Assembly: GCA_038744685.1 (NCBI GenBank)
Contig: JBCDMB010000008.1
Location: forward strand, 62,001 to 126,000
Direction: 5' to 3'
Length of the DNA stretch: 64,000 nt
Origin: Verrucomicrobiota bacterium
GTDB taxonomy: Bacteria > Verrucomicrobiota > Verrucomicrobiia > Opitutales > Puniceicoccaceae
Positions 1 to 64,000 of this stretch are shown here, piece after piece. The stretch's first letter is position 1. The number at the start of each line of letters is the position of its first letter. The translations under genes and the position numbers were made by a program. The notes beneath the pieces were generated by a model. It saw only the letters and a program-made list of their open reading frames with translations, made no database searches and was not told the origin of the DNA.

Positions 1-353
1 GAGACAACCACAGCTCAAAAAACGTAGTCATCCCTCTCACTATACCGTGTCGCCTTGAAATTATAAACAGCGGCAAAATCTCTACTACCACCGAAGAGAT
101 CCATCTAAGGATTCTCGCAGAAGATGGCTTTGATCCAACAAAGGACGTTGACCTGCAGAGTCTCCGTTTTGGCGCATCCGAAGAAGTCGACTTCGGGAGA
201 GGAAGTTCGGCTCTGCGAAGCGAGGAATCCGGAGGTGATCTCGTAGTCGTTTTTGGCGGTGCTAGAACCGGTCTTTCCGATGAGAATTTTGCGGCCAAGT
301 TACTTGGCCAAACCTCGGAGGGTGACCTTCTGTTTGGTTACGCCAAGATATAA
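1..353 (+). CDS. C-terminal fragment of a secreted protein (5' end outside window)
   Basis: An open frame enters from the left edge (codons in phase with position 3) and stops at TAA 351-353, giving about 116 residues with no start of its own. The visible segment reads as a beta-rich module: a stretch containing HLRILAEDGFDPTKDV, then LRFGASEEVDFGRG, then LLGQTSEGDLLFGY. This resembles the small repeat module of many bacterial extracellular proteins in which 'I-L-x-x-x-x-F-D-x-x-x-V-D' is followed by 'x-x-F-G' and ends in 'L-x-G-x-T-x-x-G'. The enzyme it belongs to cannot be named because the catalytic part lies outside. The next gene starts 23 bases downstream on the same strand, so both probably share a transcript. 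Confidence 0.6.
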   Translation, partial: DNHSSKNVVIPLTIPCRLEIINSGKISTTTEEIHLRILAEDGFDPTKDVDLQSLRFGASEEVDFGRGSSALRSEESGGDLVVVFGGARTGLSDENFAAKLLGQTSEGDLLFGYAKI

Positions 354-376
354 CCACCACTTCTTTGAAGTCGTAA

Positions 377-3235
377 ATGCAATCAATGATGATTGGGAAA
401 ACTCTTTTACTTCTTCTGAGTTCTGGCATCACGGGCTCACTACTCATGTCCAAAAACCTCGAGGACATGCCTGAGGTTACCTTTCACTGGCCCGGGACTA
501 AAGTCATCGACGAGGATTGGCTCTACCTTGAACGCGATACAGTTGAACTTCCGTTGGACCCAGACTTTTCCTACAAAGAAATCACCCTACCCCACACCTG
601 GAACGCCGAGGATGTTCTCGAGGTCGCCGATTACCGCAGAGGGTCTTCGTGGTATCGCAAGAACCTTTTCATCGGCGAGGGCGATCTCGACGAGCGGATC
701 TACCTTCGCTTCGGAGCGGCCGGGCAAGACGCGAAGGTCTTTCTCAATGGCGTCGAAATCGGCGACCACGTCGGCGGTTACAGTGCCTTTACCTGTGAAC
801 TGACTGATGGGCTTGTGCCCGGTAAAAACCGGATCGATGTATGGGTCTCCAACGCACAAGACCGAACCACCATCCCGAAAAGCGGCGACTTCAATTTCTA
901 TGGCGGCCTTTACCGTTCTGTCCAGCTACTGACCGCACCGGAAGTCTCCATCCGCCGCGACTGGCTCGGCGGTCCCGGCTACCGCGTCTGGAGCGAGAAC
1001 GTCAGCGACACCCTCTCCGACCTCAGGCTGACCGCCCACGTCGACAACGGCTCCGACGCCCGGCGATCCATTCGCCTCGAAGCGACCCTCTCGAATCCGG
1101 AAGACGGTTCGATCGTCTCGACCGGCGAAATCTCGTTGGACCTCGGAACCGGGGAAGCCACCGCAGCCGAAGTTCCAATGTCTGATGTCGCCAGTCCGCG
1201 CCTCTGGAGCCCAGAGGATCCTTTTCTCTATGACGTCTCGCTGAAACTTTTCGTCGACGGAAAATTCGTCGAAGAGTGCGACTTCACCCACGGCTTCCGC
1301 TGGTTCCAGTTCAACCCCGACAAGGGCTTCTTCCTCAACGGAAAGCCCTACCCGCTCAAAGGCGTCAACCGCCACCAGGACTTCGAAGGTATTGGCAGCG
1401 CCCTCTCCCCACGTCAGCACTACGAGGATCTCAAGCTGATTAAGGACGTCGGTGCCAACTGGCTTCGCCTCGCCCACTACCAGCAGGACGACTACGTTCT
1501 CCAACTCTGCGACAGGATGGGTTTGCTCGTCTGGGAGGAAATTCCCTACGTCAACGGCGGCCGTCCCGACCTAATCTGGGAAAACGCTCACTCCATGCTC
1601 CTCGAAATGATTGAACAGCACTTCAACCATCCCTCGGTCATCATCTGGGGATTGAGTAACGAAGTGTGGATCGACGACCGGGGTGACGGTTACGCAAACA
1701 TTTACGACTTGATCGAAAGCCTCCAAGACCTCGTTCATGCCGAAGACACGGTGCGCAAAGCGGGCTTCGTCACCAACAAAGACAAAGCAGCCCGCTACAA
1801 GATCGCCGATCTCATCGATGTTATTGGTTATAACCTCTATTTCGGTTGGTATGGCTCGACCGTCCACGAATCCTTCACCGAGGGCGTCACCCGCTTGCGG
1901 GACATCAGCCCGCAGACCCCCATCATCATTACCGAATACGGCGCGGGATCGGACCTGAGTATTCATACCGAGTCCCCCGGCAAGCAGGACTTCAGCACCC
2001 AATATCAGAACGAGTTCCTCGAGTCCCACCTGAAGCAAATGGCGGAAATCGAGTGGCTCAACGGAGCCAACTGGTGGTCGATGTTCGACTTCGGTTCTGC
2101 GAAGCGGGGCGACTCCATGCCGCATATCAATCAGAAAGGACTCGCCACTTTCACCCGCGACAAGAAGGACTCTTTCTTCCTCATGAAGTCGTATTACAGC
2201 GACGATCCCGTCGTTTACATCGAGTCGCCCTTCTGGACGAATCGTCACGGCGATTCGACCAAAGACTACCGAGTTTTCACGAACATGGACGAAGTCGAGT
2301 TCTTCCACAACGGGGAGTCTCTCGGAACATTGGATGATGCCTTCGTGTGGGAAGTTGATCTGGTGGAGGGCGAGAACACCCTCGAGGCCATCGGTACGAA
2401 CGCGGACCGGCAAACACTCAAACACACCTTTACCGTATCCTACCAAGAGGCCCCGGACAACCGAGGCCCCGAGGGTTACTTCATAGAAGTCACTGGTGCC
2501 GAAGCGGACAATCCTGCTTTCCATCTTGTCGATGACAACCCGTCAACCCGCTGGGCCGCAAAGAATCCCCAGGAGATCGCCATCGACATGAACGAGACCC
2601 GTCTCCTCGACGGCATCGAGATCGCCTTCCACCTCGCCGACAAGCGAACCTACGATTTCAACGTCTTCGGATCCGTCGACGGAACCAAGTGGACCCCGCT
2701 CCTTGTCGACGGCAGGAGCTCTTCCAAGAACGGTATGCAATTCTTCGAGTTCCCTGAGCAAGGGGAAGTCCGCTACCTGCGAATCGACGCGCTCGGCAAC
2801 TCGACAAGCAACTGGAACAGCTATTTAGAAATCCACCCGGTCTTGGCCGATTCGCGTGAATTCACTGTCCAAGCAACGGATGCTGAGGTGGAGAACCCGG
2901 CGAGCCATCTCAGTGACGGTAATCCAGAGACCTACTGGGCAGGCGAGGGCGAACAAACAATCGACCTCGACCTCGGGCGGCCCTTTGAAGTCAACGGGAT
3001 GCGAATGCTCTTCGTCAACGGGGAAAAACGCACCTACGACTTCGAGATCCAGCTCTCCAACACTGGAGCCGAGTGGATCACGGTCTTCGACGGAAGGAGC
3101 GAACGGGACGCGGATTCCCAGGACTTCACCTTCCAAAGCCGCCCCCAGGTCCAATTCATGAGGATTGTCACAAAAGGTAACGACATCGATGACAGGAATG
3201 GCTTCTACGAAATTAAGCCGATTCTCGCCGAATAG
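377..3235 (+). CDS. Secreted GH2 glycosidase with two C-terminal discoidin-like domains
   Basis: 952 residues. A hydrophobic N-terminus (residues 6-24) looks like a Sec signal. The GH2 order is visible: jelly-roll sugar-binding domain (about 40-215), Ig-like domain (215-305), then a TIM barrel (about 310-600). The acid/base is E429 in WGLSNEVW and the nucleophile is E520 in IITEYGAG. Two consecutive F5/8-type (galactose-binding-like) domains follow, about 690-825 and 826-952. Each has the pattern 'NPA-x-H-L-x-D-x-NP-x-x-x-W-A' and ends in a 'YLRI/FMRI' strand, and they are clearly related to each other. Known GH2 activities include beta-galactosidase, beta-glucuronidase and beta-mannosidase, and the sequence does not decide between them. 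ATG 377 was chosen; ATG 386 and 389 are equally possible. Confidence 0.88.
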   Translation: MQSMMIGKTLLLLLSSGITGSLLMSKNLEDMPEVTFHWPGTKVIDEDWLYLERDTVELPLDPDFSYKEITLPHTWNAEDVLEVADYRRGSSWYRKNLFIGEGDLDERIYLRFGAAGQDAKVFLNGVEIGDHVGGYSAFTCELTDGLVPGKNRIDVWVSNAQDRTTIPKSGDFNFYGGLYRSVQLLTAPEVSIRRDWLGGPGYRVWSENVSDTLSDLRLTAHVDNGSDARRSIRLEATLSNPEDGSIVSTGEISLDLGTGEATAAEVPMSDVASPRLWSPEDPFLYDVSLKLFVDGKFVEECDFTHGFRWFQFNPDKGFFLNGKPYPLKGVNRHQDFEGIGSALSPRQHYEDLKLIKDVGANWLRLAHYQQDDYVLQLCDRMGLLVWEEIPYVNGGRPDLIWENAHSMLLEMIEQHFNHPSVIIWGLSNEVWIDDRGDGYANIYDLIESLQDLVHAEDTVRKAGFVTNKDKAARYKIADLIDVIGYNLYFGWYGSTVHESFTEGVTRLRDISPQTPIIITEYGAGSDLSIHTESPGKQDFSTQYQNEFLESHLKQMAEIEWLNGANWWSMFDFGSAKRGDSMPHINQKGLATFTRDKKDSFFLMKSYYSDDPVVYIESPFWTNRHGDSTKDYRVFTNMDEVEFFHNGESLGTLDDAFVWEVDLVEGENTLEAIGTNADRQTLKHTFTVSYQEAPDNRGPEGYFIEVTGAEADNPAFHLVDDNPSTRWAAKNPQEIAIDMNETRLLDGIEIAFHLADKRTYDFNVFGSVDGTKWTPLLVDGRSSSKNGMQFFEFPEQGEVRYLRIDALGNSTSNWNSYLEIHPVLADSREFTVQATDAEVENPASHLSDGNPETYWAGEGEQTIDLDLGRPFEVNGMRMLFVNGEKRTYDFEIQLSNTGAEWITVFDGRSERDADSQDFTFQSRPQVQFMRIVTKGNDIDDRNGFYEIKPILAE

Positions 3236-3562
3236 ACTTTTCAAGACGAATTCTTCCCTACCTCAAAAGCGAACCTCAAATACGTGACCGGACACCCGAA
3301 ATTCTCTTTTCCCCAGCTGCTCTCAACTACGGGAACCTTGTCTCCGATTACACACCATGAGGTCACCTATGAAACAGCAGACACCCTGAAGGCGGTGCCG
3401 CCATTAATCTAAATCACACAGTTGAGATCCAATGGGATAGGTAACGAGTTGCGACAATCTAGACTGGTTCAACTACGGTTCTCGGGTTAGAGACCTCCGA
3501 TAATCGGAGTCAAAGGCCGTCTTTCTGTTTGCTAGAATTTAACCAACATAAACGTAAAAATT
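3236..3562. other. Intergenic region, 327 bases
   Basis: No supported gene. It separates the GH2 gene from the small secreted protein. It contains a degenerate copy of the recurrent palindrome (3424-3441), listed separately. No hairpin with a T-run was seen. Confidence 0.6.
3424..3441. promoter_or_regulatory. Weak copy of the recurrent 18-bp operator-like palindrome
   Basis: Reads GAGATCCA-AT-GGGATAGG. The right half matches the half-site of the stronger copies; the left half is degenerate. The bases just after it share a 13-base stretch, ATAGGTAACGAGT (3437-3449), with the copy upstream of the PL8 gene (33590-33602). It lies about 120 bases upstream of the small secreted gene at 3563. Confidence 0.25.
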
Positions 3563-3973
3563 ATGAGCAAAAAAAACTACAAGGAATATCGAGCTATCGC
3601 CGCGTTGCTTTTCGTCGGCCTGTTAACAGGTTCCAACCATGGCTCCGCGGGCAGTACTAACACCGGCATTTCAAACAGCACTGGCGCGATTGAAATGTTC
3701 TCTTACAAGCCGCTGGATGGCATCGATATCGAGAATTTGCTAGCGACGGACGCTCGTGTGAAAGAAGAATTTGTAGCCAAACAGCCTGGCTACATCAATC
3801 GGTACACAACGGTAAGCAAAGATGGAACTGTGTTCGTCTTCGTTCACTGGGATTCAATGAAAAGCGTAAGAGCTTCCCAAGCCAAAGCAATGGAAGATCC
3901 CCTCATGGGTGAATACATGGGTATGATGAACCAAGACACTTTGGTCTTCCATAATCTAACAGTTAAGCAGTAG
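3563..3973 (+). CDS. Small secreted protein, ABM-like ferredoxin fold
   Basis: 136 residues with a signal peptide (hydrophobic residues 11-22, small residues to about 30). The mature part, 'P-G-Y-I-N-R-Y-T-T-V-S-K-D-G-T-V-F-V-F-V-H-W' followed by an alpha-helical 'S-M-K-S-V-R-A-S-Q-A-K-A-M' segment and a final beta strand, has the beta-alpha-beta pattern of dimeric alpha+beta barrel proteins (the antibiotic biosynthesis monooxygenase fold). That fold binds many ligands and often has no enzymatic role, so no function is claimed. It stands alone on the plus strand, facing the AraC gene. Confidence 0.6.
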   Translation: MSKKNYKEYRAIAALLFVGLLTGSNHGSAGSTNTGISNSTGAIEMFSYKPLDGIDIENLLATDARVKEEFVAKQPGYINRYTTVSKDGTVFVFVHWDSMKSVRASQAKAMEDPLMGEYMGMMNQDTLVFHNLTVKQ

Positions 3974-3995
3974 CGAAGACCTCTTTCGTAAGTCC

Positions 3996-4883
3996 TTACA
4001 AACTCAAATTCTCCCGGTATTTTACCGGCGAAACTCCTTGGATCTTCTTGAACTGGCGACTGAAGTAAAACGGATCTTCAATGCCCAGCCGGTTCGCCAC
4101 GTGTTGAACGGGTTCGTCGGTCCCTTGCAGCAGTTCGCACGCTTTTCTCATCTTGAGTTGAGCGAAGTAAGCCATTGGGGATTTCTCCGTCCGTTCTCTG
4201 AAGAGTTTGCTATAGTGGGGAACCGAGAGGCCGGCCATCGAGGCCAGACCTTCCAGCGTAAGCCGCAGATCGGTATGTCGTTCCATGAACTCGACGGTCT
4301 TCAGGATACGGCTTTCTACCCGTTGTTTCTCGGCCTCCGACGCGCTGTTGTGCAAACGGATCTTACCGATCATCCGCATGAATTCGGTCGCCATCGCAAA
4401 CAGCCCTGCATCGGAGTAGTTGTAATTCAAACACGCATAGACTTCTTCGAAAGCGTCTCGGACTATCGAGGTGTCGGGAACGAAAAGCAAAGGTTTCCCC
4501 ATTCCGACCCCCAGATTTCGCAAAACCGCGTTTTTCTGTGTGCCATCGAAATGAATCCAGCAAATCGACCACGGATCCTTGCGGGAACTACGATAGATAT
4601 GAGGAGTCCCAGACGGAACAAAGCCGACATTTCCTTTTTTGATTTTAAAGATACGATCATCCATTTCAAGAGAACCACGCCCTTTCAGGCAGCAGATCAT
4701 GATGACCTGCTCGACCCCTACCCGCTTGACATAGTGGCGCGGAGCCGAGGGATAAGAACCCAAGTGCGTTGGATAAAGCTGATCCACGACCGGAATCTCC
4801 TGGCAACGGACCAGTGCTTCCGTCGGTAGAAGGACCAATCTTTGGTGCGGAAACCCCTCGGCCAATCCCCTTTCTTCACCCAT
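3996..4883 (-). CDS. AraC-family transcriptional regulator
   Basis: 295 residues. The N-terminal half is an AraC-type cupin sensor: KGRGSLEMDDRIFKIKKGNV followed by FVPSGTPHIY, about residues 65-95. The C-terminal ~100 residues are a double helix-turn-helix DNA-binding domain, with LTLEGLASMAGLSVPHYSKL and the signature FYFSRQFKKIQGVSPVKYR near the end. It is transcribed divergently from the sugar-transporter/GH105/sulfatase/GH2 operon, the usual place for a local activator, and probably responds to a sugar from that pathway. The inducer cannot be read from the sequence. Confidence 0.9.
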   Translation of the reverse strand: MGEERGLAEGFPHQRLVLLPTEALVRCQEIPVVDQLYPTHLGSYPSAPRHYVKRVGVEQVIMICCLKGRGSLEMDDRIFKIKKGNVGFVPSGTPHIYRSSRKDPWSICWIHFDGTQKNAVLRNLGVGMGKPLLFVPDTSIVRDAFEEVYACLNYNYSDAGLFAMATEFMRMIGKIRLHNSASEAEKQRVESRILKTVEFMERHTDLRLTLEGLASMAGLSVPHYSKLFRERTEKSPMAYFAQLKMRKACELLQGTDEPVQHVANRLGIEDPFYFSRQFKKIQGVSPVKYRENLSL

Positions 4884-5022
4884 TTAAAAAACCTCTTAAA
4901 TACAATAGAATTGTCCATGCGCTATCATTGGATCGCCCATGTTCAATGCAAGGCCAATGTGCTACGGTTTCCCGCAGACTAGGACCCCATCCCATCTTCG
5001 GCTTTCCCAACCCCATTGCCCG

Positions 5023-6429
5023 ATGCAAACTCGTTATAATCTAAAATTCATTTGGATGATCAGCATGGTCGCCGCGATGGGTGGTCTGCTTTTCGGCTAT
5101 GACTGGGTGGTCATCGGGGGAGCCAAACCTTTCTACGAAGCCTACTTCAACCTGACGGGCGATGATCAGGTGTGGCGCGCTGGATGGGCGATTAGCTCGG
5201 CCTTGGCTGGTTGTCTAGCGGGCGCCCTCCTCTCAGGTTTTATCACCGACCGGATCGGAAGGAAAAAGGTCCTCGTACTTGCCGCGGCCCTTTTCACGGC
5301 TTCGGCCATCTGGACCGCCCTCTCCACCTCTTACAACACGTTTATCGCCGCGCGTATCGTGGGTGGTATCGGTATCGGTTTGGCCTCGAACGTTTCCCCA
5401 ATGTACATCGCCGAGGTAGCCCCTTCCCGCATGCGAGGCAAGTTCGTTTCGATTAACCAACTGACGATCGTCATCGGCGTCCTTGCGGCCCAGATCGTCA
5501 ACTTACTGATCTACAATCACCATCCGGTCGCCGATGACGCAACCACGGAGGTCATATTGAATTCCTGGAACGGGCAAACGGGCTGGCGTTGGATGTTCGC
5601 GGCGGAGACCGTTCCGGCCGGACTGTTTTTTCTCCTAGCACTTTTGGTTCCGGAATCGCCCCGTTGGTTGGTCAAGAAAGGACGGACGGAACGGGCTCGG
5701 TCGATTCTCGCGAAGATCGGCAGGGAGTCCTACGCGGACGCCGAGATCGCCGAAATCCGCTCGACCCTCAACGACGCCTCCGCAGGCGTAAACTACGGAC
5801 AGCTTTTCAGCCCGAAGCTGTTGAAGATCCTCGGCCTCGGTATCTTCATCGCGGTCTTCCAGCAATGGTGCGGGATCAACGTGATCTTCAACTACGCGCA
5901 GGAAATCTTCGAGGCCGCAGGCTACGATGTCAGCGGAATGATGTTCAATATCGTGATCACGGGAATCGTGAATCTCGTCTTCACTTTCGTCGCCATCAAG
6001 ACCGTCGATAGAATCGGACGGCGGCCGTTGATGCTCATCGGTTCCGGCGGACTAATGATAACTTACGCAATCCTCGGAGCCTGCTATTACTTCCAGGTCA
6101 AAGGCTTTGCCGTCCTCATCGTCGTGCTAACCGCCATCGCCTGCTATGCGATGACCCTCGCACCGATTACCTGGGTGCTACTTTCCGAGCTCTTCCCTAA
6201 CCGAATTCGGGGAGCTGCGATGAGCGTGTGCGTATCCGCCCTCTGGATCGCCTGTTTTGCCCTTACCGTAACGTTCAAGCCGATCAACGCAGCGATGGGT
6301 GCGGCCGGCACCTTTTGGCTCTACGGAGCCATCTGCCTAGTAGGGTTTCTATTCCTCAAACGGTTTGTTCCCGAAACGAAAGGAAAGTCGCTGGAAGAAA
6401 TCGAAAAAGAACTCAGCAACGAGAAATAA
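5023..6429 (+). CDS. MFS sugar:proton symporter, sugar-porter (SP) family
   Basis: About 468 residues and 12 predicted membrane helices. SP-family signatures are visible: MGGLLFGYDWVVIGGA in helix 1, DRIGRKKV after helix 2, PESPRWLV before the central loop, DRIGRRPL after helix 8 and PETKGKSLEEIE at the C-terminus. The start is placed at ATG 5023 because family members begin a few residues before the 'R-Y-N-L-K-F-I-W' segment; an ATG at 4939 would add 28 atypical residues. It is the first gene of an operon, stops two bases before the GH105 start, and likely imports the monosaccharide or disaccharide released by the downstream enzymes. Similar proteins carry xylose, arabinose, galactose or glucose. 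Confidence 0.88.
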   Translation: MQTRYNLKFIWMISMVAAMGGLLFGYDWVVIGGAKPFYEAYFNLTGDDQVWRAGWAISSALAGCLAGALLSGFITDRIGRKKVLVLAAALFTASAIWTALSTSYNTFIAARIVGGIGIGLASNVSPMYIAEVAPSRMRGKFVSINQLTIVIGVLAAQIVNLLIYNHHPVADDATTEVILNSWNGQTGWRWMFAAETVPAGLFFLLALLVPESPRWLVKKGRTERARSILAKIGRESYADAEIAEIRSTLNDASAGVNYGQLFSPKLLKILGLGIFIAVFQQWCGINVIFNYAQEIFEAAGYDVSGMMFNIVITGIVNLVFTFVAIKTVDRIGRRPLMLIGSGGLMITYAILGACYYFQVKGFAVLIVVLTAIACYAMTLAPITWVLLSELFPNRIRGAAMSVCVSALWIACFALTVTFKPINAAMGAAGTFWLYGAICLVGFLFLKRFVPETKGKSLEEIEKELSNEK

Positions 6430-6431
6430 GA

Positions 6432-7598
6432 ATGATGCGAATCCTATTTCAAAAATCCATTCTTGCTTTCGCCGTTACCGCCTTGGTCGGCATGGCTGCG
6501 GCACATGGGCAAGGGCCGGAGAAACCGTACCCGTCCGAGGTCGAAGCGGTCACGCGCAAGGTAGCTGATTGGCAAATCGAAACTTATATCGACATGGCCA
6601 GATACCGAGCCCTTCCCCTCGGTCTCGAACACCAGAAGTGGCGGCGCACCAAGAAATACGACGACAACGATTGGACCTCCGCGACCTTCCACTTGGGACT
6701 CTTCCATTTCGCCGAAACCATCGACGAACCGGGCTATATGGAGTGGCTCAAAGCCCTGAGTGAAGGAGTCGATTGGAAACTCCGCTGGAATCCCAAGGGA
6801 ATTGAGCACGCCGACGACCACGCCATGGGGCAGCTTTACCTCGACTTATACGAGGAATACGGCGATCCGGTTATGATCGCCGACTTGCAATCACGTTTCG
6901 ATGCCATCCTCGAAGACCCCGAGGAAAGCCAAAAGCGGGCGTGGTTCTGGTGCGACGCCTTGTTCATGGGACCGGCCACTTGGGCACGGTTGGCGCGCGT
7001 CACGGAAGAAGAGAAGTACCTTTACTACATGGATCGTCAATACCACCTCTCCCACTCCCGGCTTTACAACCCAGAGGAAGGGCTTTTTTACCGGGGCGGG
7101 AAGTTCATGAAGAACCGTGAAAAGAACGGTGCCCAAGAGTTCTGGGCTCGCGGCAACGGCTGGGTTTACGGAGGACTGGTGTTCCTAATCCCCGACCTGC
7201 CGCCGGACTGGGAGGGTCGCCAGTTTTACATCGACTTGTTCCAGGAGATGTCGCTCGCGCTGAAACGGACCCAGCGAAGCGATGGCACCTGGTCGATGGG
7301 GATGCTCGGAAACGAGGCCGACTATCCGATCAAGGAAATCAGTGGCACGGCCTTCTTCGTCTTCGGCTTGGCTTGGGGAGTCAACGAGGGGCTCCTCGAC
7401 CACGAGACTTACGAGCCCGTCATCCTCGACGGGTGGAAGGCTATGGTCGACTGCGTGAACGAGGAAGGCATGCCCGGCTACGTGCAGGGCGTAGGAGCGG
7501 CCCCCGGCGCAAGCGACCCCGGTCACACCGAAATCTATGCGACCGGTGCTTTCGTCGCCGCGGGAGCGGAAGTCTACTGCATGATCCAATCCGAATAA
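6432..7598 (+). CDS. GH105-like unsaturated uronyl hydrolase, secreted
   Basis: 388 residues. The start at 6432 (or 6435) sits two bases after the MFS stop, implying translational coupling. A signal peptide ends near AAAHGQ (residue ~26). The rest matches the (alpha/alpha)6 barrel of the YteR/GH88-GH105 group, with 'H-A-D-D-H-A-M-G-Q' (D128/D129), 'W-F-W-C-D-A-L-F-M' (D175) and EFWARGNGWVYGGL. These enzymes hydrate and remove delta-4,5-unsaturated uronic acids left by polysaccharide lyases. Its presence implies that a lyase product reaches this operon; the only lyase seen in the window is the PL8-like enzyme at 33.7 kb. The exact uronide is unknown. Confidence 0.85.
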   Translation: MMRILFQKSILAFAVTALVGMAAAHGQGPEKPYPSEVEAVTRKVADWQIETYIDMARYRALPLGLEHQKWRRTKKYDDNDWTSATFHLGLFHFAETIDEPGYMEWLKALSEGVDWKLRWNPKGIEHADDHAMGQLYLDLYEEYGDPVMIADLQSRFDAILEDPEESQKRAWFWCDALFMGPATWARLARVTEEEKYLYYMDRQYHLSHSRLYNPEEGLFYRGGKFMKNREKNGAQEFWARGNGWVYGGLVFLIPDLPPDWEGRQFYIDLFQEMSLALKRTQRSDGTWSMGMLGNEADYPIKEISGTAFFVFGLAWGVNEGLLDHETYEPVILDGWKAMVDCVNEEGMPGYVQGVGAAPGASDPGHTEIYATGAFVAAGAEVYCMIQSE

Positions 7599-7619
7599 AA
7601 CTTGAAACCACAACCATCC

Positions 7620-9191
7620 ATGAGTGCCTTCGCATCGTCTAAAATCACCTCCATCCTTCTCGCCACTGTCGCGGTCTTCACCACGGCCTTTGCCGATCCG
7701 AAACCGAATGCCATCATCATCATAGTCGATGATCTCGGCTACGCGGACATGGCCTTCTTACCGGACGCTCCCGAAGACGTGAAAAGCTTTGGCACCCCCG
7801 GCTTTGACGAGCTGGCGGCAACCGGAACCTATTTTCAAAACGCTTACGGCACTTCACCCATTTGCAGTCCTTCCAGGGCCGGACTGATCACTGGCCGTTA
7901 CCAGCAGCGCTGGGGGAATTACTGGTACGGCGAGGGTGGACTCCCCAGCGGAGAAAGAACCCTCCCTGAAGAACTGCACGACAACGGCTACCTGACGGTA
8001 AAGCTCGGAAAGACCCATCTCAACGGCGGAGCAAAGGAGTTTCCCACCGAGCACGGCTTTGACCGTTTTCTCGGGTTCATGCACCACACCTGGGACTACA
8101 TCCGGTTAAGCCAGAAAGATGTGGATGCCTATAAATCTCGCGAGGAATTTGCGGGATTCGGCGCCCAGATACTCGGCCCTTTGGTGAAGGCCGATACCAG
8201 GGGGACCAAGAGGGAGGACGCAGAAAGAGTTTCCTACGAGAATTCGTTTACAACCAAAATCTTTACTGACGAAGCGGTGGATTTCATTCACGAGAACAAA
8301 GACGGAAAACCTTTTTATCTCCACATCGCCTACAATGCTGTTCACCAACCGACTTACGTGGTGGAAGAATCCTGGGCGGAGAAAACCGGTGCCCGCTATG
8401 TGCCTTGGGATCGTGATGCACCCCAATGGGGTTATCCGTACTGGGAACCGTCCACGGAAACGAATGAAGTGTTTCACAGACGGTGGGGTCACATGGGAGA
8501 GGTCGACGTAGAAGGCCGTCGCTGTTACCTCGCCAACCTGCTCGCTCTCGACCATAGCATCACACGAATTCTCGAAGCCTTGGATGAAACCGGACAAAGG
8601 GAAAACACGGTAATCTTCTTCGTCTCGGACAACGGAGGGACGATCAATACCTACGCAAACAATTCTCCCCTGCGCGGCTACAAATTCATGTTTGGCGAGG
8701 GCGGTATTCGGGTTCCCATGATCGTCAGCATGCCCGGAACCCTCCCCGAAGGATACGTAAACGGGCAAGCCATTGTTTCCACCATGGATATCTTCCCCAC
8801 CGTGCTTGCACTCGCCGACCTTCCCGTTCCCGCCAACCTCGACGGAAAAACCCTCCTCCCGGTTCTCGCGGGCGAAACTGACCAGCAGCACGAATGGCTC
8901 GCGTGGGCGAAAAACCGCGACTCTTGGGTTCTCCGCAAAGGAGATTGGAAACTGGCGAACGACGTAGGCTGGCAGCGCGGCGGATTCAAGCAACTTCCCA
9001 ATGGAGATGTCGTGCGGGGAGAACCCGTCCAGTATCCAAGTGGCCTTCTTCTCTACAATTTGAAGAACGACATCGGCGAAACCACCAACCTCGCCGAAGA
9101 GTATCCCGACGTCACGAAAGAATTACTACAATTACAAGCCACCTGGGCTGGCGAAATGGCCGACCCCATAAACTCCAAGAACGTAAAATGA
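7620..9191 (+). CDS. Secreted S1-family sulfatase
   Basis: 523 residues from ATG 7620 (an in-frame TTG lies 18 bases upstream). A signal peptide ends near TAFA (residue ~25). The sulfatase core is clear: IIIVDDLGYADM gives the metal-binding aspartates, and 'I-C-S-P-S-R-A-G' places the formylglycine precursor at C82. 'L-G-K-T-H-L' and VIFFVSDNGGTI supply further metal and substrate ligands. It probably removes ester sulfate from oligosaccharides made by the operon's GH2 and GH105 enzymes. The stop overlaps the next start as ATGA. The subfamily was not determined. Confidence 0.92.
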   Translation: MSAFASSKITSILLATVAVFTTAFADPKPNAIIIIVDDLGYADMAFLPDAPEDVKSFGTPGFDELAATGTYFQNAYGTSPICSPSRAGLITGRYQQRWGNYWYGEGGLPSGERTLPEELHDNGYLTVKLGKTHLNGGAKEFPTEHGFDRFLGFMHHTWDYIRLSQKDVDAYKSREEFAGFGAQILGPLVKADTRGTKREDAERVSYENSFTTKIFTDEAVDFIHENKDGKPFYLHIAYNAVHQPTYVVEESWAEKTGARYVPWDRDAPQWGYPYWEPSTETNEVFHRRWGHMGEVDVEGRRCYLANLLALDHSITRILEALDETGQRENTVIFFVSDNGGTINTYANNSPLRGYKFMFGEGGIRVPMIVSMPGTLPEGYVNGQAIVSTMDIFPTVLALADLPVPANLDGKTLLPVLAGETDQQHEWLAWAKNRDSWVLRKGDWKLANDVGWQRGGFKQLPNGDVVRGEPVQYPSGLLLYNLKNDIGETTNLAEEYPDVTKELLQLQATWAGEMADPINSKNVK

Positions 9192-12100
9192 GCCGACTCG
9201 AAGTAAAACGGGAACCACTAACACTTCCCACATACGGTCTGGGGAAGCCGGAGAAGAATCCGCTCTTCTTCGAGAAGCGGGTTTACCAAGGTTCTTGCGG
9301 CAAGGTCTACCCGGTTCCCTTCATTGACAAGGTCTACGACACACCGGAGCCGCAAGAGTACGACTCGGTTCGCTTGGAAAACGACTTCGTCCGCCTCGTC
9401 ATGCTTCCTGAGATCGGGGGAAGGATCTTTCTCGGCCAAGACAAGGTCAATCGAGACTACGACTTTTTCTACCGGCAGGATGAAATCAAGCCGGCGCTCG
9501 TCGGTCTCGCTGGTCCTTGGATTTCCGGCGGGGTCGAGTTCAACTGGCCCCAACACCACCGTCCGGGCACCTACCTGCCCATCGATACCCATATCGAAGA
9601 AAAGAAAGACGGCTCGAAAACCGTCTGGATGTCCGAGCACGATCCGCTCAACCGATTGAAGGGCATGCACGGCGTATGCCTTCGTCCCGATAGCTCCCTC
9701 GTCGAGCTGAAAGTGCGGCTCTACAACCGGACTCCCTTTACCCGGACCTTTCTCTGGTGGGCTAACGTGGCCGCCGAGGTGCATGACCACTTCCAGAGCT
9801 TTTTCCCGCCGGATGTTCACTACGTGGCCGACCATGCCGTTCGCGCCCAAAGTTCCTTCCCAATCGCCAACAACACCTACTACGGCGTTGATTACGCCGA
9901 GAGGAACGGAGCCAATGACCTGAGTCGCTACAAAAACATCGAGGTTCCTACCAGCTACATGGTCTGCGATACTTCTTTCAACTTTTTCGGTGGTTATGAT
10001 TATGATGCCGAAGGGGGCTTCATCCACGTCGCCAACAGGCATATCGCACCGGGCAAGAAGCAATGGACCTGGGGCAATCATGAATTCGGCTGGGCCTGGG
10101 ACCGGGAATTGACCGACCGCGTCGGCCCGACCGGACGCCCCGCCCCCTATGTCGAATTAATGGCCGGGGTCTATACCGACAATCAGCCCGACTTCACTTA
10201 TCTCCTGCCCTACGAGACCAAGACCTTTACCCAGTTCTGGTGGCCCTACCAAAAGATCGGCCCGGTCCAGAACGCGACGGAAGACGCAGCCCTACGGCTC
10301 GTCGTCAACGAAGACCGCGCCCTCGATCTGGGTGCCGTCGCTTCCCGAAGGATCGAGGGCGCTCGCATTCTCCTCACGGACGGGGACAAGGTCCTGATGG
10401 ATGAGCGGGTGGACCTATCGCCGGAACACCCTTGGCAGCGACAAGACCTCAAATTGGAGGGCGATGATCCAGAATCGCTCGAACTCCGCATCGAGAACTA
10501 CCTTTCCTATCGCCCGATCAGCACCGCAAAGCTGGAGCGGAATCGCGCCGTCGCAACCGAACCGCCCATGCCCGCGGAGATCAAAACCACCGACGAACTC
10601 TTCCTCACCGCGGAGCACCTCGAACAATACCGCCACCCAACCCGCTACCCCGAACTCTACTGGGATGAAATCCTCCGGCGCGATCCGATGGACGCCCGCG
10701 CGAACCTCGCCTACGGACGCAGCAAGCTGAACCAAGGATTGCTCGGAGAAGCGGGAATCCTGCTCGAAAAAGCGATTGAACGCCTGACTCAACGGCATCC
10801 GAACTCCTGCACAGGCGAGGCCCATTACTTTCTCGGACTCGTCCGCCGCTTTCAGGAAAGTTTCGCCGAAGCCTACGCCCTTTTCTACAAGGCGACTTGG
10901 AACTACGAGTGGCGGGCCGCTGCCTACTATGAACTCGCGGCCCTCGATTGCCGGAAAAGGAACTGGAGAAAAGCCCTGGAGCATTGCGAGGCCTCCCTCG
11001 ACACCAACCGCCAGAGCAACAAAACACAGGTTCTCCGCGCGATGGCTTTGCGGGAGATCGGCGCTGACTGGCAGACGGGCTTGAAAGAGCTCCTCGCAGT
11101 CGACCCGCTCGATCACTGGACGCGCTACGAACTGGACGACATCGACGGCTTTCTCGAGAAGAGCCGCAACGACGCGCAAACCGTCCTTGATCTGGTTTAC
11201 GATTACGCCGACGCCGGATTCGCGGACAAGGCGATCGCCCTTCTCGAACTGCACCACGCCAATGAAGTAGCGCCCGTCGCCGTGCCCAATCCCCTCGCTA
11301 CGTCTCAGCTCACCCACTACGCCTTGGCTTGGTTGCGGCAAGAAGCGGGTCTTCTCTCCGAAGCCCAGGCACTCGACCCCGACTATCTCTTTCCCTCCCG
11401 GATCCACGACCAGATCGTTTTGGAATGGGCCATGGGCCAAGAAGGAAAAGATGGAAACGCCGCGTATGGGTTAGGCAACTACTATTACGACCGCAAGCGT
11501 CACGAAGACGCGATCCAAGCCTGGGAAGCCGTTCCGCCCTTTGCCTCCGCCAAGCGTAACCTGGGGATCGCCTACTGGAACGTCCGTTCCGACGGCGAGA
11601 CGGCACGCGCGGCTTACCAGAAAGCCCTCGAACTCGATCCAAACGACGCCAGGATCTTCGCGGAGTTCGATCAACTCCGGGAAAAATTGGGAGACCCGCC
11701 CGTTGATCGACTGTCGGCCCTTTTGAGCCGCCCCGAACTGGTCGAGCTGCGCGACGACTGTTCGGTGGCCCTGGCCACCCTGTACAACGATACCGGAACA
11801 CCAGGCAAAGCCTTGGAGCTGATTGCGAACCGTCGTTTCCATCCTTGGGAAGGCGGCGAAGGGAAAGTCCTCAAGCAGTTTACCCGCGCCCATTTGCTTC
11901 TCGGCCAACTGGCACTCGAAGAGAGAAACGGTTCGAAAGCATTGGAGCATTTCGAAAGTGCCATGGAGGCCCCGCAAAGCCTTGGCGAAGCCTACCACCT
12001 GTTGCAGTCTAAGGCGGACGTAAACTACTGGAAGGGCAAAGCCCTGCGGATGCTGGCTCGCGAAGAAGAAGCGCAGGAACACTTCCAGGAAAGTGCCTGC

Positions 12101-12403
12101 GAAAAGGGTGACTTCGAAGCCATGGCCGTAACCGAGCATTCGGAATTATCCTATTTTCGCGGCCTCTCCCTCCTCGAATTGGGGGACACCGGGAAAGCCC
12201 GTGACCTGTTTACCGGGTTAAAATCCTTCGCGGAAGAAAAGCTCCGCGAGCCCGCCCGGATCGACTATTTCGCAACCTCGCTACCCCTTCTTTTGGTTTT
12301 CGAGGAAGATCTGGATCAAACGCGTAAAAAGGAAATGAACCGGCTGATCGACTTGGCCGACCAAGAACTGGAGAAGCTGTCTTATGAAAAAGTTTGTTCT
12401 TAA
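9188..12403 (+). CDS. DUF5107 domain protein with long TPR C-terminus
   Basis: 1071 residues from ATG 9188, which overlaps the sulfatase stop by four bases. No signal peptide is visible, so it is probably cytoplasmic, unlike its neighbours. The N-terminal ~400 residues (with RLVMLPEIGGRIFLGQDK and WISGGVEFNWPQHHRPGTYL) match the DUF5107 family, which has a sugar-mutarotase-like beta-sandwich look. Residues ~600-1070 are TPR-like helical repeats, for example AYQKALELDPNDARIFAEF. DUF5107 proteins recur in carbohydrate loci. A role as a glycosidase, epimerase or sugar-binding scaffold is possible, but none is shown by the sequence. It overlaps the next gene by 20 bases. Confidence 0.8.
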   Translation: MSRLEVKREPLTLPTYGLGKPEKNPLFFEKRVYQGSCGKVYPVPFIDKVYDTPEPQEYDSVRLENDFVRLVMLPEIGGRIFLGQDKVNRDYDFFYRQDEIKPALVGLAGPWISGGVEFNWPQHHRPGTYLPIDTHIEEKKDGSKTVWMSEHDPLNRLKGMHGVCLRPDSSLVELKVRLYNRTPFTRTFLWWANVAAEVHDHFQSFFPPDVHYVADHAVRAQSSFPIANNTYYGVDYAERNGANDLSRYKNIEVPTSYMVCDTSFNFFGGYDYDAEGGFIHVANRHIAPGKKQWTWGNHEFGWAWDRELTDRVGPTGRPAPYVELMAGVYTDNQPDFTYLLPYETKTFTQFWWPYQKIGPVQNATEDAALRLVVNEDRALDLGAVASRRIEGARILLTDGDKVLMDERVDLSPEHPWQRQDLKLEGDDPESLELRIENYLSYRPISTAKLERNRAVATEPPMPAEIKTTDELFLTAEHLEQYRHPTRYPELYWDEILRRDPMDARANLAYGRSKLNQGLLGEAGILLEKAIERLTQRHPNSCTGEAHYFLGLVRRFQESFAEAYALFYKATWNYEWRAAAYYELAALDCRKRNWRKALEHCEASLDTNRQSNKTQVLRAMALREIGADWQTGLKELLAVDPLDHWTRYELDDIDGFLEKSRNDAQTVLDLVYDYADAGFADKAIALLELHHANEVAPVAVPNPLATSQLTHYALAWLRQEAGLLSEAQALDPDYLFPSRIHDQIVLEWAMGQEGKDGNAAYGLGNYYYDRKRHEDAIQAWEAVPPFASAKRNLGIAYWNVRSDGETARAAYQKALELDPNDARIFAEFDQLREKLGDPPVDRLSALLSRPELVELRDDCSVALATLYNDTGTPGKALELIANRRFHPWEGGEGKVLKQFTRAHLLLGQLALEERNGSKALEHFESAMEAPQSLGEAYHLLQSKADVNYWKGKALRMLAREEEAQEHFQESACEKGDFEAMAVTEHSELSYFRGLSLLELGDTGKARDLFTGLKSFAEEKLREPARIDYFATSLPLLLVFEEDLDQTRKKEMNRLIDLADQELEKLSYEKVCS

Positions 12404-15400
12404 CCTCTGTCTGGCCGGCATCTGCTTGTCGGCCTCCGCTTTCGAACGCCCCGAATATGCCCCGCCCTACGTTCCTCCGGTGGCTACCGGAGACGCAATC
12501 GTGAGCGTCGGCGAAGGAGGCGCCGAACTTTTCGGTGCCTGGACGGTCAGGCTCGACGACGAGAAGAAACCCATTGGTGAAAAGGAAGAATGGTTTGATG
12601 AGGGCCCTTTTGCCGACAAGATCGATTTGCCCGACGCCCTGCAAAACGCGGGTTTCGGAAGCCCGGTCACTGTAGACACCGAGTGGATGGGGGTTTCCGG
12701 CTACCACCTTTGGTTCACGGACCGTTATGAGAAATACCGGCAACCGGGAAACATTAAGGTGCCGTTTTTCCTCCAACCGGAACGCCGTTTCATTGGCGAT
12801 GCCTGGTATCAGAAAACGATAACCATTGAAGAGGATCGACCTGCCGACAAGGATCTGATCCTGACAATGGAACGCCCTCACTGGTCCTCCACGGTCTGGT
12901 TCGATGGCCGGGAAATCGGGACCAACGATTCGCTCGGCGTGCCTCATGTCTACAATCTTGGAAGAGACCTCGAACCCGGCGAACACAACCTCGTCGTCAA
13001 GGTGAACAATACCTTGCTACTGCCCGTTGGCCCCCGCGCTCATAGCGTCTCCGATGAAACACAAGGGGCTTGGAACGGGATTATTGGCGAAATCAACCTT
13101 TCCTGGCGCAATCCCGTCTTTATCGAAAACGTCAAAATCGCCACCGACTACCGCACGCGTACGGCGGATGTTGCTATCCTGATCCAGAATGATTCGGGCT
13201 CAGAGCAACGCGTTGCGGTCAAGGTAGGCGATAATTATGAGTGGCTGGAAACTGACGAGGGACAGAATCTCTACGAAACGCAATACCAGTTCCCTTCCGA
13301 TGCCGAGCTTTGGAGCGAATTCAACCCGGCTTTGCATGAGATCCAGGTGCAACTTCGATCAGACTGGGGTATCGAGACCGACGTTGAACGGCTCGGCATC
13401 CGCAATATCGTGGCCTCGGGCACCAAGATCTTAATCAACGGAAGGGAGACCTTTATGCGCGGCACCTTGGACTGCTGTATCTTCCCGTTGACCGGATACC
13501 CGCCGACCGACAAGGAGAGCTGGCTCGAGCATCTCGGCAAGATGAGGGCCTCCGGGATCAACCACGTTCGCTTCCACTCCTGGTGCCCCCCAAAGGCCGC
13601 ATTCGAAGCGGGCGACGAGTTGGGGATGTATCTGATGCCCGAGATTCACATCTGGGGCGATCCGAGCAATCCCGCTTTCGGGACTTGGGTATCCGACGAG
13701 GGCAAGCGCATCATCGACGAATACGGAAACCATCCTTCCTTCTGTTTCTTTACCCATGGCAACGAGCCGTGGCGCGGCGAACCGAACGCCTCCTTTCTCT
13801 CGGATCTGACAAAGGAGATGAAGGCATACGATTCGCGCATGCTCCATACCGCTTCGGCCAACACCATCCAGTCCGAGCACGACGAGTTCATCTGCACCAC
13901 CCAACCGCGCGGACCGTCCGGATGGAAGGGGCGCGGCTATAAGCCGAACCACAAAAAGCCCTTTATCCAACATGAGCCAGGTCAATGGTGCGCCTACCCA
14001 AACTTCGACGAAATGGTGAAGTATACGGGTCCGCTCAAACCCAAGAACTTCGAGATCTTTCTCGAACAAGCCGAGGAAAACGGCGTCCTCCCCCAGTGGA
14101 AGGATTTCCTCTACGCATCGGGCAAATTGCAGATGCTCTGCTACAAGGAAGACTGCGAAGCCGCCCTCGCCTCCGAAGGAATCGCCGGCACCCAGCTCCT
14201 CGGGATCTCCGACTTCTCCGGGCAAGGCACCGCCCTGGTCGGCTATCTGGACGCTTTTCTCGACGAGAAAGGGTATTTTACGAAAGAACAGTTCCAGAGA
14301 TTCTGGAATTGGAGTGTCCCTTTGGCCAGGATGTCCTCTTACATTTATCGCAATTCGGATATTCTGGAGGCACCGGTTATCCACGCATATTTCGGTGAAG
14401 AGGAATTGACCGATCAAACCCTTCTCTGGGAGATCGCGGATCACGGGGGAACGGTTTTGGTTTCGGGGAGCTTCGAAAACGTTGGTTTGAAGAGTGGCCG
14501 GAATGCGGTCGGCAACCTCTCCATTCCACTCGCGGATTTACCCGCTCCTGCCAACTATACCTTGACCTTGCGCCTCGAAGGCTCGAACGTGGAGAACCAC
14601 TGGGATTTTCTCGTCTGCGAGGATGATCCGGAGATCGACTACGGCAAAGTGGTCGTCGCCCATAAAGTCGATGACGCACTAGCGAACGCACTGCAAAGAG
14701 GCGAATCGGTCCTCTTCATCCCGGACGACTACAGTCTTGCCCATCCCAAGATGAGCTTCCAACCCGTCTATTGGAATCGATTCCTCTTTTCCCACAACAA
14801 CGACCGGGTGACCCTCGGGACCTTGATTGACGACAAGCACCCGATCTTTGACCGCTTCCCGACCGAAAACCACAGCACTTGGAATTGGGAAAACATCTTC
14901 AACGCCTCGTATGGGCTGGCGATGGAGAATCTCCCCGACGGCGGGATGATCGTCCAACCCATCGACGACTGGAACCGCAACCGGCGGCTGGGCTTCATCT
15001 TCGAATACAAGGTCGGTCCGGGCAAACTCCTCGTCTGTATGGCGGACCTTCCCGAACTTCAGAAGAAAGACCCTGCCGCTAAGCAGCTCCTCTCTTCCGT
15101 CTTGGACTACATGAACGGCGACGCCTTCAAACCGGAAGTGAAAATTTCCCTCAGAGATCTTTCCGATGCCATCGAGTATGCCAGTAACACGTCAACTATG
15201 CTCAACTTGGGAGCATCAGTCGAAGAAGTAAGCCACGCATGGAAGAAAAGTGGTAGCCAGGCTATTGATGGCGACAACGCTACGGGATGGAATGGCAAGT
15301 TCACGGGCAAGGAAGACTACATCATCTTTGACCTTGGGAAAAACCGCACTCTCCAGGGTATTCTCATCTCCCGAACGAATATCAAGGAACTGGAAGTCTT

Positions 15401-15620
15401 CCACGGCAACGATCTTGAAAACCTGAGACGAGTCACGCTCAAGGATCATGCCTTCAATGATTGCAGCTCGCTTAGCCTACCGTCGGATGCGATTAGCAGA
15501 GACAACAAAATTGGCTTCAGTAGAGAAAGCAGTGGGCGCTACTTAAAAATCAACATTAAGGGTATACACGGCAATTCCATCAAGTTTGGTGAGATGGACG
15601 TGATCTTTATCATCATGTAG
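12384..15620 (+). CDS. Secreted GH2-family glycosidase with C-terminal discoidin-like domain
   Basis: 1078 residues starting inside the end of the DUF5107 gene. A signal peptide ends near SASA (residue ~19). A GH2 sugar-binding domain spans about 120-245 (DAWYQKTITIEEDR, HWSSTVWFDG), then an Ig-like part and a TIM barrel. The acid/base is E461 in 'F-F-T-H-G-N-E-P-W' and the likely nucleophile is E531 in FIQHEPGQWC. This is a divergent GH2 rather than a classical LacZ type. Residues ~935-1078 form a discoidin-like domain (DGDNATGWNGKFTGKEDYII). That last stretch, from about 15175, looks poorer in G+C than the rest of the gene. Last gene of the MFS-led operon. Confidence 0.82.
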   Translation: MKKFVLNLCLAGICLSASAFERPEYAPPYVPPVATGDAIVSVGEGGAELFGAWTVRLDDEKKPIGEKEEWFDEGPFADKIDLPDALQNAGFGSPVTVDTEWMGVSGYHLWFTDRYEKYRQPGNIKVPFFLQPERRFIGDAWYQKTITIEEDRPADKDLILTMERPHWSSTVWFDGREIGTNDSLGVPHVYNLGRDLEPGEHNLVVKVNNTLLLPVGPRAHSVSDETQGAWNGIIGEINLSWRNPVFIENVKIATDYRTRTADVAILIQNDSGSEQRVAVKVGDNYEWLETDEGQNLYETQYQFPSDAELWSEFNPALHEIQVQLRSDWGIETDVERLGIRNIVASGTKILINGRETFMRGTLDCCIFPLTGYPPTDKESWLEHLGKMRASGINHVRFHSWCPPKAAFEAGDELGMYLMPEIHIWGDPSNPAFGTWVSDEGKRIIDEYGNHPSFCFFTHGNEPWRGEPNASFLSDLTKEMKAYDSRMLHTASANTIQSEHDEFICTTQPRGPSGWKGRGYKPNHKKPFIQHEPGQWCAYPNFDEMVKYTGPLKPKNFEIFLEQAEENGVLPQWKDFLYASGKLQMLCYKEDCEAALASEGIAGTQLLGISDFSGQGTALVGYLDAFLDEKGYFTKEQFQRFWNWSVPLARMSSYIYRNSDILEAPVIHAYFGEEELTDQTLLWEIADHGGTVLVSGSFENVGLKSGRNAVGNLSIPLADLPAPANYTLTLRLEGSNVENHWDFLVCEDDPEIDYGKVVVAHKVDDALANALQRGESVLFIPDDYSLAHPKMSFQPVYWNRFLFSHNNDRVTLGTLIDDKHPIFDRFPTENHSTWNWENIFNASYGLAMENLPDGGMIVQPIDDWNRNRRLGFIFEYKVGPGKLLVCMADLPELQKKDPAAKQLLSSVLDYMNGDAFKPEVKISLRDLSDAIEYASNTSTMLNLGASVEEVSHAWKKSGSQAIDGDNATGWNGKFTGKEDYIIFDLGKNRTLQGILISRTNIKELEVFHGNDLENLRRVTLKDHAFNDCSSLSLPSDAISRDNKIGFSRESSGRYLKINIKGIHGNSIKFGEMDVIFIIM

Positions 15621-16177
15621 GGCGAAGCCGCCACGAATGATACTAGTTTTAGAAGAAAAACAGTGGATACGAGCGTGGTATCGATCAGCCTACCCGCAGA
15701 AGCCTTGTCGAAGGCCGGGCAAGACCGACTACTCAAAGCGACCGACGGACCCAGAAGGGATCCTAAAGAGACCAGAAGGACTTCGAGGAAAAATTCACAG
15801 ACATCGAGAACAATGTCTATCTACTCTTTCTCTGAGCCAGAGACCCATCTGCCTGTCGTCGATATCCTGTTTTCAGCGAGGTGGTGCAGGGTCGAGGACA
15901 TTCCATCGAAAGTCATCTGCAAAGACACTCGAAGGTCAACTTTTCGCCGCGAGTGCCCAACCTAGTTTGAACCTCCCCGTTAGAGAAAGATATGTCTACT
16001 TTTGCTAGTTTTGGAACGGGGACAACGGTTACCCTGCCGCCACTACTTCAACCCTATGGGTAGTGCGCAAGCAGTTTAGGTCAGCCCCCACAACTCGAAA
16101 CCACAGATCTTATCCCGCACTCGCGACAGCTCTCAGACTCAGATCCGCGCTGTAGGGAAACCAACCCAGTTCAAGCT
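15621..16177. other. Intergenic region, 557 bases
   Basis: No convincing gene. Short frames exist on the plus strand (for example 15663-15965), but they lack a recognisable domain, ribosome-binding site or the codon bias of the neighbours. It lies between the end of the GH2 operon and the PEP-CTERM gene (convergent). It may hold a decayed remnant, but none can be named. Confidence 0.55.
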
Positions 16178-16969
16178 TTAGGACCTGCGACGACGACGGA
16201 GAAGAATTAGACCAGCAAACGAGGATAACCCGACTACCAAACCAGCAGAGCCCGGCTCTGGAACCACAGTTACGCTTACGTTGTCCAAGGTAAATGACGG
16301 GCCCTGAGTGCTAACCGACTCCGATGACGTTGAGAAGAGAGTCCAATTCAGATAGAAGTATGTCGAGCCATTCCCCTCGAAAGTGAACTGAAAGTCTTCA
16401 CTGAACGTTCCATCTCCTGTAACCGAAATCTCACCGATCTTGTTGGTCGCAAAGCCTACGTTTGAGTCGTCCGAAAGATCTCGTGTTATGATGGTTTGGG
16501 GAACTTGGATTGAGCTGTTCTGAGACTGATCAATCGCTATGTAGTATGGGCTATCTACTACTGCATCGTCAACGTTGGAAAACTCGTAATAATTAAACTG
16601 GATACCGTCGCCATCTACTGCATTCGGGTTTGAAAAATTGGTGACATCAAAAGTGACCCTGTAGGTATCTGTTGTGTTTACTGTTGGGGATGCTACGAGA
16701 ATACCCATGCCCCTCGACCGCGAACCAAATGATGATGGGAGAGCGACGTCCATAACGCCCCCGGAAACCTCCCAAGTCGCCAATGAGGAACCTGACCACT
16801 CGCCCAATGAAAAAGTTGGCGTCTGGGGCCCAGTTGTGTAAAAGATTGTACCGTCACCACCAGAAACCAAGGTAGGCGGGGTGGAAAAGTCTTCGAAGTA
16901 AATCTGGCCTTGAAGGCCAAGTGCGAAACCAACAAGCGGAGCGGTAATCGAGAGAAGGGGATTTTTCAT
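16178..16969 (-). CDS. PEP-CTERM sorted secreted protein
   Basis: 263 residues. An N-terminal signal ends near LGLQGQ (residue ~21). The middle is a beta-rich domain of about 200 residues, probably a lectin/laminin-G-like sandwich (starting YFEDFSTPPTLVSGGDG), of unknown ligand. The C-terminus is diagnostic: VVPEPGSAGLVVGLSS, a hydrophobic helix, then RRRRRS at the very end. This is a PEP-CTERM tail, recognised by an exosortase for surface sorting; no exosortase is in the window. The gene is divergent from a sulfatase, and the two share a 359-base upstream region with an operator-like palindrome, so it may be a surface glycan-binding protein induced with it. Confidence 0.85.
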   Translation of the reverse strand: MKNPLLSITAPLVGFALGLQGQIYFEDFSTPPTLVSGGDGTIFYTTGPQTPTFSLGEWSGSSLATWEVSGGVMDVALPSSFGSRSRGMGILVASPTVNTTDTYRVTFDVTNFSNPNAVDGDGIQFNYYEFSNVDDAVVDSPYYIAIDQSQNSSIQVPQTIITRDLSDDSNVGFATNKIGEISVTGDGTFSEDFQFTFEGNGSTYFYLNWTLFSTSSESVSTQGPSFTLDNVSVTVVPEPGSAGLVVGLSSFAGLILLRRRRRS

Positions 16970-17328
16970 TGTTCTAAAGTATCTTTTAGAGGGTACTTGT
17001 TATAGATAATCAACAAAGAAGGACCTTTGTAAACGACGCAGACATAATAGTAAACTGCGCCCAGGACCTCACCTATACATGTGGATAGTATTTTCGTGCT
17101 TCACACGACACAGAATGCCAGAAAACTAACAGACATCCGCCATGCGCATTTTTAGAAAACTAAAAAGGGCTGATCGTAGCCACTCAACCGGTGAGAGTCT
17201 TTTACTGCAAACGGTTCGTGCGAACTGGTCCTGAAATAGAAAAACAGGTCTTCTCTGAAACCCTGGATAGTTCCTTCTATTTAGTTGCGCTACTACAGCC
17301 AAGATCTTTGAGAAGCTTTTTTTCTCCA
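16970..17328. other. Divergent promoter region, 359 bases
   Basis: Separates the PEP-CTERM gene (minus) and a sulfatase (plus). It holds one copy of the recurrent palindrome at 17072-17089, about 103 bases from the PEP-CTERM start codon. The plus-strand frame is open from GTG 17191, but the signal peptide favours a later start. Confidence 0.6.
17072..17089. promoter_or_regulatory. Recurrent 18-bp operator-like palindrome
   Basis: Reads CCTATACA-TG-TGGATAGT, two inverted half-sites around a two-base centre. Near-identical copies lie upstream of four other transcription units in this window. Here it sits in the divergent region of the PEP-CTERM protein and a sulfatase. The binding regulator is not identified. 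Confidence 0.5.
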
Positions 17329-18837
17329 TTGAAGACTGCTCTCCTTTTCCTTTGCGGTCTTTCTCTTACTCATGCTGTCGAGCTGCCGAATGTCGTCATC
17401 ATCTACGCGGATGACATGGGTTACGGGGACTTGGGGGCAAACAATCCCGGTTCCAAAATACCCACGCCGCACCTCGACCAACTGGCCTCGGAGGGAATGC
17501 GCTTCACCGACGGGCACAGTTCCTCAGGAATTTGTACGCCGAGCCGCTTTGCATTACTCACGGGACAGTACCATTGGCGACGATTCCACCGGATCGTGGA
17601 TTCCTTCGGTCCTCCGGTTTTCAGGTCCGGCGACTTTACCTTGGCGAAGATGTTTCAATCCATGGGCTATCGTACGGCGGCCATCGGCAAGTGGCATCTG
17701 GGTTGGAACTGGAAAGCTTCCATGGTCCCGGATTCCAAGGGTAAGCTTCCGAAAAACTTGAAAGCGATCCAGCCGGCGGACATCGATTGGACCCGGCCGA
17801 TCTCAGGAGGTCCCTTGGATCGTGGCTTCGACTATTACTTTGGCGATGGCACCATCAATTTTCCGCCCTACTGCTACATCGAAAACGATCGCGTTGTCGG
17901 TGCCCCGACTGTTCTCATGGACACCGCAACGTTCGCGCCAATCCCGGAAGGCAAATGGGAGTTCCGGGATGGTCCGATGGTCGACGGCTGGGATCCCTAC
18001 GAGGTCTTGCCGACGATTACCGACAAAGCCGTCGAGTGGATCGCCCAACAAAATGAAGACCAGCCTTTCTTTCTTTATTTTTCCCTACCCTCCCCCCACG
18101 CACCAATCATCCCAAATACGGATTTCCGGGGGAAATCGGAAGCGGGCCCCTATGGAGATTTCGTTTACGAAACCGATGCGATGATCGGACGCGTTCTCGA
18201 CTCTCTGGATGAAAACGGCTTCGCCGAAAATACCTTGGTTTTTTTCTCGTCCGATAACGGCCCCGAGCTTTACGCCTACGACCGGGCCAAGGAATGCGGG
18301 CATTGGAGCAGCGGACCCCTGCGCGGCTTGAAACGCGATCTCTGGGAAGGAGGCCACCGGGTGCCATTTCTGATTCGTTGGCCCGGACACACGGTTCCCG
18401 GAAGTGTTTCGGACGAGACTGTCAGCCAAATCGATCTCGCGGCAACATTTGCCGACATCATCGGCTACGAACTGAGCCCAAAAGAGGCGGTCGATAGCCA
18501 CAACCTGCTCCCCGTTTTGCTAGGTGAGCCCTACCCCCAACCATTGCGTGAAGCGACCGTCCAAAACACCTACCGGCACACCTACGCAATCCGCAAAGGA
18601 GACTGGCTCTATATCAACACTCACAAAGCCGCTCCCAAAGGCGGAGAGCCCGACTGGTTCTTGGATGAGCGGGGCCTACAGAAAAGGGAGAAGACCAGCA
18701 GACTTCTTTACAACTTGAAGGAAGATATCGGGCAGCAAAACAATCTCTATGAGACCTATCAGGAAAAAGCCAAGGAGATGGCCGCTTTACTCAAGGAGTA
18801 TCTCGATGGAGAATCATCCGCGCCACATGCCCAATAG
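17329..18837 (+). CDS. Secreted S1-family sulfatase
   Basis: 502 residues if translation starts at TTG 17329. That start gives a typical signal peptide ([15 protein letters not shown]) and has GAGAAG upstream. The frame contains no plausible ATG; GTG 17191 and TTG 17308 are alternatives. Sulfatase core: [15 protein letters not shown] (metal ligands), 'G-I-C-T-P-S-R-F' with the formylglycine precursor C69, 'A-I-G-K-W-H-L-G-W' and [13 protein letters not shown]. The overall form is that of arylsulfatase-A-like carbohydrate sulfatases. It stands alone on the plus strand, divergent from the PEP-CTERM gene. Confidence 0.9.
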
Positions 18838-18904
18838 GCTTTGGTGGTCTAGAGGAACCGAAACACCGCGGGTATCCGATAGACACAAAACTCTCTATCC
18901 TCTC

Positions 18905-20254
18905 CTATCCGACCAAGTCTTGGGTGCGAAATCCAGGTCGGGCTTCGGTCCTTAGAAGCGCATCGGCTTCAGGATTATTTGTGATCTTCATTTCTTCGGC
19001 ATCATAGTCGATATCTTGTCCGGTGCGAATTGCCAAGGTTCCCAACACAATCATCTCGGATAGCTGCCCTGCGTAGTCAAAACTGGATCCGGGGGTCGGA
19101 CCTTCTCCTTTGCAGGCACGAATCCATTCCTGAATGTGACCTCCCTTGATCCGAGGGTATTTCTTTTCCGGGCGGAGCGAAGGGTTCTTCCGGAAATCCC
19201 TCCAAAGCAACTTGGGATAAAGACGAGGACTATTCGGACGCAAGCTCGGGTGGTAAATAATGCCTTCGCTTCCGACGATCATAAGACCACCGCGTTTATC
19301 GAGCTCGTCCTCTCCAAAAAAACCGGGTTTTGCGGGCATCCTTGGACCTTCATACCAACTGACCGGAACCACTTCCCCGGTTCCCCTCTGTCTGCAATGA
19401 AACTTAACCACCGAACCAGGAGGGGTGAAAATTGGATTTACGTGCTCTACCTCCACTTCAACTTTATGAGGAATCTCCAAGTCAAGGGCCCAGAAAGGTG
19501 AGTCCAAGGTGTGGCAACCAATATCGCCAAGACCTCCCATTCCAAACTTCCACCATCCGCGCCAGTCACGCGGGGCATACATACCTTTTGAAAATTCCGG
19601 GGCATCCGTGACCGGCCCCACCCAAAGGTCCCAATCGAGACTGCCCGGAACAGGTGAGGGAGCGGCATACTCCATTTGTTCGGAAATAAATCCTACGCCA
19701 TTGACCGGGCGATTCGTCCAAGCAGCGACCTCCCGCACCTCACCAATCAATCCGGCCTCATACCACTCCCGAATGAGTCGGGTACCCTCGAAAGCATGTC
19801 CTTGATTGCCCATCTGAGTGACCACACCATTGTTCTCCGCCTCGGCCATCAACATCCTCACCTCGGCGACGCTATGGGCCATGGGCTTTTCGAGAAAGAC
19901 ATGCTTACCCATGCCCAAGGCCATGATGGCGGCCGGGAAATGAGTGTGGTCCGGTGTGCTGATGGCAACAGCGTCGATTTCTCCCCGCAGCTCACGGAGC
20001 ATGATCCGGAAATCCTGAAAAGTCTTCGCCTCTGGGAACATTTGGGAGCCTTTGGCGAGAAAACCGGAATCTACGTCACACAAGGCAACCATGTCCTCGC
20101 TTTGCATGCCTTTGATATTCCGAAACCCTTGGTTACCAACACCAATCGCGGCGATCCGTAGCTTTCTTGGACCATCAAGGGATGATGCGATTAGATTGGG
20201 TGCGACCAGCGCACTGGCCAACGAACTTTGGATAAATCTTCTTCTAGAGATCAT
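18905..20254 (-). CDS. Tat-exported Gfo/Idh/MocA oxidoreductase
   Basis: 449 residues from ATG 20254, chosen because it begins with the twin-arginine signal 'M-I-S-R-R-R-F-I-Q' (an upstream in-frame start at 20287 adds 11 residues). The Rossmann motif RIAAIGVGNQGFRNIKG binds NAD(P), and VFLEKPMAHSV carries the family's EKP motif, whose lysine is a catalytic residue. The C-terminal half is the usual alpha/beta substrate domain. Exported members of this family in PVC bacteria and Bacteroidetes oxidise sugars, often at C3, with a tightly bound cofactor. It follows the double-DUF1080 gene by 52 bases on the same strand, a pairing that suggests a 3-keto-sugar route. Confidence 0.88.
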   Translation of the reverse strand: MISRRRFIQSSLASALVAPNLIASSLDGPRKLRIAAIGVGNQGFRNIKGMQSEDMVALCDVDSGFLAKGSQMFPEAKTFQDFRIMLRELRGEIDAVAISTPDHTHFPAAIMALGMGKHVFLEKPMAHSVAEVRMLMAEAENNGVVTQMGNQGHAFEGTRLIREWYEAGLIGEVREVAAWTNRPVNGVGFISEQMEYAAPSPVPGSLDWDLWVGPVTDAPEFSKGMYAPRDWRGWWKFGMGGLGDIGCHTLDSPFWALDLEIPHKVEVEVEHVNPIFTPPGSVVKFHCRQRGTGEVVPVSWYEGPRMPAKPGFFGEDELDKRGGLMIVGSEGIIYHPSLRPNSPRLYPKLLWRDFRKNPSLRPEKKYPRIKGGHIQEWIRACKGEGPTPGSSFDYAGQLSEMIVLGTLAIRTGQDIDYDAEEMKITNNPEADALLRTEARPGFRTQDLVG

Positions 20255-20306
20255 AGGAGTTAGTTTTGGGATTGAACATAGCTTCACTAAAGGCAGAGGA
20301 AAATGG

Positions 20307-21788
20307 TCACTCGCCGAGATCTTTGAGACGGATGACCCGATACTCTAGATCTGCCCATTCGGCCTGAACGGAGATTTGGCCAGACCCGAGAGGCTTCCAT
20401 TGCTCGTCCGCATCAAGGAATTCCATATCGAACACCTGATTGACCAAGGTTCCGTTCAGGTAAAATTCCGCTTTCTCGCTTCCGTGCACGACCACTTCGG
20501 CAAGATTCCATTCGCCAATTGGGTTTTCGGCATAGATCGGCGTAACGCCTCTGAGGTTCTTCCCGGGACTAAACCTTCCTCGTTCCTCCAGCTCGGCTCC
20601 TTCCTGAAAGACCCCATCATGGATCGGGGTCTTCGTTCGGGTATTTCGACCCAAAACAAACAGATCGCCCGTCACATATTTACCATTCTCTTCCGGGATT
20701 CCGTCCCCCAGTTGCATCTCAACCGAGGAAGGCCAGACTAGACTTTGCTCCTCGTAGATATGGAAAAGGATGCCCGCATCGCGGTCGGCTTTGCTGCGGG
20801 GGATAAACTTCTTACCCAGCCAACGATACTCTACTTGCAAGTGAAATTCTGAGAACAATCCATCGTGCAATAAGTTCGCGCTAAACTGCCGCGAATACTC
20901 GGGCGCATCGGCATAGACACGAATCGCTCCGTCAATCACACGAAAAATATCATCCAGAGGAAGAGACGACCCGTCGCCTTTTTTCCCGCGGTAGGCAGTC
21001 CACCCCTCCAAATTCTCCCCGTTAAACAAGTCAATCCACTCAGATCCAACCGAGCTCACCTCCTGTAAATCGAGGCTCTCGACCTTCAAGCTGCGAATTG
21101 CAATCGGTCCATGGTCACCCTGAATCACAATCGGTCCCGTCGCGCTCTCACCCTCTATCTGGTGGGACCGAGTCGGACCCGTCGCTTCGACTTCCTCCTG
21201 AACCAGCTGATCATTGAGGTGGACGGATACAAAGCGGGCGTTTTCGGTCTTGCTTCCATCCGAATCAAAGCGCGGTGCGCGAAAAACAATCTCCAGTGTC
21301 TGCCATTCACCTGCTGGTTTCGCGGCATTCACGAGTGGAGCTACACCATCGTAACCCCTGTCCCTGCCCTGTTTCCGCCCGTCCCATCTTTGGTAGAGTC
21401 CACCCAGATCACTGTGTTGCGGATTCCCAACACCATAGCTGTCAAATACTTGAATTTCATAACGGCCCATCAGGTAGACTCCGGAGTTTGAGCCTTCGGG
21501 AATCATGAAGTCCAAGTGAACCGAAACATCGCCGTACTCTTCCTTCGTTCGGAGGTGGGAGTGTTTTTTCTTCTTTGTCGTTGCATTGATCAAAATCCCT
21601 CCGGGCCCGTCATGGGGTTCGGCCGAAAGCTCCGTTTCACCGGGAACCGCGCTGGTAGTGGAAGCCGTGAACCATCCTTTGGCCGGTGCAAAGTTCGAAA
21701 GGACATCGCCCTCAATCAAGTCATTTGCGGGAAGTCCTTTGGAAAACAAGACTAGGACGCCCACCAATAGAAACGATTGCTTTCTCAT
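20307..21788 (-). CDS. Secreted protein with two DUF1080 (3-keto-glycoside lyase/hydrolase-like) domains
   Basis: 493 residues. A signal peptide ends near GLPAND (residue ~22). Two DUF1080 (LamG-like sandwich) domains are arranged in tandem. The first spans about 35-240, with 'G-S-N-S-G-V-Y-L-M-G-R-Y-E-I-Q' and GGLYQRWDGRKQGRDRGYDG. The second spans about 250-490, starting WIDLFNGENLEGWTAYRG, with 'D-A-G-I-L-F-H' and 'S-S-V-E-M-Q-L-G-D-G'. Members of this family act on 3-keto-glycosides formed by Gfo/Idh-type dehydrogenases. The neighbouring downstream gene is exactly such a dehydrogenase. Having two domains may mean two substrates or one binding and one catalytic unit. Confidence 0.85.
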   Translation of the reverse strand: MRKQSFLLVGVLVLFSKGLPANDLIEGDVLSNFAPAKGWFTASTTSAVPGETELSAEPHDGPGGILINATTKKKKHSHLRTKEEYGDVSVHLDFMIPEGSNSGVYLMGRYEIQVFDSYGVGNPQHSDLGGLYQRWDGRKQGRDRGYDGVAPLVNAAKPAGEWQTLEIVFRAPRFDSDGSKTENARFVSVHLNDQLVQEEVEATGPTRSHQIEGESATGPIVIQGDHGPIAIRSLKVESLDLQEVSSVGSEWIDLFNGENLEGWTAYRGKKGDGSSLPLDDIFRVIDGAIRVYADAPEYSRQFSANLLHDGLFSEFHLQVEYRWLGKKFIPRSKADRDAGILFHIYEEQSLVWPSSVEMQLGDGIPEENGKYVTGDLFVLGRNTRTKTPIHDGVFQEGAELEERGRFSPGKNLRGVTPIYAENPIGEWNLAEVVVHGSEKAEFYLNGTLVNQVFDMEFLDADEQWKPLGSGQISVQAEWADLEYRVIRLKDLGE

Positions 21789-21891
21789 AAAAAAGTCCGA
21801 AGCACAATGGGAACAGAGCGTAAGGTATGGAGTCGGTAGGATTAGGGAGAGCAGAGCGCGGCGATCATAATATACTTATCGAAATCCGCCT

Positions 21892-21909
21892 CCTCTCCAG
21901 ATGAATAGT
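21892..21909. promoter_or_regulatory. Recurrent 18-bp operator-like palindrome
   Basis: Reads CCTCTCCA-GA-TGAATAGT, about 104 bases upstream of the double-DUF1080 start codon. It matches the copies at 17072, 32405, 33577 and 49421. Confidence 0.5.
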
Positions 21910-22019
21910 GTTCACCGAACTCCAGAGGGGTTGATGGTTATGGGTAGCGGATGTAAAGCGAATACCAGGCAGAGAAACTCCATGACACCCACTAGCACCA
22001 CTGAGAGATTTCTCGGGTC

Positions 22020-22042
22020 AGAAGCGCCTTAAATTCGCTTCT
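22020..22042 (-). terminator. Possible terminator hairpin
   Basis: AGAAGCG (22020-22026) pairs perfectly with CGCTTCT (22036-22042) across a nine-base loop. It lies about 110 bases beyond the stop of the minus-strand GH150-like gene. There is no clear T-run after it, so it may only stabilise the 3' end. Confidence 0.25.
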
Positions 22043-22153
22043 CGGTCAACACCTGCAGAGGACTCTTCCAACAGCACTTTTCCACAACAGCCCTGTCAGG
22101 TTTTGGAGTGGCAAAACTGATGCAAACGGTGCTTATCAGGGCTGCTCGGTCAT

Positions 22154-25100
22154 TTAAGACCGGTCCGTACCGTAGTAGAATGGTTGGTCCAAACGGATGT
22201 CCAGAAGAAGAAACATCCCTAAAGGCACCGTAACGGTTGACGTGTTTTCCTTTATCTCGAACTCCCTACCGGTGAGCACGTTAGTCATTGAAAGAGGCTT
22301 CACCGTGTTGAAGTGAACCGTAACAGTCCGGTCATCCGGATTGAGGTAACCGCTATCGATCAGCGTAAGGCGAAAACGATCAACCGCTGACTGGGCGCAT
22401 ACCCACCCTACATCATCCCCCGATAGGGAAACTGGTAAAAGATTCTTACCCTCCTCAACCGCTGGAAGAACCGTACCGTAGAAGAAATCACCGTTTGCTG
22501 GATGGGTCTCTGATCCATCACTTTCGATATAGTTCCGACCGTCCGTAATAAACTCGGTTAAAATATCCCGATAAAGCGGATGGAGATTATTCCAGATACG
22601 TAAGCGGTTGTCTGCGGGAGAGGCAAAGACTCCATTCTCAACGGGGGTGGTTAGGACCATTCCATGAGGATAGGGTGGGATAAAATTCTGGCGTCGATCC
22701 AAAACACCCGCTGCAAAACTTGAAAAATCCCACTCCGTATTCCTAGCTCCAATCCATGATCCTTCCAGTCTTCCAACAACCATCGGGTTTTCCGCCTGTT
22801 CAGCCGCATCATAGTAAGTCGACCACTTAGAGATAACATTACTCTCAATGTAACGCTCATCCGGTTCGCTTTTGATACCAAAGTGAACTGGAGAGAAGCT
22901 CACAATCTCTTCTCGACGAGGAAGATACAGGGCTCCCGAAGCAATCAACTCCCAGATCAAGCTCTGGTAATCCATGTCGGAATAGGTACTGTGAGAATAA
23001 CGTGCTCCGTAAGCCAACCGGTAGATCATGTGACGAAGGAAGTGATTGGGGACGATTTGAGCCGCGGACTCCCGAGTCCGATCAAAACTAGTATTATCGC
23101 GTGTGGTCCGCATGCCCCAAAAATTAAAGCAGCCACTAGCCCACAAACCAAGGCGGTGTGAAAGACTCAACTCACCCGTTTTGGAGGTGCTTTCTTCCAT
23201 ACAAGAGGAAAAGACGTTCTTCAAATCTCCGGCGATAAAGTCACTCCATACCTCCAAATGAACCGTGCTACCCCAGAAGAGATGCTTGTTGTTGAAAGCC
23301 ATAATTCCTCTTCGCGTGGAAAGATAGTCGGCTATATCCAGGAACAAGCGCCCAATGGGGTATTTCATATCGTCGCTAGTCGACTGAACCTCAGCCCATG
23401 ACAGAACGGTGGTGCGGCCACGGTCCTTTTCAAAGCTCGCGTCAATCGCGGCCTTCAAACTCTCAGGGCTGTAATAATAAGGGTCGTTGCCATGACCAGC
23501 ACGGAAGCTCAATCCGAAGGGTGAGCTGTCGATCTTCGGCTGCCAGTGCTCGGCAAGTAGTTCCTCCCGCGTGCGATTGTACTTTATACCATTGTCATAT
23601 CGGTGGAGGTAGGGTTCTCGAACAGGCTCGACAATCGGTTCGACTTTCGTAATCGCGACAGAATCCTTCCAGTCTTGTTTCTCAACATTTGTAGTGTGGG
23701 CAAATGTCATAAAAAAGGGATTGACCGTTCCATACTTCTCCCGGAGGGCCACCGAGGTTGGGTGATTCACTCCTCCTGACACTTCAATAATGGTCTGAGG
23801 AACACGCTCCCAACTGGGTCGAACAAACTCGTTCACCTGCTTGCGGATGTCCGCATAGTTCGCCTTCATCTTTCTCATCTTTCCCGGCGGATCCAAGTCG
23901 CGGAGATTCTGCATCCAATACGGTGACATTGTATCAACGACGTGGATTGCACTGCCTCCGCTTTGAGCGCTGGCGAAGAGAATTCGACCCTTATCCCGGT
24001 CATTCCACATACCGTTAGGCGAGTGAGGCATCACAACGCTTCCCAACTCGTTTGATAAATCCGCGGAGCGCACGATCACCTTGTTCCCACAGAGAATAAA
24101 CATCCTATGGTCGCCATCACCGGGAATATCTGTCATCGTGGAGTAGCGGTACGTCTTAAATGGCCGTATAAAACGCTCTTCGTGTGCAGTCGATACCCCA
24201 GAGGAAAGATCGATCGACTCAACCTTAATTGAAAAGGAGTTGCCACCCATGTAGAGATGGTAGTTTCCATCACCATCCGGATCGGAAAATTCCAGGGCCC
24301 CAATCGAATCCTGAATTTCGGATTCGAGACTAGGTATCGGTGCCATCCCGAATTCCCCCAAAGGTTCAAAAACATAAAAGCGTCCACGAAACTGTTGCTG
24401 GATGAAACCGAGCATCCAGAGTTGATCTGTACCATCTCCTTGGGGAACGGGGCGAAGAAAATTCGGGGTGTGAGCTTTTCCTACGTTCCGGCCCATGTAT
24501 TCCGAAGCTGATCCCCAAGGTTCCAAGTCGGAGTAGAAGGCAGAATCGACAGTTGCAAGAAGGTTACCGTTAACGTCGAGCCAGTACATATTTCTGTCGA
24601 ATCCCCCGCACGCAATGTATTTGGTTCCCTCGCCACGGACTGTGCATACCGCATTCATGGGCACTTCGTTGGGTTCAACCGGATTCGACTCGTCTGGAGA
24701 ATAAAATTCCCACATCTGATCGCCCGTCGCTGCTTCAAGGCACCGCACACTACCATCCGCAACCGCCACCAGAATCTCCTCGTCGCCGTCCCCGTTCAAA
24801 TCATCACACCAGACGTCGCGCACCATTAAACCGGAAAGAGGGTTCTCCCAAAGGAGATTTCCGTCGTAATCAAATGCAACAACCGTGCCCTCATAGCTTG
24901 CTCCGATAATGATGCTTTCTCCGTTTAGAATCGCATTGCGAACCGTGAGTATCGTGTAACCGGTGTCAAAACTCTGAACGCCTCCAGATTCGTTTGTCAC
25001 ATCATCCGCTGAGGTAACCGCAAAGTAAGTGACGGATAGACCAGTATCCCGTTCGAGGTCGCTTTTATTTTTTGATTCAAAGTAATATCCTACCCCTGCG

Positions 25101-25873
25101 ACCTCGGATAAAGAGATTTCCGTCGGGAGGACAGAAAACGAAACTTCGCCATTCCGAAATGGCGTGAATCTGTACCAGTTCAGGAAAACCGCCTTATCGG
25201 TAACGAGACTACCAGTCTCCTCGATGGGAGAACTCGCAAACCATTCCCCACTCTCCATTTCTACTACCCAACGGAAATGGATTTCTGCAGTCCAATGGCT
25301 ATCGTCCTTCTTGATGGCAAAACTCTCGAGGTTTCCGATCGGATTGAGAAAATCACTCCAAACGACCATAGCCGAGAAGGACTCATTTGGGCTAGTTTCT
25401 CTGTGCAAACGAATTTGGTCACCATTTCCGCTATCGACAACCGTGACTGTCTCGTTCTCGTGCGAAGTTGCCCCGTAAAACGCTGGGGAGAATCCTTCAG
25501 GATACATGTAGTATAGGTATCCCTGTGGCGGGTTTGCGATGCGGGTTGAGTCGTAGGTTGTCTCAAGAGTATTCAAACCAGCCTCACTTGAATAAACGAT
25601 ATCGGTCGCACCATCCGGATCGCCCCATCGAACCACAAACACCGCATTCTCTTCCTCGGAAAAAGCTTCATCACCTTCAAACCTCGTGCTATCCCCTAAC
25701 TGGGCACCAGTCTTGGTCGACAGAGAAGGCGAGAGCCCTGAACTCGACACCTCAATTCCAAGTAGTTCATGAGTCCGAAGTGCGTTTCCCCCGTCGTTTG
25801 ACTCAGCGGAAAAGGCTCGTTGCACCGAGAAGCCGGATAGCAATCCTGCTAGGACTAGATAGACGCCAGACAT
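22154..25873 (-). CDS. Giant secreted beta-propeller enzyme, GH150 (lambda-carrageenase)-like, copy 2
   Basis: 1239 residues with a signal peptide (about 1-23). Residues ~80-290 are a beta-rich domain (VVRWGDPDGATDIVY). Residues ~300-670 look like a PQQ/VCBS-type beta-propeller, with GTVVAFDYDGNLLWENPL and DDLNGDGDEEILVAVADG. The C-terminal ~570 residues are a large conserved domain (FRAGHGNDPYYY, LWASGCFNFWGMRTTRDN, PPYPHGMVLTTPVENG). A propeller joined to a large C-terminal domain is the layout described for lambda-carrageenase (GH150), and the GH110-like gene upstream supports that reading. The assignment is by recall of architecture and context, not alignment. It is the second of two tandem paralogues, 57 bases after the first, and lacks the first copy's extra N- and C-terminal modules. 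Confidence 0.65.
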   Translation of the reverse strand: MSGVYLVLAGLLSGFSVQRAFSAESNDGGNALRTHELLGIEVSSSGLSPSLSTKTGAQLGDSTRFEGDEAFSEEENAVFVVRWGDPDGATDIVYSSEAGLNTLETTYDSTRIANPPQGYLYYMYPEGFSPAFYGATSHENETVTVVDSGNGDQIRLHRETSPNESFSAMVVWSDFLNPIGNLESFAIKKDDSHWTAEIHFRWVVEMESGEWFASSPIEETGSLVTDKAVFLNWYRFTPFRNGEVSFSVLPTEISLSEVAGVGYYFESKNKSDLERDTGLSVTYFAVTSADDVTNESGGVQSFDTGYTILTVRNAILNGESIIIGASYEGTVVAFDYDGNLLWENPLSGLMVRDVWCDDLNGDGDEEILVAVADGSVRCLEAATGDQMWEFYSPDESNPVEPNEVPMNAVCTVRGEGTKYIACGGFDRNMYWLDVNGNLLATVDSAFYSDLEPWGSASEYMGRNVGKAHTPNFLRPVPQGDGTDQLWMLGFIQQQFRGRFYVFEPLGEFGMAPIPSLESEIQDSIGALEFSDPDGDGNYHLYMGGNSFSIKVESIDLSSGVSTAHEERFIRPFKTYRYSTMTDIPGDGDHRMFILCGNKVIVRSADLSNELGSVVMPHSPNGMWNDRDKGRILFASAQSGGSAIHVVDTMSPYWMQNLRDLDPPGKMRKMKANYADIRKQVNEFVRPSWERVPQTIIEVSGGVNHPTSVALREKYGTVNPFFMTFAHTTNVEKQDWKDSVAITKVEPIVEPVREPYLHRYDNGIKYNRTREELLAEHWQPKIDSSPFGLSFRAGHGNDPYYYSPESLKAAIDASFEKDRGRTTVLSWAEVQSTSDDMKYPIGRLFLDIADYLSTRRGIMAFNNKHLFWGSTVHLEVWSDFIAGDLKNVFSSCMEESTSKTGELSLSHRLGLWASGCFNFWGMRTTRDNTSFDRTRESAAQIVPNHFLRHMIYRLAYGARYSHSTYSDMDYQSLIWELIASGALYLPRREEIVSFSPVHFGIKSEPDERYIESNVISKWSTYYDAAEQAENPMVVGRLEGSWIGARNTEWDFSSFAAGVLDRRQNFIPPYPHGMVLTTPVENGVFASPADNRLRIWNNLHPLYRDILTEFITDGRNYIESDGSETHPANGDFFYGTVLPAVEEGKNLLPVSLSGDDVGWVCAQSAVDRFRLTLIDSGYLNPDDRTVTVHFNTVKPLSMTNVLTGREFEIKENTSTVTVPLGMFLLLDIRLDQPFYYGTDRS

Positions 25874-25930
25874 GAACTACCGACACGCTGACTCGGATCT
25901 ACACTCTCCAAATGAAGATAAATCAGCGAC

Positions 25931-28900
25931 TCAATCATTGAGGATCTCGATTCTGATCCGGAAAAACGCTTGATCCATATCAGTGACGTCCAAACCGTAA
26001 ATCTCAGTCCGCGAACCGCTACCCATCGACTCTGCGCTAAAGTCGGACCAGTCTGTGCTCCAAATTTCGTTCCGCAAGTCGTCTGTCCACTCTGCAATGT
26101 AATTGATTCCAAGTCTTTCTGAATCCAACCGAACAAAATCCAAGGCAAACCGTTTTTGAAGAGAGTTGTAGGAGAAGTTTGGTGAATGGCCACGGTCCCG
26201 AGCGTTCCAAGGATGACCCTGGAAAGCGAACTCGGCAAGATCGACTACACCATCTTTGTCAGCATCCGCGGTCGAAAGCCCACTCAAACCATAGTCACTT
26301 GCGTACCGGCCCCACTCGTTGTCTGGAAAGAACGGCTCACTCAACTCGATATCAAGAAAAGTGAACATACCCAGTGGAACCAATACTGCAGAAGAGTCTC
26401 CGTTGATGGCGATGCTTTCATTACTCAACAAATCGGTTACAGCGACCGGCTTCACCGTATTGAAATGGATAGTCACCAAACGATCACCAGGATTCAAGTA
26501 GCCACTATCTACCAGAGTTAACCGTAAGCGGTTGGGCGCAGACTGAGCACAGACCCAGCCGACCTCGTCACCCGAAAGATAAATCGGAAGGAGACTCTTA
26601 GCATTTTCAACAGCTGGCCTTACTGTGCTGTAAAAGTAAGCACTGTTAGCAGCGTAGGTGGCGGATCCATCGGCTTCAATGTAGTTGCGGCCGTCGGTGA
26701 TGATCTCCGTCATTCGGTTCCGATAAAGCGGATGAAGGTTATATCGCAGCCTCTCACGACTGTCTGCCCGGGATGCGTAGAGACCATTTTCAACCGGAGT
26801 AGTGAGAACCATTCCATGCGGATAAGGAGGAATAAAATTCTGCCTTCGATCCAAGACCCCAGCAGCAAACGTTGAAAAATCCCATTCAGTGTTTCTTGCC
26901 CCAACCCAGCAGCCTTCCAAGCGCCCGATCACCATCGGGTTTGCCGACTGTTCGGCTGCATCGTAATACGTGCTCCATTTAGAAATTACGTTACCCTTCA
27001 CATACCGCTCATCCGGCTCGCTCTTCACTCCGAAATGAACCGGAGAGAAACTAACAATTTCTTCTCGGCGAGGAAGGTAAAGGGCTCCCGAAGCGACCAA
27101 CTCCCACACTAGACTCTGGTAATCCATATCAGAGTAACTGCTGTGGGAGTAGCGTGCTCCGTAAGCTAAACGATAGACCATGTGCCTCAGAAAGTGATTG
27201 GGTACAATCTGAGCAGCGATCTCCCGGGTCCTGTCAAAACTGGTGTTGTCCCGGGTAGTCCGCATTCCCCAGATATCGAAACAACCGCTCGCCCACAGAC
27301 CAAGGCGGTGTGAAAGACTCAACTCACCAGTCTTGGAGGTGCTTTCTTCCATACAAGTCGAAAAGACCTCCTTGAACTCTCCGGAAATAAAATCGCTCCA
27401 GACTTCCCTGTGAACAGTGCTTCCCCAAAACAAGTGTTTGTTATTGAAAGCCATCATCCCGTTCCTCGTCGACAAATGGTTAGCTATTTCGCGAAACAAA
27501 CGATCAATCGGATATTTCATCTCACTACCCGTAGCCTGCACCTCCGCCCAAGAAAGAACGGTTTTTTGGTTTGGACCTTTAGCGTAGCTCGCATCGATAG
27601 CGGCTTTCAAAGTGTCCGGATTGTAATAGTAGGGGTCGTTGCCGTGTCCTGCCCGAAAACTTAGCCCAAACAAGGATTCGTCGATCTTTGGTTGCCAATG
27701 CTGGTCAAGAAGCTGCTGACGAGTGCGTCCATAAGTGATCCCATTGTCGAATCGTTGGAGATACGGTTCGTTGGCTGGTGTAACAACCGGCTCTACTGTT
27801 GTGGTTTCGACTGAATTTTTCCACCCTTGCTGTTCTACATTCGTGGTGTGGGCGAATGTCATGAAAAGCGGATTTACGGTCCCATACTTCTCACGAAGGG
27901 CAACTGCCGTTTCATGGGTTGCTCCACCTGAAACTTCGATCATCTGATCAGGAAGTCGCTCCCAAGCTGGCCTAACAAAGCCCCTCACCTTCTCTCTAAT
28001 ATCGGTGTAGTTCGCTTTCATTGATCTCAATTTTCCGGGAGGATCGAGATCCCTGAGAGCCTGCTTCCAGTAAGGCATGGAAAGATCCACAATATGGATC
28101 GAGCTACCTCCGCTTTGGGCACTGGCAAAAAGAATGCGATTCTTATCCCGATCGTGCCACATACTGTGAGGAGCGTGCGGCATTAAAACACTCCCTAAGT
28201 CGTCCGAGAGATCCGCTGATCGAAGAACAACTTTATTTCCGCAGAGGATGAACATTTTGTATCCGCTTCCGTTGGGGACATCCGTCAGAGTCGAGAATCG
28301 ATAGGTTTTAAAGGGTCTATTGAAGTCTTCTTCATGAAATGTCGAAACGCCTGTTGAAAGATCGATCGATTCTACTCGAATACTGAATGCGTTGCCACCC
28401 GCATAAAGGCTGTAAGCGCCATCACCATCAGGATCAGAAATCTCAAGAGCCCCGATCGAGTCGTTTATCTTCGAATCCAGGCCAGGGGAAGGACGAGTTC
28501 CGGAGCTTCCCAACGGATCAAAAAGGTAATAACGTCCCCGAAACTGCTGTTGAATATACCCTAGCATCAATAGCTTGTCTGTTCCGTCACTCTGTGGAAC
28601 CGGGCGAAGGAAGTTAGGAGTGTGAGCTTCACCGATTTCACGGCCAAGATATTCGGAAGCAACTCCCCAAGGCTCCAAGTCAGAGTACCTGGAGGACGGG
28701 ACCGTCGAAAGAAGGTTTCCCTCTGCATCGAGCCAATAAAGGTTTTTATCAAAGCCTCCACAGGCAATGTAGAGACCTGTTGAACCGCGGATGGTGCAGA
28801 CAGCCTTCATCGGCACCCCATTGGGCTGGCCCGGATTTGCTTCATCTGGAGAGAAAAAGGACCAGTTTTCATTCCCGGTGACTCCATCGAGACAGCGGAT

Positions 28901-30430
28901 ACTGCCATCGGCCAAAGCTACAAGGATCTCATCGTTCCCATCACTGTTCAGATCATCGCACCAGATATCCCGTGCCATCAAGCCAACCAAAGGATTCTCC
29001 CACAGGAAATTTCCTGCGTAGTCATACGCTACCACAGTTCCTTCGTAGCTTGAACCAACGATGATACTCTCGCCGTCCAACACTGCGTTGCGAACGATCA
29101 AAACCGTGTACCCCGTATCAACGCTCTTTACCCCACTGTCTACAGTGGTCGGTTCCTCGGTAGCACTTACGGCAAAATAGCTTACCGCAAGACCGGTATC
29201 CCTGGAAAAGTCATCGCCGTTCTCCGCTTCAAAGTAGAATCCAAAGACGACCGCCTCCGACAAATCCACTTCAACCGGCATTGTGCCGAAGGTCACCTCT
29301 CCATCTGCAAAAGGCTCAAACGGATACCAGTTAAGGACAGTCACTTTATCGGTGACCAAACTCCCGGTCTCGGCAATCGGAAAACTTGCATACCATTCAC
29401 CGGAATTCACCTGAATGACCCAACGAAAATAGATCTCAGCGGTCCAGTGGCTATCATCCTTCTTAATCGAAAAAGTATCGATGTTGTTTGCTGGGTTGAG
29501 AAAGTCCTTCCATACGATCATTGCAGCATAGGTCTGATTCGGCTCGATCTCCCGTTCCATTTGAATCCGGTCTCCCGAATTATCGTTCGCGATCAGTGCT
29601 TCTTCGTTCTCAACAGAAGAAGCACCAAAAAACCTCGGTGAAAAACCAGACGGGTCCGGAAAGTAATTGCTGCCTTGCACCGGGCTTGCCGCCTGATCCG
29701 GGTCAAATGTTGCGTCCAATTTATTAGAGTTAGAAATACTCTGCGAAACGATGTCTCGCTTGCCGCCGGGAAGTCCCCATCGGACGACGTAAAAGGAATC
29801 GGTAACTCCCGAGATCCCTAGGTTGTCGACCATCAAAGTTCGGTTTCCCTGAGCCCCATTAAACTCGAGAGTGAAGGTCCGGCTAACTCCCGGCTCCAAT
29901 ATCGTGTCCGGATCAATTTCCGATATGTCGATATCAAATGCGTTCCATGAACCTGTGCCGCCGAGTGAAAAAGTCTTCGTGCTTCCATCCAGGCTGATAT
30001 CCACATCCGTTGAGGACTTCCAGTGGTCCCTGAAGGACTGGAAGTGCAACTGACTCATCTCAATAGGATCACCAGAATGATTCTCTACGGTCACAACCAG
30101 AGTAAAGTTACCGTAGTTTTGATTGATGGGTTCACCTGAAAGAGCAGAATTGATCCCAAAGCCCTGACTCCCCCAGAGTCCATCCGTTGACCCGGTAAAG
30201 TTCCGCAATCGATTTCCGCTCAACTGAAGATCAACAAGACCAGCAACAGCGGCATCCTGCCTAACGACGCCAGAAGAATCATCAAATCCCCCTAGAAGGG
30301 TCGATCCACCCCAAGAGATGCTGTTCATAGAAAACAGCACCGACGAAAGGATCAGAAATTGGAGAATTCCGAATGACAGTCTTCCGACAGTTTCCACTCT
30401 ATCCCCCAACATATCCCGACCCTGTTTCAA
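25931..30430 (-). CDS. Giant secreted beta-propeller enzyme, GH150 (lambda-carrageenase)-like, copy 1
   Basis: 1499 residues. The start overlaps the stop of the GH110-like gene (ATGA). A hydrophobic stretch at about 20-37 acts as signal peptide. An extra N-terminal beta-sandwich (about 42-215) is absent from the paralogue. The shared body follows: beta domain (VVRWGLPGGKRDIV), propeller (about 440-800, DDLNSDGNDEILVALADG) and C-terminal catalytic candidate (about 805-1365), with long stretches identical to copy 2 such as PPYPHGMVLTTPVENG. A final ~125 residues beginning 'D-A-D-K-D-G-V-V-D-L-A-E-F-A-F-Q' form the calcium-binding-like C-terminal module common on secreted verrucomicrobial proteins. 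Probable endo-acting enzyme on a sulfated galactan; the family call is an inference. Confidence 0.65.
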   Translation of the reverse strand: MKQGRDMLGDRVETVGRLSFGILQFLILSSVLFSMNSISWGGSTLLGGFDDSSGVVRQDAAVAGLVDLQLSGNRLRNFTGSTDGLWGSQGFGINSALSGEPINQNYGNFTLVVTVENHSGDPIEMSQLHFQSFRDHWKSSTDVDISLDGSTKTFSLGGTGSWNAFDIDISEIDPDTILEPGVSRTFTLEFNGAQGNRTLMVDNLGISGVTDSFYVVRWGLPGGKRDIVSQSISNSNKLDATFDPDQAASPVQGSNYFPDPSGFSPRFFGASSVENEEALIANDNSGDRIQMEREIEPNQTYAAMIVWKDFLNPANNIDTFSIKKDDSHWTAEIYFRWVIQVNSGEWYASFPIAETGSLVTDKVTVLNWYPFEPFADGEVTFGTMPVEVDLSEAVVFGFYFEAENGDDFSRDTGLAVSYFAVSATEEPTTVDSGVKSVDTGYTVLIVRNAVLDGESIIVGSSYEGTVVAYDYAGNFLWENPLVGLMARDIWCDDLNSDGNDEILVALADGSIRCLDGVTGNENWSFFSPDEANPGQPNGVPMKAVCTIRGSTGLYIACGGFDKNLYWLDAEGNLLSTVPSSRYSDLEPWGVASEYLGREIGEAHTPNFLRPVPQSDGTDKLLMLGYIQQQFRGRYYLFDPLGSSGTRPSPGLDSKINDSIGALEISDPDGDGAYSLYAGGNAFSIRVESIDLSTGVSTFHEEDFNRPFKTYRFSTLTDVPNGSGYKMFILCGNKVVLRSADLSDDLGSVLMPHAPHSMWHDRDKNRILFASAQSGGSSIHIVDLSMPYWKQALRDLDPPGKLRSMKANYTDIREKVRGFVRPAWERLPDQMIEVSGGATHETAVALREKYGTVNPLFMTFAHTTNVEQQGWKNSVETTTVEPVVTPANEPYLQRFDNGITYGRTRQQLLDQHWQPKIDESLFGLSFRAGHGNDPYYYNPDTLKAAIDASYAKGPNQKTVLSWAEVQATGSEMKYPIDRLFREIANHLSTRNGMMAFNNKHLFWGSTVHREVWSDFISGEFKEVFSTCMEESTSKTGELSLSHRLGLWASGCFDIWGMRTTRDNTSFDRTREIAAQIVPNHFLRHMVYRLAYGARYSHSSYSDMDYQSLVWELVASGALYLPRREEIVSFSPVHFGVKSEPDERYVKGNVISKWSTYYDAAEQSANPMVIGRLEGCWVGARNTEWDFSTFAAGVLDRRQNFIPPYPHGMVLTTPVENGLYASRADSRERLRYNLHPLYRNRMTEIITDGRNYIEADGSATYAANSAYFYSTVRPAVENAKSLLPIYLSGDEVGWVCAQSAPNRLRLTLVDSGYLNPGDRLVTIHFNTVKPVAVTDLLSNESIAINGDSSAVLVPLGMFTFLDIELSEPFFPDNEWGRYASDYGLSGLSTADADKDGVVDLAEFAFQGHPWNARDRGHSPNFSYNSLQKRFALDFVRLDSERLGINYIAEWTDDLRNEIWSTDWSDFSAESMGSGSRTEIYGLDVTDMDQAFFRIRIEILND

Positions 30431-32280
30431 TCGTTTTTAACGTTCGAAACGCCCGTCTCTTGAAGATCAGTGAATCCTGAGTTGTCACTCACTTTGATTT
30501 GATCGCAATCCGCTGAAGAAACGATTCTGAGCGGTCGGTTGAAACCGGAGGCGTCGTTTCCGCGAATCGTCACGTTTTCGGAATAGCGCAAGTCCACCGA
30601 GGGATAGTCGTCCATCTCCGGGTAGTCGTCGCTGAAAGAAACGGTATTGTCGGAGACCTCCAAGCCATCCACCGAAAGAGCGAAAACGAAGTGGCCGTTG
30701 AAGCTGATGATCTCGTTGTCCACGAATCGGATGTTCCGGTGATAGTGGCCTTCCCCTAGATGCTGGGTCTCGTTCAGCAGGGGCGCAATGTAGAGCGGGT
30801 ATCGCTTCGTTCCCTCGAAACCGACATTGATGAAGGTGTTGCCCCGGATCGTTAGGTCCTGAACCGCTCCCGATTCGTACCATTTGTTGTTGTCCCCTTC
30901 CACGAGGATACCGTGCATCTGCGGAGAGATGATATTGTTCTCGATAAGAATCTTCCCCTTGCTCGTCAAAAGAAGGCCTCGGGCCCGGTTCTCTCGGATG
31001 ATGTTGTTCCGAAAAATCACGTCGGGATTCCAGGTCAAATTTTCTACCGAGAGTGGACCGTCGGGAAGCGAGTCCGGAACATCTTCCAAAGTGAGTAGGA
31101 AGCGATGTTCGTTGAGGATCTCAAAACCCGTTACCGTTGACTCATGAAACGGCAAGATGGTCTTGCGCGACAGCAATGCGATCTGATCTCCCGGTTCCGC
31201 AAAAACGAGTCCCCATTGCTGAAAATGACTGATCTCACAGAGAAACTGGTTATCGCCTACCCGCTCTACCACCTTCACATACGCTCCGTGGACATTGATG
31301 GCATCGTCCAACATGTGCTCGAAAAGAGAGTTCTCGACTAGGATGGTTCCCTTGCAGCCGATGAAGTGGGTCGCGTCGGCCCGTGTAGCGACAAGGCGGC
31401 CCTCACCGGACGTCAAGGCATAGTCCCTTACCGTCACGTTTTCGGTGCGTTCGGCAATAATTCCCATGCCACCGGCCGCGAGGATCGTCACTCCTTCGAC
31501 CGTAACGTCGCTGGATCCGCTAAGGTGAATGGCTGGAGCGAGGCGGCTCAGGGGGTTGACACCGTAACTGATCAGAACGCTTCCCACCGGAGGTAAATCC
31601 TTGCGCAACTTGGCGAAGACTCTTACCCGGTTTCCTTCCAGACGCTCTACGCGGTGAGGCTGGTTGAAGTTGATGATGTAGTCCCTCGTGTTGAAGATAG
31701 GGGATCGCGTTTCGGGGTCGAAGAGGATGTTGAAACCCATAGGCACTTCCCAGCCATATCCCCGGTCGGAGTAGAGACTGCCATGCCGAATAACATGGGG
31801 ATACCTATCCGGGTCGATTTCCACGACAAAGCTTCCTTCGTCTTCGTCTATCTCGACGATAGGTAATTCGTCGTGGAACGTCCTCACAAAATCCACCGTG
31901 AAGTTCTTCAGGGCAACTCCGCTGCTCTCCTCGACCACAAACGGGCTGACGACTCCGTGAAAGAGAAAGAGCGATCCGTCACCGTCTATTGTGATGTCTT
32001 CGAACCCGAAAAGCGGAAAAATCATCCGCTTGATCCCGTTGTCGTGGTTGGAAACCGCCCGGTGCTCCTCCCTCGCATTCTCGGGGTGGAACTCGTAAAT
32101 CCCCTTCGGAAAGAAAAGTGTGACTCCCGATTGGCCCCCAATTCCTTCGATCAATCGATTCAGGGCAAAGGTTGAGTCAAGACCAGGCAAAACTCCGTGC
32201 TCCGAGACGTCGATAACGGTCGCTTGATGAACCGTCGGGACCAAACTCAGGAAAAACAGAAAGCAGGTATGGATTTTCAT
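30427..32280 (-). CDS. Secreted right-handed beta-helix enzyme, GH110 (alpha-1,3-galactosidase)-like
   Basis: 617 residues. A signal peptide ends near VHQA (residue ~20). The body is a right-handed parallel beta-helix: VIDVSEHGVLPGLDSTFALN at the cap, then repeated 'N-x-x-I-x-x-N' rungs such as VIFRNNIIRENRARGLLLTS. 'F-E-H-M-L-D-D-A-I-N-V-H-G' carries a paired aspartate, D325/D326, at the position where GH110 enzymes have their catalytic acids. GH110 removes terminal alpha-1,3-galactose, and one characterised marine member has been linked to lambda-carrageenan. It is the first gene of an operon with the two GH150-like genes, so it probably trims alpha-galactosyl ends of their oligosaccharides after desulfation. 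Confidence 0.75.
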   Translation of the reverse strand: MKIHTCFLFFLSLVPTVHQATVIDVSEHGVLPGLDSTFALNRLIEGIGGQSGVTLFFPKGIYEFHPENAREEHRAVSNHDNGIKRMIFPLFGFEDITIDGDGSLFLFHGVVSPFVVEESSGVALKNFTVDFVRTFHDELPIVEIDEDEGSFVVEIDPDRYPHVIRHGSLYSDRGYGWEVPMGFNILFDPETRSPIFNTRDYIINFNQPHRVERLEGNRVRVFAKLRKDLPPVGSVLISYGVNPLSRLAPAIHLSGSSDVTVEGVTILAAGGMGIIAERTENVTVRDYALTSGEGRLVATRADATHFIGCKGTILVENSLFEHMLDDAINVHGAYVKVVERVGDNQFLCEISHFQQWGLVFAEPGDQIALLSRKTILPFHESTVTGFEILNEHRFLLTLEDVPDSLPDGPLSVENLTWNPDVIFRNNIIRENRARGLLLTSKGKILIENNIISPQMHGILVEGDNNKWYESGAVQDLTIRGNTFINVGFEGTKRYPLYIAPLLNETQHLGEGHYHRNIRFVDNEIISFNGHFVFALSVDGLEVSDNTVSFSDDYPEMDDYPSVDLRYSENVTIRGNDASGFNRPLRIVSSADCDQIKVSDNSGFTDLQETGVSNVKND

Positions 32281-32359
32281 GAAAAGTCGTCGGCCTGCAA
32301 AGCCAGTCTGCCAAATTTGGACGGGAACTGTGAGGAGAGAAACCAGACTCTCAGATCGC

Positions 32360-32372
32360 GGGGTTTAACCCC
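32360..32372. promoter_or_regulatory. Perfect short palindrome in a divergent promoter region
   Basis: GGGGTT-T-AACCCC, 80 bases upstream of the GH110-like start and 125 bases upstream of the divergent gene at 32497. It could be an operator for a second regulator or a chance palindrome. No second copy was noticed. Confidence 0.25.
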
Positions 32373-32404
32373 TGAATAGTACCGCGGGACCTCTTCCACA
32401 GCCA

Positions 32405-32422
32405 CCTCTCCAAGTGAATAGG
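32405..32422. promoter_or_regulatory. Recurrent 18-bp operator-like palindrome
   Basis: Reads CCTCTCCA-AG-TGAATAGG. It lies in the 216-base divergent region between the GH110/GH150 operon (minus) and the secreted gene at 32497 (plus), 75 bases from the latter's start, so it could serve both directions. Confidence 0.55.
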
Positions 32423-32496
32423 AAGACCGGATAACCATTGACAATTTAGCTCAGCAGCCGGAACACCTTCACCTCCCAACGATCCCAACTTTGCCG

Positions 32497-33423
32497 ATGA
32501 AGATTCTGCCTTTCCCCTCGCTATTAGTCTTTGCATTCAGCGTTGGACTCTCTTTTCAAAAACCGGTCTTTGCCGAAGTTCACATTGCCTTCAGCCGCGT
32601 CGGCGAAATGACGACCCAGTCCTATCCAATTGCCGAAGAATCGAGCGAAAATCTTATTATCATTGGTGACCAAGCGGATGCCTTTCGCATCAGGAAAATC
32701 GATGGGGGTGGAAGGGTTATTGACTTCATGCCATCGCAAGGAAGAGGAATCTATGTAGCCCAAGTAGTCACCATGGGCGACGACGAGCCTTTGTATTCGC
32801 TGCACGGACTCGCCACGGACAAGCTGGAAGGAAAGAATGAACCTCCACTGAATTCGATTCTTACCGTTTTCGGCATTTCGCTCGATCCCGGAGGCACCCA
32901 ACTGATGCTCAACACCAAATCGGAGACGATCGGCGACTCCATCCCGGCGAGCGAGTTTCGCGTTGCCGAAGGCGCGGACGAAATCTCCGTGACTTTACTG
33001 GCTAGGTATTCTCCCAAAGGCGAAGCGGAGATCGGGTTCGCGGTGGACGGAGGCGAGAGTCTCCAAACCTTCGGGCACATGGCCAACTCCTCCCGCCTGG
33101 TCCCCGACGCCCATCAAAGGATTTACCCTCCGGCCAAAAACGAAGAAGCTTCTTTTCTCGGTGCCGCTAATTACCGGATACCCGCTTCAGAATGCCCTGA
33201 TCGTTTCGGCTTCTACTTCACGGGAAAGCACTTCGCCGCCCTCACCTATCCCGGCAAAGCGAAGGGTGCCAAGATCAAACACACGGCACGCGTCTACCCC
33301 GTCGGCAAGATCGCTGGAAGAGAGTTGAAAAACGCCTATCTCATCTGCTTCGAGGAAGCCAAAAACGGCGACTACCAGGATGCCGTTCTCCTTGTGGAGG
33401 GCATCGCGCCCGCAGGGGAATGA
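32497..33423 (+). CDS. Secreted protein of unknown function
   Basis: 308 residues from ATG 32497 (an in-frame TTG lies six bases earlier). A signal peptide ends near PVFA (residue ~26). The mature protein is beta-rich without a recognised catalytic motif. Its last third, from PDRFGFYFTGKHFAALTYPG to AYLICFEEAKNGDYQDAVLL, resembles the short C-terminal domain with a conserved 'E-E-A-x-N-G-D-Y-Q-D' found on many secreted planctomycete and verrucomicrobial proteins (DUF4114-like). It may bind carbohydrate or calcium. It is divergent from the GH110/GH150 operon and shares its upstream operator-like palindrome, which suggests it works on the same substrate. Confidence 0.65.
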   Translation: MKILPFPSLLVFAFSVGLSFQKPVFAEVHIAFSRVGEMTTQSYPIAEESSENLIIIGDQADAFRIRKIDGGGRVIDFMPSQGRGIYVAQVVTMGDDEPLYSLHGLATDKLEGKNEPPLNSILTVFGISLDPGGTQLMLNTKSETIGDSIPASEFRVAEGADEISVTLLARYSPKGEAEIGFAVDGGESLQTFGHMANSSRLVPDAHQRIYPPAKNEEASFLGAANYRIPASECPDRFGFYFTGKHFAALTYPGKAKGAKIKHTARVYPVGKIAGRELKNAYLICFEEAKNGDYQDAVLLVEGIAPAGE

Positions 33424-33428
33424 GATGG

Positions 33429-33515
33429 CGAACGTTAAACTTTAAACGCTCAACTCTTAATCTAGAACTTTCAACGTTGGATGTTCAACGTTCGAAGTTG
33501 GACGTTCACTGGGAC
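33429..33515. repeat. Intergenic cluster of AACGTT-type short repeats
   Basis: Within about 85 bases after the stop at 33423 there are several imperfect direct and inverted copies of an AACGTT core, for example TTTCAACGTTGGATGTTCAA followed by CGTTCGAAGTTGGACGTTCA. The repeats lie between two plus-strand genes. They look like a low-complexity intergenic element and may form secondary structure; no function is known. Confidence 0.4.
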
Positions 33516-33576
33516 CTCCAAAGCACCACCAGTTACGGATCAAAACCAGACTCAACGGACTACCGGGGACCCTTGT

Positions 33577-33594
33577 CCTACCCATACGAATAGG
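33577..33594. promoter_or_regulatory. Recurrent 18-bp operator-like palindrome
   Basis: Reads CCTACCCA-TA-CGAATAGG, 67 bases upstream of the PL8 start codon. The adjacent ATAGGTAACGAGT (33590-33602) is repeated exactly at 3437-3449 beside the weak copy. Confidence 0.5.
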
Positions 33595-33660
33595 TAACGA
33601 GTCCGGGTTGCTCTTGATATCATGGGTTTTGGTTCCGTTCCCCGGTCTCTCAACCCCAGC

Positions 33661-35712
33661 ATGCAACCGCACTTTCATATCCTCAGGTATTTGATTCTTC
33701 TCTTTGCCCTCCAAGGAGCAAACGCGTCAACCGCCCAAACGGACAAAGAACAGGAACTGCAAACGCTCCGAGAGAGGTTTGCTCGGCTCTACAACTCCTA
33801 TTCCGACGACCTTTCCACTCGAGAATACTTGAATACTTTACGAGATGACGGAACCTGGGCGGGTATTGATTACGAAAGCGGGCGGCGGGCGAAATGGCCC
33901 GCTCTGGAGCACCTGACTCGCCTCCAGACGATGGCTGCGACCTATGCGAATAAGGACTCATCTTTCTTCAAGGATCCGGATCTACTGGAGGGGATCGAAT
34001 CGGGTTACCAGCACTGGTTTGACGGAAGATACAAGAACTCCAATTGGGCCTCGTTCCGGGCGCACGCACCCGAATATATCAGCATCGGTCTCTTCCTTCT
34101 CGGAGAAGACTTATCGCCTTCCCTCCTCAAGCAGGCCACCTGGAGTTTAGACCGTCTTAGAGACCCGAACATCATGACCGGTTCAAATCGCGTCTGGACT
34201 GGGAGCAGCCAGTTCCGGACCGCCATCATTAGGGGAGACGAGACCAAACAACGGGAGGCCATAGAATTGATTCTCGGAGTCATTGCCAAGACCGAGGGCT
34301 ACATCGAGGGTTTGCAGCCGGATTGGTCTTTCCAACAGCACGGGCCCATGCTGCAATTCGGAGTCTACGGCAAGACCTTCGCGAAGTGGACCTCGATGCT
34401 CGCGTATCTCTCGGAAAACCTGAGCTTCGAAATGCCCGCGGACAAACTGGAGCTTTTGCGGGGATATCTGCTAAACGGAGCCGGATGGACCCTTTGGAAT
34501 GGCCGGATCGACTTCAACGTGATGGGCCGGATCTTCAATCCGGGCTTTCCTGCACTCCGATTCGAGGAATACAGGAACGCGATGGAGCGACTCTACGGCA
34601 TCGACGCCGAAAACCGGGAAAACTACGAGAAAGCCCTGGCTTGGCCCAACCAGGTGACCGGCCACCGCTCCTTCTGGAATTCGGACTATGCCGTTCACCG
34701 TCGCCCGGAGTGGTTCGCCTCGGTACGCATGACCTCCAACCGAACCGCCGCCGCAGAGTACGTGAACAGCCAAAACGCCCTTGGTCTGCACCAGGCGGAC
34801 GGTGTCCTGCTCGTCTACATCGAAGGCGACGAATACTTGGACATTCAACCGATCTGGGACTGGCACCGCTTGCCGGGAACGACCACCGACCAAGGCATCG
34901 AAGACTTGACTCCAAAGGGCTATAACCAGCATGCGGTGGATCTCGGCCATGAATTCGTGGGAACCATCAACAACGGCAAAGAAGGCCTTGCGACGATGAC
35001 CTACGAATGGGAAGGACTCCTCGCGCGGAAATCCTGGTTCTTTCTCGAAAACTCGATCCTATGCCTCGGCTCCGGGATCACCGGCCCCTCTCTCGACAAC
35101 GTTTATACCACCGTCCAACAATCCTGGCTCAAGGGTGATGTCGAAAGCGAAAATGGAATCGTGAAGACTGGCACGGTCCTGGAGATTCCCGCCGATTCGT
35201 GGATTCATCACGACGACATCGGTTACTATTTCCACGACGAAGCCAAGCTTGAGAGCGGGTCGAAATCGGGAGACTGGCTCGACCTCTACCCGACGTTCTC
35301 GAGCGAGCCTCGAACGGGCGACGTGTTTTCCCTCTGGTTCGACCACGGTAAAAATCCGGAGGAAGAATCCTATGCCTACGCGATCTACTCCAAGACCACT
35401 GCCGCCAATCTGGAGACGCTCGTCGCCGACGCACCCTATGTTATCCTTGCGAATACACCGGATCTGCAAGCGATCGAGACCGCGGACGCCGTAATGGCCG
35501 TTTTCTATTCGCCCCGCCAACTCAAGACCGAATCGGGATCCACCCTCTCCAGCGACCAACCCTGCATGATGATCCTCCGGGAAGATCAGCTGATCGTGGC
35601 CGACCCCACCCAGACCCTCGAAGAGTTGGATGTCACCGTCGACTCGGTCGAACATGCAGTCACCCTTCCACGGGGAGGATACGCAGGCCAACAAGTCGAA
35701 ATCACTCTCTAA
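33661..35712 (+). CDS. Secreted polysaccharide lyase, PL8 family
   Basis: 683 residues from ATG 33661, chosen because it starts a signal peptide (I-L-R-Y-L-I-L-L-F-A-L-Q-G-A-N-A); ATG 33622 adds 13 residues. The (alpha/alpha)-toroid half carries the PL8 catalytic set: H227 in 'D-W-S-F-Q-Q-H-G-P', Y236 nine residues later, as in chondroitin AC lyase, and an arginine pair near R282/R290 in 'G-R-I-D-F-N-V-M-G-R'. A beta-sandwich half follows. PL8 enzymes beta-eliminate uronic-acid-containing polymers (hyaluronan, chondroitin, xanthan, alginate), giving unsaturated uronides. It heads an operon with two sulfatases, a GH2 and a FucP-like symporter, so the substrate is probably a sulfated uronate-containing glycan, which carrageenan is not. 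Confidence 0.82.
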   Translation: MQPHFHILRYLILLFALQGANASTAQTDKEQELQTLRERFARLYNSYSDDLSTREYLNTLRDDGTWAGIDYESGRRAKWPALEHLTRLQTMAATYANKDSSFFKDPDLLEGIESGYQHWFDGRYKNSNWASFRAHAPEYISIGLFLLGEDLSPSLLKQATWSLDRLRDPNIMTGSNRVWTGSSQFRTAIIRGDETKQREAIELILGVIAKTEGYIEGLQPDWSFQQHGPMLQFGVYGKTFAKWTSMLAYLSENLSFEMPADKLELLRGYLLNGAGWTLWNGRIDFNVMGRIFNPGFPALRFEEYRNAMERLYGIDAENRENYEKALAWPNQVTGHRSFWNSDYAVHRRPEWFASVRMTSNRTAAAEYVNSQNALGLHQADGVLLVYIEGDEYLDIQPIWDWHRLPGTTTDQGIEDLTPKGYNQHAVDLGHEFVGTINNGKEGLATMTYEWEGLLARKSWFFLENSILCLGSGITGPSLDNVYTTVQQSWLKGDVESENGIVKTGTVLEIPADSWIHHDDIGYYFHDEAKLESGSKSGDWLDLYPTFSSEPRTGDVFSLWFDHGKNPEEESYAYAIYSKTTAANLETLVADAPYVILANTPDLQAIETADAVMAVFYSPRQLKTESGSTLSSDQPCMMILREDQLIVADPTQTLEELDVTVDSVEHAVTLPRGGYAGQQVEITL

Positions 35713-35716
35713 TCCG

Positions 35717-37147
35717 ATGCTTGCTCGATTCCTTTCCATTTTCTTTCTTCTTTGCCTTCAGCTCTCCGCCCGGCAGGAGAGTCCCAACATCATCCTCTTC
35801 GTCTCGGACGACCACGGGACCGATGCCCTCGGTGCCTACGGCAATCCGGTGATCCAGACCCCGAACCTCGACAGGCTCGCCTCCGAGGGAACCCTTTTCA
35901 CGAACGCCTACTGCACGAGCGCCAGTTGCGCCGCCAGCCGCTCGGTTATCCTCACCGGCAAATTCGGCCATGCCACCGGATCCTACGGACACGTCCACGA
36001 CTATCATCACTTCCGCACCTTCGACGACGTCCAGTCCCTTCCGGTTCTCCTCGAAAAGGCCGGCTATTTGACCGCCCGTATCGGTAAGTACCACCTCGCC
36101 CCGGAATCCGTCTATCGCTTCGACCTCGTTCTCAAAGCCGATCCCCGTAGCACCATCGAAATGGCCGAGGCCTGCGAAGAAGTCATCTTGCAGGACAAAC
36201 CGTTCTTTCTCTATTTCTGTCCTGACGACCCTCACCGCGGCCACCCCTTTACCCCCGAAGAATGGGACCAACCGAACAACTTTGGAAACCGTCCCGAACC
36301 TTATCCGGGCGAAACCCAGGTACGCTACGATCCCGCGGCAGTCCTCGTCCCCGCCTTTCTCCCCGATAGTTCCGAATCACGTCTCGAAATCGCCCAATAC
36401 TACCAATCCGTGTCCCGGATCGACCAAGGCTTTGGCAAACTACTAGCGATCCTCGAAGCGTCCGGAAAAGCGGACAACACCGTGATCTTCTACCTTTCGG
36501 ATAACGGGGTCGCATTCCCCGGCGCAAAGACCACCGTCTATGAGCCCGGCATCCGCTTGCCCTTTATCGTCAAGGATCCCAGGGGCGATCGTCAGGGAGA
36601 GGTCAGCGAGGCCATGATTACTTGGGCCGACCTGACGCCCACCAACCTCGACTTCGCCGGAGTGGAGTTCGACCCCGCCTCTTTCCACGGCCGCTCGTTC
36701 CTGCCGATCCTCGAAGGGAAGGAACCGGACGAATCCCGGGATGAAATGTACGCCTCCCACAACTTTCACGAACTGACCATGTATTACCCGATGCGGGTGG
36801 TCCGCTCCGGCGATTACAAATTGATCTGGAACCTCGCCCACGGGCTTCCCTACCCCTTCGCCTCCGATCTGTGGGCGGCCTCGACTTGGCAGGAAGTCCA
36901 TCGCAAGGGCAAGGAGTACTTTGGCAATCGCAAGGTGGAAGACTACCTCTACCGTCCCGAATTCGAACTCTACGATCTGGCCGACGATCCAGACGAGTTG
37001 GTCAACCTCGCCACCGACCCCGCGTATTCGACGAAGCTCGACGAACTGAAAAACAAACTAAAAGACTTCCAAAAAGAGACCCGCGACCCGTGGCTCATCC
37101 TTTGGGACAACGACATCTCGCTCCAAGGTACGGGAGTCAACCTTTGA
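35717..37147 (+). CDS. Secreted sulfatase, S1_8 (heparan N-sulfatase)-like
   Basis: 476 residues from ATG 35717, four bases after the PL8 stop. A signal peptide ends near LSA (residue ~17). Metal ligands lie in ILFVSDDHGTDALGAYG. The formylglycine precursor is C71 in 'A-S-C-A-A-S-R-S'; the usual C-x-P-S-R is here C-A-A-S-R. Segments 'G-S-Y-G-H-V-H-D-Y-H-H-F-R-T-F-D', 'S-H-N-F-H-E-L-T-M-Y-Y-P-M-R' and 'T-R-D-P-W' closely follow the pattern of mammalian sulfamidase (N-sulfoglucosamine sulfohydrolase). It may therefore cleave an N- or O-sulfate from an amino sugar or hexose. The call rests on remembered family patterns, and substrate specificity is unproven. Confidence 0.85.
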   Translation: MLARFLSIFFLLCLQLSARQESPNIILFVSDDHGTDALGAYGNPVIQTPNLDRLASEGTLFTNAYCTSASCAASRSVILTGKFGHATGSYGHVHDYHHFRTFDDVQSLPVLLEKAGYLTARIGKYHLAPESVYRFDLVLKADPRSTIEMAEACEEVILQDKPFFLYFCPDDPHRGHPFTPEEWDQPNNFGNRPEPYPGETQVRYDPAAVLVPAFLPDSSESRLEIAQYYQSVSRIDQGFGKLLAILEASGKADNTVIFYLSDNGVAFPGAKTTVYEPGIRLPFIVKDPRGDRQGEVSEAMITWADLTPTNLDFAGVEFDPASFHGRSFLPILEGKEPDESRDEMYASHNFHELTMYYPMRVVRSGDYKLIWNLAHGLPYPFASDLWAASTWQEVHRKGKEYFGNRKVEDYLYRPEFELYDLADDPDELVNLATDPAYSTKLDELKNKLKDFQKETRDPWLILWDNDISLQGTGVNL

Positions 37148-37161
37148 TCGACCGGGAAAAC

Positions 37162-38688
37162 ATGAGAAAAACCACTCGAACCGCCATCGCCGCGATCCTT
37201 GGCATCACCTCGTCATTTCTTGCCGCCGAAACCGCTTCACCCTCCCCGCCCGAGCATCCGAATATCATTTGGCTCATGACGGAGGATATCGGCACCGATC
37301 TCGAAACCTACGGAACCGCCGGCGTCCAAACGCCAAACCTAAACAAACTCGCCGACGAAGGGGCCTTGTTTACCCGAGCCTATTGTGAAAACCCGATTTG
37401 TTCGCCGAATCGATCCGGGATGATGGTCGGAGTTCATCCCAGCCGCATCAACGCGCAGCACCACCGCAGCAACCGCGAAACCCCTCTTCCGGAGCCTTAC
37501 AAGCCGATCACCTACTGGCTTCGCCAAGCCGGATACACCTGCATTCTTGGCAGTGATCTCGTCTTCGACCGGGGGACGAAGATCGATTGCAATTTCCGCC
37601 ACGAGCCAACCGGAGATTACGACGGCATTACCGAATTCGGACTCTTCGACAAAATCGGCGACTTCACCCAAGCGGACCAACCCTTTTTCAACCAGATCCA
37701 ACTCAAGATCACCCATCGCGGAGACTGGTGGAAATCCGTCCGTGAAGCTTCGGAGAACCCCGTTTCTCTCGACGAAATCGAGCTCCCTCCCTACATGGCC
37801 GACACCCCGGAGACCCGCTACGATTGGGCAGCCTACCTAGACACCATCGAGTTCATGGATAACGAGGTCGGGCTGATTCTTCAACGCTTGAAAGATGAGG
37901 GAATCGAGCAGAACACCATCATTATCTTCATCGCCGATAATGGCCGCTGCAATCTCCGTGGAAAAGGATTCCTCCACCAGCCCGGCATCCACATCCCCAT
38001 GATCATTTGGGCACCGGATCATTTTCAGGGTGGAACGGTCGTCGAAGAACTGGTTAGCACCACCGATATCTCGGCGACGATCCTACAACTCGCAGGCATC
38101 CCCCTCCCCGACTACATGACCGCACGCCCCTTCATGGGAGTGGACGAACCGGAATACCGGACCTACGTGCGTTCAGCACGCGACATTTGGGATGAGATAG
38201 ACGAAGCCTCCCGCAGCATCACCACAAACCGCTACAAGTACATCCTCAATCTCATGCCCGAAGTGCCTTGGGATACCGATCATGCCTACCTCGAATTGAA
38301 CCGCCCCTCCCTCCACGTCATGCGGCAGTTGAAAGCCGGGGGCAAGCTGACAGACCCCGAAATGACCTTCTTTCATGAGACAAAACCTGTCGAAGAACTC
38401 TACGATCTCGAGATCGATCCAAACGAGATGGTCAATCTGGCCGAAGATCCCGCTTACCGCGAAACCCTTGAGCAGATGAGAGCCTATGAACAGGACTGGC
38501 GATCACAGTATCAGGACTTCGGCCTGGAGGATCTCGGTCAACGGGAACCGGAAGCCGGCCTGCGCTCCGTCCGCGTCCGCCAGGCCGTCAAAGAGAAAGC
38601 CCCCGAATTATGGGAGAGACTCGAAGCAGGCGAACTCATGCAGACACAAGCCTGGAAGGAATACCTAAACGCACCGAAGAAAAACTGA
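37162..38688 (+). CDS. Secreted S1-family sulfatase
   Basis: 508 residues from ATG 37162, 14 bases after the previous sulfatase. A signal peptide ends near FLAAET (residue ~21). Core motifs: 'N-I-I-W-L-M-T-E-D-I-G' (an unusual TED in place of the common DD), 'N-P-I-C-S-P-N-R-S' with formylglycine precursor C80 (C-S-P-N-R variant) and TIIIFIADNGRCNLRGKG with 'F-L-H-Q-P-G-I-H-I-P'. It belongs to a group that differs from its operon neighbour, so the two sulfatases probably remove sulfate at different positions. Subfamily not determined. Confidence 0.9.
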   Translation: MRKTTRTAIAAILGITSSFLAAETASPSPPEHPNIIWLMTEDIGTDLETYGTAGVQTPNLNKLADEGALFTRAYCENPICSPNRSGMMVGVHPSRINAQHHRSNRETPLPEPYKPITYWLRQAGYTCILGSDLVFDRGTKIDCNFRHEPTGDYDGITEFGLFDKIGDFTQADQPFFNQIQLKITHRGDWWKSVREASENPVSLDEIELPPYMADTPETRYDWAAYLDTIEFMDNEVGLILQRLKDEGIEQNTIIIFIADNGRCNLRGKGFLHQPGIHIPMIIWAPDHFQGGTVVEELVSTTDISATILQLAGIPLPDYMTARPFMGVDEPEYRTYVRSARDIWDEIDEASRSITTNRYKYILNLMPEVPWDTDHAYLELNRPSLHVMRQLKAGGKLTDPEMTFFHETKPVEELYDLEIDPNEMVNLAEDPAYRETLEQMRAYEQDWRSQYQDFGLEDLGQREPEAGLRSVRVRQAVKEKAPELWERLEAGELMQTQAWKEYLNAPKKN

Positions 38689-38700
38689 AGCTCTGATTGG

Positions 38701-41151
38701 ATGAATACACATACTCTTTTTTTGTCAGGCTGCATACTCGCAGCGGCCATCCTCTCTCCGGCCAAAGCCGAAGAATCACCACGCGACGTCATCACTCTCA
38801 AGGAGGGCTGGAAGTTCAAATTTGGCCCCCAGCCGGATGGTGAAAAAATCGGTTTCGATGATTCAACTTGGGAAAGTGTATCCGTGCCTCATGACTGGGC
38901 CATCCGCGGGCCATTTGATAAGAACAACGACCGGCAGATCGTCCGCATCACCCAAAATATGGAGAGAAAGCCAACGGACAAGACCGGACGTACAGGTGCC
39001 TTACCTCATGTCGGTGAGGGCTGGTATCGCAAGACTTTCGAATTACCAAATTTCGTCGAAGGCCAAAAAGTCCTGATTCTTTTCGACGGAGCCATGGCCG
39101 AACCCAAAGTTTACCTCAACGGAAGGAAAGTCGGCGAGTGGAACTATGGATACTCTTACTTCTACTTCGACATTACCGATTTTATTAACGGCAAAGGTGA
39201 CAATACCCTTGCGGTCCACCTGACGAACCGGGAGCAAGCTTCCCGTTGGTATCCGGGGGCTGGACTCTTTCGCAAGGTCCGGATCATCGTAAAAAATGCC
39301 GAGAGCATCGATCAATGGGGGCAATTCATCACCACCCCGCTAGTCTCTGATGAACTCGCAAAAGTAAATGTAAAGACCCAAGTCTCTGGCCAAAACCTCC
39401 GGCTGGTGACCGATATACTCGACTCCAATGGGAATCTCCTCGTCAGTCACGAAGCGGAAGCACCCTTCGGCAACGAATTTGACCAGAACATCCACCTCCC
39501 AAACCCGCGGCTTTGGAGTCCTGAAACCCCCTACCTCTACCGCGCTGTATCCCGAATCTATCAGGGAGACGATCTACGCGACGAACTAACCACCACTTTC
39601 GGCGTTCGCACTTTTTCCTTTGAGCCCGGAAAAGGGTTCAGCCTCAACGGAGAGGTTCGCAAGTTCAAGGGCGTCTGCCTGCATCATGACCTCGGCCCGC
39701 TCGGAGCCGCGATCAACACCGCCGCTCTGCGCCGCCAAATCCTCATCATGAAGGAAATGGGTGCTGACGCGATCCGAAGCGCCCATAATATGCCCTCCAT
39801 TGAGCAACTAGAGCTCTGCGATGAGATGGGCATGCTCTTTATCGCCGAAAGCTTCGATGAATGGGAAAGGCCAAAAGTCCAAAATGGCTACCATCGATAC
39901 TTCGCGACGGATGTTGAGAAAGACATTGTCAACCTCGTCCGCGCGACGCGTAATCACCCCTGCATCATTCTCTGGAGTTCTGGTAATGAAGTGCCCGATC
40001 AGCATACCAGTGACGGGGTAAAAAACGCCAAACGCCTTCAGGATATCTTTCATCGCGAAGACCCAACACGCATGGTCACCGTTGGAATGGATCAAGTCGC
40101 CGCCGTCATGGAAAACGGATTTGGGGCGATCATGGATGTCCCCGGCTTGAATTACCGGCTCCATCTTTACGAGGAAGCCTACGAGCGCTTTCCACAGGGC
40201 TTCCTTCTCGGCTCCGAGACAGGCTCAACCGTCAGCTCGCGTGGTATTTACAAGTTCCCCGTCGAGAAATTCAAAATGAAGACCTACCCGGACCGCCAAT
40301 GCTCTTCCTATGACCTCGAATACTGCAACTGGTCCAACCTGCCCGATGATGATTTCGTTATGCAAGACGACAAAGAGTGGGTCATCGGAGAATTCGTCTG
40401 GACTGGCTTCGATTATCTTGGTGAGCCGACGCCATACGATCAAATGTGGCCCTCACGCAGCTCCTACTTCGGGATTTGCGACCTCGCCGGAATCCCTAAA
40501 GACCGCTACTACCTATACCGCAGTCGCTGGAATAAAGAATCACCGACCCTCCACGTACTCCCTCACTGGAACTGGGAAGGCCGCGAGGGAGAAACAACGC
40601 CGATCTTTGCTTACACCAGCTATGAAAGCGCCGAGCTTTTCATCAATGGCAAGAGTATGGGTGTTAAAAAGAAGTACCGCTCCACACCCCTACACCGCTA
40701 TCGCCTCATGTGGATGGATGTAGTTTACGAGCCGGGGGAAATTCGCGTAGTGGCCCTCGACGAAAACGGCCGACCAGCGATGGAGAAAACCGTCTTCACG
40801 GCTGGAGAACCCCATCAGATCGTTCTCGAAGCCGACCGCACTACCCTTAAGGCCGACGGTGAAGATGTTTCATTTATCACCGCCAGTGTTGTCGACAGGA
40901 ACGGCCGGCCCTGCCCCACTGCTACCAACCGGCTGCATTTTGAAGTCACCGGTGCTGGAAGCTACCGGGCAGCCTGCAACGGAGATGCAACTTCCCTCGA
41001 ACTCTTTCACGAACCCACCATGAAGCTGTTTAGCGGCAAGCTTGTAATCCTTGTCCAATCGACAAAAGACGCCGGTGAAATCGAGCTCAAAGTCACCAGT
41101 GACAAGCTGCTATCGGAAACGATCAACCTTGTATCAACACAGTCCCTGTAA
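38701..41151 (+). CDS. Secreted GH2 beta-galactosidase-type enzyme
   Basis: 816 residues, 12 bases after the sulfatase. A signal peptide ends near PAKA (residue ~23). The GH2 sugar-binding domain (about 30-205, with SVPHDWAIRGPF and 'V-Y-L-N-G-R-K-V-G'), Ig-like domain (205-305) and TIM barrel (310-600) are followed by a DUF4982-like domain (about 615-690) and a C-terminal beta domain to 816. Acid/base is E430 in LWSSGNEVPDQ; nucleophile is E506 in LLGSETGSTVSSRG. This architecture is typical of marine and gut exo-acting beta-galactosidases and beta-glucuronidases. Within the PL8-sulfatase operon it would remove desulfated non-reducing sugars. Confidence 0.88.
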   Translation: MNTHTLFLSGCILAAAILSPAKAEESPRDVITLKEGWKFKFGPQPDGEKIGFDDSTWESVSVPHDWAIRGPFDKNNDRQIVRITQNMERKPTDKTGRTGALPHVGEGWYRKTFELPNFVEGQKVLILFDGAMAEPKVYLNGRKVGEWNYGYSYFYFDITDFINGKGDNTLAVHLTNREQASRWYPGAGLFRKVRIIVKNAESIDQWGQFITTPLVSDELAKVNVKTQVSGQNLRLVTDILDSNGNLLVSHEAEAPFGNEFDQNIHLPNPRLWSPETPYLYRAVSRIYQGDDLRDELTTTFGVRTFSFEPGKGFSLNGEVRKFKGVCLHHDLGPLGAAINTAALRRQILIMKEMGADAIRSAHNMPSIEQLELCDEMGMLFIAESFDEWERPKVQNGYHRYFATDVEKDIVNLVRATRNHPCIILWSSGNEVPDQHTSDGVKNAKRLQDIFHREDPTRMVTVGMDQVAAVMENGFGAIMDVPGLNYRLHLYEEAYERFPQGFLLGSETGSTVSSRGIYKFPVEKFKMKTYPDRQCSSYDLEYCNWSNLPDDDFVMQDDKEWVIGEFVWTGFDYLGEPTPYDQMWPSRSSYFGICDLAGIPKDRYYLYRSRWNKESPTLHVLPHWNWEGREGETTPIFAYTSYESAELFINGKSMGVKKKYRSTPLHRYRLMWMDVVYEPGEIRVVALDENGRPAMEKTVFTAGEPHQIVLEADRTTLKADGEDVSFITASVVDRNGRPCPTATNRLHFEVTGAGSYRAACNGDATSLELFHEPTMKLFSGKLVILVQSTKDAGEIELKVTSDKLLSETINLVSTQSL

Positions 41152-41196
41152 AACTCTTTTGCCCGAAATCAAGCTCAGCTTTTTAGCCTCTGAAAT

Positions 41197-42681
41197 ATGA
41201 CAACCCCCCCCGTAGTCCCTCGCCATTACCTGCTTTCTTTCATTCTGACCACCTGCTGCTTTTCGCTTTGGGGCTTTGCCAATGATTTTACCAATCCTCT
41301 CGTTAAAGTTTTCGAGCAGGTCTTTATCATCACAACCGCCCAGGCTTCCTGGCTACAGTTTGCCTTCTACACGGGCTATTTCTGTATGGCTCTCCCAGCA
41401 GTCTTCTTCATTCGAAGGTTCTCCTATAAAGCCGCCATCATGCTCGGACTAGCCCTTTACAGTTGCGGTGCACTAATCACCATTCCGGCAAGCCTGGCGG
41501 CCAGCTTCGTACTCTTTTGTATCGCCTCTTACGTCATAACTTACGGCTTGGCCTTCCTGGAAACCGCTTGTAACCCCTACATTCTCGCCATGGGACCTGA
41601 GGAAACGGCGACCCAACGCCTGAACCTCGCTCAGTCCTTCAACCCAATCGGATCATTAATCGGCATGTCCGTTGCCTCGCTCATTCTAGCCCCCAGCCTC
41701 ATGGTGACCGACGTTCGCGAGAAGCTTAAAGAGCAAAATCCCGATCAGATCCAGTATTTGATTACCGATAAAGGTGATCTGCCAGAAGGAGCCTCTCTCG
41801 ACACCAGCGGAGAATTGGTGATCCTTCAGGATGGTGCCACGGTGACTCTCTATGACTCTGGAATACCCGATTTCAAAAACACATCGGGAGCCCTTGATGT
41901 CGCAATGCCGGATGTTTTAAAGGCGGTAAGATCCAACGATCCCGAAGCCTTCGAGGAGATTCAACAAACCGACTTAGCCAACGTCCGTGGACCTTACATG
42001 GTGATCGCAGCCGTCGTGGCAGTCTTCTTTGCTCTATTCGCCTTCTCTAAAATGCCTGCGTTCAAGAGCGAAAGCGGCGAGGACGATGCACCCTTCAGTG
42101 AAATTCTCCCCCGACTCGTAAAACGTCCGCGCTTTGTCGAAGGAGTTTTCGCCCAGTTATTCTATGTCGGTGCTCAGATCATGTGCTGGACCTTCATCAT
42201 CCATTACGGAATGGAGCAAGTCGGCCTTAGCCTCTCTGAAGCCCAAGGATACAACATTATCGCGATGGTTTTCTTCGTGAGCAGCCGGTTCATCAGTACT
42301 TTTCTCATGCGCTACATTCGTCCCAGTCTCATGTTACTCTGCGCGGCCGTTGGGGGATTCTGTTTCACCCTCGGGGCGATTTATCTTCCCGGCCAGATCG
42401 GCCTCATCTCACTCGTCCTGATCTCGGCCTGTATGTCGCTGATGTTCCCCACCATCTACGGAATCGCTTTGAAAGGACTGAAAATCGAAGAGGCCAAGAT
42501 CGGCTCCGCCTTTCTGATTATGTCCATCGTCGGAGGTGCTGTACTCACAAAGATGCAAGGCGTCATTATCACCGATTATGGAGTGCGCACCTCTTTTTGG
42601 CTTCCGGCAGCCTGTTTCGTGGTCATAGCCCTTTACGGACTAAGAAGTTGGATGTCCCACGAGAACAAAGCTTCCTCTTGA
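41197..42681 (+). CDS. FucP-like MFS sugar:proton symporter (FHS family)
   Basis: 494 residues, about 12 membrane helices. The opening 'F-S-L-W-G-F-A-N-D-F-T-N-P-L-V' and 'F-L-E-T-A-C-N-P-Y-I-L-A-M-G' are signatures of the fucose/galactose/glucose:H+ symporter family. The central loop between the two six-helix bundles (about residues 175-265) is unusually long and contains an extramembrane segment including DKGDLPEGASLDTSGELVIL. It is the last gene of the PL8 operon (45-base gap) and probably imports galactose, fucose or a related monosaccharide. The sequence does not decide the substrate. Confidence 0.85.
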   Translation: MTTPPVVPRHYLLSFILTTCCFSLWGFANDFTNPLVKVFEQVFIITTAQASWLQFAFYTGYFCMALPAVFFIRRFSYKAAIMLGLALYSCGALITIPASLAASFVLFCIASYVITYGLAFLETACNPYILAMGPEETATQRLNLAQSFNPIGSLIGMSVASLILAPSLMVTDVREKLKEQNPDQIQYLITDKGDLPEGASLDTSGELVILQDGATVTLYDSGIPDFKNTSGALDVAMPDVLKAVRSNDPEAFEEIQQTDLANVRGPYMVIAAVVAVFFALFAFSKMPAFKSESGEDDAPFSEILPRLVKRPRFVEGVFAQLFYVGAQIMCWTFIIHYGMEQVGLSLSEAQGYNIIAMVFFVSSRFISTFLMRYIRPSLMLLCAAVGGFCFTLGAIYLPGQIGLISLVLISACMSLMFPTIYGIALKGLKIEEAKIGSAFLIMSIVGGAVLTKMQGVIITDYGVRTSFWLPAACFVVIALYGLRSWMSHENKASS

Positions 42682-42704
42682 ATACGAACTCCGAAATCCA
42701 AATC

Positions 42705-42750
42705 GGGATCGAAATCGGATCTCGATAGCGATTTCGATTTTGATTTCGAC
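42705..42750. repeat. GATTTCGA/TCGAAATC repeat element
   Basis: Short alternating copies of GATCGAAATC and CGATTTCGATTTTGATTTCG. Related fragments occur at 58875-58885 and 58925-58940, between two minus-strand genes, so this looks like a small dispersed intergenic element. Confidence 0.35.
42710..42736. terminator. Possible bidirectional terminator hairpin
   Basis: CGAAATCG (42710-42717) pairs with CGATTTCG (42729-42736) over an 11-base loop, followed by ATTTTGATTT on the plus strand. It sits 29 bases after the FucP-like stop, between convergent genes. Confidence 0.3.
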
Positions 42751-43006
42751 CTAGCGGAGTAATAAACTTATCCCAACAAAATAATATACCGCCAAAATAC
42801 TCATGGGCCGCAAACCGAGAAGCAACGACTCCCATGCCCGAAAAGATGACTTACAACAAATTCAGTAAGGTTTGATCGTAATCCGTTAAAAATGCCCTTG
42901 AGAAGGCATCGCCGGTGCGAATCCGGACGGTTTCGAAACCACGTCCCTCTTACCAAAAAAACTGGAGGGACATCGTCTCGATCTCCGCGAATCGGCCCAT
43001 TCGCAC

Positions 43007-45937
43007 CTACTGGACAACTCGCGTGTAGATCTCGGGATTGTTCCTTTTTCGGAAAATCTTCAACTCTTCGAGGTCTTGGTTCGTTATCCGGATCTCTGTG
43101 TTCATCGTGTGGAGAGGTTCCCAACTGAGCTGACCCTTTCCAGCGTCATCAAAGCCGGCCTCGAAGGGATCGAGCGGATAGTCATAGACCCAGAAAGCGA
43201 GAGGCCTTTCATCGGGTGTATTCGGATTCTCATACACGACACCGTCCCGCCGAAACTCAATGAAGTCACCCTCGCGTTCCCAGAGACCGAGGATTTCCGG
43301 ATCCTGCGGGCCTTCGTAGTAGCCCTCTCCTATCCGGAAAGGGTAGTTGGAGGGATCGTAACCGGGCCTCCAGCGGGGATCGGTAACGATCGGCCTTTCG
43401 CCCTTCAAGAACTGTTGCTCGAGATGCAGGTATTCCTCTCCGTTGCGGAGCACGACCGCTTTGACCATCGTCGAATCGTCGAGAACGAAAGGCTCCTCAT
43501 ATAGGACTCCAGTAGCTGGATCGCTCCCGTCCAAGGAATAGCGGATTTCGTAGAGGTCATCGGGGAGGCTCCCGCGCAAGGCAACGGTTTGCACGTCAAT
43601 CGCCACGGACTCGGAGGTCTCAAAAAGAGTATCGCCCAAGATGGACGCCGCGGTGATCGAGACCGGGGAATCGTCATCGGTCGCTTGGAAAAAGCCCCGC
43701 CCGTAACCGTAGAATAAATTGCGGTGGTTGATCCGGTGGGGATTGACATCGACGGGATCGCCGTTTTCCAGCCCGAGATTCTTGATCGGACCGTCGAACT
43801 TGAAGTCGACGCGGTTCATCGTCCAAGGCACGTTGCTTCCGTCCGCATCAATGGCTTGGTAAGTGATCGTCGCCGTATCGAGACGATCCGCTTTCAAATG
43901 ATCGTTGTTGGTTTCCAAACGGAGCGCAACCGGTGAACCCGCGGTATGCCAAATCATTTGAGCCACCGGCTCTCCATTGTCGTATCCTACGGCCTTGAGC
44001 TCACCGGGAACGTAAGGCACCTGCCAGACGAACTCCAACCACTCGGGATCTTCCGTTTTGCGGCCGAGAGACTCTCCATTGAGAAAGAGCTCCACCTCAT
44101 CGCAGTTGGAATAAGCGACAATCGGCACGACGGTTCCAGGATCCAGAAAGCGATGGGTCCAATGGGGAAGAATGTGCACCATCGGCTCGTCCGTCCACTG
44201 GCTTTGATAAAACCAGAAATGATCCTTCGGTAATCCCGCGAGATCGATGATTCCGAAGTTCCAGATACGGGCCGGAAACTTGCCCCCGCCGAAAGAGGCT
44301 TCTCCGAGATAGTCGAATCCCGTCCAGCGGAACTCACCGATCACCCAAGGCATATCGCGGGTCTCCCGCCAACTGGTCCGGGCCGAGATGCGGACCCCGG
44401 CGTTGTCGTAGCTGGAGCTGTAGCGGGGGTGCCCGTCAAAGAAAATCTGCTCGGTGCCGTAATCGGGGATCTCGTTACGGGGCCGGTCGGGATTGCGCCA
44501 CCAAGTGCGCACCCGGTAAAATCCGCGAGTCTGGAGCGTATGCGGCACCTCAGTCCGCACTGTGATCGCCTCGGGATTGTCCTGATTGAAACGCTGCATC
44601 GCGCCGGGCATTCCCCCTGGACCGTTGTAGCCGGGGATGTCGACGCCCTCGAAAATTGTCCCTCCGGTGGTCGGGCGGGTCGTATCAAATTTCTTGATAT
44701 AGCCAGTTATGTCGTGGACATCGTCTTCGCCCGTTTCGTTTCCGATTGAATACATAACGATACTCGGATGATTCCGTTTCGCCCGTATCCATTCCTCCAC
44801 GTCTATCTTCCACCATTCGTCGAAGAAGCGGCCACCGTAATCCTCTTCGGCCTTCCGATGCCAACCGTCGAAAATTTCGTCCATGACCATGATCCCCAAT
44901 TCGTCGCAAAGATCATAAAACTCCTTTGTGCGGGGGTTATGGGAGGTACGAATAGCATTGGTTCCCATCGCTTTGAGAAGTTCGAGACGCTCGCGAAGAA
45001 TTTTTTCCGGGAAGGCGCCGCCAACAGGACCTCCGTCGTGGTGCTCGCAGACTCCTTTCATTTTCATCGACACTCCATTGAGGGCGAAGCCCACTTCCCG
45101 GTTAAAGGTCAGGGTGCGGATGCCAACCGTCGTATCGACCTGGTCGACGAGCCGTCCACCGGATTTCACCGAAGTTCTCAGGGTGTAAAGGTTTGGATCA
45201 TCGATTCCCCAAAGTTGCGGTTCGATAACCGTCAGTTTCCGCTTCCCCGAACCTTTGGCGGTCGCGACGATCGTTCCATCCGCTGCAATTAACTCGTAAA
45301 AAACCTCAGCCTCGAGATCGCCGACGACTTCGGACTCTGCTTGCACGGTGGCCTCCAGTGAATTCGCGTCAAGCGTCTGGAAGAAGATGCTTCCCCGTTT
45401 CACGTGAACGGAATCGGTGACGAGAAGCTCTATGCTCCCAAAGACTCCCGTGCCGGTATACCAGCGGCCCGAAGGTTGGAGAGTATTGTCCACCCGGATG
45501 GCGATGAGGTTCTCGCCCTCCTTGAGGTGTGGAGTTAGGTCATAGGCGAAAGTAATGTAGCCGTAGGGCCGGTTTCCCAGCTCAACGCCATTGATCCAAA
45601 CCGTGCTGTCCATGTAGACGCTGTCGAACTCGATCGAGACCTTTTTCTCCATCCAATCAGCAGGAACGTCGATCACCTTACGATACCAGAGAACCCCAGC
45701 CGGGAGATAGCCTCCCCTTCCCTTGTCCGGCGAATCTGCTCGATACTCACCCTCGATCGACCAATCGTGAGGCACGTTAAGGGTGCGCCAACCACTGTCG
45801 CTCAAGGAAGGGCTCTGCCCATCAACGACCTCGCCGGCCTTGAACTTCCAATCGAAGTCCAGATTGACGATTTCGCGCCCGCAGAGGGAACTAGCCGCAA
45901 AACCAGAAGAGAGAAGGAGCAGGAACAGTTTTTTCAT
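43007..45937 (-). CDS. Secreted GH2 beta-galactosidase-type enzyme, multidomain
   Basis: 976 residues from ATG 45937, which opens the signal peptide 'M-K-K-L-F-L-L-L-L-S-S-G-F-A-A-S' (an upstream in-frame start at 45970 would overlap the preceding sulfatase). GH2 sugar-binding domain about 20-190 (LNVPHDWSIEGEY, STVWINGVELG), Ig-like 195-285, TIM barrel from about 290. Acid/base is E401 in VMYSIGNETGED; the likely nucleophile is E463 in TVRTEVPHTLQTRG. DUF4982-like and Ig-like domains follow. A chitobiase-C-like module lies at about 810-875 ('I-R-Y-S-L-D-G-S-D-P'), and a ~100-residue C-terminal domain of unknown role ends the protein. Last gene of the SSS-sulfatase-GH2 operon. Confidence 0.88.
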   Translation of the reverse strand: MKKLFLLLLSSGFAASSLCGREIVNLDFDWKFKAGEVVDGQSPSLSDSGWRTLNVPHDWSIEGEYRADSPDKGRGGYLPAGVLWYRKVIDVPADWMEKKVSIEFDSVYMDSTVWINGVELGNRPYGYITFAYDLTPHLKEGENLIAIRVDNTLQPSGRWYTGTGVFGSIELLVTDSVHVKRGSIFFQTLDANSLEATVQAESEVVGDLEAEVFYELIAADGTIVATAKGSGKRKLTVIEPQLWGIDDPNLYTLRTSVKSGGRLVDQVDTTVGIRTLTFNREVGFALNGVSMKMKGVCEHHDGGPVGGAFPEKILRERLELLKAMGTNAIRTSHNPRTKEFYDLCDELGIMVMDEIFDGWHRKAEEDYGGRFFDEWWKIDVEEWIRAKRNHPSIVMYSIGNETGEDDVHDITGYIKKFDTTRPTTGGTIFEGVDIPGYNGPGGMPGAMQRFNQDNPEAITVRTEVPHTLQTRGFYRVRTWWRNPDRPRNEIPDYGTEQIFFDGHPRYSSSYDNAGVRISARTSWRETRDMPWVIGEFRWTGFDYLGEASFGGGKFPARIWNFGIIDLAGLPKDHFWFYQSQWTDEPMVHILPHWTHRFLDPGTVVPIVAYSNCDEVELFLNGESLGRKTEDPEWLEFVWQVPYVPGELKAVGYDNGEPVAQMIWHTAGSPVALRLETNNDHLKADRLDTATITYQAIDADGSNVPWTMNRVDFKFDGPIKNLGLENGDPVDVNPHRINHRNLFYGYGRGFFQATDDDSPVSITAASILGDTLFETSESVAIDVQTVALRGSLPDDLYEIRYSLDGSDPATGVLYEEPFVLDDSTMVKAVVLRNGEEYLHLEQQFLKGERPIVTDPRWRPGYDPSNYPFRIGEGYYEGPQDPEILGLWEREGDFIEFRRDGVVYENPNTPDERPLAFWVYDYPLDPFEAGFDDAGKGQLSWEPLHTMNTEIRITNQDLEELKIFRKRNNPEIYTRVVQ

Positions 45938-45959
45938 TGATCGAAAACAGGGGGTCGAA

Positions 45960-47363
45960 TCACTCGACAACTATCGCAAAGGTCGGGTAAGCAGACTCCT
46001 CATGAGCCTCCCTCATGTATGCCCCTAGCCGAGCAACTATTTCTGGATGGTCGGCAGCAACGTTCGTCGTTTCGCCCGGGTCTATTTCCAGGTTATACAA
46101 CTCAAGAGTTGAGGAAGGGTCTTTGTGAACATTGTAGCGTACTCCCTTCCATTTCCCTGAACGGACCGCCAACCTTCCGCCCTTCTGCGGAAACTCCCAG
46201 TAGAGATATTCGTGCTGCTCTTGGTCCTCTTCTCCAAGCAAAGTTGGGAGAAAGGAAATTCCATCCGTTGCCGCATAGGAACGCTTCTTCACAAGGTCAA
46301 CCATCGTCGGGAAGAAATCCCAGAAGGCTGAAGGATGATCGGAAACGCTTCCGGGAGCGATATGGCCGGGCCAGCTCGCGATCAAAGGCACACGGATCCC
46401 ACCCTCGTAGAGGTCGCGCTTAATTCCTCGAAAATCCCCACTCGAGTTAAAGTATTCAGGGTTAGCACCTCCTTCATCGTGGGGACCGTTGTCGGAGGAA
46501 AAAAGAATGAGAGTGTCCTCAGCCAAGCCCAACCGGTCGATTTCCTCCATCAATTCCCCGACATATTCGTCGAGAATCGTAATCATCGCAGCAAAGGCCG
46601 TATAGGGTTCTTCCTGCCCAAGATAGTAATCCTCTTCGTATGGTTGTTCTTCCGGAAACTTACCACGGAACTTCTCCATATATTCTTCGGGCGCATCCAT
46701 ATCCGCATGGGGTTGAATGATCGCGTAGTAGATAAAAAAGGGTTGATCTTTGTTCTGATTGATGAAGGACAGCACTTCACGTTGGATGAAGTCAGGTGCG
46801 TAATCCCTATTTTGAAACGAGCGGGTGTTTCCGGAAAGGAATTCGCGTTGATCATCGTCCCAAAGCCAAGCTGGATAATAGCTATGCGCCATCCTCTGAC
46901 AGTTGTATCCATAAAACCGATCAAAACCCATTTTCAGAGGATCACTGACACTACCCGGATAGCCTAGACCCCACTTGCCGAAGACTGCCGTTTGGTAGCC
47001 GAAGTGTTGCAAGTAGTGAGCGACGGTGTAGGTGTTGGCGGGCATGGGGACTTGTCCCTCCGGTTGCCTTTCTGCATTCCCCCGAATTGGTGTCCTACCC
47101 GTATGTAAACCTGTCAGCAGAGAACTACGGGCAGGAGCACAGACCGAACTCCCCGAATAGTGATCGGTAAAGCGCATCCCACTCTCCGCGAGACGGTCTA
47201 GATTCGGCGTCGGCACCTTGGCCTGCCCATAGCTGCCAAGATCGCCGTATCCAAGATCATCAGCAAGGATGTAGATGACATTCGGCTTACGGGCTTCAAT
47301 TGACCCAAAACCCAACGCCAGACACGCTAGTGCGAGCAAAAATACTTTCATTTCCCCGAGCAT
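45960..47363 (-). CDS. Secreted S1-family sulfatase
   Basis: 467 residues. ATG 47363 is preceded by AAGGAA at good spacing; an internal ATG at 47351 is possible. A signal peptide ends near SIEA (residue ~24). Core: VIYILADDLGYGDLGSYG, 'S-S-V-C-A-P-A-R-S' with formylglycine precursor C75, 'V-F-G-K-W-G-L-G' and LILFSSDNGPHDEGG. Arylsulfatase-A-like form. It sits eight bases after the SSS gene and 22 bases before the GH2 gene, so sulfate removal, hydrolysis and uptake are probably coupled in this operon. Confidence 0.92.
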   Translation of the reverse strand: MLGEMKVFLLALACLALGFGSIEARKPNVIYILADDLGYGDLGSYGQAKVPTPNLDRLAESGMRFTDHYSGSSVCAPARSSLLTGLHTGRTPIRGNAERQPEGQVPMPANTYTVAHYLQHFGYQTAVFGKWGLGYPGSVSDPLKMGFDRFYGYNCQRMAHSYYPAWLWDDDQREFLSGNTRSFQNRDYAPDFIQREVLSFINQNKDQPFFIYYAIIQPHADMDAPEEYMEKFRGKFPEEQPYEEDYYLGQEEPYTAFAAMITILDEYVGELMEEIDRLGLAEDTLILFSSDNGPHDEGGANPEYFNSSGDFRGIKRDLYEGGIRVPLIASWPGHIAPGSVSDHPSAFWDFFPTMVDLVKKRSYAATDGISFLPTLLGEEDQEQHEYLYWEFPQKGGRLAVRSGKWKGVRYNVHKDPSSTLELYNLEIDPGETTNVAADHPEIVARLGAYMREAHEESAYPTFAIVVE

Positions 47364-47371
47364 CGCGTTCC

Positions 47372-49288
47372 TTACCAGAAAACGATGTAGAGAATGATCG
47401 TCAGAACGACGACGCCGACACCGGCCATCTTGGCCCCCGAGGAGGATTCGAGGGCAATCTCGTCATTCACCGGCATCTCAACCGGTTTGGCCATGGGTCG
47501 CAGGAGGGTCAGGAGGATACCCACTACGATCACCAGGCCCAGCGTGATTGCCATCCGATTCAAGAAGGCGATTTCTTCGCCGAGAAACAGTAGGCTCCCG
47601 TAGATTGCGATGCTCGCAACAATACCGAGGACCCCAAAATACCGGGGAGTTCTCGGAGAGAAGAAGCCGAAGATGAAGACGGCCAGGATACCCGGCGAGA
47701 TAAAGCCTTGGAACTCCTGAATATAAGAGAAAATGCTGTCGAACTTGTCCAATGACGGTGCGATCAACCCTGCCACTACTACGAAGATCACAACAAAACT
47801 ACGGCCTACTTTCACCAGGGATGCTGGATCCGTCTGTCCGGTAAACTTCGAATACAGGTCAATGGTCGCAATGGTTGATGCCGAATTCAGCATAGAGGCC
47901 AGCGAACTAATCACCGCACCACTCAGCGCTGCCAGGACAAACCAGGAGATCAAGGGCGTCGGCTGAATCAGGTTCCGAACCAAAATCGGAAAAGCCGCAT
48001 CATAGTCATAGGAATAAAGCGTGCCAGCACTCTCAGCCCCTTCCTCCATTGCCTGCACTGCAAGGCTGTTGATCTGCTCGGCCGATAGAGGCCCTGTAGG
48101 GACGACGCCAACTGCGCTAGCATTTATCGCCAAAACCCGCGGAGCGAGATCGGGGTGGATCTCGACAAACTGATCGTCCACCTCAAAGACCTCATTGTCT
48201 TCCACGTCTTCAACCATCTCTTGGTTGGTCTCCACTTGTGACTCTCTCAGGTCACTGCTGAAAAGATTGAAGGCGAGGATTCCCGGGATCACGACGATAA
48301 AGGGGATGATAAGCTTCAGCCCTGCAGCAAAAACGATCCCCCGTTGCCCTTCAGCAAGTGACTTTGAGCCGAGCGTTCGCTGCACGATATACTGGTTGAG
48401 CCCCCAGTAGTAGAGGTTGGGAATCCACAACCCGATCAGGAGAGCGGTCCACGGGATGTCGGAATCCTCCTTGGGTCGAATCATGTGGACCTTTCCTCCG
48501 GAGCCGTTCGGCCCGTTCTGTGCAACGGCTTCTCCGTCCACCCCATCATTCAGGAGCATGAAACGCTCCCAGCCTCCGGCCTCGTCAATTTGCTCTACCG
48601 TGGCATCCGAATTTTCCACTTTGGTCAGGATGAGTTCGTCGGCAGGCTTTTCAGCGAGCACGTTAAACGCGAGATACATGACCACTGCTCCACCAACGAT
48701 GAGGGCGGCTCCCCAGATCAGGTCGGTCCATGCACAGGCTTTCAATCCCCCGATGAAGACATAAACTGCTGCAAAGATGGCGATCAGCCAGCAAACTGCG
48801 GTAAGATTATTCAGGACCGGCACCTCGTGGTAATACTCCGAAACAAACTTCGCACCGGAAAAGATCACCGAAGCAGTCGTCACGAAGACCAGGGTGACGA
48901 TCATCGGGATCGCCATCGTAAGGCGGGCGGTCGTGTTGAAGCGATACTCCAAAAACTCGGGAATCGTGTAGAGGCCGGCTTTGAGGAACTTGGGCAGGAA
49001 CCAGAAGGCAACGAAAACCAGGGTGATCGCTGCCATCCACTCATAGGAGGCAATCGCCATCCCCAGCCAGTTCGCCGACGCCCCGGACATTCCCACGAAC
49101 TGCTCCGTTGAGATGTTCGCGGCGATCAGGGAGAAGCCCACCAGCCACCAGGTCAGACCCCTACCGGCAAGAAAGTAATCCGAGGCTCCCTTTTCCCCCT
49201 TCGTGTCTTCGTCTCGACTCTTCCATATTCCTAAAGCAATTACGCCAACTACGGCAGAGACGAAAAGAACTATTTCCAGAATATTCAT
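47372..49288 (-). CDS. Sodium/solute symporter (SSS family), SGLT-like
   Basis: 638 residues with about 14 membrane helices. 'S-D-Y-F-L-A-G-R-G-L-T-W-W' and LIAANISTEQFVGMSG are the SGLT-type signature near helix 1. Long extramembrane insertions occur at about 210-270 (with ATVEQIDEAGGWERF) and about 350-420 (acidic, MVEDVEDNEVFEVDD). The substrate is most likely a monosaccharide, given the co-transcribed sulfatase and GH2. It is the first gene of a minus-strand operon with the operator-like palindrome 133 bases upstream. Confidence 0.88.
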   Translation of the reverse strand: MNILEIVLFVSAVVGVIALGIWKSRDEDTKGEKGASDYFLAGRGLTWWLVGFSLIAANISTEQFVGMSGASANWLGMAIASYEWMAAITLVFVAFWFLPKFLKAGLYTIPEFLEYRFNTTARLTMAIPMIVTLVFVTTASVIFSGAKFVSEYYHEVPVLNNLTAVCWLIAIFAAVYVFIGGLKACAWTDLIWGAALIVGGAVVMYLAFNVLAEKPADELILTKVENSDATVEQIDEAGGWERFMLLNDGVDGEAVAQNGPNGSGGKVHMIRPKEDSDIPWTALLIGLWIPNLYYWGLNQYIVQRTLGSKSLAEGQRGIVFAAGLKLIIPFIVVIPGILAFNLFSSDLRESQVETNQEMVEDVEDNEVFEVDDQFVEIHPDLAPRVLAINASAVGVVPTGPLSAEQINSLAVQAMEEGAESAGTLYSYDYDAAFPILVRNLIQPTPLISWFVLAALSGAVISSLASMLNSASTIATIDLYSKFTGQTDPASLVKVGRSFVVIFVVVAGLIAPSLDKFDSIFSYIQEFQGFISPGILAVFIFGFFSPRTPRYFGVLGIVASIAIYGSLLFLGEEIAFLNRMAITLGLVIVVGILLTLLRPMAKPVEMPVNDEIALESSSGAKMAGVGVVVLTIILYIVFW

Positions 49289-49420
49289 GTTTGGGGAGAG
49301 GGAGGTAGGGAGTTTTTCGAGGGAAGAAGGAAGACGTTATCGCTTCTTTTCGGTGAATCTGCTCGGACCCAATGGCATCACTTCACAAAAGATTGGGCAA
49401 GGACAGAGAGAGTTTCTCGG

Positions 49421-49438
49421 CCTATACAAGTGAATAGG
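49421..49438. promoter_or_regulatory. Recurrent 18-bp operator-like palindrome (best copy)
   Basis: Reads CCTATACA-AG-TGAATAGG; the half-sites are inverted repeats except at one position. It lies 133 bases upstream of the SSS start codon and is the most symmetric copy in the window. Confidence 0.55.
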
Positions 49439-49551
49439 CATCAACGATTTGACTCTTTTGACACCGAAAACAACAACCTTCAACCCACACGATCAGCTAC
49501 GTATTGTTTCTCCTCAACCCCCTCGCCAAACCACGAGAAAACGACTTCCCG

Positions 49552-49573
49552 AAAATACCCTCCCAGTAGAGGG
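49552..49573 (-). terminator. Rho-independent-like terminator
   Basis: On the minus strand CCCTC pairs with GAGGG over a six-base loop, followed by TATTTTC. It lies about 85 bases beyond the stop of the S1_7-like sulfatase, at the end of the NRAMP-led operon. Confidence 0.45.
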
Positions 49574-49656
49574 AAGAAATGAGAGAACCGGGTGCCCGTT
49601 AGAGGGCTTCGTTCCTTACTAGTCGCGGGAACGGTTCTAGGGAGACATATGCCAAG

Positions 49657-51078
49657 TCAGCGTTCAACCGTCTCCGACCTCTCAGCCAGTAACTCTTTCA
49701 ACTGAGAAACTACTTCCGGAAAATCCTTAGACACGTTCTTCGTTTCCCGCTCTGGGCTGGTGTGGTCGTAGAGTTCAACAAAGCCACTGTCATGAACGGT
49801 AAGTCGATGAGTCCTAGTGCGAATTGTTTCTGCCCATCGAGAGTATCCGAAAGCACTGCCTTCTTTGTCCGACCCATTCTCGAGGTGTGGTACCAGCGAA
49901 TCTCCTTGAAGAAAGTCCGGAAGAGTGAGCCCAACCAAATCGAGCAACGTAGGAAAAATATCTACCGTAGAAACAATGGCGTCAGTCCTTCCTCCAACGC
50001 GGTCCATTCCCGGATACTTTACGATCAGCGGAGAATGAAGAGACTCCTCAAACAGGCTATGCTTCCCCCAAATCGCGTGCTCCCCAAGATGCCACCCATG
50101 GTCACCCCAGACTATGACAATAGTATTTTCATCCTCACCGGTCGCTTCGAGTCTGTCCAAAATCTTGCCTATCTGAGCATCCGCATAGCTTACGCAAGCG
50201 GCATAGTGGCGACGAACTTCTTCGGAAAAAGCTTCATCTTTATTGGGATCTTTATCCCAGCGATGGTACTTATAAAACTCGCCGGACTTGTGCCACGTCG
50301 TTTTCCCTTTCGGACGTTTTGGATGGGATACCTCGGGCATCGAAACATCCGCATACAAATCGAGATACTCTTGTGGAGCCCCAAAGGGCAAATGGGGACG
50401 AATCATACCGACCGCCAAAAAGAAAGGGCTCGTTTTATCGGCAATCAGTAAATCCAACTGACGCAAAGCTTCTTCTGTAATCAGCCCATCCGGGTAGATA
50501 GTATCGGAACCATCAACAGCCTGAAATACTGCCATCTCACTCGCATTCTCTCTGATCTCGCCAAATGCCAGCCCGTGCATAGCACCGCGGGGATGTTGCC
50601 ATTCACCCGAGGGCATCAGGTGCCTGTCCCACGCACCCGGCATCTCAATGGGTTCAGCACTATCCCAATCCGGACCGCCCCTCCCGCCTGGATGGTGAGA
50701 GACTTTTCCTACGGAAACCGTGGTATAACCATTGGACCTGAAAATCTCAGGTAGACTCGGGTAGACTGAATCCAAACCGTCTTCAATTCTTCGTGCACGT
50801 TCAAATAGTGCGCTATTCTTAGCGACTCCATATCGACCGGTTAAAAGAGTATATCGGGACGGTCCGCAGCTCGGTGCGTTTACGTAATGGTTCACGAACA
50901 GATGCCCTTCGCTGGCGAGTCGATCAATATTGGGCGAATGTATGTAGCTCCGGCCATAGCAATTGAGCTCGGGCCGCAAGTCATCGACACAGATCAGGAG
51001 GACGTTTGTTTGAGTCGCATTTCCGATCAATACTCCTGCAAGAAAGCCAAGACAAAACAGTCTCAGTGATCGCCTCAT
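49657..51078 (-). CDS. Secreted sulfatase, S1_7 (iduronate-2-sulfatase)-like
   Basis: 473 residues. A signal peptide ends near GNATQ (residue ~21). '[16 protein letters not shown]' and [20 protein letters not shown] are the hallmarks of the iduronate-2-sulfatase-like group (S1_7). The formylglycine precursor is C71 in 'A-P-S-C-G-P-S-R-Y'. Bacterial members act on varied sulfated sugars, including galactans and glycosaminoglycans, so iduronate is not assured. It follows the Gfo/Idh gene by 82 bases and is the likely last member of the NRAMP-led operon. Confidence 0.9.
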
Positions 51079-51160
51079 TGTGTAAAAATAAGAAACAACT
51101 CCCTTTTCGTTTCGGGTCTGGTTTATAAAGTGAAGAGAAAAGAGGAGTTCGATTCAGCTC

Positions 51161-52498
51161 TTACGCCGATTTGATTTTCCATTCTTCTCTGACAGGAACA
51201 TCAAGCATCCGAGCAGCTTCGGAGTCCCCAACAATCTGCTCTGTCTCCGGATCCCAATTGATTTTACGTCCACCGAGTTTCATCGAAATGTGGTGCAGCA
51301 CGCAGATCGTGTTCGTGCGATGTCCGCCTTCGACCGGGCAGACGCCATCCCGGCCCTCTCTCGCCGCAACCATCCAGTCAAGTTCATGGCCACCCTTACT
51401 CTCGTAAACTGCAACCTCGCCATCGGTAGGAATGCGTCGGAGCATTTCAGGATCACTGCAGCTCATACCGCCTCTCGAGCATCGGGCGACGCCATCTTCC
51501 ATAGTAAACTTCACACCAGCACTGCCATTCTTTGAGCGCACAATGACACCATTTGGATAAAGGGCTTCACCATTATAGCCAACGTGCACATCAAAAATAC
51601 CCCGATCCGGAAAGTCTCCGGTGGCACTGATTTCAGTTGGACCTCCATCCATATCAACTCCCATTGCCCACTGAGCGATATCGTACATGTGCGAACCCCA
51701 TCCAGTGATCATCCCTAGGCAGAAATCTTCTCGCTGCAACCATCCAGGGCGCCCCACATATTTGCGCTGGGGGTTGATATTCTGGGAGTGAACTCCTAGC
51801 TCGGTGTAGGGCGAATAGGATGCTGGACCAAGCCACAGATCGTAGTTCAAGTGGCTCGGCACAGGCATTTCGACGAAAGGTTGGTTTCCTTTGTCAGTCG
51901 GGACTTCGACGAGGACCTCCTTGAGTTTCCCCAACCACTCGTTCCTCACAATGTTGCAAACTCTACGAAAATAGACACTTGACCGCTGTTGCGAGCCCAC
52001 TTGGAGCGTTACTCCATTTCGGCGCACGGCGTCAACAAGAGCCCGGCCTTCAGGTATTGAGTAAGTCAAAGGCTTCTGCATGAAAATATGTTTACCCGCA
52101 TTGGCCGCTGCGATCCCGTGGAGTGCATGCCAACGATCTGGAGTGGCGATGATGACTGCATCCAAAGACTCGTCGGCAAGCAGATCGCGATAGTCCTCGT
52201 ATTGCGTGATCTCTACGTTCGACTCTCCACGTCCCTCATAGAAATCGGTGCAAATCGCAGATGCATTGTCCATCCGACTGGAATCTGGATCACAAACAGC
52301 GACGATTCGTGCATTGGCTTGCTTCTTCAACCCTCGAGCCATCGCCGCATTCATGTTGGTGCAACCCATTCGACCCGAACCGATGAGACCGATTTGCATA
52401 GTGTCGTTCTTCGAGGGACCAGACCATACGTGCGGGGGTAGAATGAGCATTGCGCTACCGGATGCGAGGGAGGTTTTAATGAATTCTCTTCTTTTCAT
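51161..52498 (-). CDS. Tat-exported Gfo/Idh/MocA oxidoreductase
   Basis: 445 residues starting with the twin-arginine signal 'M-K-R-R-E-F-I-K-T-S-L'. Rossmann motif MQIGLIGSGRMGCTNMNAAM. The usual EKP is QKP here ('I-F-M-Q-K-P-L-T-Y-S'), keeping the catalytic lysine. The substrate domain follows, with 'W-G-S-H-M-Y-D-I-A-Q-W' giving the conserved histidine. It lies 42 bases after the ThuA-like gene. ThuA/ThuB-type pairs oxidise sugars at C3, which suggests an oxidative step on a sugar here. Only about 11 residues of sequence context are shared with the Gfo protein at 18.9 kb, so the two probably have different substrates. Confidence 0.88.
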   Translation of the reverse strand: MKRREFIKTSLASGSAMLILPPHVWSGPSKNDTMQIGLIGSGRMGCTNMNAAMARGLKKQANARIVAVCDPDSSRMDNASAICTDFYEGRGESNVEITQYEDYRDLLADESLDAVIIATPDRWHALHGIAAANAGKHIFMQKPLTYSIPEGRALVDAVRRNGVTLQVGSQQRSSVYFRRVCNIVRNEWLGKLKEVLVEVPTDKGNQPFVEMPVPSHLNYDLWLGPASYSPYTELGVHSQNINPQRKYVGRPGWLQREDFCLGMITGWGSHMYDIAQWAMGVDMDGGPTEISATGDFPDRGIFDVHVGYNGEALYPNGVIVRSKNGSAGVKFTMEDGVARCSRGGMSCSDPEMLRRIPTDGEVAVYESKGGHELDWMVAAREGRDGVCPVEGGHRTNTICVLHHISMKLGGRKINWDPETEQIVGDSEAARMLDVPVREEWKIKSA

Positions 52499-52540
52499 GA
52501 TTCTGGGTAGGTTAGTAACTTGAGAGCGAAATTGGTGATC

Positions 52541-53458
52541 TTATTCCTGTTGTGCCAGAGGAGAGTCATCGCATTCGAGATCTCCAAGGGCGTATTGGAT
52601 ACCGTTGAGGATAAACTGTAGTAGCTCAGGATCCTCGAAGCTCTGAGCATTGTGAGCTGGCCCACAGTAAAAGACGCGCCCTTCGCCATGACTTCTTATC
52701 CAGGAGATGTAGCGCTTGATCGGTTCTCCATTGCGGAGAAAGACCTGATCTCGGACCTCCTGGTCTACGTCTGGCAATTCCATTTCAAGCAAAGGCCGAA
52801 AGTCGAAGTCATAATAAGCACCCTTAAAGAGATAAGGTTCGTCCTTGTGATGAAACTCTCCGGCCTCGAAAGCCGAAGTGATCGGGTGGGAGGAGTCCAC
52901 GACCTTTCCGGTGACAATCGTTTGCTTCGGGTGAAATGCAAAGGCACCTCCGATCATTTCGCAAAACGGCTCGGAGTTATTCTGCATGACAATCGCGCCG
53001 TGAACCGGCACCAAACCATTCCCCTCTTCTACGAACCTGATAAGGTTTTCCTCCAGCTCATTAGCCTTCTCCATATCCCCCAATGCGTCGTAAAACAGGT
53101 TGCGCTCCGGACGCTTAGAACAGTTATTGACGAGAATGATCGCATCGAAACGACCAATGTTCTCTGCCTCGAAATGACTCAGATCATCACTCACCACACT
53201 CTCGTAGGCACCAGTCTTTTCCCCAAGGATCCGAATCACTTCGGCCGTATGAGGGGTAACCCAGTGTTCGAAGCCGGTCATGAGTGTAAAAATAAGCACG
53301 AGGCGCTCCGTCTGCGGGGCTGCTTGAGGATTTGAAGGAGCAAGACCTTCGATCTTTTCTGACCATTCGGGTGTCAACTTTATCCGCTTCACATTCGAGA
53401 CATGAGCCAAAGTTGGTATTGCCAAAACTAAGACTAAAAAAGCTATTAAGTATTTCAT
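52541..53458 (-). CDS. Secreted ThuA-like (trehalose-utilisation) domain protein
   Basis: 305 residues from ATG 53458, chosen for its signal peptide ('M-K-Y-L-I-A-F-L-V-L-V-L-A-I-P-T-L-A'); an upstream open frame extends to 53746 through the cupin gene and is ignored. The ThuA-like class-I-glutamine-amidotransferase-like fold is visible: ERLVLIFTLMTGFEHWVTPH at the start of the domain, FDAIILVNNCSKRPERNLF, 'V-H-G-A-I', 'H-K-D-E-P-Y' and GRVFYCGPAHNAQSF. ThuA proteins accompany Gfo/Idh dehydrogenases in sugar oxidation. It is 13 bases from the cupin gene and 42 from the Gfo/Idh gene. Confidence 0.85.
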   Translation of the reverse strand: MKYLIAFLVLVLAIPTLAHVSNVKRIKLTPEWSEKIEGLAPSNPQAAPQTERLVLIFTLMTGFEHWVTPHTAEVIRILGEKTGAYESVVSDDLSHFEAENIGRFDAIILVNNCSKRPERNLFYDALGDMEKANELEENLIRFVEEGNGLVPVHGAIVMQNNSEPFCEMIGGAFAFHPKQTIVTGKVVDSSHPITSAFEAGEFHHKDEPYLFKGAYYDFDFRPLLEMELPDVDQEVRDQVFLRNGEPIKRYISWIRSHGEGRVFYCGPAHNAQSFEDPELLQFILNGIQYALGDLECDDSPLAQQE

Positions 53459-53471
53459 CGGATTAATGGTT

Positions 53472-54209
53472 TTAAACTTCGAGGCCACCGAGCTGCACTG
53501 GGTGCAACGTTCCACACATTCCCATTCGGGCATCTCCAGAGTCTCCGTTAAAAACGAACCTATCGCCATCGAAGCTGGATTTGTTTCCGGACAACCGCGT
53601 TTCAGTATGTTTGCCCCAGGCAATCGGTCCGCTCTGCACGTGTTCGCTAAACTTATCCGCTTCTGAAAGGACATTGTTTCGGTGAAGATCGACAAACCTC
53701 TCCAGCTCGCGGAAATAATTGGCACGATCACTGTCCCATAGATCAATCAACTTCTGGTAGGCCCGCACTGCGGCGTCCCGTCGCACCAATGCACCCTCGA
53801 TTCCTGTCGACGCTAGACTGACCAAATAGCTGAAACTATCGGGTTCTTCGTCAACTTCCGGTCCGAAGTAGATTCTCGCGTCACCGTTCTCAGCAAGACC
53901 CGAGTTACTCATCAGTCCTAGGACAGACAGCCCTTCGTCACTTACGATCCGGTGCAGTACATTCGGCGGGAATTGAAAGTAATCACCAGCTTTAAGAAGA
54001 ACGGTTCTGAATCCCTTATCTAATGTGTGTAGCTCAACGGACCCTTTTCCGCTTACGATGTAGTAAGCTTCAGCGCAAATCGCATGGATGTGGGGGCACC
54101 CGGAATGTTTTCCATCGGGAGCTACCCTTTGATCGTAAACTTTAACCCGGGTCATTCCAAGACCTCCGATCAAACCCGTCGTTTGTTGTGATAGTTCTAA
54201 GTTCGCCAT
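53472..54209 (-). CDS. Cupin-domain protein
   Basis: 245 residues with no signal peptide, probably cytoplasmic. The cupin is at about 25-110, with 'G-C-P-H-I-H-A-I-C-A-E-A-Y-Y-I-V-S-G' (two histidines and a glutamate as metal ligands) and 'F-Q-F-P-P-N-V-L-H-R-I' (third histidine). Residues ~120-200 are helical and the last 45 are polar. It could be a sugar isomerase/epimerase-type cupin or a small regulator of the neighbouring genes. The gene lies between the ThuA-like and NRAMP-like genes with gaps of 13 and 18 bases. Confidence 0.75.
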   Translation of the reverse strand: MANLELSQQTTGLIGGLGMTRVKVYDQRVAPDGKHSGCPHIHAICAEAYYIVSGKGSVELHTLDKGFRTVLLKAGDYFQFPPNVLHRIVSDEGLSVLGLMSNSGLAENGDARIYFGPEVDEEPDSFSYLVSLASTGIEGALVRRDAAVRAYQKLIDLWDSDRANYFRELERFVDLHRNNVLSEADKFSEHVQSGPIAWGKHTETRLSGNKSSFDGDRFVFNGDSGDARMGMCGTLHPVQLGGLEV

Positions 54210-54227
54210 AGTTTTCTTCGATAAAAT

Positions 54228-55919
54228 TTATAACACAGTTCGATTCCTCAAATGGGCAATCGCTGCCAAAAGCAGAAATACTCCGATTCCGACCAGACCT
54301 AAATTCCCGGCCCGGTCGTAAGTTGCCCAAACGCATCCGAAACTCACGAAAACAATCGCGCATATCATAATCGCGTTTAACGCATATCGCTTCGGACCCT
54401 CTACCCGTTCCTCGCCAAGAAGCTTCTTGCTGTTGAACAATACGAAAAAACTGAGATAGGCCAGAGGTAATGCAATCAAACCGATGATCGCTGTCGGTAC
54501 GACGACCCAAAAACTCGCCCCTTGCCAAATAAGTGGCCCGAGCACGCCCACTCCCGGCAACATACAGCCGAAACGATGCCAAAGACCACGGTGTGGAAGC
54601 CCGAGCATCTCACAAAATGCAAATCCATTGATGAGCATAAGAATAATTATACTCGAAAGCGTCATCGCAAAGACCCCGAAACCAAAAACATAGTTAGCGA
54701 ATGCATAGCCCATTAATGGTTCGAGGGATGTTGCCAACGAAAGGGCACCACGCTTGACCAGCATTGCCGCAAGTCGTTTCTCTTTGTCCGGCATCTGCGC
54801 AAAAACAATCTCACGCTCCTCTTCCGTCATATCGCTAACACCGATCCCTTGGTGCGAAAGTCGCTGAACCAGAAGTGTTCGGTAGGCTCCGGCAAGTGCA
54901 GTATTCTGGGGCCCTTCGTTCATCAACACTACCTCGCCCGCAGCAGTCAATTTCGTCATTAACCCTTCCTCAGGATCTGTATGGAATTGGTTCGACGCAG
55001 CAATCACTACACAGCTGGTCGCCAGAATGAAAGGAATCAGCAAACTCGTGGACAAATCGAAGACTGCCAAACCTCGAAAGTTCCTGTTCCATCCCTTCGC
55101 TAGCTGCGAGTAAGGAAGCAAAAAGGTCATATTGATCCCCACTGCGTACGTTACACCTGAGAAAATCACACTCCGTTGGAGGCTTACGATCGTCCCACGC
55201 CAGAATTCGTAAGCCTCATCACTCAATCCAGACAGACTCTCCGAGAACGTAGCAGCAGGAGTGGTAAGCTGTTTAAAGTCCGGCACAAATCCACCCAGGA
55301 TCGCACCCCAATTGAGTCCGTTGTCGGAGTAACCCAACTTCACAACAACCCCAACGAAGGAGAGGACGATTAGAGCGACGAAGAGTTTCAAAAGATTCTC
55401 AAAGATTCGAATTCCCTTTCGGCCAGAATCATAAAACCAAATGATCGCCACCGAAATTGCCAACATGACAAAGCTCACAACATACGGGTTCGATCCGGGC
55501 ACCAAATTGCGGGTGACGGCTGCAGTACCCAGGCTAAATTGCGGAAGCGACCAAATTATATTCGCAAGAAAAGTCGCTATGATCCACCCCCAGGCAATAA
55601 CGGGGTTTACTCTCGTTCGAATGAGCTCAAAGGGGCGTTTTCCGGTCGAAAGAACAACGTAGGAAATCGCACACATCATGATAATCCCGAGAACCATCGC
55701 AACAGGCTGTATCCATAGAAGTGATACCCCTCCAAGCACCCCTAGAAAAAGACTTGTGCTCAACGAACCGCCGCCAAGGGTAATAGCGGACTGCAACCAA
55801 CCAGGACCCGACAACTTCGCATAGGTAATCCATCGCCCGAGTACACCTTTTGATTCGGCATCCTGCAGTATCCGATTTTCCCGTTCGGTCTGCGTCGAGA
55901 TTGATTTGGTTTTGGGCAT
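54228..55919 (-). CDS. NRAMP-superfamily membrane transporter lacking the DPGN motif
   Basis: 563 residues with about 12 membrane helices. The NRAMP-like opening 'K-L-S-G-P-G-W-L-Q-S-A-I-T' is followed by LGGGSLSTSLFLGVLGG. True metal NRAMPs have the metal-binding D-P-G-N in helix 1, which is absent here. A long region with 'T-F-S-E-S-L-S-G-L-S-D-E-A-Y-E' and a loop around 320-375 is also unlike Mn/Fe transporters. Such proteins are usually labelled divalent metal transporters, but in a sugar-oxidation operon a carbohydrate or sugar-acid substrate is possible. First gene of the operon, divergent from the XylR-type regulator. Confidence 0.75.
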   Translation of the reverse strand: MPKTKSISTQTERENRILQDAESKGVLGRWITYAKLSGPGWLQSAITLGGGSLSTSLFLGVLGGVSLLWIQPVAMVLGIIMMCAISYVVLSTGKRPFELIRTRVNPVIAWGWIIATFLANIIWSLPQFSLGTAAVTRNLVPGSNPYVVSFVMLAISVAIIWFYDSGRKGIRIFENLLKLFVALIVLSFVGVVVKLGYSDNGLNWGAILGGFVPDFKQLTTPAATFSESLSGLSDEAYEFWRGTIVSLQRSVIFSGVTYAVGINMTFLLPYSQLAKGWNRNFRGLAVFDLSTSLLIPFILATSCVVIAASNQFHTDPEEGLMTKLTAAGEVVLMNEGPQNTALAGAYRTLLVQRLSHQGIGVSDMTEEEREIVFAQMPDKEKRLAAMLVKRGALSLATSLEPLMGYAFANYVFGFGVFAMTLSSIIILMLINGFAFCEMLGLPHRGLWHRFGCMLPGVGVLGPLIWQGASFWVVVPTAIIGLIALPLAYLSFFVLFNSKKLLGEERVEGPKRYALNAIMICAIVFVSFGCVWATYDRAGNLGLVGIGVFLLLAAIAHLRNRTVL

Positions 55920-55989
55920 ATGAGGTTGGAGCGAGACGAAGGCTAAAGGACGATAGAGTATCAGTATCGCTCCAAACTAACAATGTATA

Positions 55990-56018
55990 TTCGTGCATAC
56001 TTTTCTTCATTTCGTGCA
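55990..56018. promoter_or_regulatory. Paired direct repeats in the NRAMP/XylR divergent region
   Basis: TTCGTGCA at 55990-55997 is repeated at 56011-56018, 21 bases (two helical turns) apart, in the 141-base region between divergent promoters. AraC-type DNA-binding domains commonly bind direct repeats with such spacing, so this is a candidate binding site of the adjacent XylR-type regulator. Confidence 0.45.
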
Positions 56019-56060
56019 CATTATGATTGTCAGCCCAAGTTCAACGACGAGAATCTATGC

Positions 56061-57254
56061 ATGGCTCCAAAACGACAAACGCCCCCGAGAGTCGCTCTCC
56101 TCATCCAAGGCACACGCCACTACGAACGCTCTCTCCTGAGTGGAATTGCAGATTATGCCAACCTTCACGGTCCTTGGCAGTTCTTTCGCAATGTCTCCTA
56201 CCTGCGAGATGAAGATATTTCTCCGCAAGCGCTTCTACGCGCTTGGAAGCCCGACGCCTTGATCATTCGCGAAAGCTCGCCCCGGCACTACGACAAAATT
56301 CTCAGGAGCAAACTCCCGATCATCTACGCTCCGAGCACAGAGCCAAATCCAAGTGTCACCAATATTATCGTCGACGACGTAGAAACCGGGAGGTTGGCAG
56401 CGCGCCACCTTTACGAAAATGGCTTCCGGAATTTTGCGTTCTGTGGAGTCAGCGACCTTTTTTTCTGGTCACGTCTCCGACGTGAGGGGTTTTGCAAAGA
56501 AGTCGAAGCACTCGGACACAAGGCTCATATTTTCGAAAGTAAAACGGGAGACGAATTTCTCAGCTGGAGTGCAAGTTCTCGAAAACTACGGAAATGGCTG
56601 GCTGAGCTACCCGGACAAACAGGACTAATGGCCTGTACGGACGATTTTGCTCTCCTCGCACAAGAGGCCTGCATTGCGGTCAATCGCTCTATCCCCGATG
56701 AAATTGCATTGATAGGAGTCGGGAATGATGAAGCCGTTTGCGAACTTGCAGCGACTCCTCTCAGCAGTGTCGAACTCAACGTCAAACGTGCCGGTTACAA
56801 CGCCGCACGCTTTCTCGACCATCGGTTAAAAACCAAATCCAACACTCACCAGACAAAGCCCATAAAGATCGTAATTGAACCCTTGCGGGTGATTGCACGT
56901 GTTTCAACGGATCCGGCCAAAACTCGCGATGTAGAGATCGCGAAAGCGATTCGTTACATCAACAAACAAATCAATCAGGCAATCGACGTAAGCGATGTAG
57001 TCGCGGCCACCAATCTCTCCCGCCGGACTCTCTACAACAAATTTCAAGCCGCCACAGGTGAACCCATCTCAAGCTTTATCCGTCAGCGCAAGATTGAGCA
57101 TTTCTCAAAGCTTCTACTCGAGACAAACCTTACCGTCGCAGAAATCGCTTACTCGATGGGGTATGAGTCAGAGAGCAATATCTCACGGCTTTTCAAAAAA
57201 TACTCGGGTGTAACTCCGCTCGCCTATCGGCGCAGGCATTTGGTAACCGCCTAG
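56061..57254 (+). CDS. XylR-type regulator: LacI-like sensor fused to AraC HTH
   Basis: 397 residues from ATG 56061 (upstream in-frame codons to 55983 lie in the promoter region). Residues ~10-275 form a periplasmic-binding-protein-like sensor: RVALLIQGTRHYERSLLSGI, IIVDDVETGRLAARHLYENG, IALIGVGNDEAVCELAATPL. The C-terminal ~105 residues are an AraC-type double HTH: NLSRRTLYNKFQAATGEPIS and SESNISRLFKKYSGVTPLAY. The architecture is that of the xylose regulator XylR; the inducer is likely a sugar. It is divergent from the NRAMP-led operon, whose promoter it probably controls, and from its own direct-repeat site. Confidence 0.9.
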   Translation: MAPKRQTPPRVALLIQGTRHYERSLLSGIADYANLHGPWQFFRNVSYLRDEDISPQALLRAWKPDALIIRESSPRHYDKILRSKLPIIYAPSTEPNPSVTNIIVDDVETGRLAARHLYENGFRNFAFCGVSDLFFWSRLRREGFCKEVEALGHKAHIFESKTGDEFLSWSASSRKLRKWLAELPGQTGLMACTDDFALLAQEACIAVNRSIPDEIALIGVGNDEAVCELAATPLSSVELNVKRAGYNAARFLDHRLKTKSNTHQTKPIKIVIEPLRVIARVSTDPAKTRDVEIAKAIRYINKQINQAIDVSDVVAATNLSRRTLYNKFQAATGEPISSFIRQRKIEHFSKLLLETNLTVAEIAYSMGYESESNISRLFKKYSGVTPLAYRRRHLVTA

Positions 57255-57303
57255 AGCCTACCCGATCTCTCGCGGGATTCTTATGAGAATGTCGTCAGCC
57301 TTC

Positions 57304-58821
57304 TCAGGGAGGTGTTATTTGTGAGAGACTGATTTTCACCTCTTCCAAGATAACACCGTGATCACTAATTAGCCGAAAGGTTACTTCTGGGTCAGGACGG
57401 CCCGGATCAAAAGTGAATTCACCAAAGGCAATGATCTCGGAACCAGTATATCCGAAGAACTGTTCAGAACAGTCCTTAACGAGAGCATCTGGCCCTTTGA
57501 TGCCACCCAAACTACCAACACCAAACTCAAAGAATCCAAAGTCGTTCTTTCTAGGAATTCGGAAGCCCCGGGCACCGTGACGGTCTCCACTGACAAGGAG
57601 AACACCACCGATTCCCTTTTCCTCGATAAAAGAGAAAATGTCTTCTCTTCCTTCTTTGTCCCAAACACCCCACGAGTCCTTTCCGTCGCTTACGTAATCA
57701 CTCCACATAGTGCCAGAGCTAATTACTTTAAAGGGTGCCGTCGATCCCAAGAGACCAAGCTTCAACCACTCATGCTGCTCCTCGCCGAGGAAACTCCTAA
57801 ACCCACCCTTTCTGCCGGTCTCGCGGCAAGAGCGGGTATCCAGCATAAAATACTCAACAGGACCTAACCTCGTCTTGAAAAAAATGCCTTCCCGCCGAGG
57901 CCTCTCAACCGGGCTATTCCAATTGGCGTTCCAAATTTCACGGAGATTTTGACGAATTTCAGCAGTAATGTGTCGATCCAAACCACTTCGATCGTTGGCG
58001 AAATAGTCCCAGTCGTCCCAAGAAGTGTAGACTGGCGTGTTGGCGACAAAATTAGCCCATGGTCCTGAAGTATCACGCAAAAGATAATCTGCTTCGATCA
58101 TATTAAAATTACTTCGACGTCCGTCGGCCGCAATATCGCCATAGAAGAACATCGCAAGAGGGTCGCGCCTGGAAATCTGAGAGAACAGGTTGGGATTATG
58201 CAGTCCAATTTTGTGAAAGTCCGCGCCGAATGTGATTCGCAGCTGACTATCAGTGTCGTTTCGCGGTGCAGTCTTAAACGAACCACGAGCCACTACCTCA
58301 GAATCCGACGCGACAATCGCGTAGGTATACGACGAAGCCTCTTTCAGGTTATCGATCTGAGTCCGCACAGGTCTTCCAAGTTGTTCGACCATAACGGGAT
58401 AGTACTTCGGATCCTCATTTTCACCAATGACTAGAATGGTCAAATCATCAGCTATCGATGGACGCATCCAGATAGAAACACCCTCCGTCGTTAGATCTCC
58501 CAGCAATGGCCCACTGATCAATGAGATCCCCATGTCTTGCGCCATCGAGACAACCTCTGAATCACTCAATCGGGCGTCCCGAGATGCCGAAAGATACTCT
58601 CGAGCTCCCAGGTAGAGGTCTCGCCTATCGTTTTGCGCAAGACCATAGTTGTCCATAATCCACGTATCCATCTCCAGACTACCTTTCCGCACATCTCTCG
58701 GCACGGATGATTCAGTCGGTTCAACATAAACAGGATCTGCTGAGCCAGTAGAGAGAAGAGTGATGAGTATGAGTAAGAGTCGAATGGTAAAACAAGAGGC
58801 AGATTTTTGTATGGTTTTCAT
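57304..58821 (-). CDS. Secreted PhoD-like metallophosphatase family protein
   Basis: 505 residues. A signal peptide ends near TGSA (residue ~28). The first ~185 residues include a fibronectin-like N-terminal domain. The metallophosphatase core begins with 'F-G-A-D-F-H-K' (D201), then 'F-Y-G-D-I-A-A-D' (D229), 'W-D-D-W-D-Y-F-A-N-D' and VLLVSGDRHGARGF, the metal-ligand order of alkaline phosphatase D/PhoD. It may hydrolyse phosphodiesters or phosphomonoesters; in a sulfated-glycan region an unusual substrate is possible. It ends close to the XylR gene (convergent). Confidence 0.85.
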   Translation of the reverse strand: MKTIQKSASCFTIRLLLILITLLSTGSADPVYVEPTESSVPRDVRKGSLEMDTWIMDNYGLAQNDRRDLYLGAREYLSASRDARLSDSEVVSMAQDMGISLISGPLLGDLTTEGVSIWMRPSIADDLTILVIGENEDPKYYPVMVEQLGRPVRTQIDNLKEASSYTYAIVASDSEVVARGSFKTAPRNDTDSQLRITFGADFHKIGLHNPNLFSQISRRDPLAMFFYGDIAADGRRSNFNMIEADYLLRDTSGPWANFVANTPVYTSWDDWDYFANDRSGLDRHITAEIRQNLREIWNANWNSPVERPRREGIFFKTRLGPVEYFMLDTRSCRETGRKGGFRSFLGEEQHEWLKLGLLGSTAPFKVISSGTMWSDYVSDGKDSWGVWDKEGREDIFSFIEEKGIGGVLLVSGDRHGARGFRIPRKNDFGFFEFGVGSLGGIKGPDALVKDCSEQFFGYTGSEIIAFGEFTFDPGRPDPEVTFRLISDHGVILEEVKISLSQITPP

Positions 58822-58896
58822 CTTCGCGGATTATTACTCCAACGGTTAAATAGAAGACAGAGTCGTAGTGGTTTCAAAATCGAAATGGCATTGAAT

Positions 58897-58919
58897 CCCT
58901 ATCGGAAGGCCCCGATGGG
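58897..58919 (-). terminator. Possible hairpin after the S1_11-like sulfatase
   Basis: CCCTATCGG and CCGATGGG pair with one bulged base around a short AAGGCC loop. It lies about 110 bases downstream of the sulfatase stop and upstream of the PhoD-like gene. There is no T-run. Confidence 0.2.
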
Positions 58920-59026
58920 CGATTTGGATATCGATTTCGACCATCGAATATCGTCTATTTCTCTCGCGGATTAAAGTCGGTCGTAGGCAGAAGGTTCTTT
59001 GGGAGCATAGTCCTTAGAGAGAGCGA

Positions 59027-60715
59027 CTATTTTGAAAAGCTCCGGGGAGGATATTTCTCCTCCATCTCCTCTCTAAACGACTCCGAAAGACTGACCGCAC
59101 GAGAACGATCTTCATCATCATAATCCCAATAAGCATCAATTGCCCTGTTGCAAAGAAATTTGGGATCATCTTCACCATACAGGCTACGCAACTCCTTAAG
59201 CCGTTCCTTAAGCTCCTCGACGATCGCTGAATACTCTGGATCGTCGTAAAGATTATTCATTTCCTTCGGATCATCGATCAGATCATAAAGCTCCCAAGCA
59301 GGAGGTGAGTGTGCCTCAGCTGAGTTTTCTGCACATCCATAGAAAAGGAGAAGCTTATACTCCTTGGTGCGGATACCGATATGAGCAGGAACAAAGTGAT
59401 GCTTAAGATGCATCCAGTAGTGATAGTAGGCCGCATCCTTCCAGTCCTCACCCTCCCTTCCGGTCTCCATGATCGTGCGAAAACTACGACCATGCATATA
59501 GTCGGGTGTCTCAACGCCTGCGTAATCGAGAAGCATCGCTGGGATATCAATATTCTCTACAATAGCATCGGAGCGACTCCCGGCAGGAATCGATTCCGGG
59601 TAGCGAACGATGAATGGCATGCGCATCGATTCTTCGTATGCCCACCGCTTATCGATGTAGTCGTGTTCTCCAAGAAACATTCCCTGATCGCTCGTATAGA
59701 CGACTACTGTGTTACCGTCTAATCCCTCCTCCTTTAAGAAATTGAGAACACGCTGGATATTATCGTCGATGCCTTTCACGCAGCGGAGATACCTTTTGAG
59801 GTATTGCTGGTAGGCGTAGGCGGCGATCTCTTCCTCCGATGCTTCCGGATTTATCTTGAGCAAACCTTTTGCAAATCCCCGGTAATTGCGCACCCGGTGG
59901 CGCATACTGATCGACGATCCGAGAAATGGAAGCAACTCTTCTTCATAACCACGTGTTGCGATTGAGCCATGATTTTGGCGATCAAATAGCGAATCAGGCT
60001 CAGGAATATCCACATCATCCAAATAGGTGTCATACCGAGGAGCATTCCTGAATCGGTCATGCGGCGCTTTATAATGTAGTTTTAAAAAGAACGGTTTTTT
60101 TGGATCCCTTTCTTCCCTGAGCCATTCCAGAGCGGAATCGGTAACACGATCCGTTGAATGGCCTTCCATTTGGACCGCATTCTCGAAAATGATGTTCGGT
60201 CCGAATTTGTTCCTTTCCCACGCACTTGCACTGGGTCTCACTACAGTTCCTGTTGCACCCTTCTCAAGGAACACAGGATCGATGTAGTGCCCCTGCCCTA
60301 CCAGCACCTTGTAGTAATCAAAGGTCTCAGGCTTCTCTTTCAGGTGCCATTTTCCAATCACCGCAGTTTGATAACCTGCCTTACGCATCTCTTTCGAAAG
60401 GTACTGCTGCTCCACCGAAATCTCTTTATCCAGATCCGTAGCGCCATTGACCGCACTACTCTGCCCAGTCATGATCGAAGCCCTACTCGGGGTGCAGATC
60501 GAGTTCTGTGCGAAAACATTCTCCATCAAAACTCCTTCTTCCGCCAACCGATCGATTGTGGGCGTCGGATCCAGTTGCGCTAGAATCCCTCCGTAGGCAC
60601 CGATAGCCTGAGAGGCATGATCATCCGACATGATAAAAAGAATATTCGGCCGCTCACTTGCCCATATCGAAATCGCGCACAACAAAAAAGGAACTGCCAG
60701 AACCAGACTTTTCAT
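59027..60715 (-). CDS. Secreted sulfatase, S1_11-like
   Basis: 562 residues from ATG 60715 (an in-frame TTG lies 15 bases upstream). A signal peptide ends near IWAS (residue ~20). Core: 'I-L-F-I-M-S-D-D-H-A-S', formylglycine precursor C74 in 'N-S-I-C-T-P-S-R-A', 'A-V-I-G-K-W-H-L' and TSDQGMFLGEHDYIDKRWAY. The segment 'F-D-Y-Y-K-V-L-V-G-Q-G-H-Y-I-D-P' and the late 'Y-E-E-S-M-R-M-P' follow the glucosamine-6-sulfatase-like (S1_11) pattern, which suggests a 6-O-sulfate on an amino sugar or hexose. The length (562) exceeds most neighbours because of an extra loop at 230-310. Specificity is not proven. Confidence 0.9.
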   Translation of the reverse strand: MKSLVLAVPFLLCAISIWASERPNILFIMSDDHASQAIGAYGGILAQLDPTPTIDRLAEEGVLMENVFAQNSICTPSRASIMTGQSSAVNGATDLDKEISVEQQYLSKEMRKAGYQTAVIGKWHLKEKPETFDYYKVLVGQGHYIDPVFLEKGATGTVVRPSASAWERNKFGPNIIFENAVQMEGHSTDRVTDSALEWLREERDPKKPFFLKLHYKAPHDRFRNAPRYDTYLDDVDIPEPDSLFDRQNHGSIATRGYEEELLPFLGSSISMRHRVRNYRGFAKGLLKINPEASEEEIAAYAYQQYLKRYLRCVKGIDDNIQRVLNFLKEEGLDGNTVVVYTSDQGMFLGEHDYIDKRWAYEESMRMPFIVRYPESIPAGSRSDAIVENIDIPAMLLDYAGVETPDYMHGRSFRTIMETGREGEDWKDAAYYHYWMHLKHHFVPAHIGIRTKEYKLLLFYGCAENSAEAHSPPAWELYDLIDDPKEMNNLYDDPEYSAIVEELKERLKELRSLYGEDDPKFLCNRAIDAYWDYDDEDRSRAVSLSESFREEMEEKYPPRSFSK

Positions 60716-60745
60716 CACCACTAAGCTCAATCAGAGAGATAAGCA

Positions 60746-60760
60746 GCAAACACCGTTTGC
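60746..60760. promoter_or_regulatory. Short perfect palindrome upstream of the S1_11-like sulfatase
   Basis: GCAAAC-ACC-GTTTGC, 31 bases upstream of the sulfatase start codon. Its size and position would suit a repressor site, but no second copy was noticed. Confidence 0.25.
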
Positions 60761-60925
60761 CATTTCATAGAAAAGACTCGAAACCGCCTTCGTATCCGCG
60801 GGATGTCTTCAAAAGAACTAAAGGCGCTTACGGCCCGCAGAAAAACCCACCGCACCCCTTGCGAACAAACTAGAAGGGAGCCAAATCCTACATCAAAAGT
60901 CACCATGAGCTTCCTCCGACCACCT

Positions 60926-63364
60926 TCAATTCAGATCTGCGCTGAATCCTCTCTGCATAAACACCACGTCATCCCTACGGGACTCAGGAGTCACAATGAG
61001 TTTCTCGATCTTACCGCTTCTGAATGAAACCTCGACTGTGGTTCTCTCAGGCGCATGCAACTTAAAATCCACATCCACATCAAATGGCCAGGCGGGTAGG
61101 AGGTAAATTGTGTCGCCGAAACACTGCATCAGCATTTCCTGAATTCCGATCATACTAGCCCCGAGCCAATTGTGGTCTGGTATCCAATCATACATGGGCC
61201 CCAGGAATGATGGGAACCGCATCAGCTTACGGCCATCGAAGATCTTTCGGACACTCAAATCCATTGCGTCGTCCGCGAAACCTGCACGCGCCGCGAAGAT
61301 ATTCTTCTGCTGCCAGCCGAAAATACGGTCCTTCGCGAGACTTGTGTCATGCAACCACGTTTCACGGGCTACAGCCATTTCTTCAGTGTCTGCGGGCGTG
61401 ATTCTATCAAACGGATATAAAGGATAAAACTGAGGAACTTCTTTCTGCGGCTTTGACCGATATACACCTTCGCCCGGAGCGAGCATGGTACGCCCCTCGT
61501 GCTCTACGTAAAAAGGTGTTGGAGGCAAACGATCAAGAAACTCCCGGTAGTAAGCCCTATCCTCTTCCGAAATCGACGGGCTATCCAGTTCGATCAAGCT
61601 TTCCAAACAAGCTTCCAGTCCGGCAACAAGGTCCATCGGGTTTGCCATAGATCCGGTTTCAAGAGCCATAGCGGGGGAGATGTAGAGTTTTCCGCGGTCA
61701 TCAAAAGGCTCTCCGGTCCGCATCATCTGACGCTTCTGGTAGTGTTGATCGAAGAAGATGACCGATGATTTAATAAACGGGATGTACTCCTCAATGCTGT
61801 TACCAGAATAGCGATGATACTCCATGATCATATACGCGTGCTCAAGAGGCGCCGTGAAGTGATACCCACAGGACGCGTTGTATTGCATGCCTTCTTCCGC
61901 AAATCCTTTTGTAAAACCTCTGATCCGAGGATCTCCGAAAGGAACTTCCTCTGGCCGGATTCGTTTCTGAGGAGAATGGTCATTTGGAGGCCAGCACCAA
62001 GCAAGGCCCATCACCAAACCACTTGTGCTGGTATTTTCGCTGTAGTAGGCCCCTTCGTGACCAAAATACTTTTCAACCCTGATTTCAGCGCCTCGGAGCC
62101 CGTGACGATATAAGTCAAACTGCGCGGGCATCGCATCAAAGTCTCCCATTTTCAACATCGGCCAATAAATCAAACGCTGATTCTGTGCGGTATGGTAGTC
62201 GCCCCCCCACTGACGCCAATCAGGATCAAACTGGTTCTTGAACGGATCGACGGTAAAGCTGCCGCCATTAAACTTCGTGGGAGAGCTTCCATAAAAGTTG
62301 CATCCAAACTGGTAGCGTCCCAACTGGTAAATCTGTCCAAGCTTCCAAAGAGGATTCTCATGATCTGTCGAGTCCGGCTCGATAACTACCCAGCTTCGAT
62401 CCCAGAAACTACGCCACCACTCTCGATTCTCATCTGTGTTCCCAAGGCTGGCCTTCGTCTCCAAGCCAATCCTATCCATATTGCTCCTCCAAGACTCAAA
62501 CTGTTCTTCCTGTGCCAAGTGAGTAGCGATCACGATATGATGGTTCTTTGCCTTTTCACTGCTTACGAGACTGAGATACTCATAGTCTCTGTTCAGGTAT
62601 TCTCCCATCCCCCGGGTTCCACGGACCGCCGAAGTTCCAAACATCTTACCCCCAAAAGTAAGATTCTTCTTTCCGTCATAAATCTCATCCTTAAAGGCCA
62701 TCATGTCTTGCTGCTCCAGCTCCACATAGTGTGCCTGCGTTTCCGCTGGATTCCGGTGGTAGAAGAGAACCGAGTCTCCATCAAAATCATACTGGTCTCT
62801 AAGCTTCCACACCTCCCCGGGATACGCCACTAGAGAGTAACTACCCCACCGGGAACTGTTTGACATCTTCGGATCTTTGGGAGGTTCCTCGAGGAGTTTA
62901 TCTTCATACCTCCACGTCTCGAAACTGATTTTATAATCTACAGGCTCATCCGAATCGACTGTCAAATGTATTGAACTTGTAAAGACGTCTACCCATGTCC
63001 TTACCCTGATTTCGAATTCAGAGACTGCGGTTAAATACACAGAACCATCCTGCAAATGAAGCTTCTGCCTAAACCGCTGGGGATCCTCGAATGAATTTGG
63101 TGTGAAGTTCAGTCTGAACCGACCCAGCTTCACGTATTCACCCAACTCGTTAAACGAGCCCGACTTCTGCGCGTACAGAAATACTTCTCCGTCTTCCACC
63201 CATATATTGCAGCCAATATCACCTCCACCAAATGGCATGGAATCCATCGGTCCATTATCACTCGGAGTCGTCCATTCAACATCGTATTGGTCGGTCCAAA
63301 ACGGACCCTCTCCAGCTAGAACGGAAACGTTTAAAAACAATGCAATCGCTAATCCAGCTCTCAT
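60926..63364 (-). CDS. Secreted DUF5703 glycosidase-like protein ((alpha/alpha)6, GH95-like)
   Basis: 812 residues. A signal peptide ends near SVLAGE (residue ~18). The N-terminal beta-sandwich (about 20-290), with 'W-T-T-P-S-D-N-G-P-M-D-S-M-P-F-G-G-G-D-I-G', is the DUF5703 pattern, reminiscent of GH95 (alpha-L-fucosidase/galactosidase). The C-terminal two thirds form an (alpha/alpha)6 barrel, with 'W-R-Q-W-G-G-D-Y-H-T-A-Q-N-Q', 'H-F-T-A-P-L-E-H-A-Y' and 'L-A-P-G-E-G-V-Y'. Probably an exo-glycosidase; no activity is claimed. It lies upstream of the S1_11-like sulfatase on the same strand (210-base gap). Confidence 0.75.
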   Translation of the reverse strand: MRAGLAIALFLNVSVLAGEGPFWTDQYDVEWTTPSDNGPMDSMPFGGGDIGCNIWVEDGEVFLYAQKSGSFNELGEYVKLGRFRLNFTPNSFEDPQRFRQKLHLQDGSVYLTAVSEFEIRVRTWVDVFTSSIHLTVDSDEPVDYKISFETWRYEDKLLEEPPKDPKMSNSSRWGSYSLVAYPGEVWKLRDQYDFDGDSVLFYHRNPAETQAHYVELEQQDMMAFKDEIYDGKKNLTFGGKMFGTSAVRGTRGMGEYLNRDYEYLSLVSSEKAKNHHIVIATHLAQEEQFESWRSNMDRIGLETKASLGNTDENREWWRSFWDRSWVVIEPDSTDHENPLWKLGQIYQLGRYQFGCNFYGSSPTKFNGGSFTVDPFKNQFDPDWRQWGGDYHTAQNQRLIYWPMLKMGDFDAMPAQFDLYRHGLRGAEIRVEKYFGHEGAYYSENTSTSGLVMGLAWCWPPNDHSPQKRIRPEEVPFGDPRIRGFTKGFAEEGMQYNASCGYHFTAPLEHAYMIMEYHRYSGNSIEEYIPFIKSSVIFFDQHYQKRQMMRTGEPFDDRGKLYISPAMALETGSMANPMDLVAGLEACLESLIELDSPSISEEDRAYYREFLDRLPPTPFYVEHEGRTMLAPGEGVYRSKPQKEVPQFYPLYPFDRITPADTEEMAVARETWLHDTSLAKDRIFGWQQKNIFAARAGFADDAMDLSVRKIFDGRKLMRFPSFLGPMYDWIPDHNWLGASMIGIQEMLMQCFGDTIYLLPAWPFDVDVDFKLHAPERTTVEVSFRSGKIEKLIVTPESRRDDVVFMQRGFSADLN

Positions 63365-63511
63365 CTTACATCCATAAAATTGTGTGGTAAATAAATACGC
63401 CTCCGAAACCCAGTTTTCGCTTTAGATCTATTTTTCGCATCCGAAATCTCATTCGATTCAACTGGGTAACGGAAACCATAAACACTCTGAAACTTGTCGG
63501 ACAGGGTTCGT

Positions 63512-64000
63512 TCAATAAGGCGCTGCAGTTACCTCAACCCGACGTAAAAGTTCTCTCCGGATCTTTGGTGACCATTCAAAGAATGACTCTTCGTTTCGCT
63601 TCTCAATAGAAGGAGTATTTACGCCGTTGTCATTTATATCCTCTAATCCCACTCCCCAATCGCCAAGAAGGACCCAATGGGTTGCGGAATCGGAATCATC
63701 CACTGTCTTCTCCCTGTTTAGATACTTACCACTTACATACAGCCTACCCAACTCGCTAACTCTGAACTGTTTATAAAAATCCCATCCCCTTGGACTACCT
63801 CCTACGATTCCCGACTGCCCTACGGCCGCACACTCGTAAAATCGAACAAGACCATTTAGCGATGATTCTTTTACGTAGGCCGCGGCGGCCGCATCATTGA
63901 AGGCATTGTGAACATGATCTGGGTTCTCAAGTGATCCTACGTGATAAAAAGAACTAGTCCAATGCGAGATGATGCAGACCTTTTCGAGCAAATCCAACCG
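63512..64000 (-). CDS. C-terminal fragment of an unrecognised protein (start outside window)
   Basis: An open minus-strand frame runs off the right edge, with 162 residues visible up to the stop at 63512. It contains 'W-D-F-Y-K-Q-F-R-V-S-E-L-G-R-L-Y', THWVLLGDWGVGLEDINDNG and a basic tail (KIRRELLRRVEVTAAPY). No family was recognised, although the aromatic-rich sequence resembles secreted glycan enzymes. It precedes the DUF5703 gene by 147 bases on the same strand. Confidence 0.5.
   Translation of the reverse strand, partial: RLDLLEKVCIISHWTSSFYHVGSLENPDHVHNAFNDAAAAAYVKESSLNGLVRFYECAAVGQSGIVGGSPRGWDFYKQFRVSELGRLYVSGKYLNREKTVDDSDSATHWVLLGDWGVGLEDINDNGVNTPSIEKRNEESFFEWSPKIRRELLRRVEVTAAPY

Follow-up and report, generated by a model that had tools for sequence, protein, structure and literature searches.

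A predicted lambda-carrageenan degradation locus around a GH110-GH150-GH150 operon in a Verrucomicrobiota bacterium

We describe a locus in a Verrucomicrobiota bacterium that is likely to serve the degradation of lambda-carrageenan, a red-seaweed polymer and one of the most heavily sulfated in nature. Most of it lies within the window, the stretch of 64,000 nucleotides that was analyzed, and at its core are three minus-strand open reading frames, found where the original prediction had placed them:

30427-32280, minus strand: GH110, 617 aa
25931-30430, minus strand: GH150a, 1499 aa counted from TTG
22154-25873, minus strand: GH150b, 1239 aa

The stop codon of the GH110 gene (TGA) overlaps a possible TTG start of GH150a by four bases (TTGA); translation more likely begins at the in-frame ATG at 30412, in which case the GH110 stop lies 14 nt before it. 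Translational coupling, as proposed earlier, is plausible. The GH150a and GH150b genes are separated by 57 nt, and promoter and terminator scans returned nothing above chance. A third, CglA-type GH150 gene (GH150c, C8:57920-60997) lies outside the window, about 1 kb left of its start and 23 kb past the downstream end of the operon, and matches all three CglA domains (propeller, middle and C-terminal) over curated cut-offs; the 445-aa propeller-like protein beside it is unmatched in Pfam and lacks a credible counterpart in the PDB. The three genes first named stand, but the pathway reaches past 22154-32280. The grouping of GH110 with GH150 is more than chance, because a genome-wide search of the 3.6-Mb host genome places its sole GH110 in the operon, because all three GH150 genes fall within about 34 kb of the same contig and because GH110 sits directly beside GH150 in another six genomes from this phylum (G173, G087, G228, G716, G699 and G703). 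That phylum, in the GTDB sense, is shared with Pontiella, which makes the host a PVC bacterium as had been supposed.

The first gene encodes a predicted GH110 exo-alpha-1,3-galactosidase. It has the parallel beta-helix with GLAA-B barrels I and II that defines the family (Pfam E values of 1.8e-19 and 9.6e-12), and its best PDB matches are structures of Pseudoalteromonas distincta GH110A (9beh/9bev, E = 5e-89), the solved relatives used in evidence being 9beh/9bev/8pvs/7jw4. Residues were mapped onto those named in PMC7939477 and PMC12549532, in which the catalytic aspartates of PdGH110B are D321, D344 and D345. The triad is kept (D302/D325/D326) and includes the predicted paired Asp (D325-D326), as are the -1 subsite (N78, R246, N329, E461, E469 and R434) and the +1 residue R432; the N-terminus, judged by eye, looks like a signal peptide. 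The 6-sulfate gate differs from both described forms: the tolerant GH110A has R460/T498 and the excluding GH110B has E480/D518 (PMC7939477, PMC12549532), whereas here E461 is paired with A499, a B-like gate without the Asp latch. Since blood group B and linear alpha-Gal epitopes are the substrates of the family's founding enzymes (PMC7939477), the protein might instead serve host-type alpha-Gal or blood-group B glycans, its adjacency to GH150 being incidental. We regard this as extremely improbable, given the tight operon with GH150, the recurrence of the adjacency in six other genomes, a lambda-carrageenan enzyme, GH110A, as the closest solved relative, and 74 genome-wide sulfatase matches that point to sulfated polysaccharides.

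GH150a and GH150b are assigned as GH150 lambda-carrageenase-type endo-hydrolases. The expected lambda-carrageenase layout was recovered in both, with all three CGLA domains of Pfam exceeding curated cut-offs (GH150a/GH150b: CGLA_M, 2e-130/6e-130; CGLA beta-propeller, 9e-85/2e-86; CGLA_C, 6e-27/1e-26). These HMMs put both giant proteins inside GH150 and not elsewhere, so that all three operon products fall in the families originally named. The propeller, middle and C domains of GH150a span 26345-29065 and the catalytic core of GH150b spans 22196-24913. Sequence search found no solved GH150 structure; an AlphaFold2 model of the GH150b core reached a pLDDT of 58, and its top matches in a PDB fold search were propellers only. 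Adjacent, 69% identical to one another and accompanied in the region by a further GH150, the two genes could be a recent duplicate that is decaying or unexpressed, leaving GH150c as the only one that matters. Both frames, however, run uninterrupted for 1239 and 1499 codons, and both copies keep the family-conserved residues (54/56, including every conserved Asp and Glu; H867 is replaced by Arg and R924 by Thr/Leu, in CglA numbering), which makes decay very improbable.

Each of the two proteins is ~38% identical to characterized CglA. Both GH150s of P. distincta act on lambda-carrageenan and not on kappa- or iota-carrageenan, and its GH150B is only 24-26% identical to CglA (PMC12549532); because that enzyme is still lambda-specific, GH150a and GH150b lie within the functionally tested span. 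This lambda-only activity, together with the GH150 and GH110 HMMs, supports the lambda-carrageenan reading. In the family tree, the pair forms a distinct, long-branched subclade (100/100 support, branch 1.19), which is new here and is shared among full-length sequences only with Pontiella sulfatireligans. Because of that long branch, their substrate may possibly be a galactan akin to lambda-carrageenan, whether of the theta or xi type, under-sulfated or hybrid.

The operon is surrounded by further genes of the predicted pathway, the sulfatase subfamilies below being assigned from nearest solved relatives:

17191-18837, plus strand: S1_15-type sulfatase, fGly motif CTPSR, predicted galactose-6-O-sulfatase
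35630-37147, plus strand: S1_8-like sulfatase (SGSH-type), fGly motif CAASR
36871-38688, plus strand: S1_8 sulfatase, fGly motif CSPNR, predicted galactose-2-O-sulfatase
38701-41151, plus strand: GH2 beta-galactosidase, relative of the lambda-CarPUL GH2
41197-42681, plus strand: MFS transporter (Pfam MFS_1, 8.5e-19), candidate for sugar uptake

The nearest solved relatives of these sulfatases and of the GH2 include S1_8A, S1_15A and the GH2 of the known cascade. The S1_15-type protein is closest in the PDB to S1_15A (9bas, 2e-75), with S1_15B third (9bau, 7e-72). The protein at 36871-38688 matches S1_8A (9bb9, 6.6e-81), then S1_8B and S1_8C, and has homologues (61-64%) in the GH110/GH150 loci of G173 and G703. 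The SGSH-type protein matches human SGSH (1.6e-90) and S1_8A (2.4e-42), and a homologue 74% identical to it lies near the GH150 locus of G173; the true starts of both S1_8-type genes are probably downstream of those listed. The GH2 is 40.6% identical to that of P. carrageenovora PUL8, matches 9bey at 5e-189 (second after 5t98) and has a 71% homologue in the G703 locus; S1_8 and GH2 homologues accompany GH110/GH150 in both G173 and G703. GH16 is represented in the host genome by two genes with modest scores. No enzyme class of the solved U2A-type cascade (JBC 2025) is missing from the wider locus, which has GH150, GH110, S1_8 (2S), S1_15 (6S) and GH2. The claim of a complete pathway accordingly fails for the three operon genes alone and holds once the neighboring S1_8, S1_15 and GH2 genes are counted.

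While families, catalytic residues, gene order and conservation can be read from the DNA itself, we infer the substrate, the order of steps and their place in the cell. GH150a and GH150b, together with GH150c, would act in the periplasm or extracellularly, cutting the polymer at its beta-1,4 links and yielding even-numbered lambda-neocarrageenan oligosaccharides. The alpha-galactose at the non-reducing end would then lose its 2-sulfate to an S1_8 sulfatase and probably its 6-sulfate to the S1_15 enzyme, after which GH110 would release the alpha-1,3-galactose with inversion. Following further 2-O-desulfation, the GH2 beta-galactosidase would take the next residue and the cycle would repeat, with galactose imported by an MFS or SSF transporter.

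Three other genes beside the operon fit this scheme less well, as neither the PL8 lyase nor the 3-keto pair belongs to the known lambda-carrageenan cascade:

33622-35712, plus strand: PL8 lyase, chondroitinase-AC-like
20307-21788, minus strand: 3-keto-disaccharide hydrolase-type protein (PF06439/DUF1080; Pfam 6.6e-58, two domain matches)
18905-20287, minus strand: Gfo/Idh/MocA oxidoreductase, nearest model a BT_2158-type glycoside 3-dehydrogenase

The DUF1080 gene follows GH150b after 366 nt on the same strand, and the oxidoreductase gene comes 19 nt after it; the latter protein scores 2e-105 against BT_2158_fam of NCBIfam (353 bits against a cut-off of 750), and its PF06439 partner is matched. 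The PL8 active-site positions keep Asn, His, Tyr, Arg and Glu. The lambda-carrageenan reading is opposed by this pair, which has no place in the cascade, by the single GH110, whose gate matches neither GH110A nor GH110B, and by two PL8 lyases that misfit a uronate-free polymer: that of the window, and one coupled to the P. sulfatireligans orthologue of GH150a/b. There, four bases are common to the a/b orthologue and the PL8 gene, and a BNR protein and a GH88 (60% identity to that of the window) come after the orthologue. Together with the intact PL8 1.3 kb from the window GH110 and the separateness of the a/b subclade, this could mean that GH150a and GH150b act with PL8 and GH88 on another sulfated galactan or a hybrid one, for instance a red-algal or seagrass galactan that has fewer sulfates or bears glucuronate, leaving GH150c as the sole true lambda-carrageenase. 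We consider this unlikely: the GH110, S1_8, S1_15 and GH2 of the locus are lambda-type, the window PL8 is not an orthologue of the Pontiella PL8 in the tree, and PL8, GH88 and the 445-aa propeller co-occur in loci without GH150 (L115 and L118) and may therefore be an interleaved, unrelated system. The idea that PL8 is an orthologous partner of the a/b subclade found no support in this tree.

Beyond their catalytic regions, both GH150s of the operon carry an unnamed domain, and GH150a has two further modules:

29207-29803, minus strand: unnamed ~200-aa domain (NTD) in GH150a
25058-25651, minus strand: unnamed ~200-aa domain in GH150b
29786-30310, minus strand: extra N-terminal module of GH150a, ~175 aa
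25934-26326, minus strand: C-terminal ~130-aa module of GH150a

The N-terminal module has likenesses (34-43%) in P. sulfatireligans L008 proteins, and the C-terminal one recurs in Pontiellaceae in many large secreted proteins encoded close to GH150. The presence on both GH150s of a ~200-aa domain without a match in the searched libraries is new here. It is absent from Pfam, NCBIfam and the PDB: none of 15 members matches Pfam at E below 0.03, and the best PDB hit, a designed protein matched only in part (E = 0.0011), is not a credible relative. Strong matches occur in exactly the 6/388 sampled genomes with a CglA-type GH150, while none was found on plasmids (including those of Pseudoalteromonas and Flammeovirga carriers) or in viral contigs. 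The domain sits at either end of GH150s, is also present in GH42-like enzymes and is found as tandem copies in stand-alone proteins encoded close to GH150; an AlphaFold2 model from three sequences was poor (pLDDT 42) and all-beta. Set apart by these searches, it may be a new carbohydrate-binding module that probably tethers the enzymes to the polymer. We give roughly even chances to the fuller proposal that it founds a CBM family for lambda-carrageenan or close galactans, used modularly across the phylum in GH150s, GH42-like galactosidases and stand-alone secreted tandems.

To our knowledge, a single Pseudoalteromonas is the only organism in which the enzymes of lambda-carrageenan breakdown have been worked out. 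This locus would extend that cascade to Verrucomicrobiota, adds a GH110 whose 6-sulfate gate is unlike both characterized types and offers, in the divergent GH150 pair, a means of testing how the family chooses its substrate. As a companion of GH150, the unnamed domain is a direct candidate for a module that binds lambda-carrageenan and that could serve as a probe or in enzyme engineering.

Among the closest known systems is the lambda-CarPUL of P. distincta U2A and PUL8 of P. carrageenovora 9T (PMC12549532, PMC6262041), with which the window locus shares GH150, GH110 and its catalytic residues, a lambda-type GH2 and S1_8 and S1_15 sulfatases. It differs in having three GH150s, of which two carry extra domains and belong to a subclade of their own, and a single GH110 where the known system has two. 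Its sulfatases in the window number at least two of S1_8 type and one of S1_15 type, against three and two; no TonB receptor was seen in the window, and the 3-keto pair and PL8 are additions. Among PVC bacteria, a PUL with GH110 and GH150 was reported in 2018 in Rhodopirellula sp. SWK7 (PMC6262041), and R. rubra and R. sallentina are on record as having lambda-carrageenases (PMC4807772). Compared by description, the SWK7 locus likewise unites GH150 and GH110, in Planctomycetota rather than Verrucomicrobiota, and the operon itself is therefore of a known kind. Also comparable are the loci of Pontiellaceae (G228, which contains the contig of Pontiellaceae B12227, G716, which is P. sulfatireligans, G087, G699 and G703) and of G173 (of the same order as the window). 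As in the window, GH150 comes immediately after GH110; the GH150s often number two or more, and the unnamed domain is nearby. Their GH110-linked GH150s, in contrast, fall outside the a/b subclade, and only P. sulfatireligans has an a/b-type enzyme, sited away from its GH110.

The three minus-strand open reading frames lie where the original prediction placed them, in a 3.64-Mb genome of 97.8% completeness (window, C8:62001–126000, where C8 is contig JBCDMB010000008.1). The 617-aa protein gave matches to the two GLAA-B barrel domains diagnostic of GH110, and in a PDB sequence search GH110A and other GH110 alpha-1,3-galactosidases were the solved structures closest to it. The lambda-carrageenase layout claimed for the two giant proteins was recovered in full, with propeller, middle and C-terminal domains all matched (E down to 1e-130), and HMM searches assigned both giants to GH150 and the 617-aa protein to GH110.

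Predicted enzymes of the window and its left flank (window coordinates)
-4080 to -1003 (C8:57920-60997): third GH150 (GH150c), CglA-type, about 1 kb outside the window, 45% to CglA
17191-18837: sulfatase, closest solved relative S1_15A
22154-25873, minus: GH150b
25931-30430, minus: GH150a
30427-32280, minus: GH110
33622-35712, plus: PL8 lyase with chondroitinase-AC active-site residues, upstream of and divergent from the operon
35630-37147: sulfatase, SGSH-like S1_8 relative (PDB sequence match)
36871-38688: sulfatase, closest solved relative S1_8A
38701-41151: GH2, 40.6% identity to the GH2 in the P. carrageenovora lambda locus; the cascade's solved GH2 matched at 5e-189

The GH110 stop either overlaps the next start or lies 14 nt from it, and 57 nt separate GH150a from GH150b; these spacings make a single transcript for the three genes likely, and translational coupling of GH110 to GH150a is plausible. 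GH150a and GH150b share 69% identity and are each about 38% identical to the characterised lambda-carrageenase CglA; the Pseudoalteromonas-locus GH150B was characterised as lambda-specific at just 24–26% identity to CglA (PMC12549532). Both giants keep 54 of 56 columns conserved across 27 other family members, every acid among these. In the tree they group with Pontiella sulfatireligans at 100/100 support, set apart by a long branch within the CglA-type group. They are divergent members of GH150. GH150c had a higher CglA-type score than either in a profile search.

The paired-Asp motif expected in GH110 is present: D325 and D326, with D302, form a catalytic triad that is kept along with the −1 subsite (mapped to residues from PMC7939477). 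Of the two known types (PMC12549532), GH110A admits 6-sulfate via R460/T498, and GH110B excludes it via E480, which D518 keeps in place. At these positions the window enzyme carries E461 and A499 and its relatives carry E with Ser or Ala, suggesting a B-like gate without the latch, intermediate between the known types. As this is the only GH110 gene in the genome, the 6-sulfate gate poses a clear, testable question. A secreted-looking 310-aa protein encoded divergently from GH110 (32491–33423, plus) had no Pfam or NCBIfam match.

With GH150, GH110, S1_8, S1_15 and GH2 matched, every enzyme class of the Pseudoalteromonas distincta lambda-carrageenan cascade (PMC12549532) is, by homology, represented in the wider locus. 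S1_15A and S1_8A, to which two of the window sulfatases are closest among solved structures, themselves belong to that cascade, and all three window sulfatases keep an fGly motif. Sulfatase presence by itself says little because the genome holds 74 sulfatase-family matches; a putative cascade role rests on the subfamily matches and on the recurrence of the genes elsewhere. After a gap of about 365 nt, GH150b is followed on its own strand by a 3-keto-disaccharide hydrolase-type gene and then a relative of the BT_2158 glycoside 3-dehydrogenase that scores below that model's cut-off (18905–21788, minus); the two might form an oxidative branch of galactan degradation. The S1_15 gene and a GH2 flank a gene (16178–16969, minus) for a 263-aa product whose tail resembles PEP-CTERM (VPEPGSAGLVVGLSSFAGLILLRRRRRS). 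A DUF5703/GH95-like protein (60926–63364, minus) has a 46% homologue in a Pontiella agarivorans PL8 locus (L118).

Both giants also carry a domain of about 200 aa (GH150b residues ~74–290; GH150a residues ~205–430) with invariant tryptophans, for which a Pfam search returned no match and the PDB no credible relative (best match 0.0011, partial, to a designed protein). Several GH150s have it N-terminally and one C-terminally; it also stands behind a GH42-like catalytic domain, and stand-alone proteins of 800–830 aa carry two or three copies. Such multi-copy proteins adjoin GH150 genes at four loci (L112:7980–10463, L123:1–2046, L045:396–2804 and L043:502–2946) and are candidate surface glycan-binding proteins. 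In the 388-genome sample, all six genomes that carry CglA-type GH150 gave matches of at least 150 bits, and 0 of 382 others did. At 170 bits or more, 24 of 25 matches in 16 genomes lay inside or within 16 kb of a GH150 gene, the other being on a short contig; among weaker matches in these genomes, 2 of 20 were within 20 kb. These counts are biased by a profile built from copies at GH150 loci, and four of the six positive genomes are from one family. Free of profile bias, a single-sequence search of 43 genomes placed 13 of 17 placeable domain-only matches near GH150 (our own tally). P. sulfatireligans has copies far from GH150, so the superfamily is broader. We infer that the domain may bind carbohydrate.

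The PL8 lyase lies beside GH110 and GH150 although lambda-carrageenan contains no uronic acid. In P. sulfatireligans a PL8 gene (L008:16193–18979) overlaps an a/b-type GH150, and after it comes a GH88 with 60% identity to that of the window. A tree did not place the two PL8s as orthologues, and PL8 loci without GH150 occur, so we leave the PL8–GH150 association as an open lead outside the proposed mechanism. The gene for a 445-aa protein follows GH150c and ends at 353; next comes a GH2 in which F5/8C domains matched twice (377–3235). The protein had no Pfam match and no credible PDB match. Its homologues (L118:9991–11427, L122:5548–7209, L114:11751–12620, L009:14449–15696), found at GH150 and PL8 loci alike, had no match in Pfam, NCBIfam or PDB in the forms tested; the family is possibly an undescribed exo-enzyme.

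GH110 directly adjoins GH150 in six other genomes of the phylum (G173, G087, G228 with its B12227 contig, P. sulfatireligans G716, G699 and G703). Gene order in G173 is identical to the window, and the G173 and G703 loci also contain homologues of the window S1_8 sulfatase and GH2. The locus is accessory, since GH150 is missing from two genomes of the genus to which the window belongs. Few genomes of the phylum carry GH150: 11 of the 388 sampled do, and in six of these the enzymes are CglA-type. The single genome of P. sulfatireligans has CglA-type GH150 at seven or more places, with weaker ones besides, although its species description, in the part available, names kappa- and iota-carrageenan only.

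Among PVC bacteria, Rhodopirellula sp. SWK7 had already been reported to combine GH110 and GH150 (PMC6262041), and lambda-carrageenases had been reported in Planctomycetes (PMC4807772), so the window system is not the first of its kind. With all functions inferred from sequence, its proteins belong to known families and the locus itself is of a known kind; its new parts are the divergent GH150 pair, the intermediate GH110 gate and the candidate new binding module.
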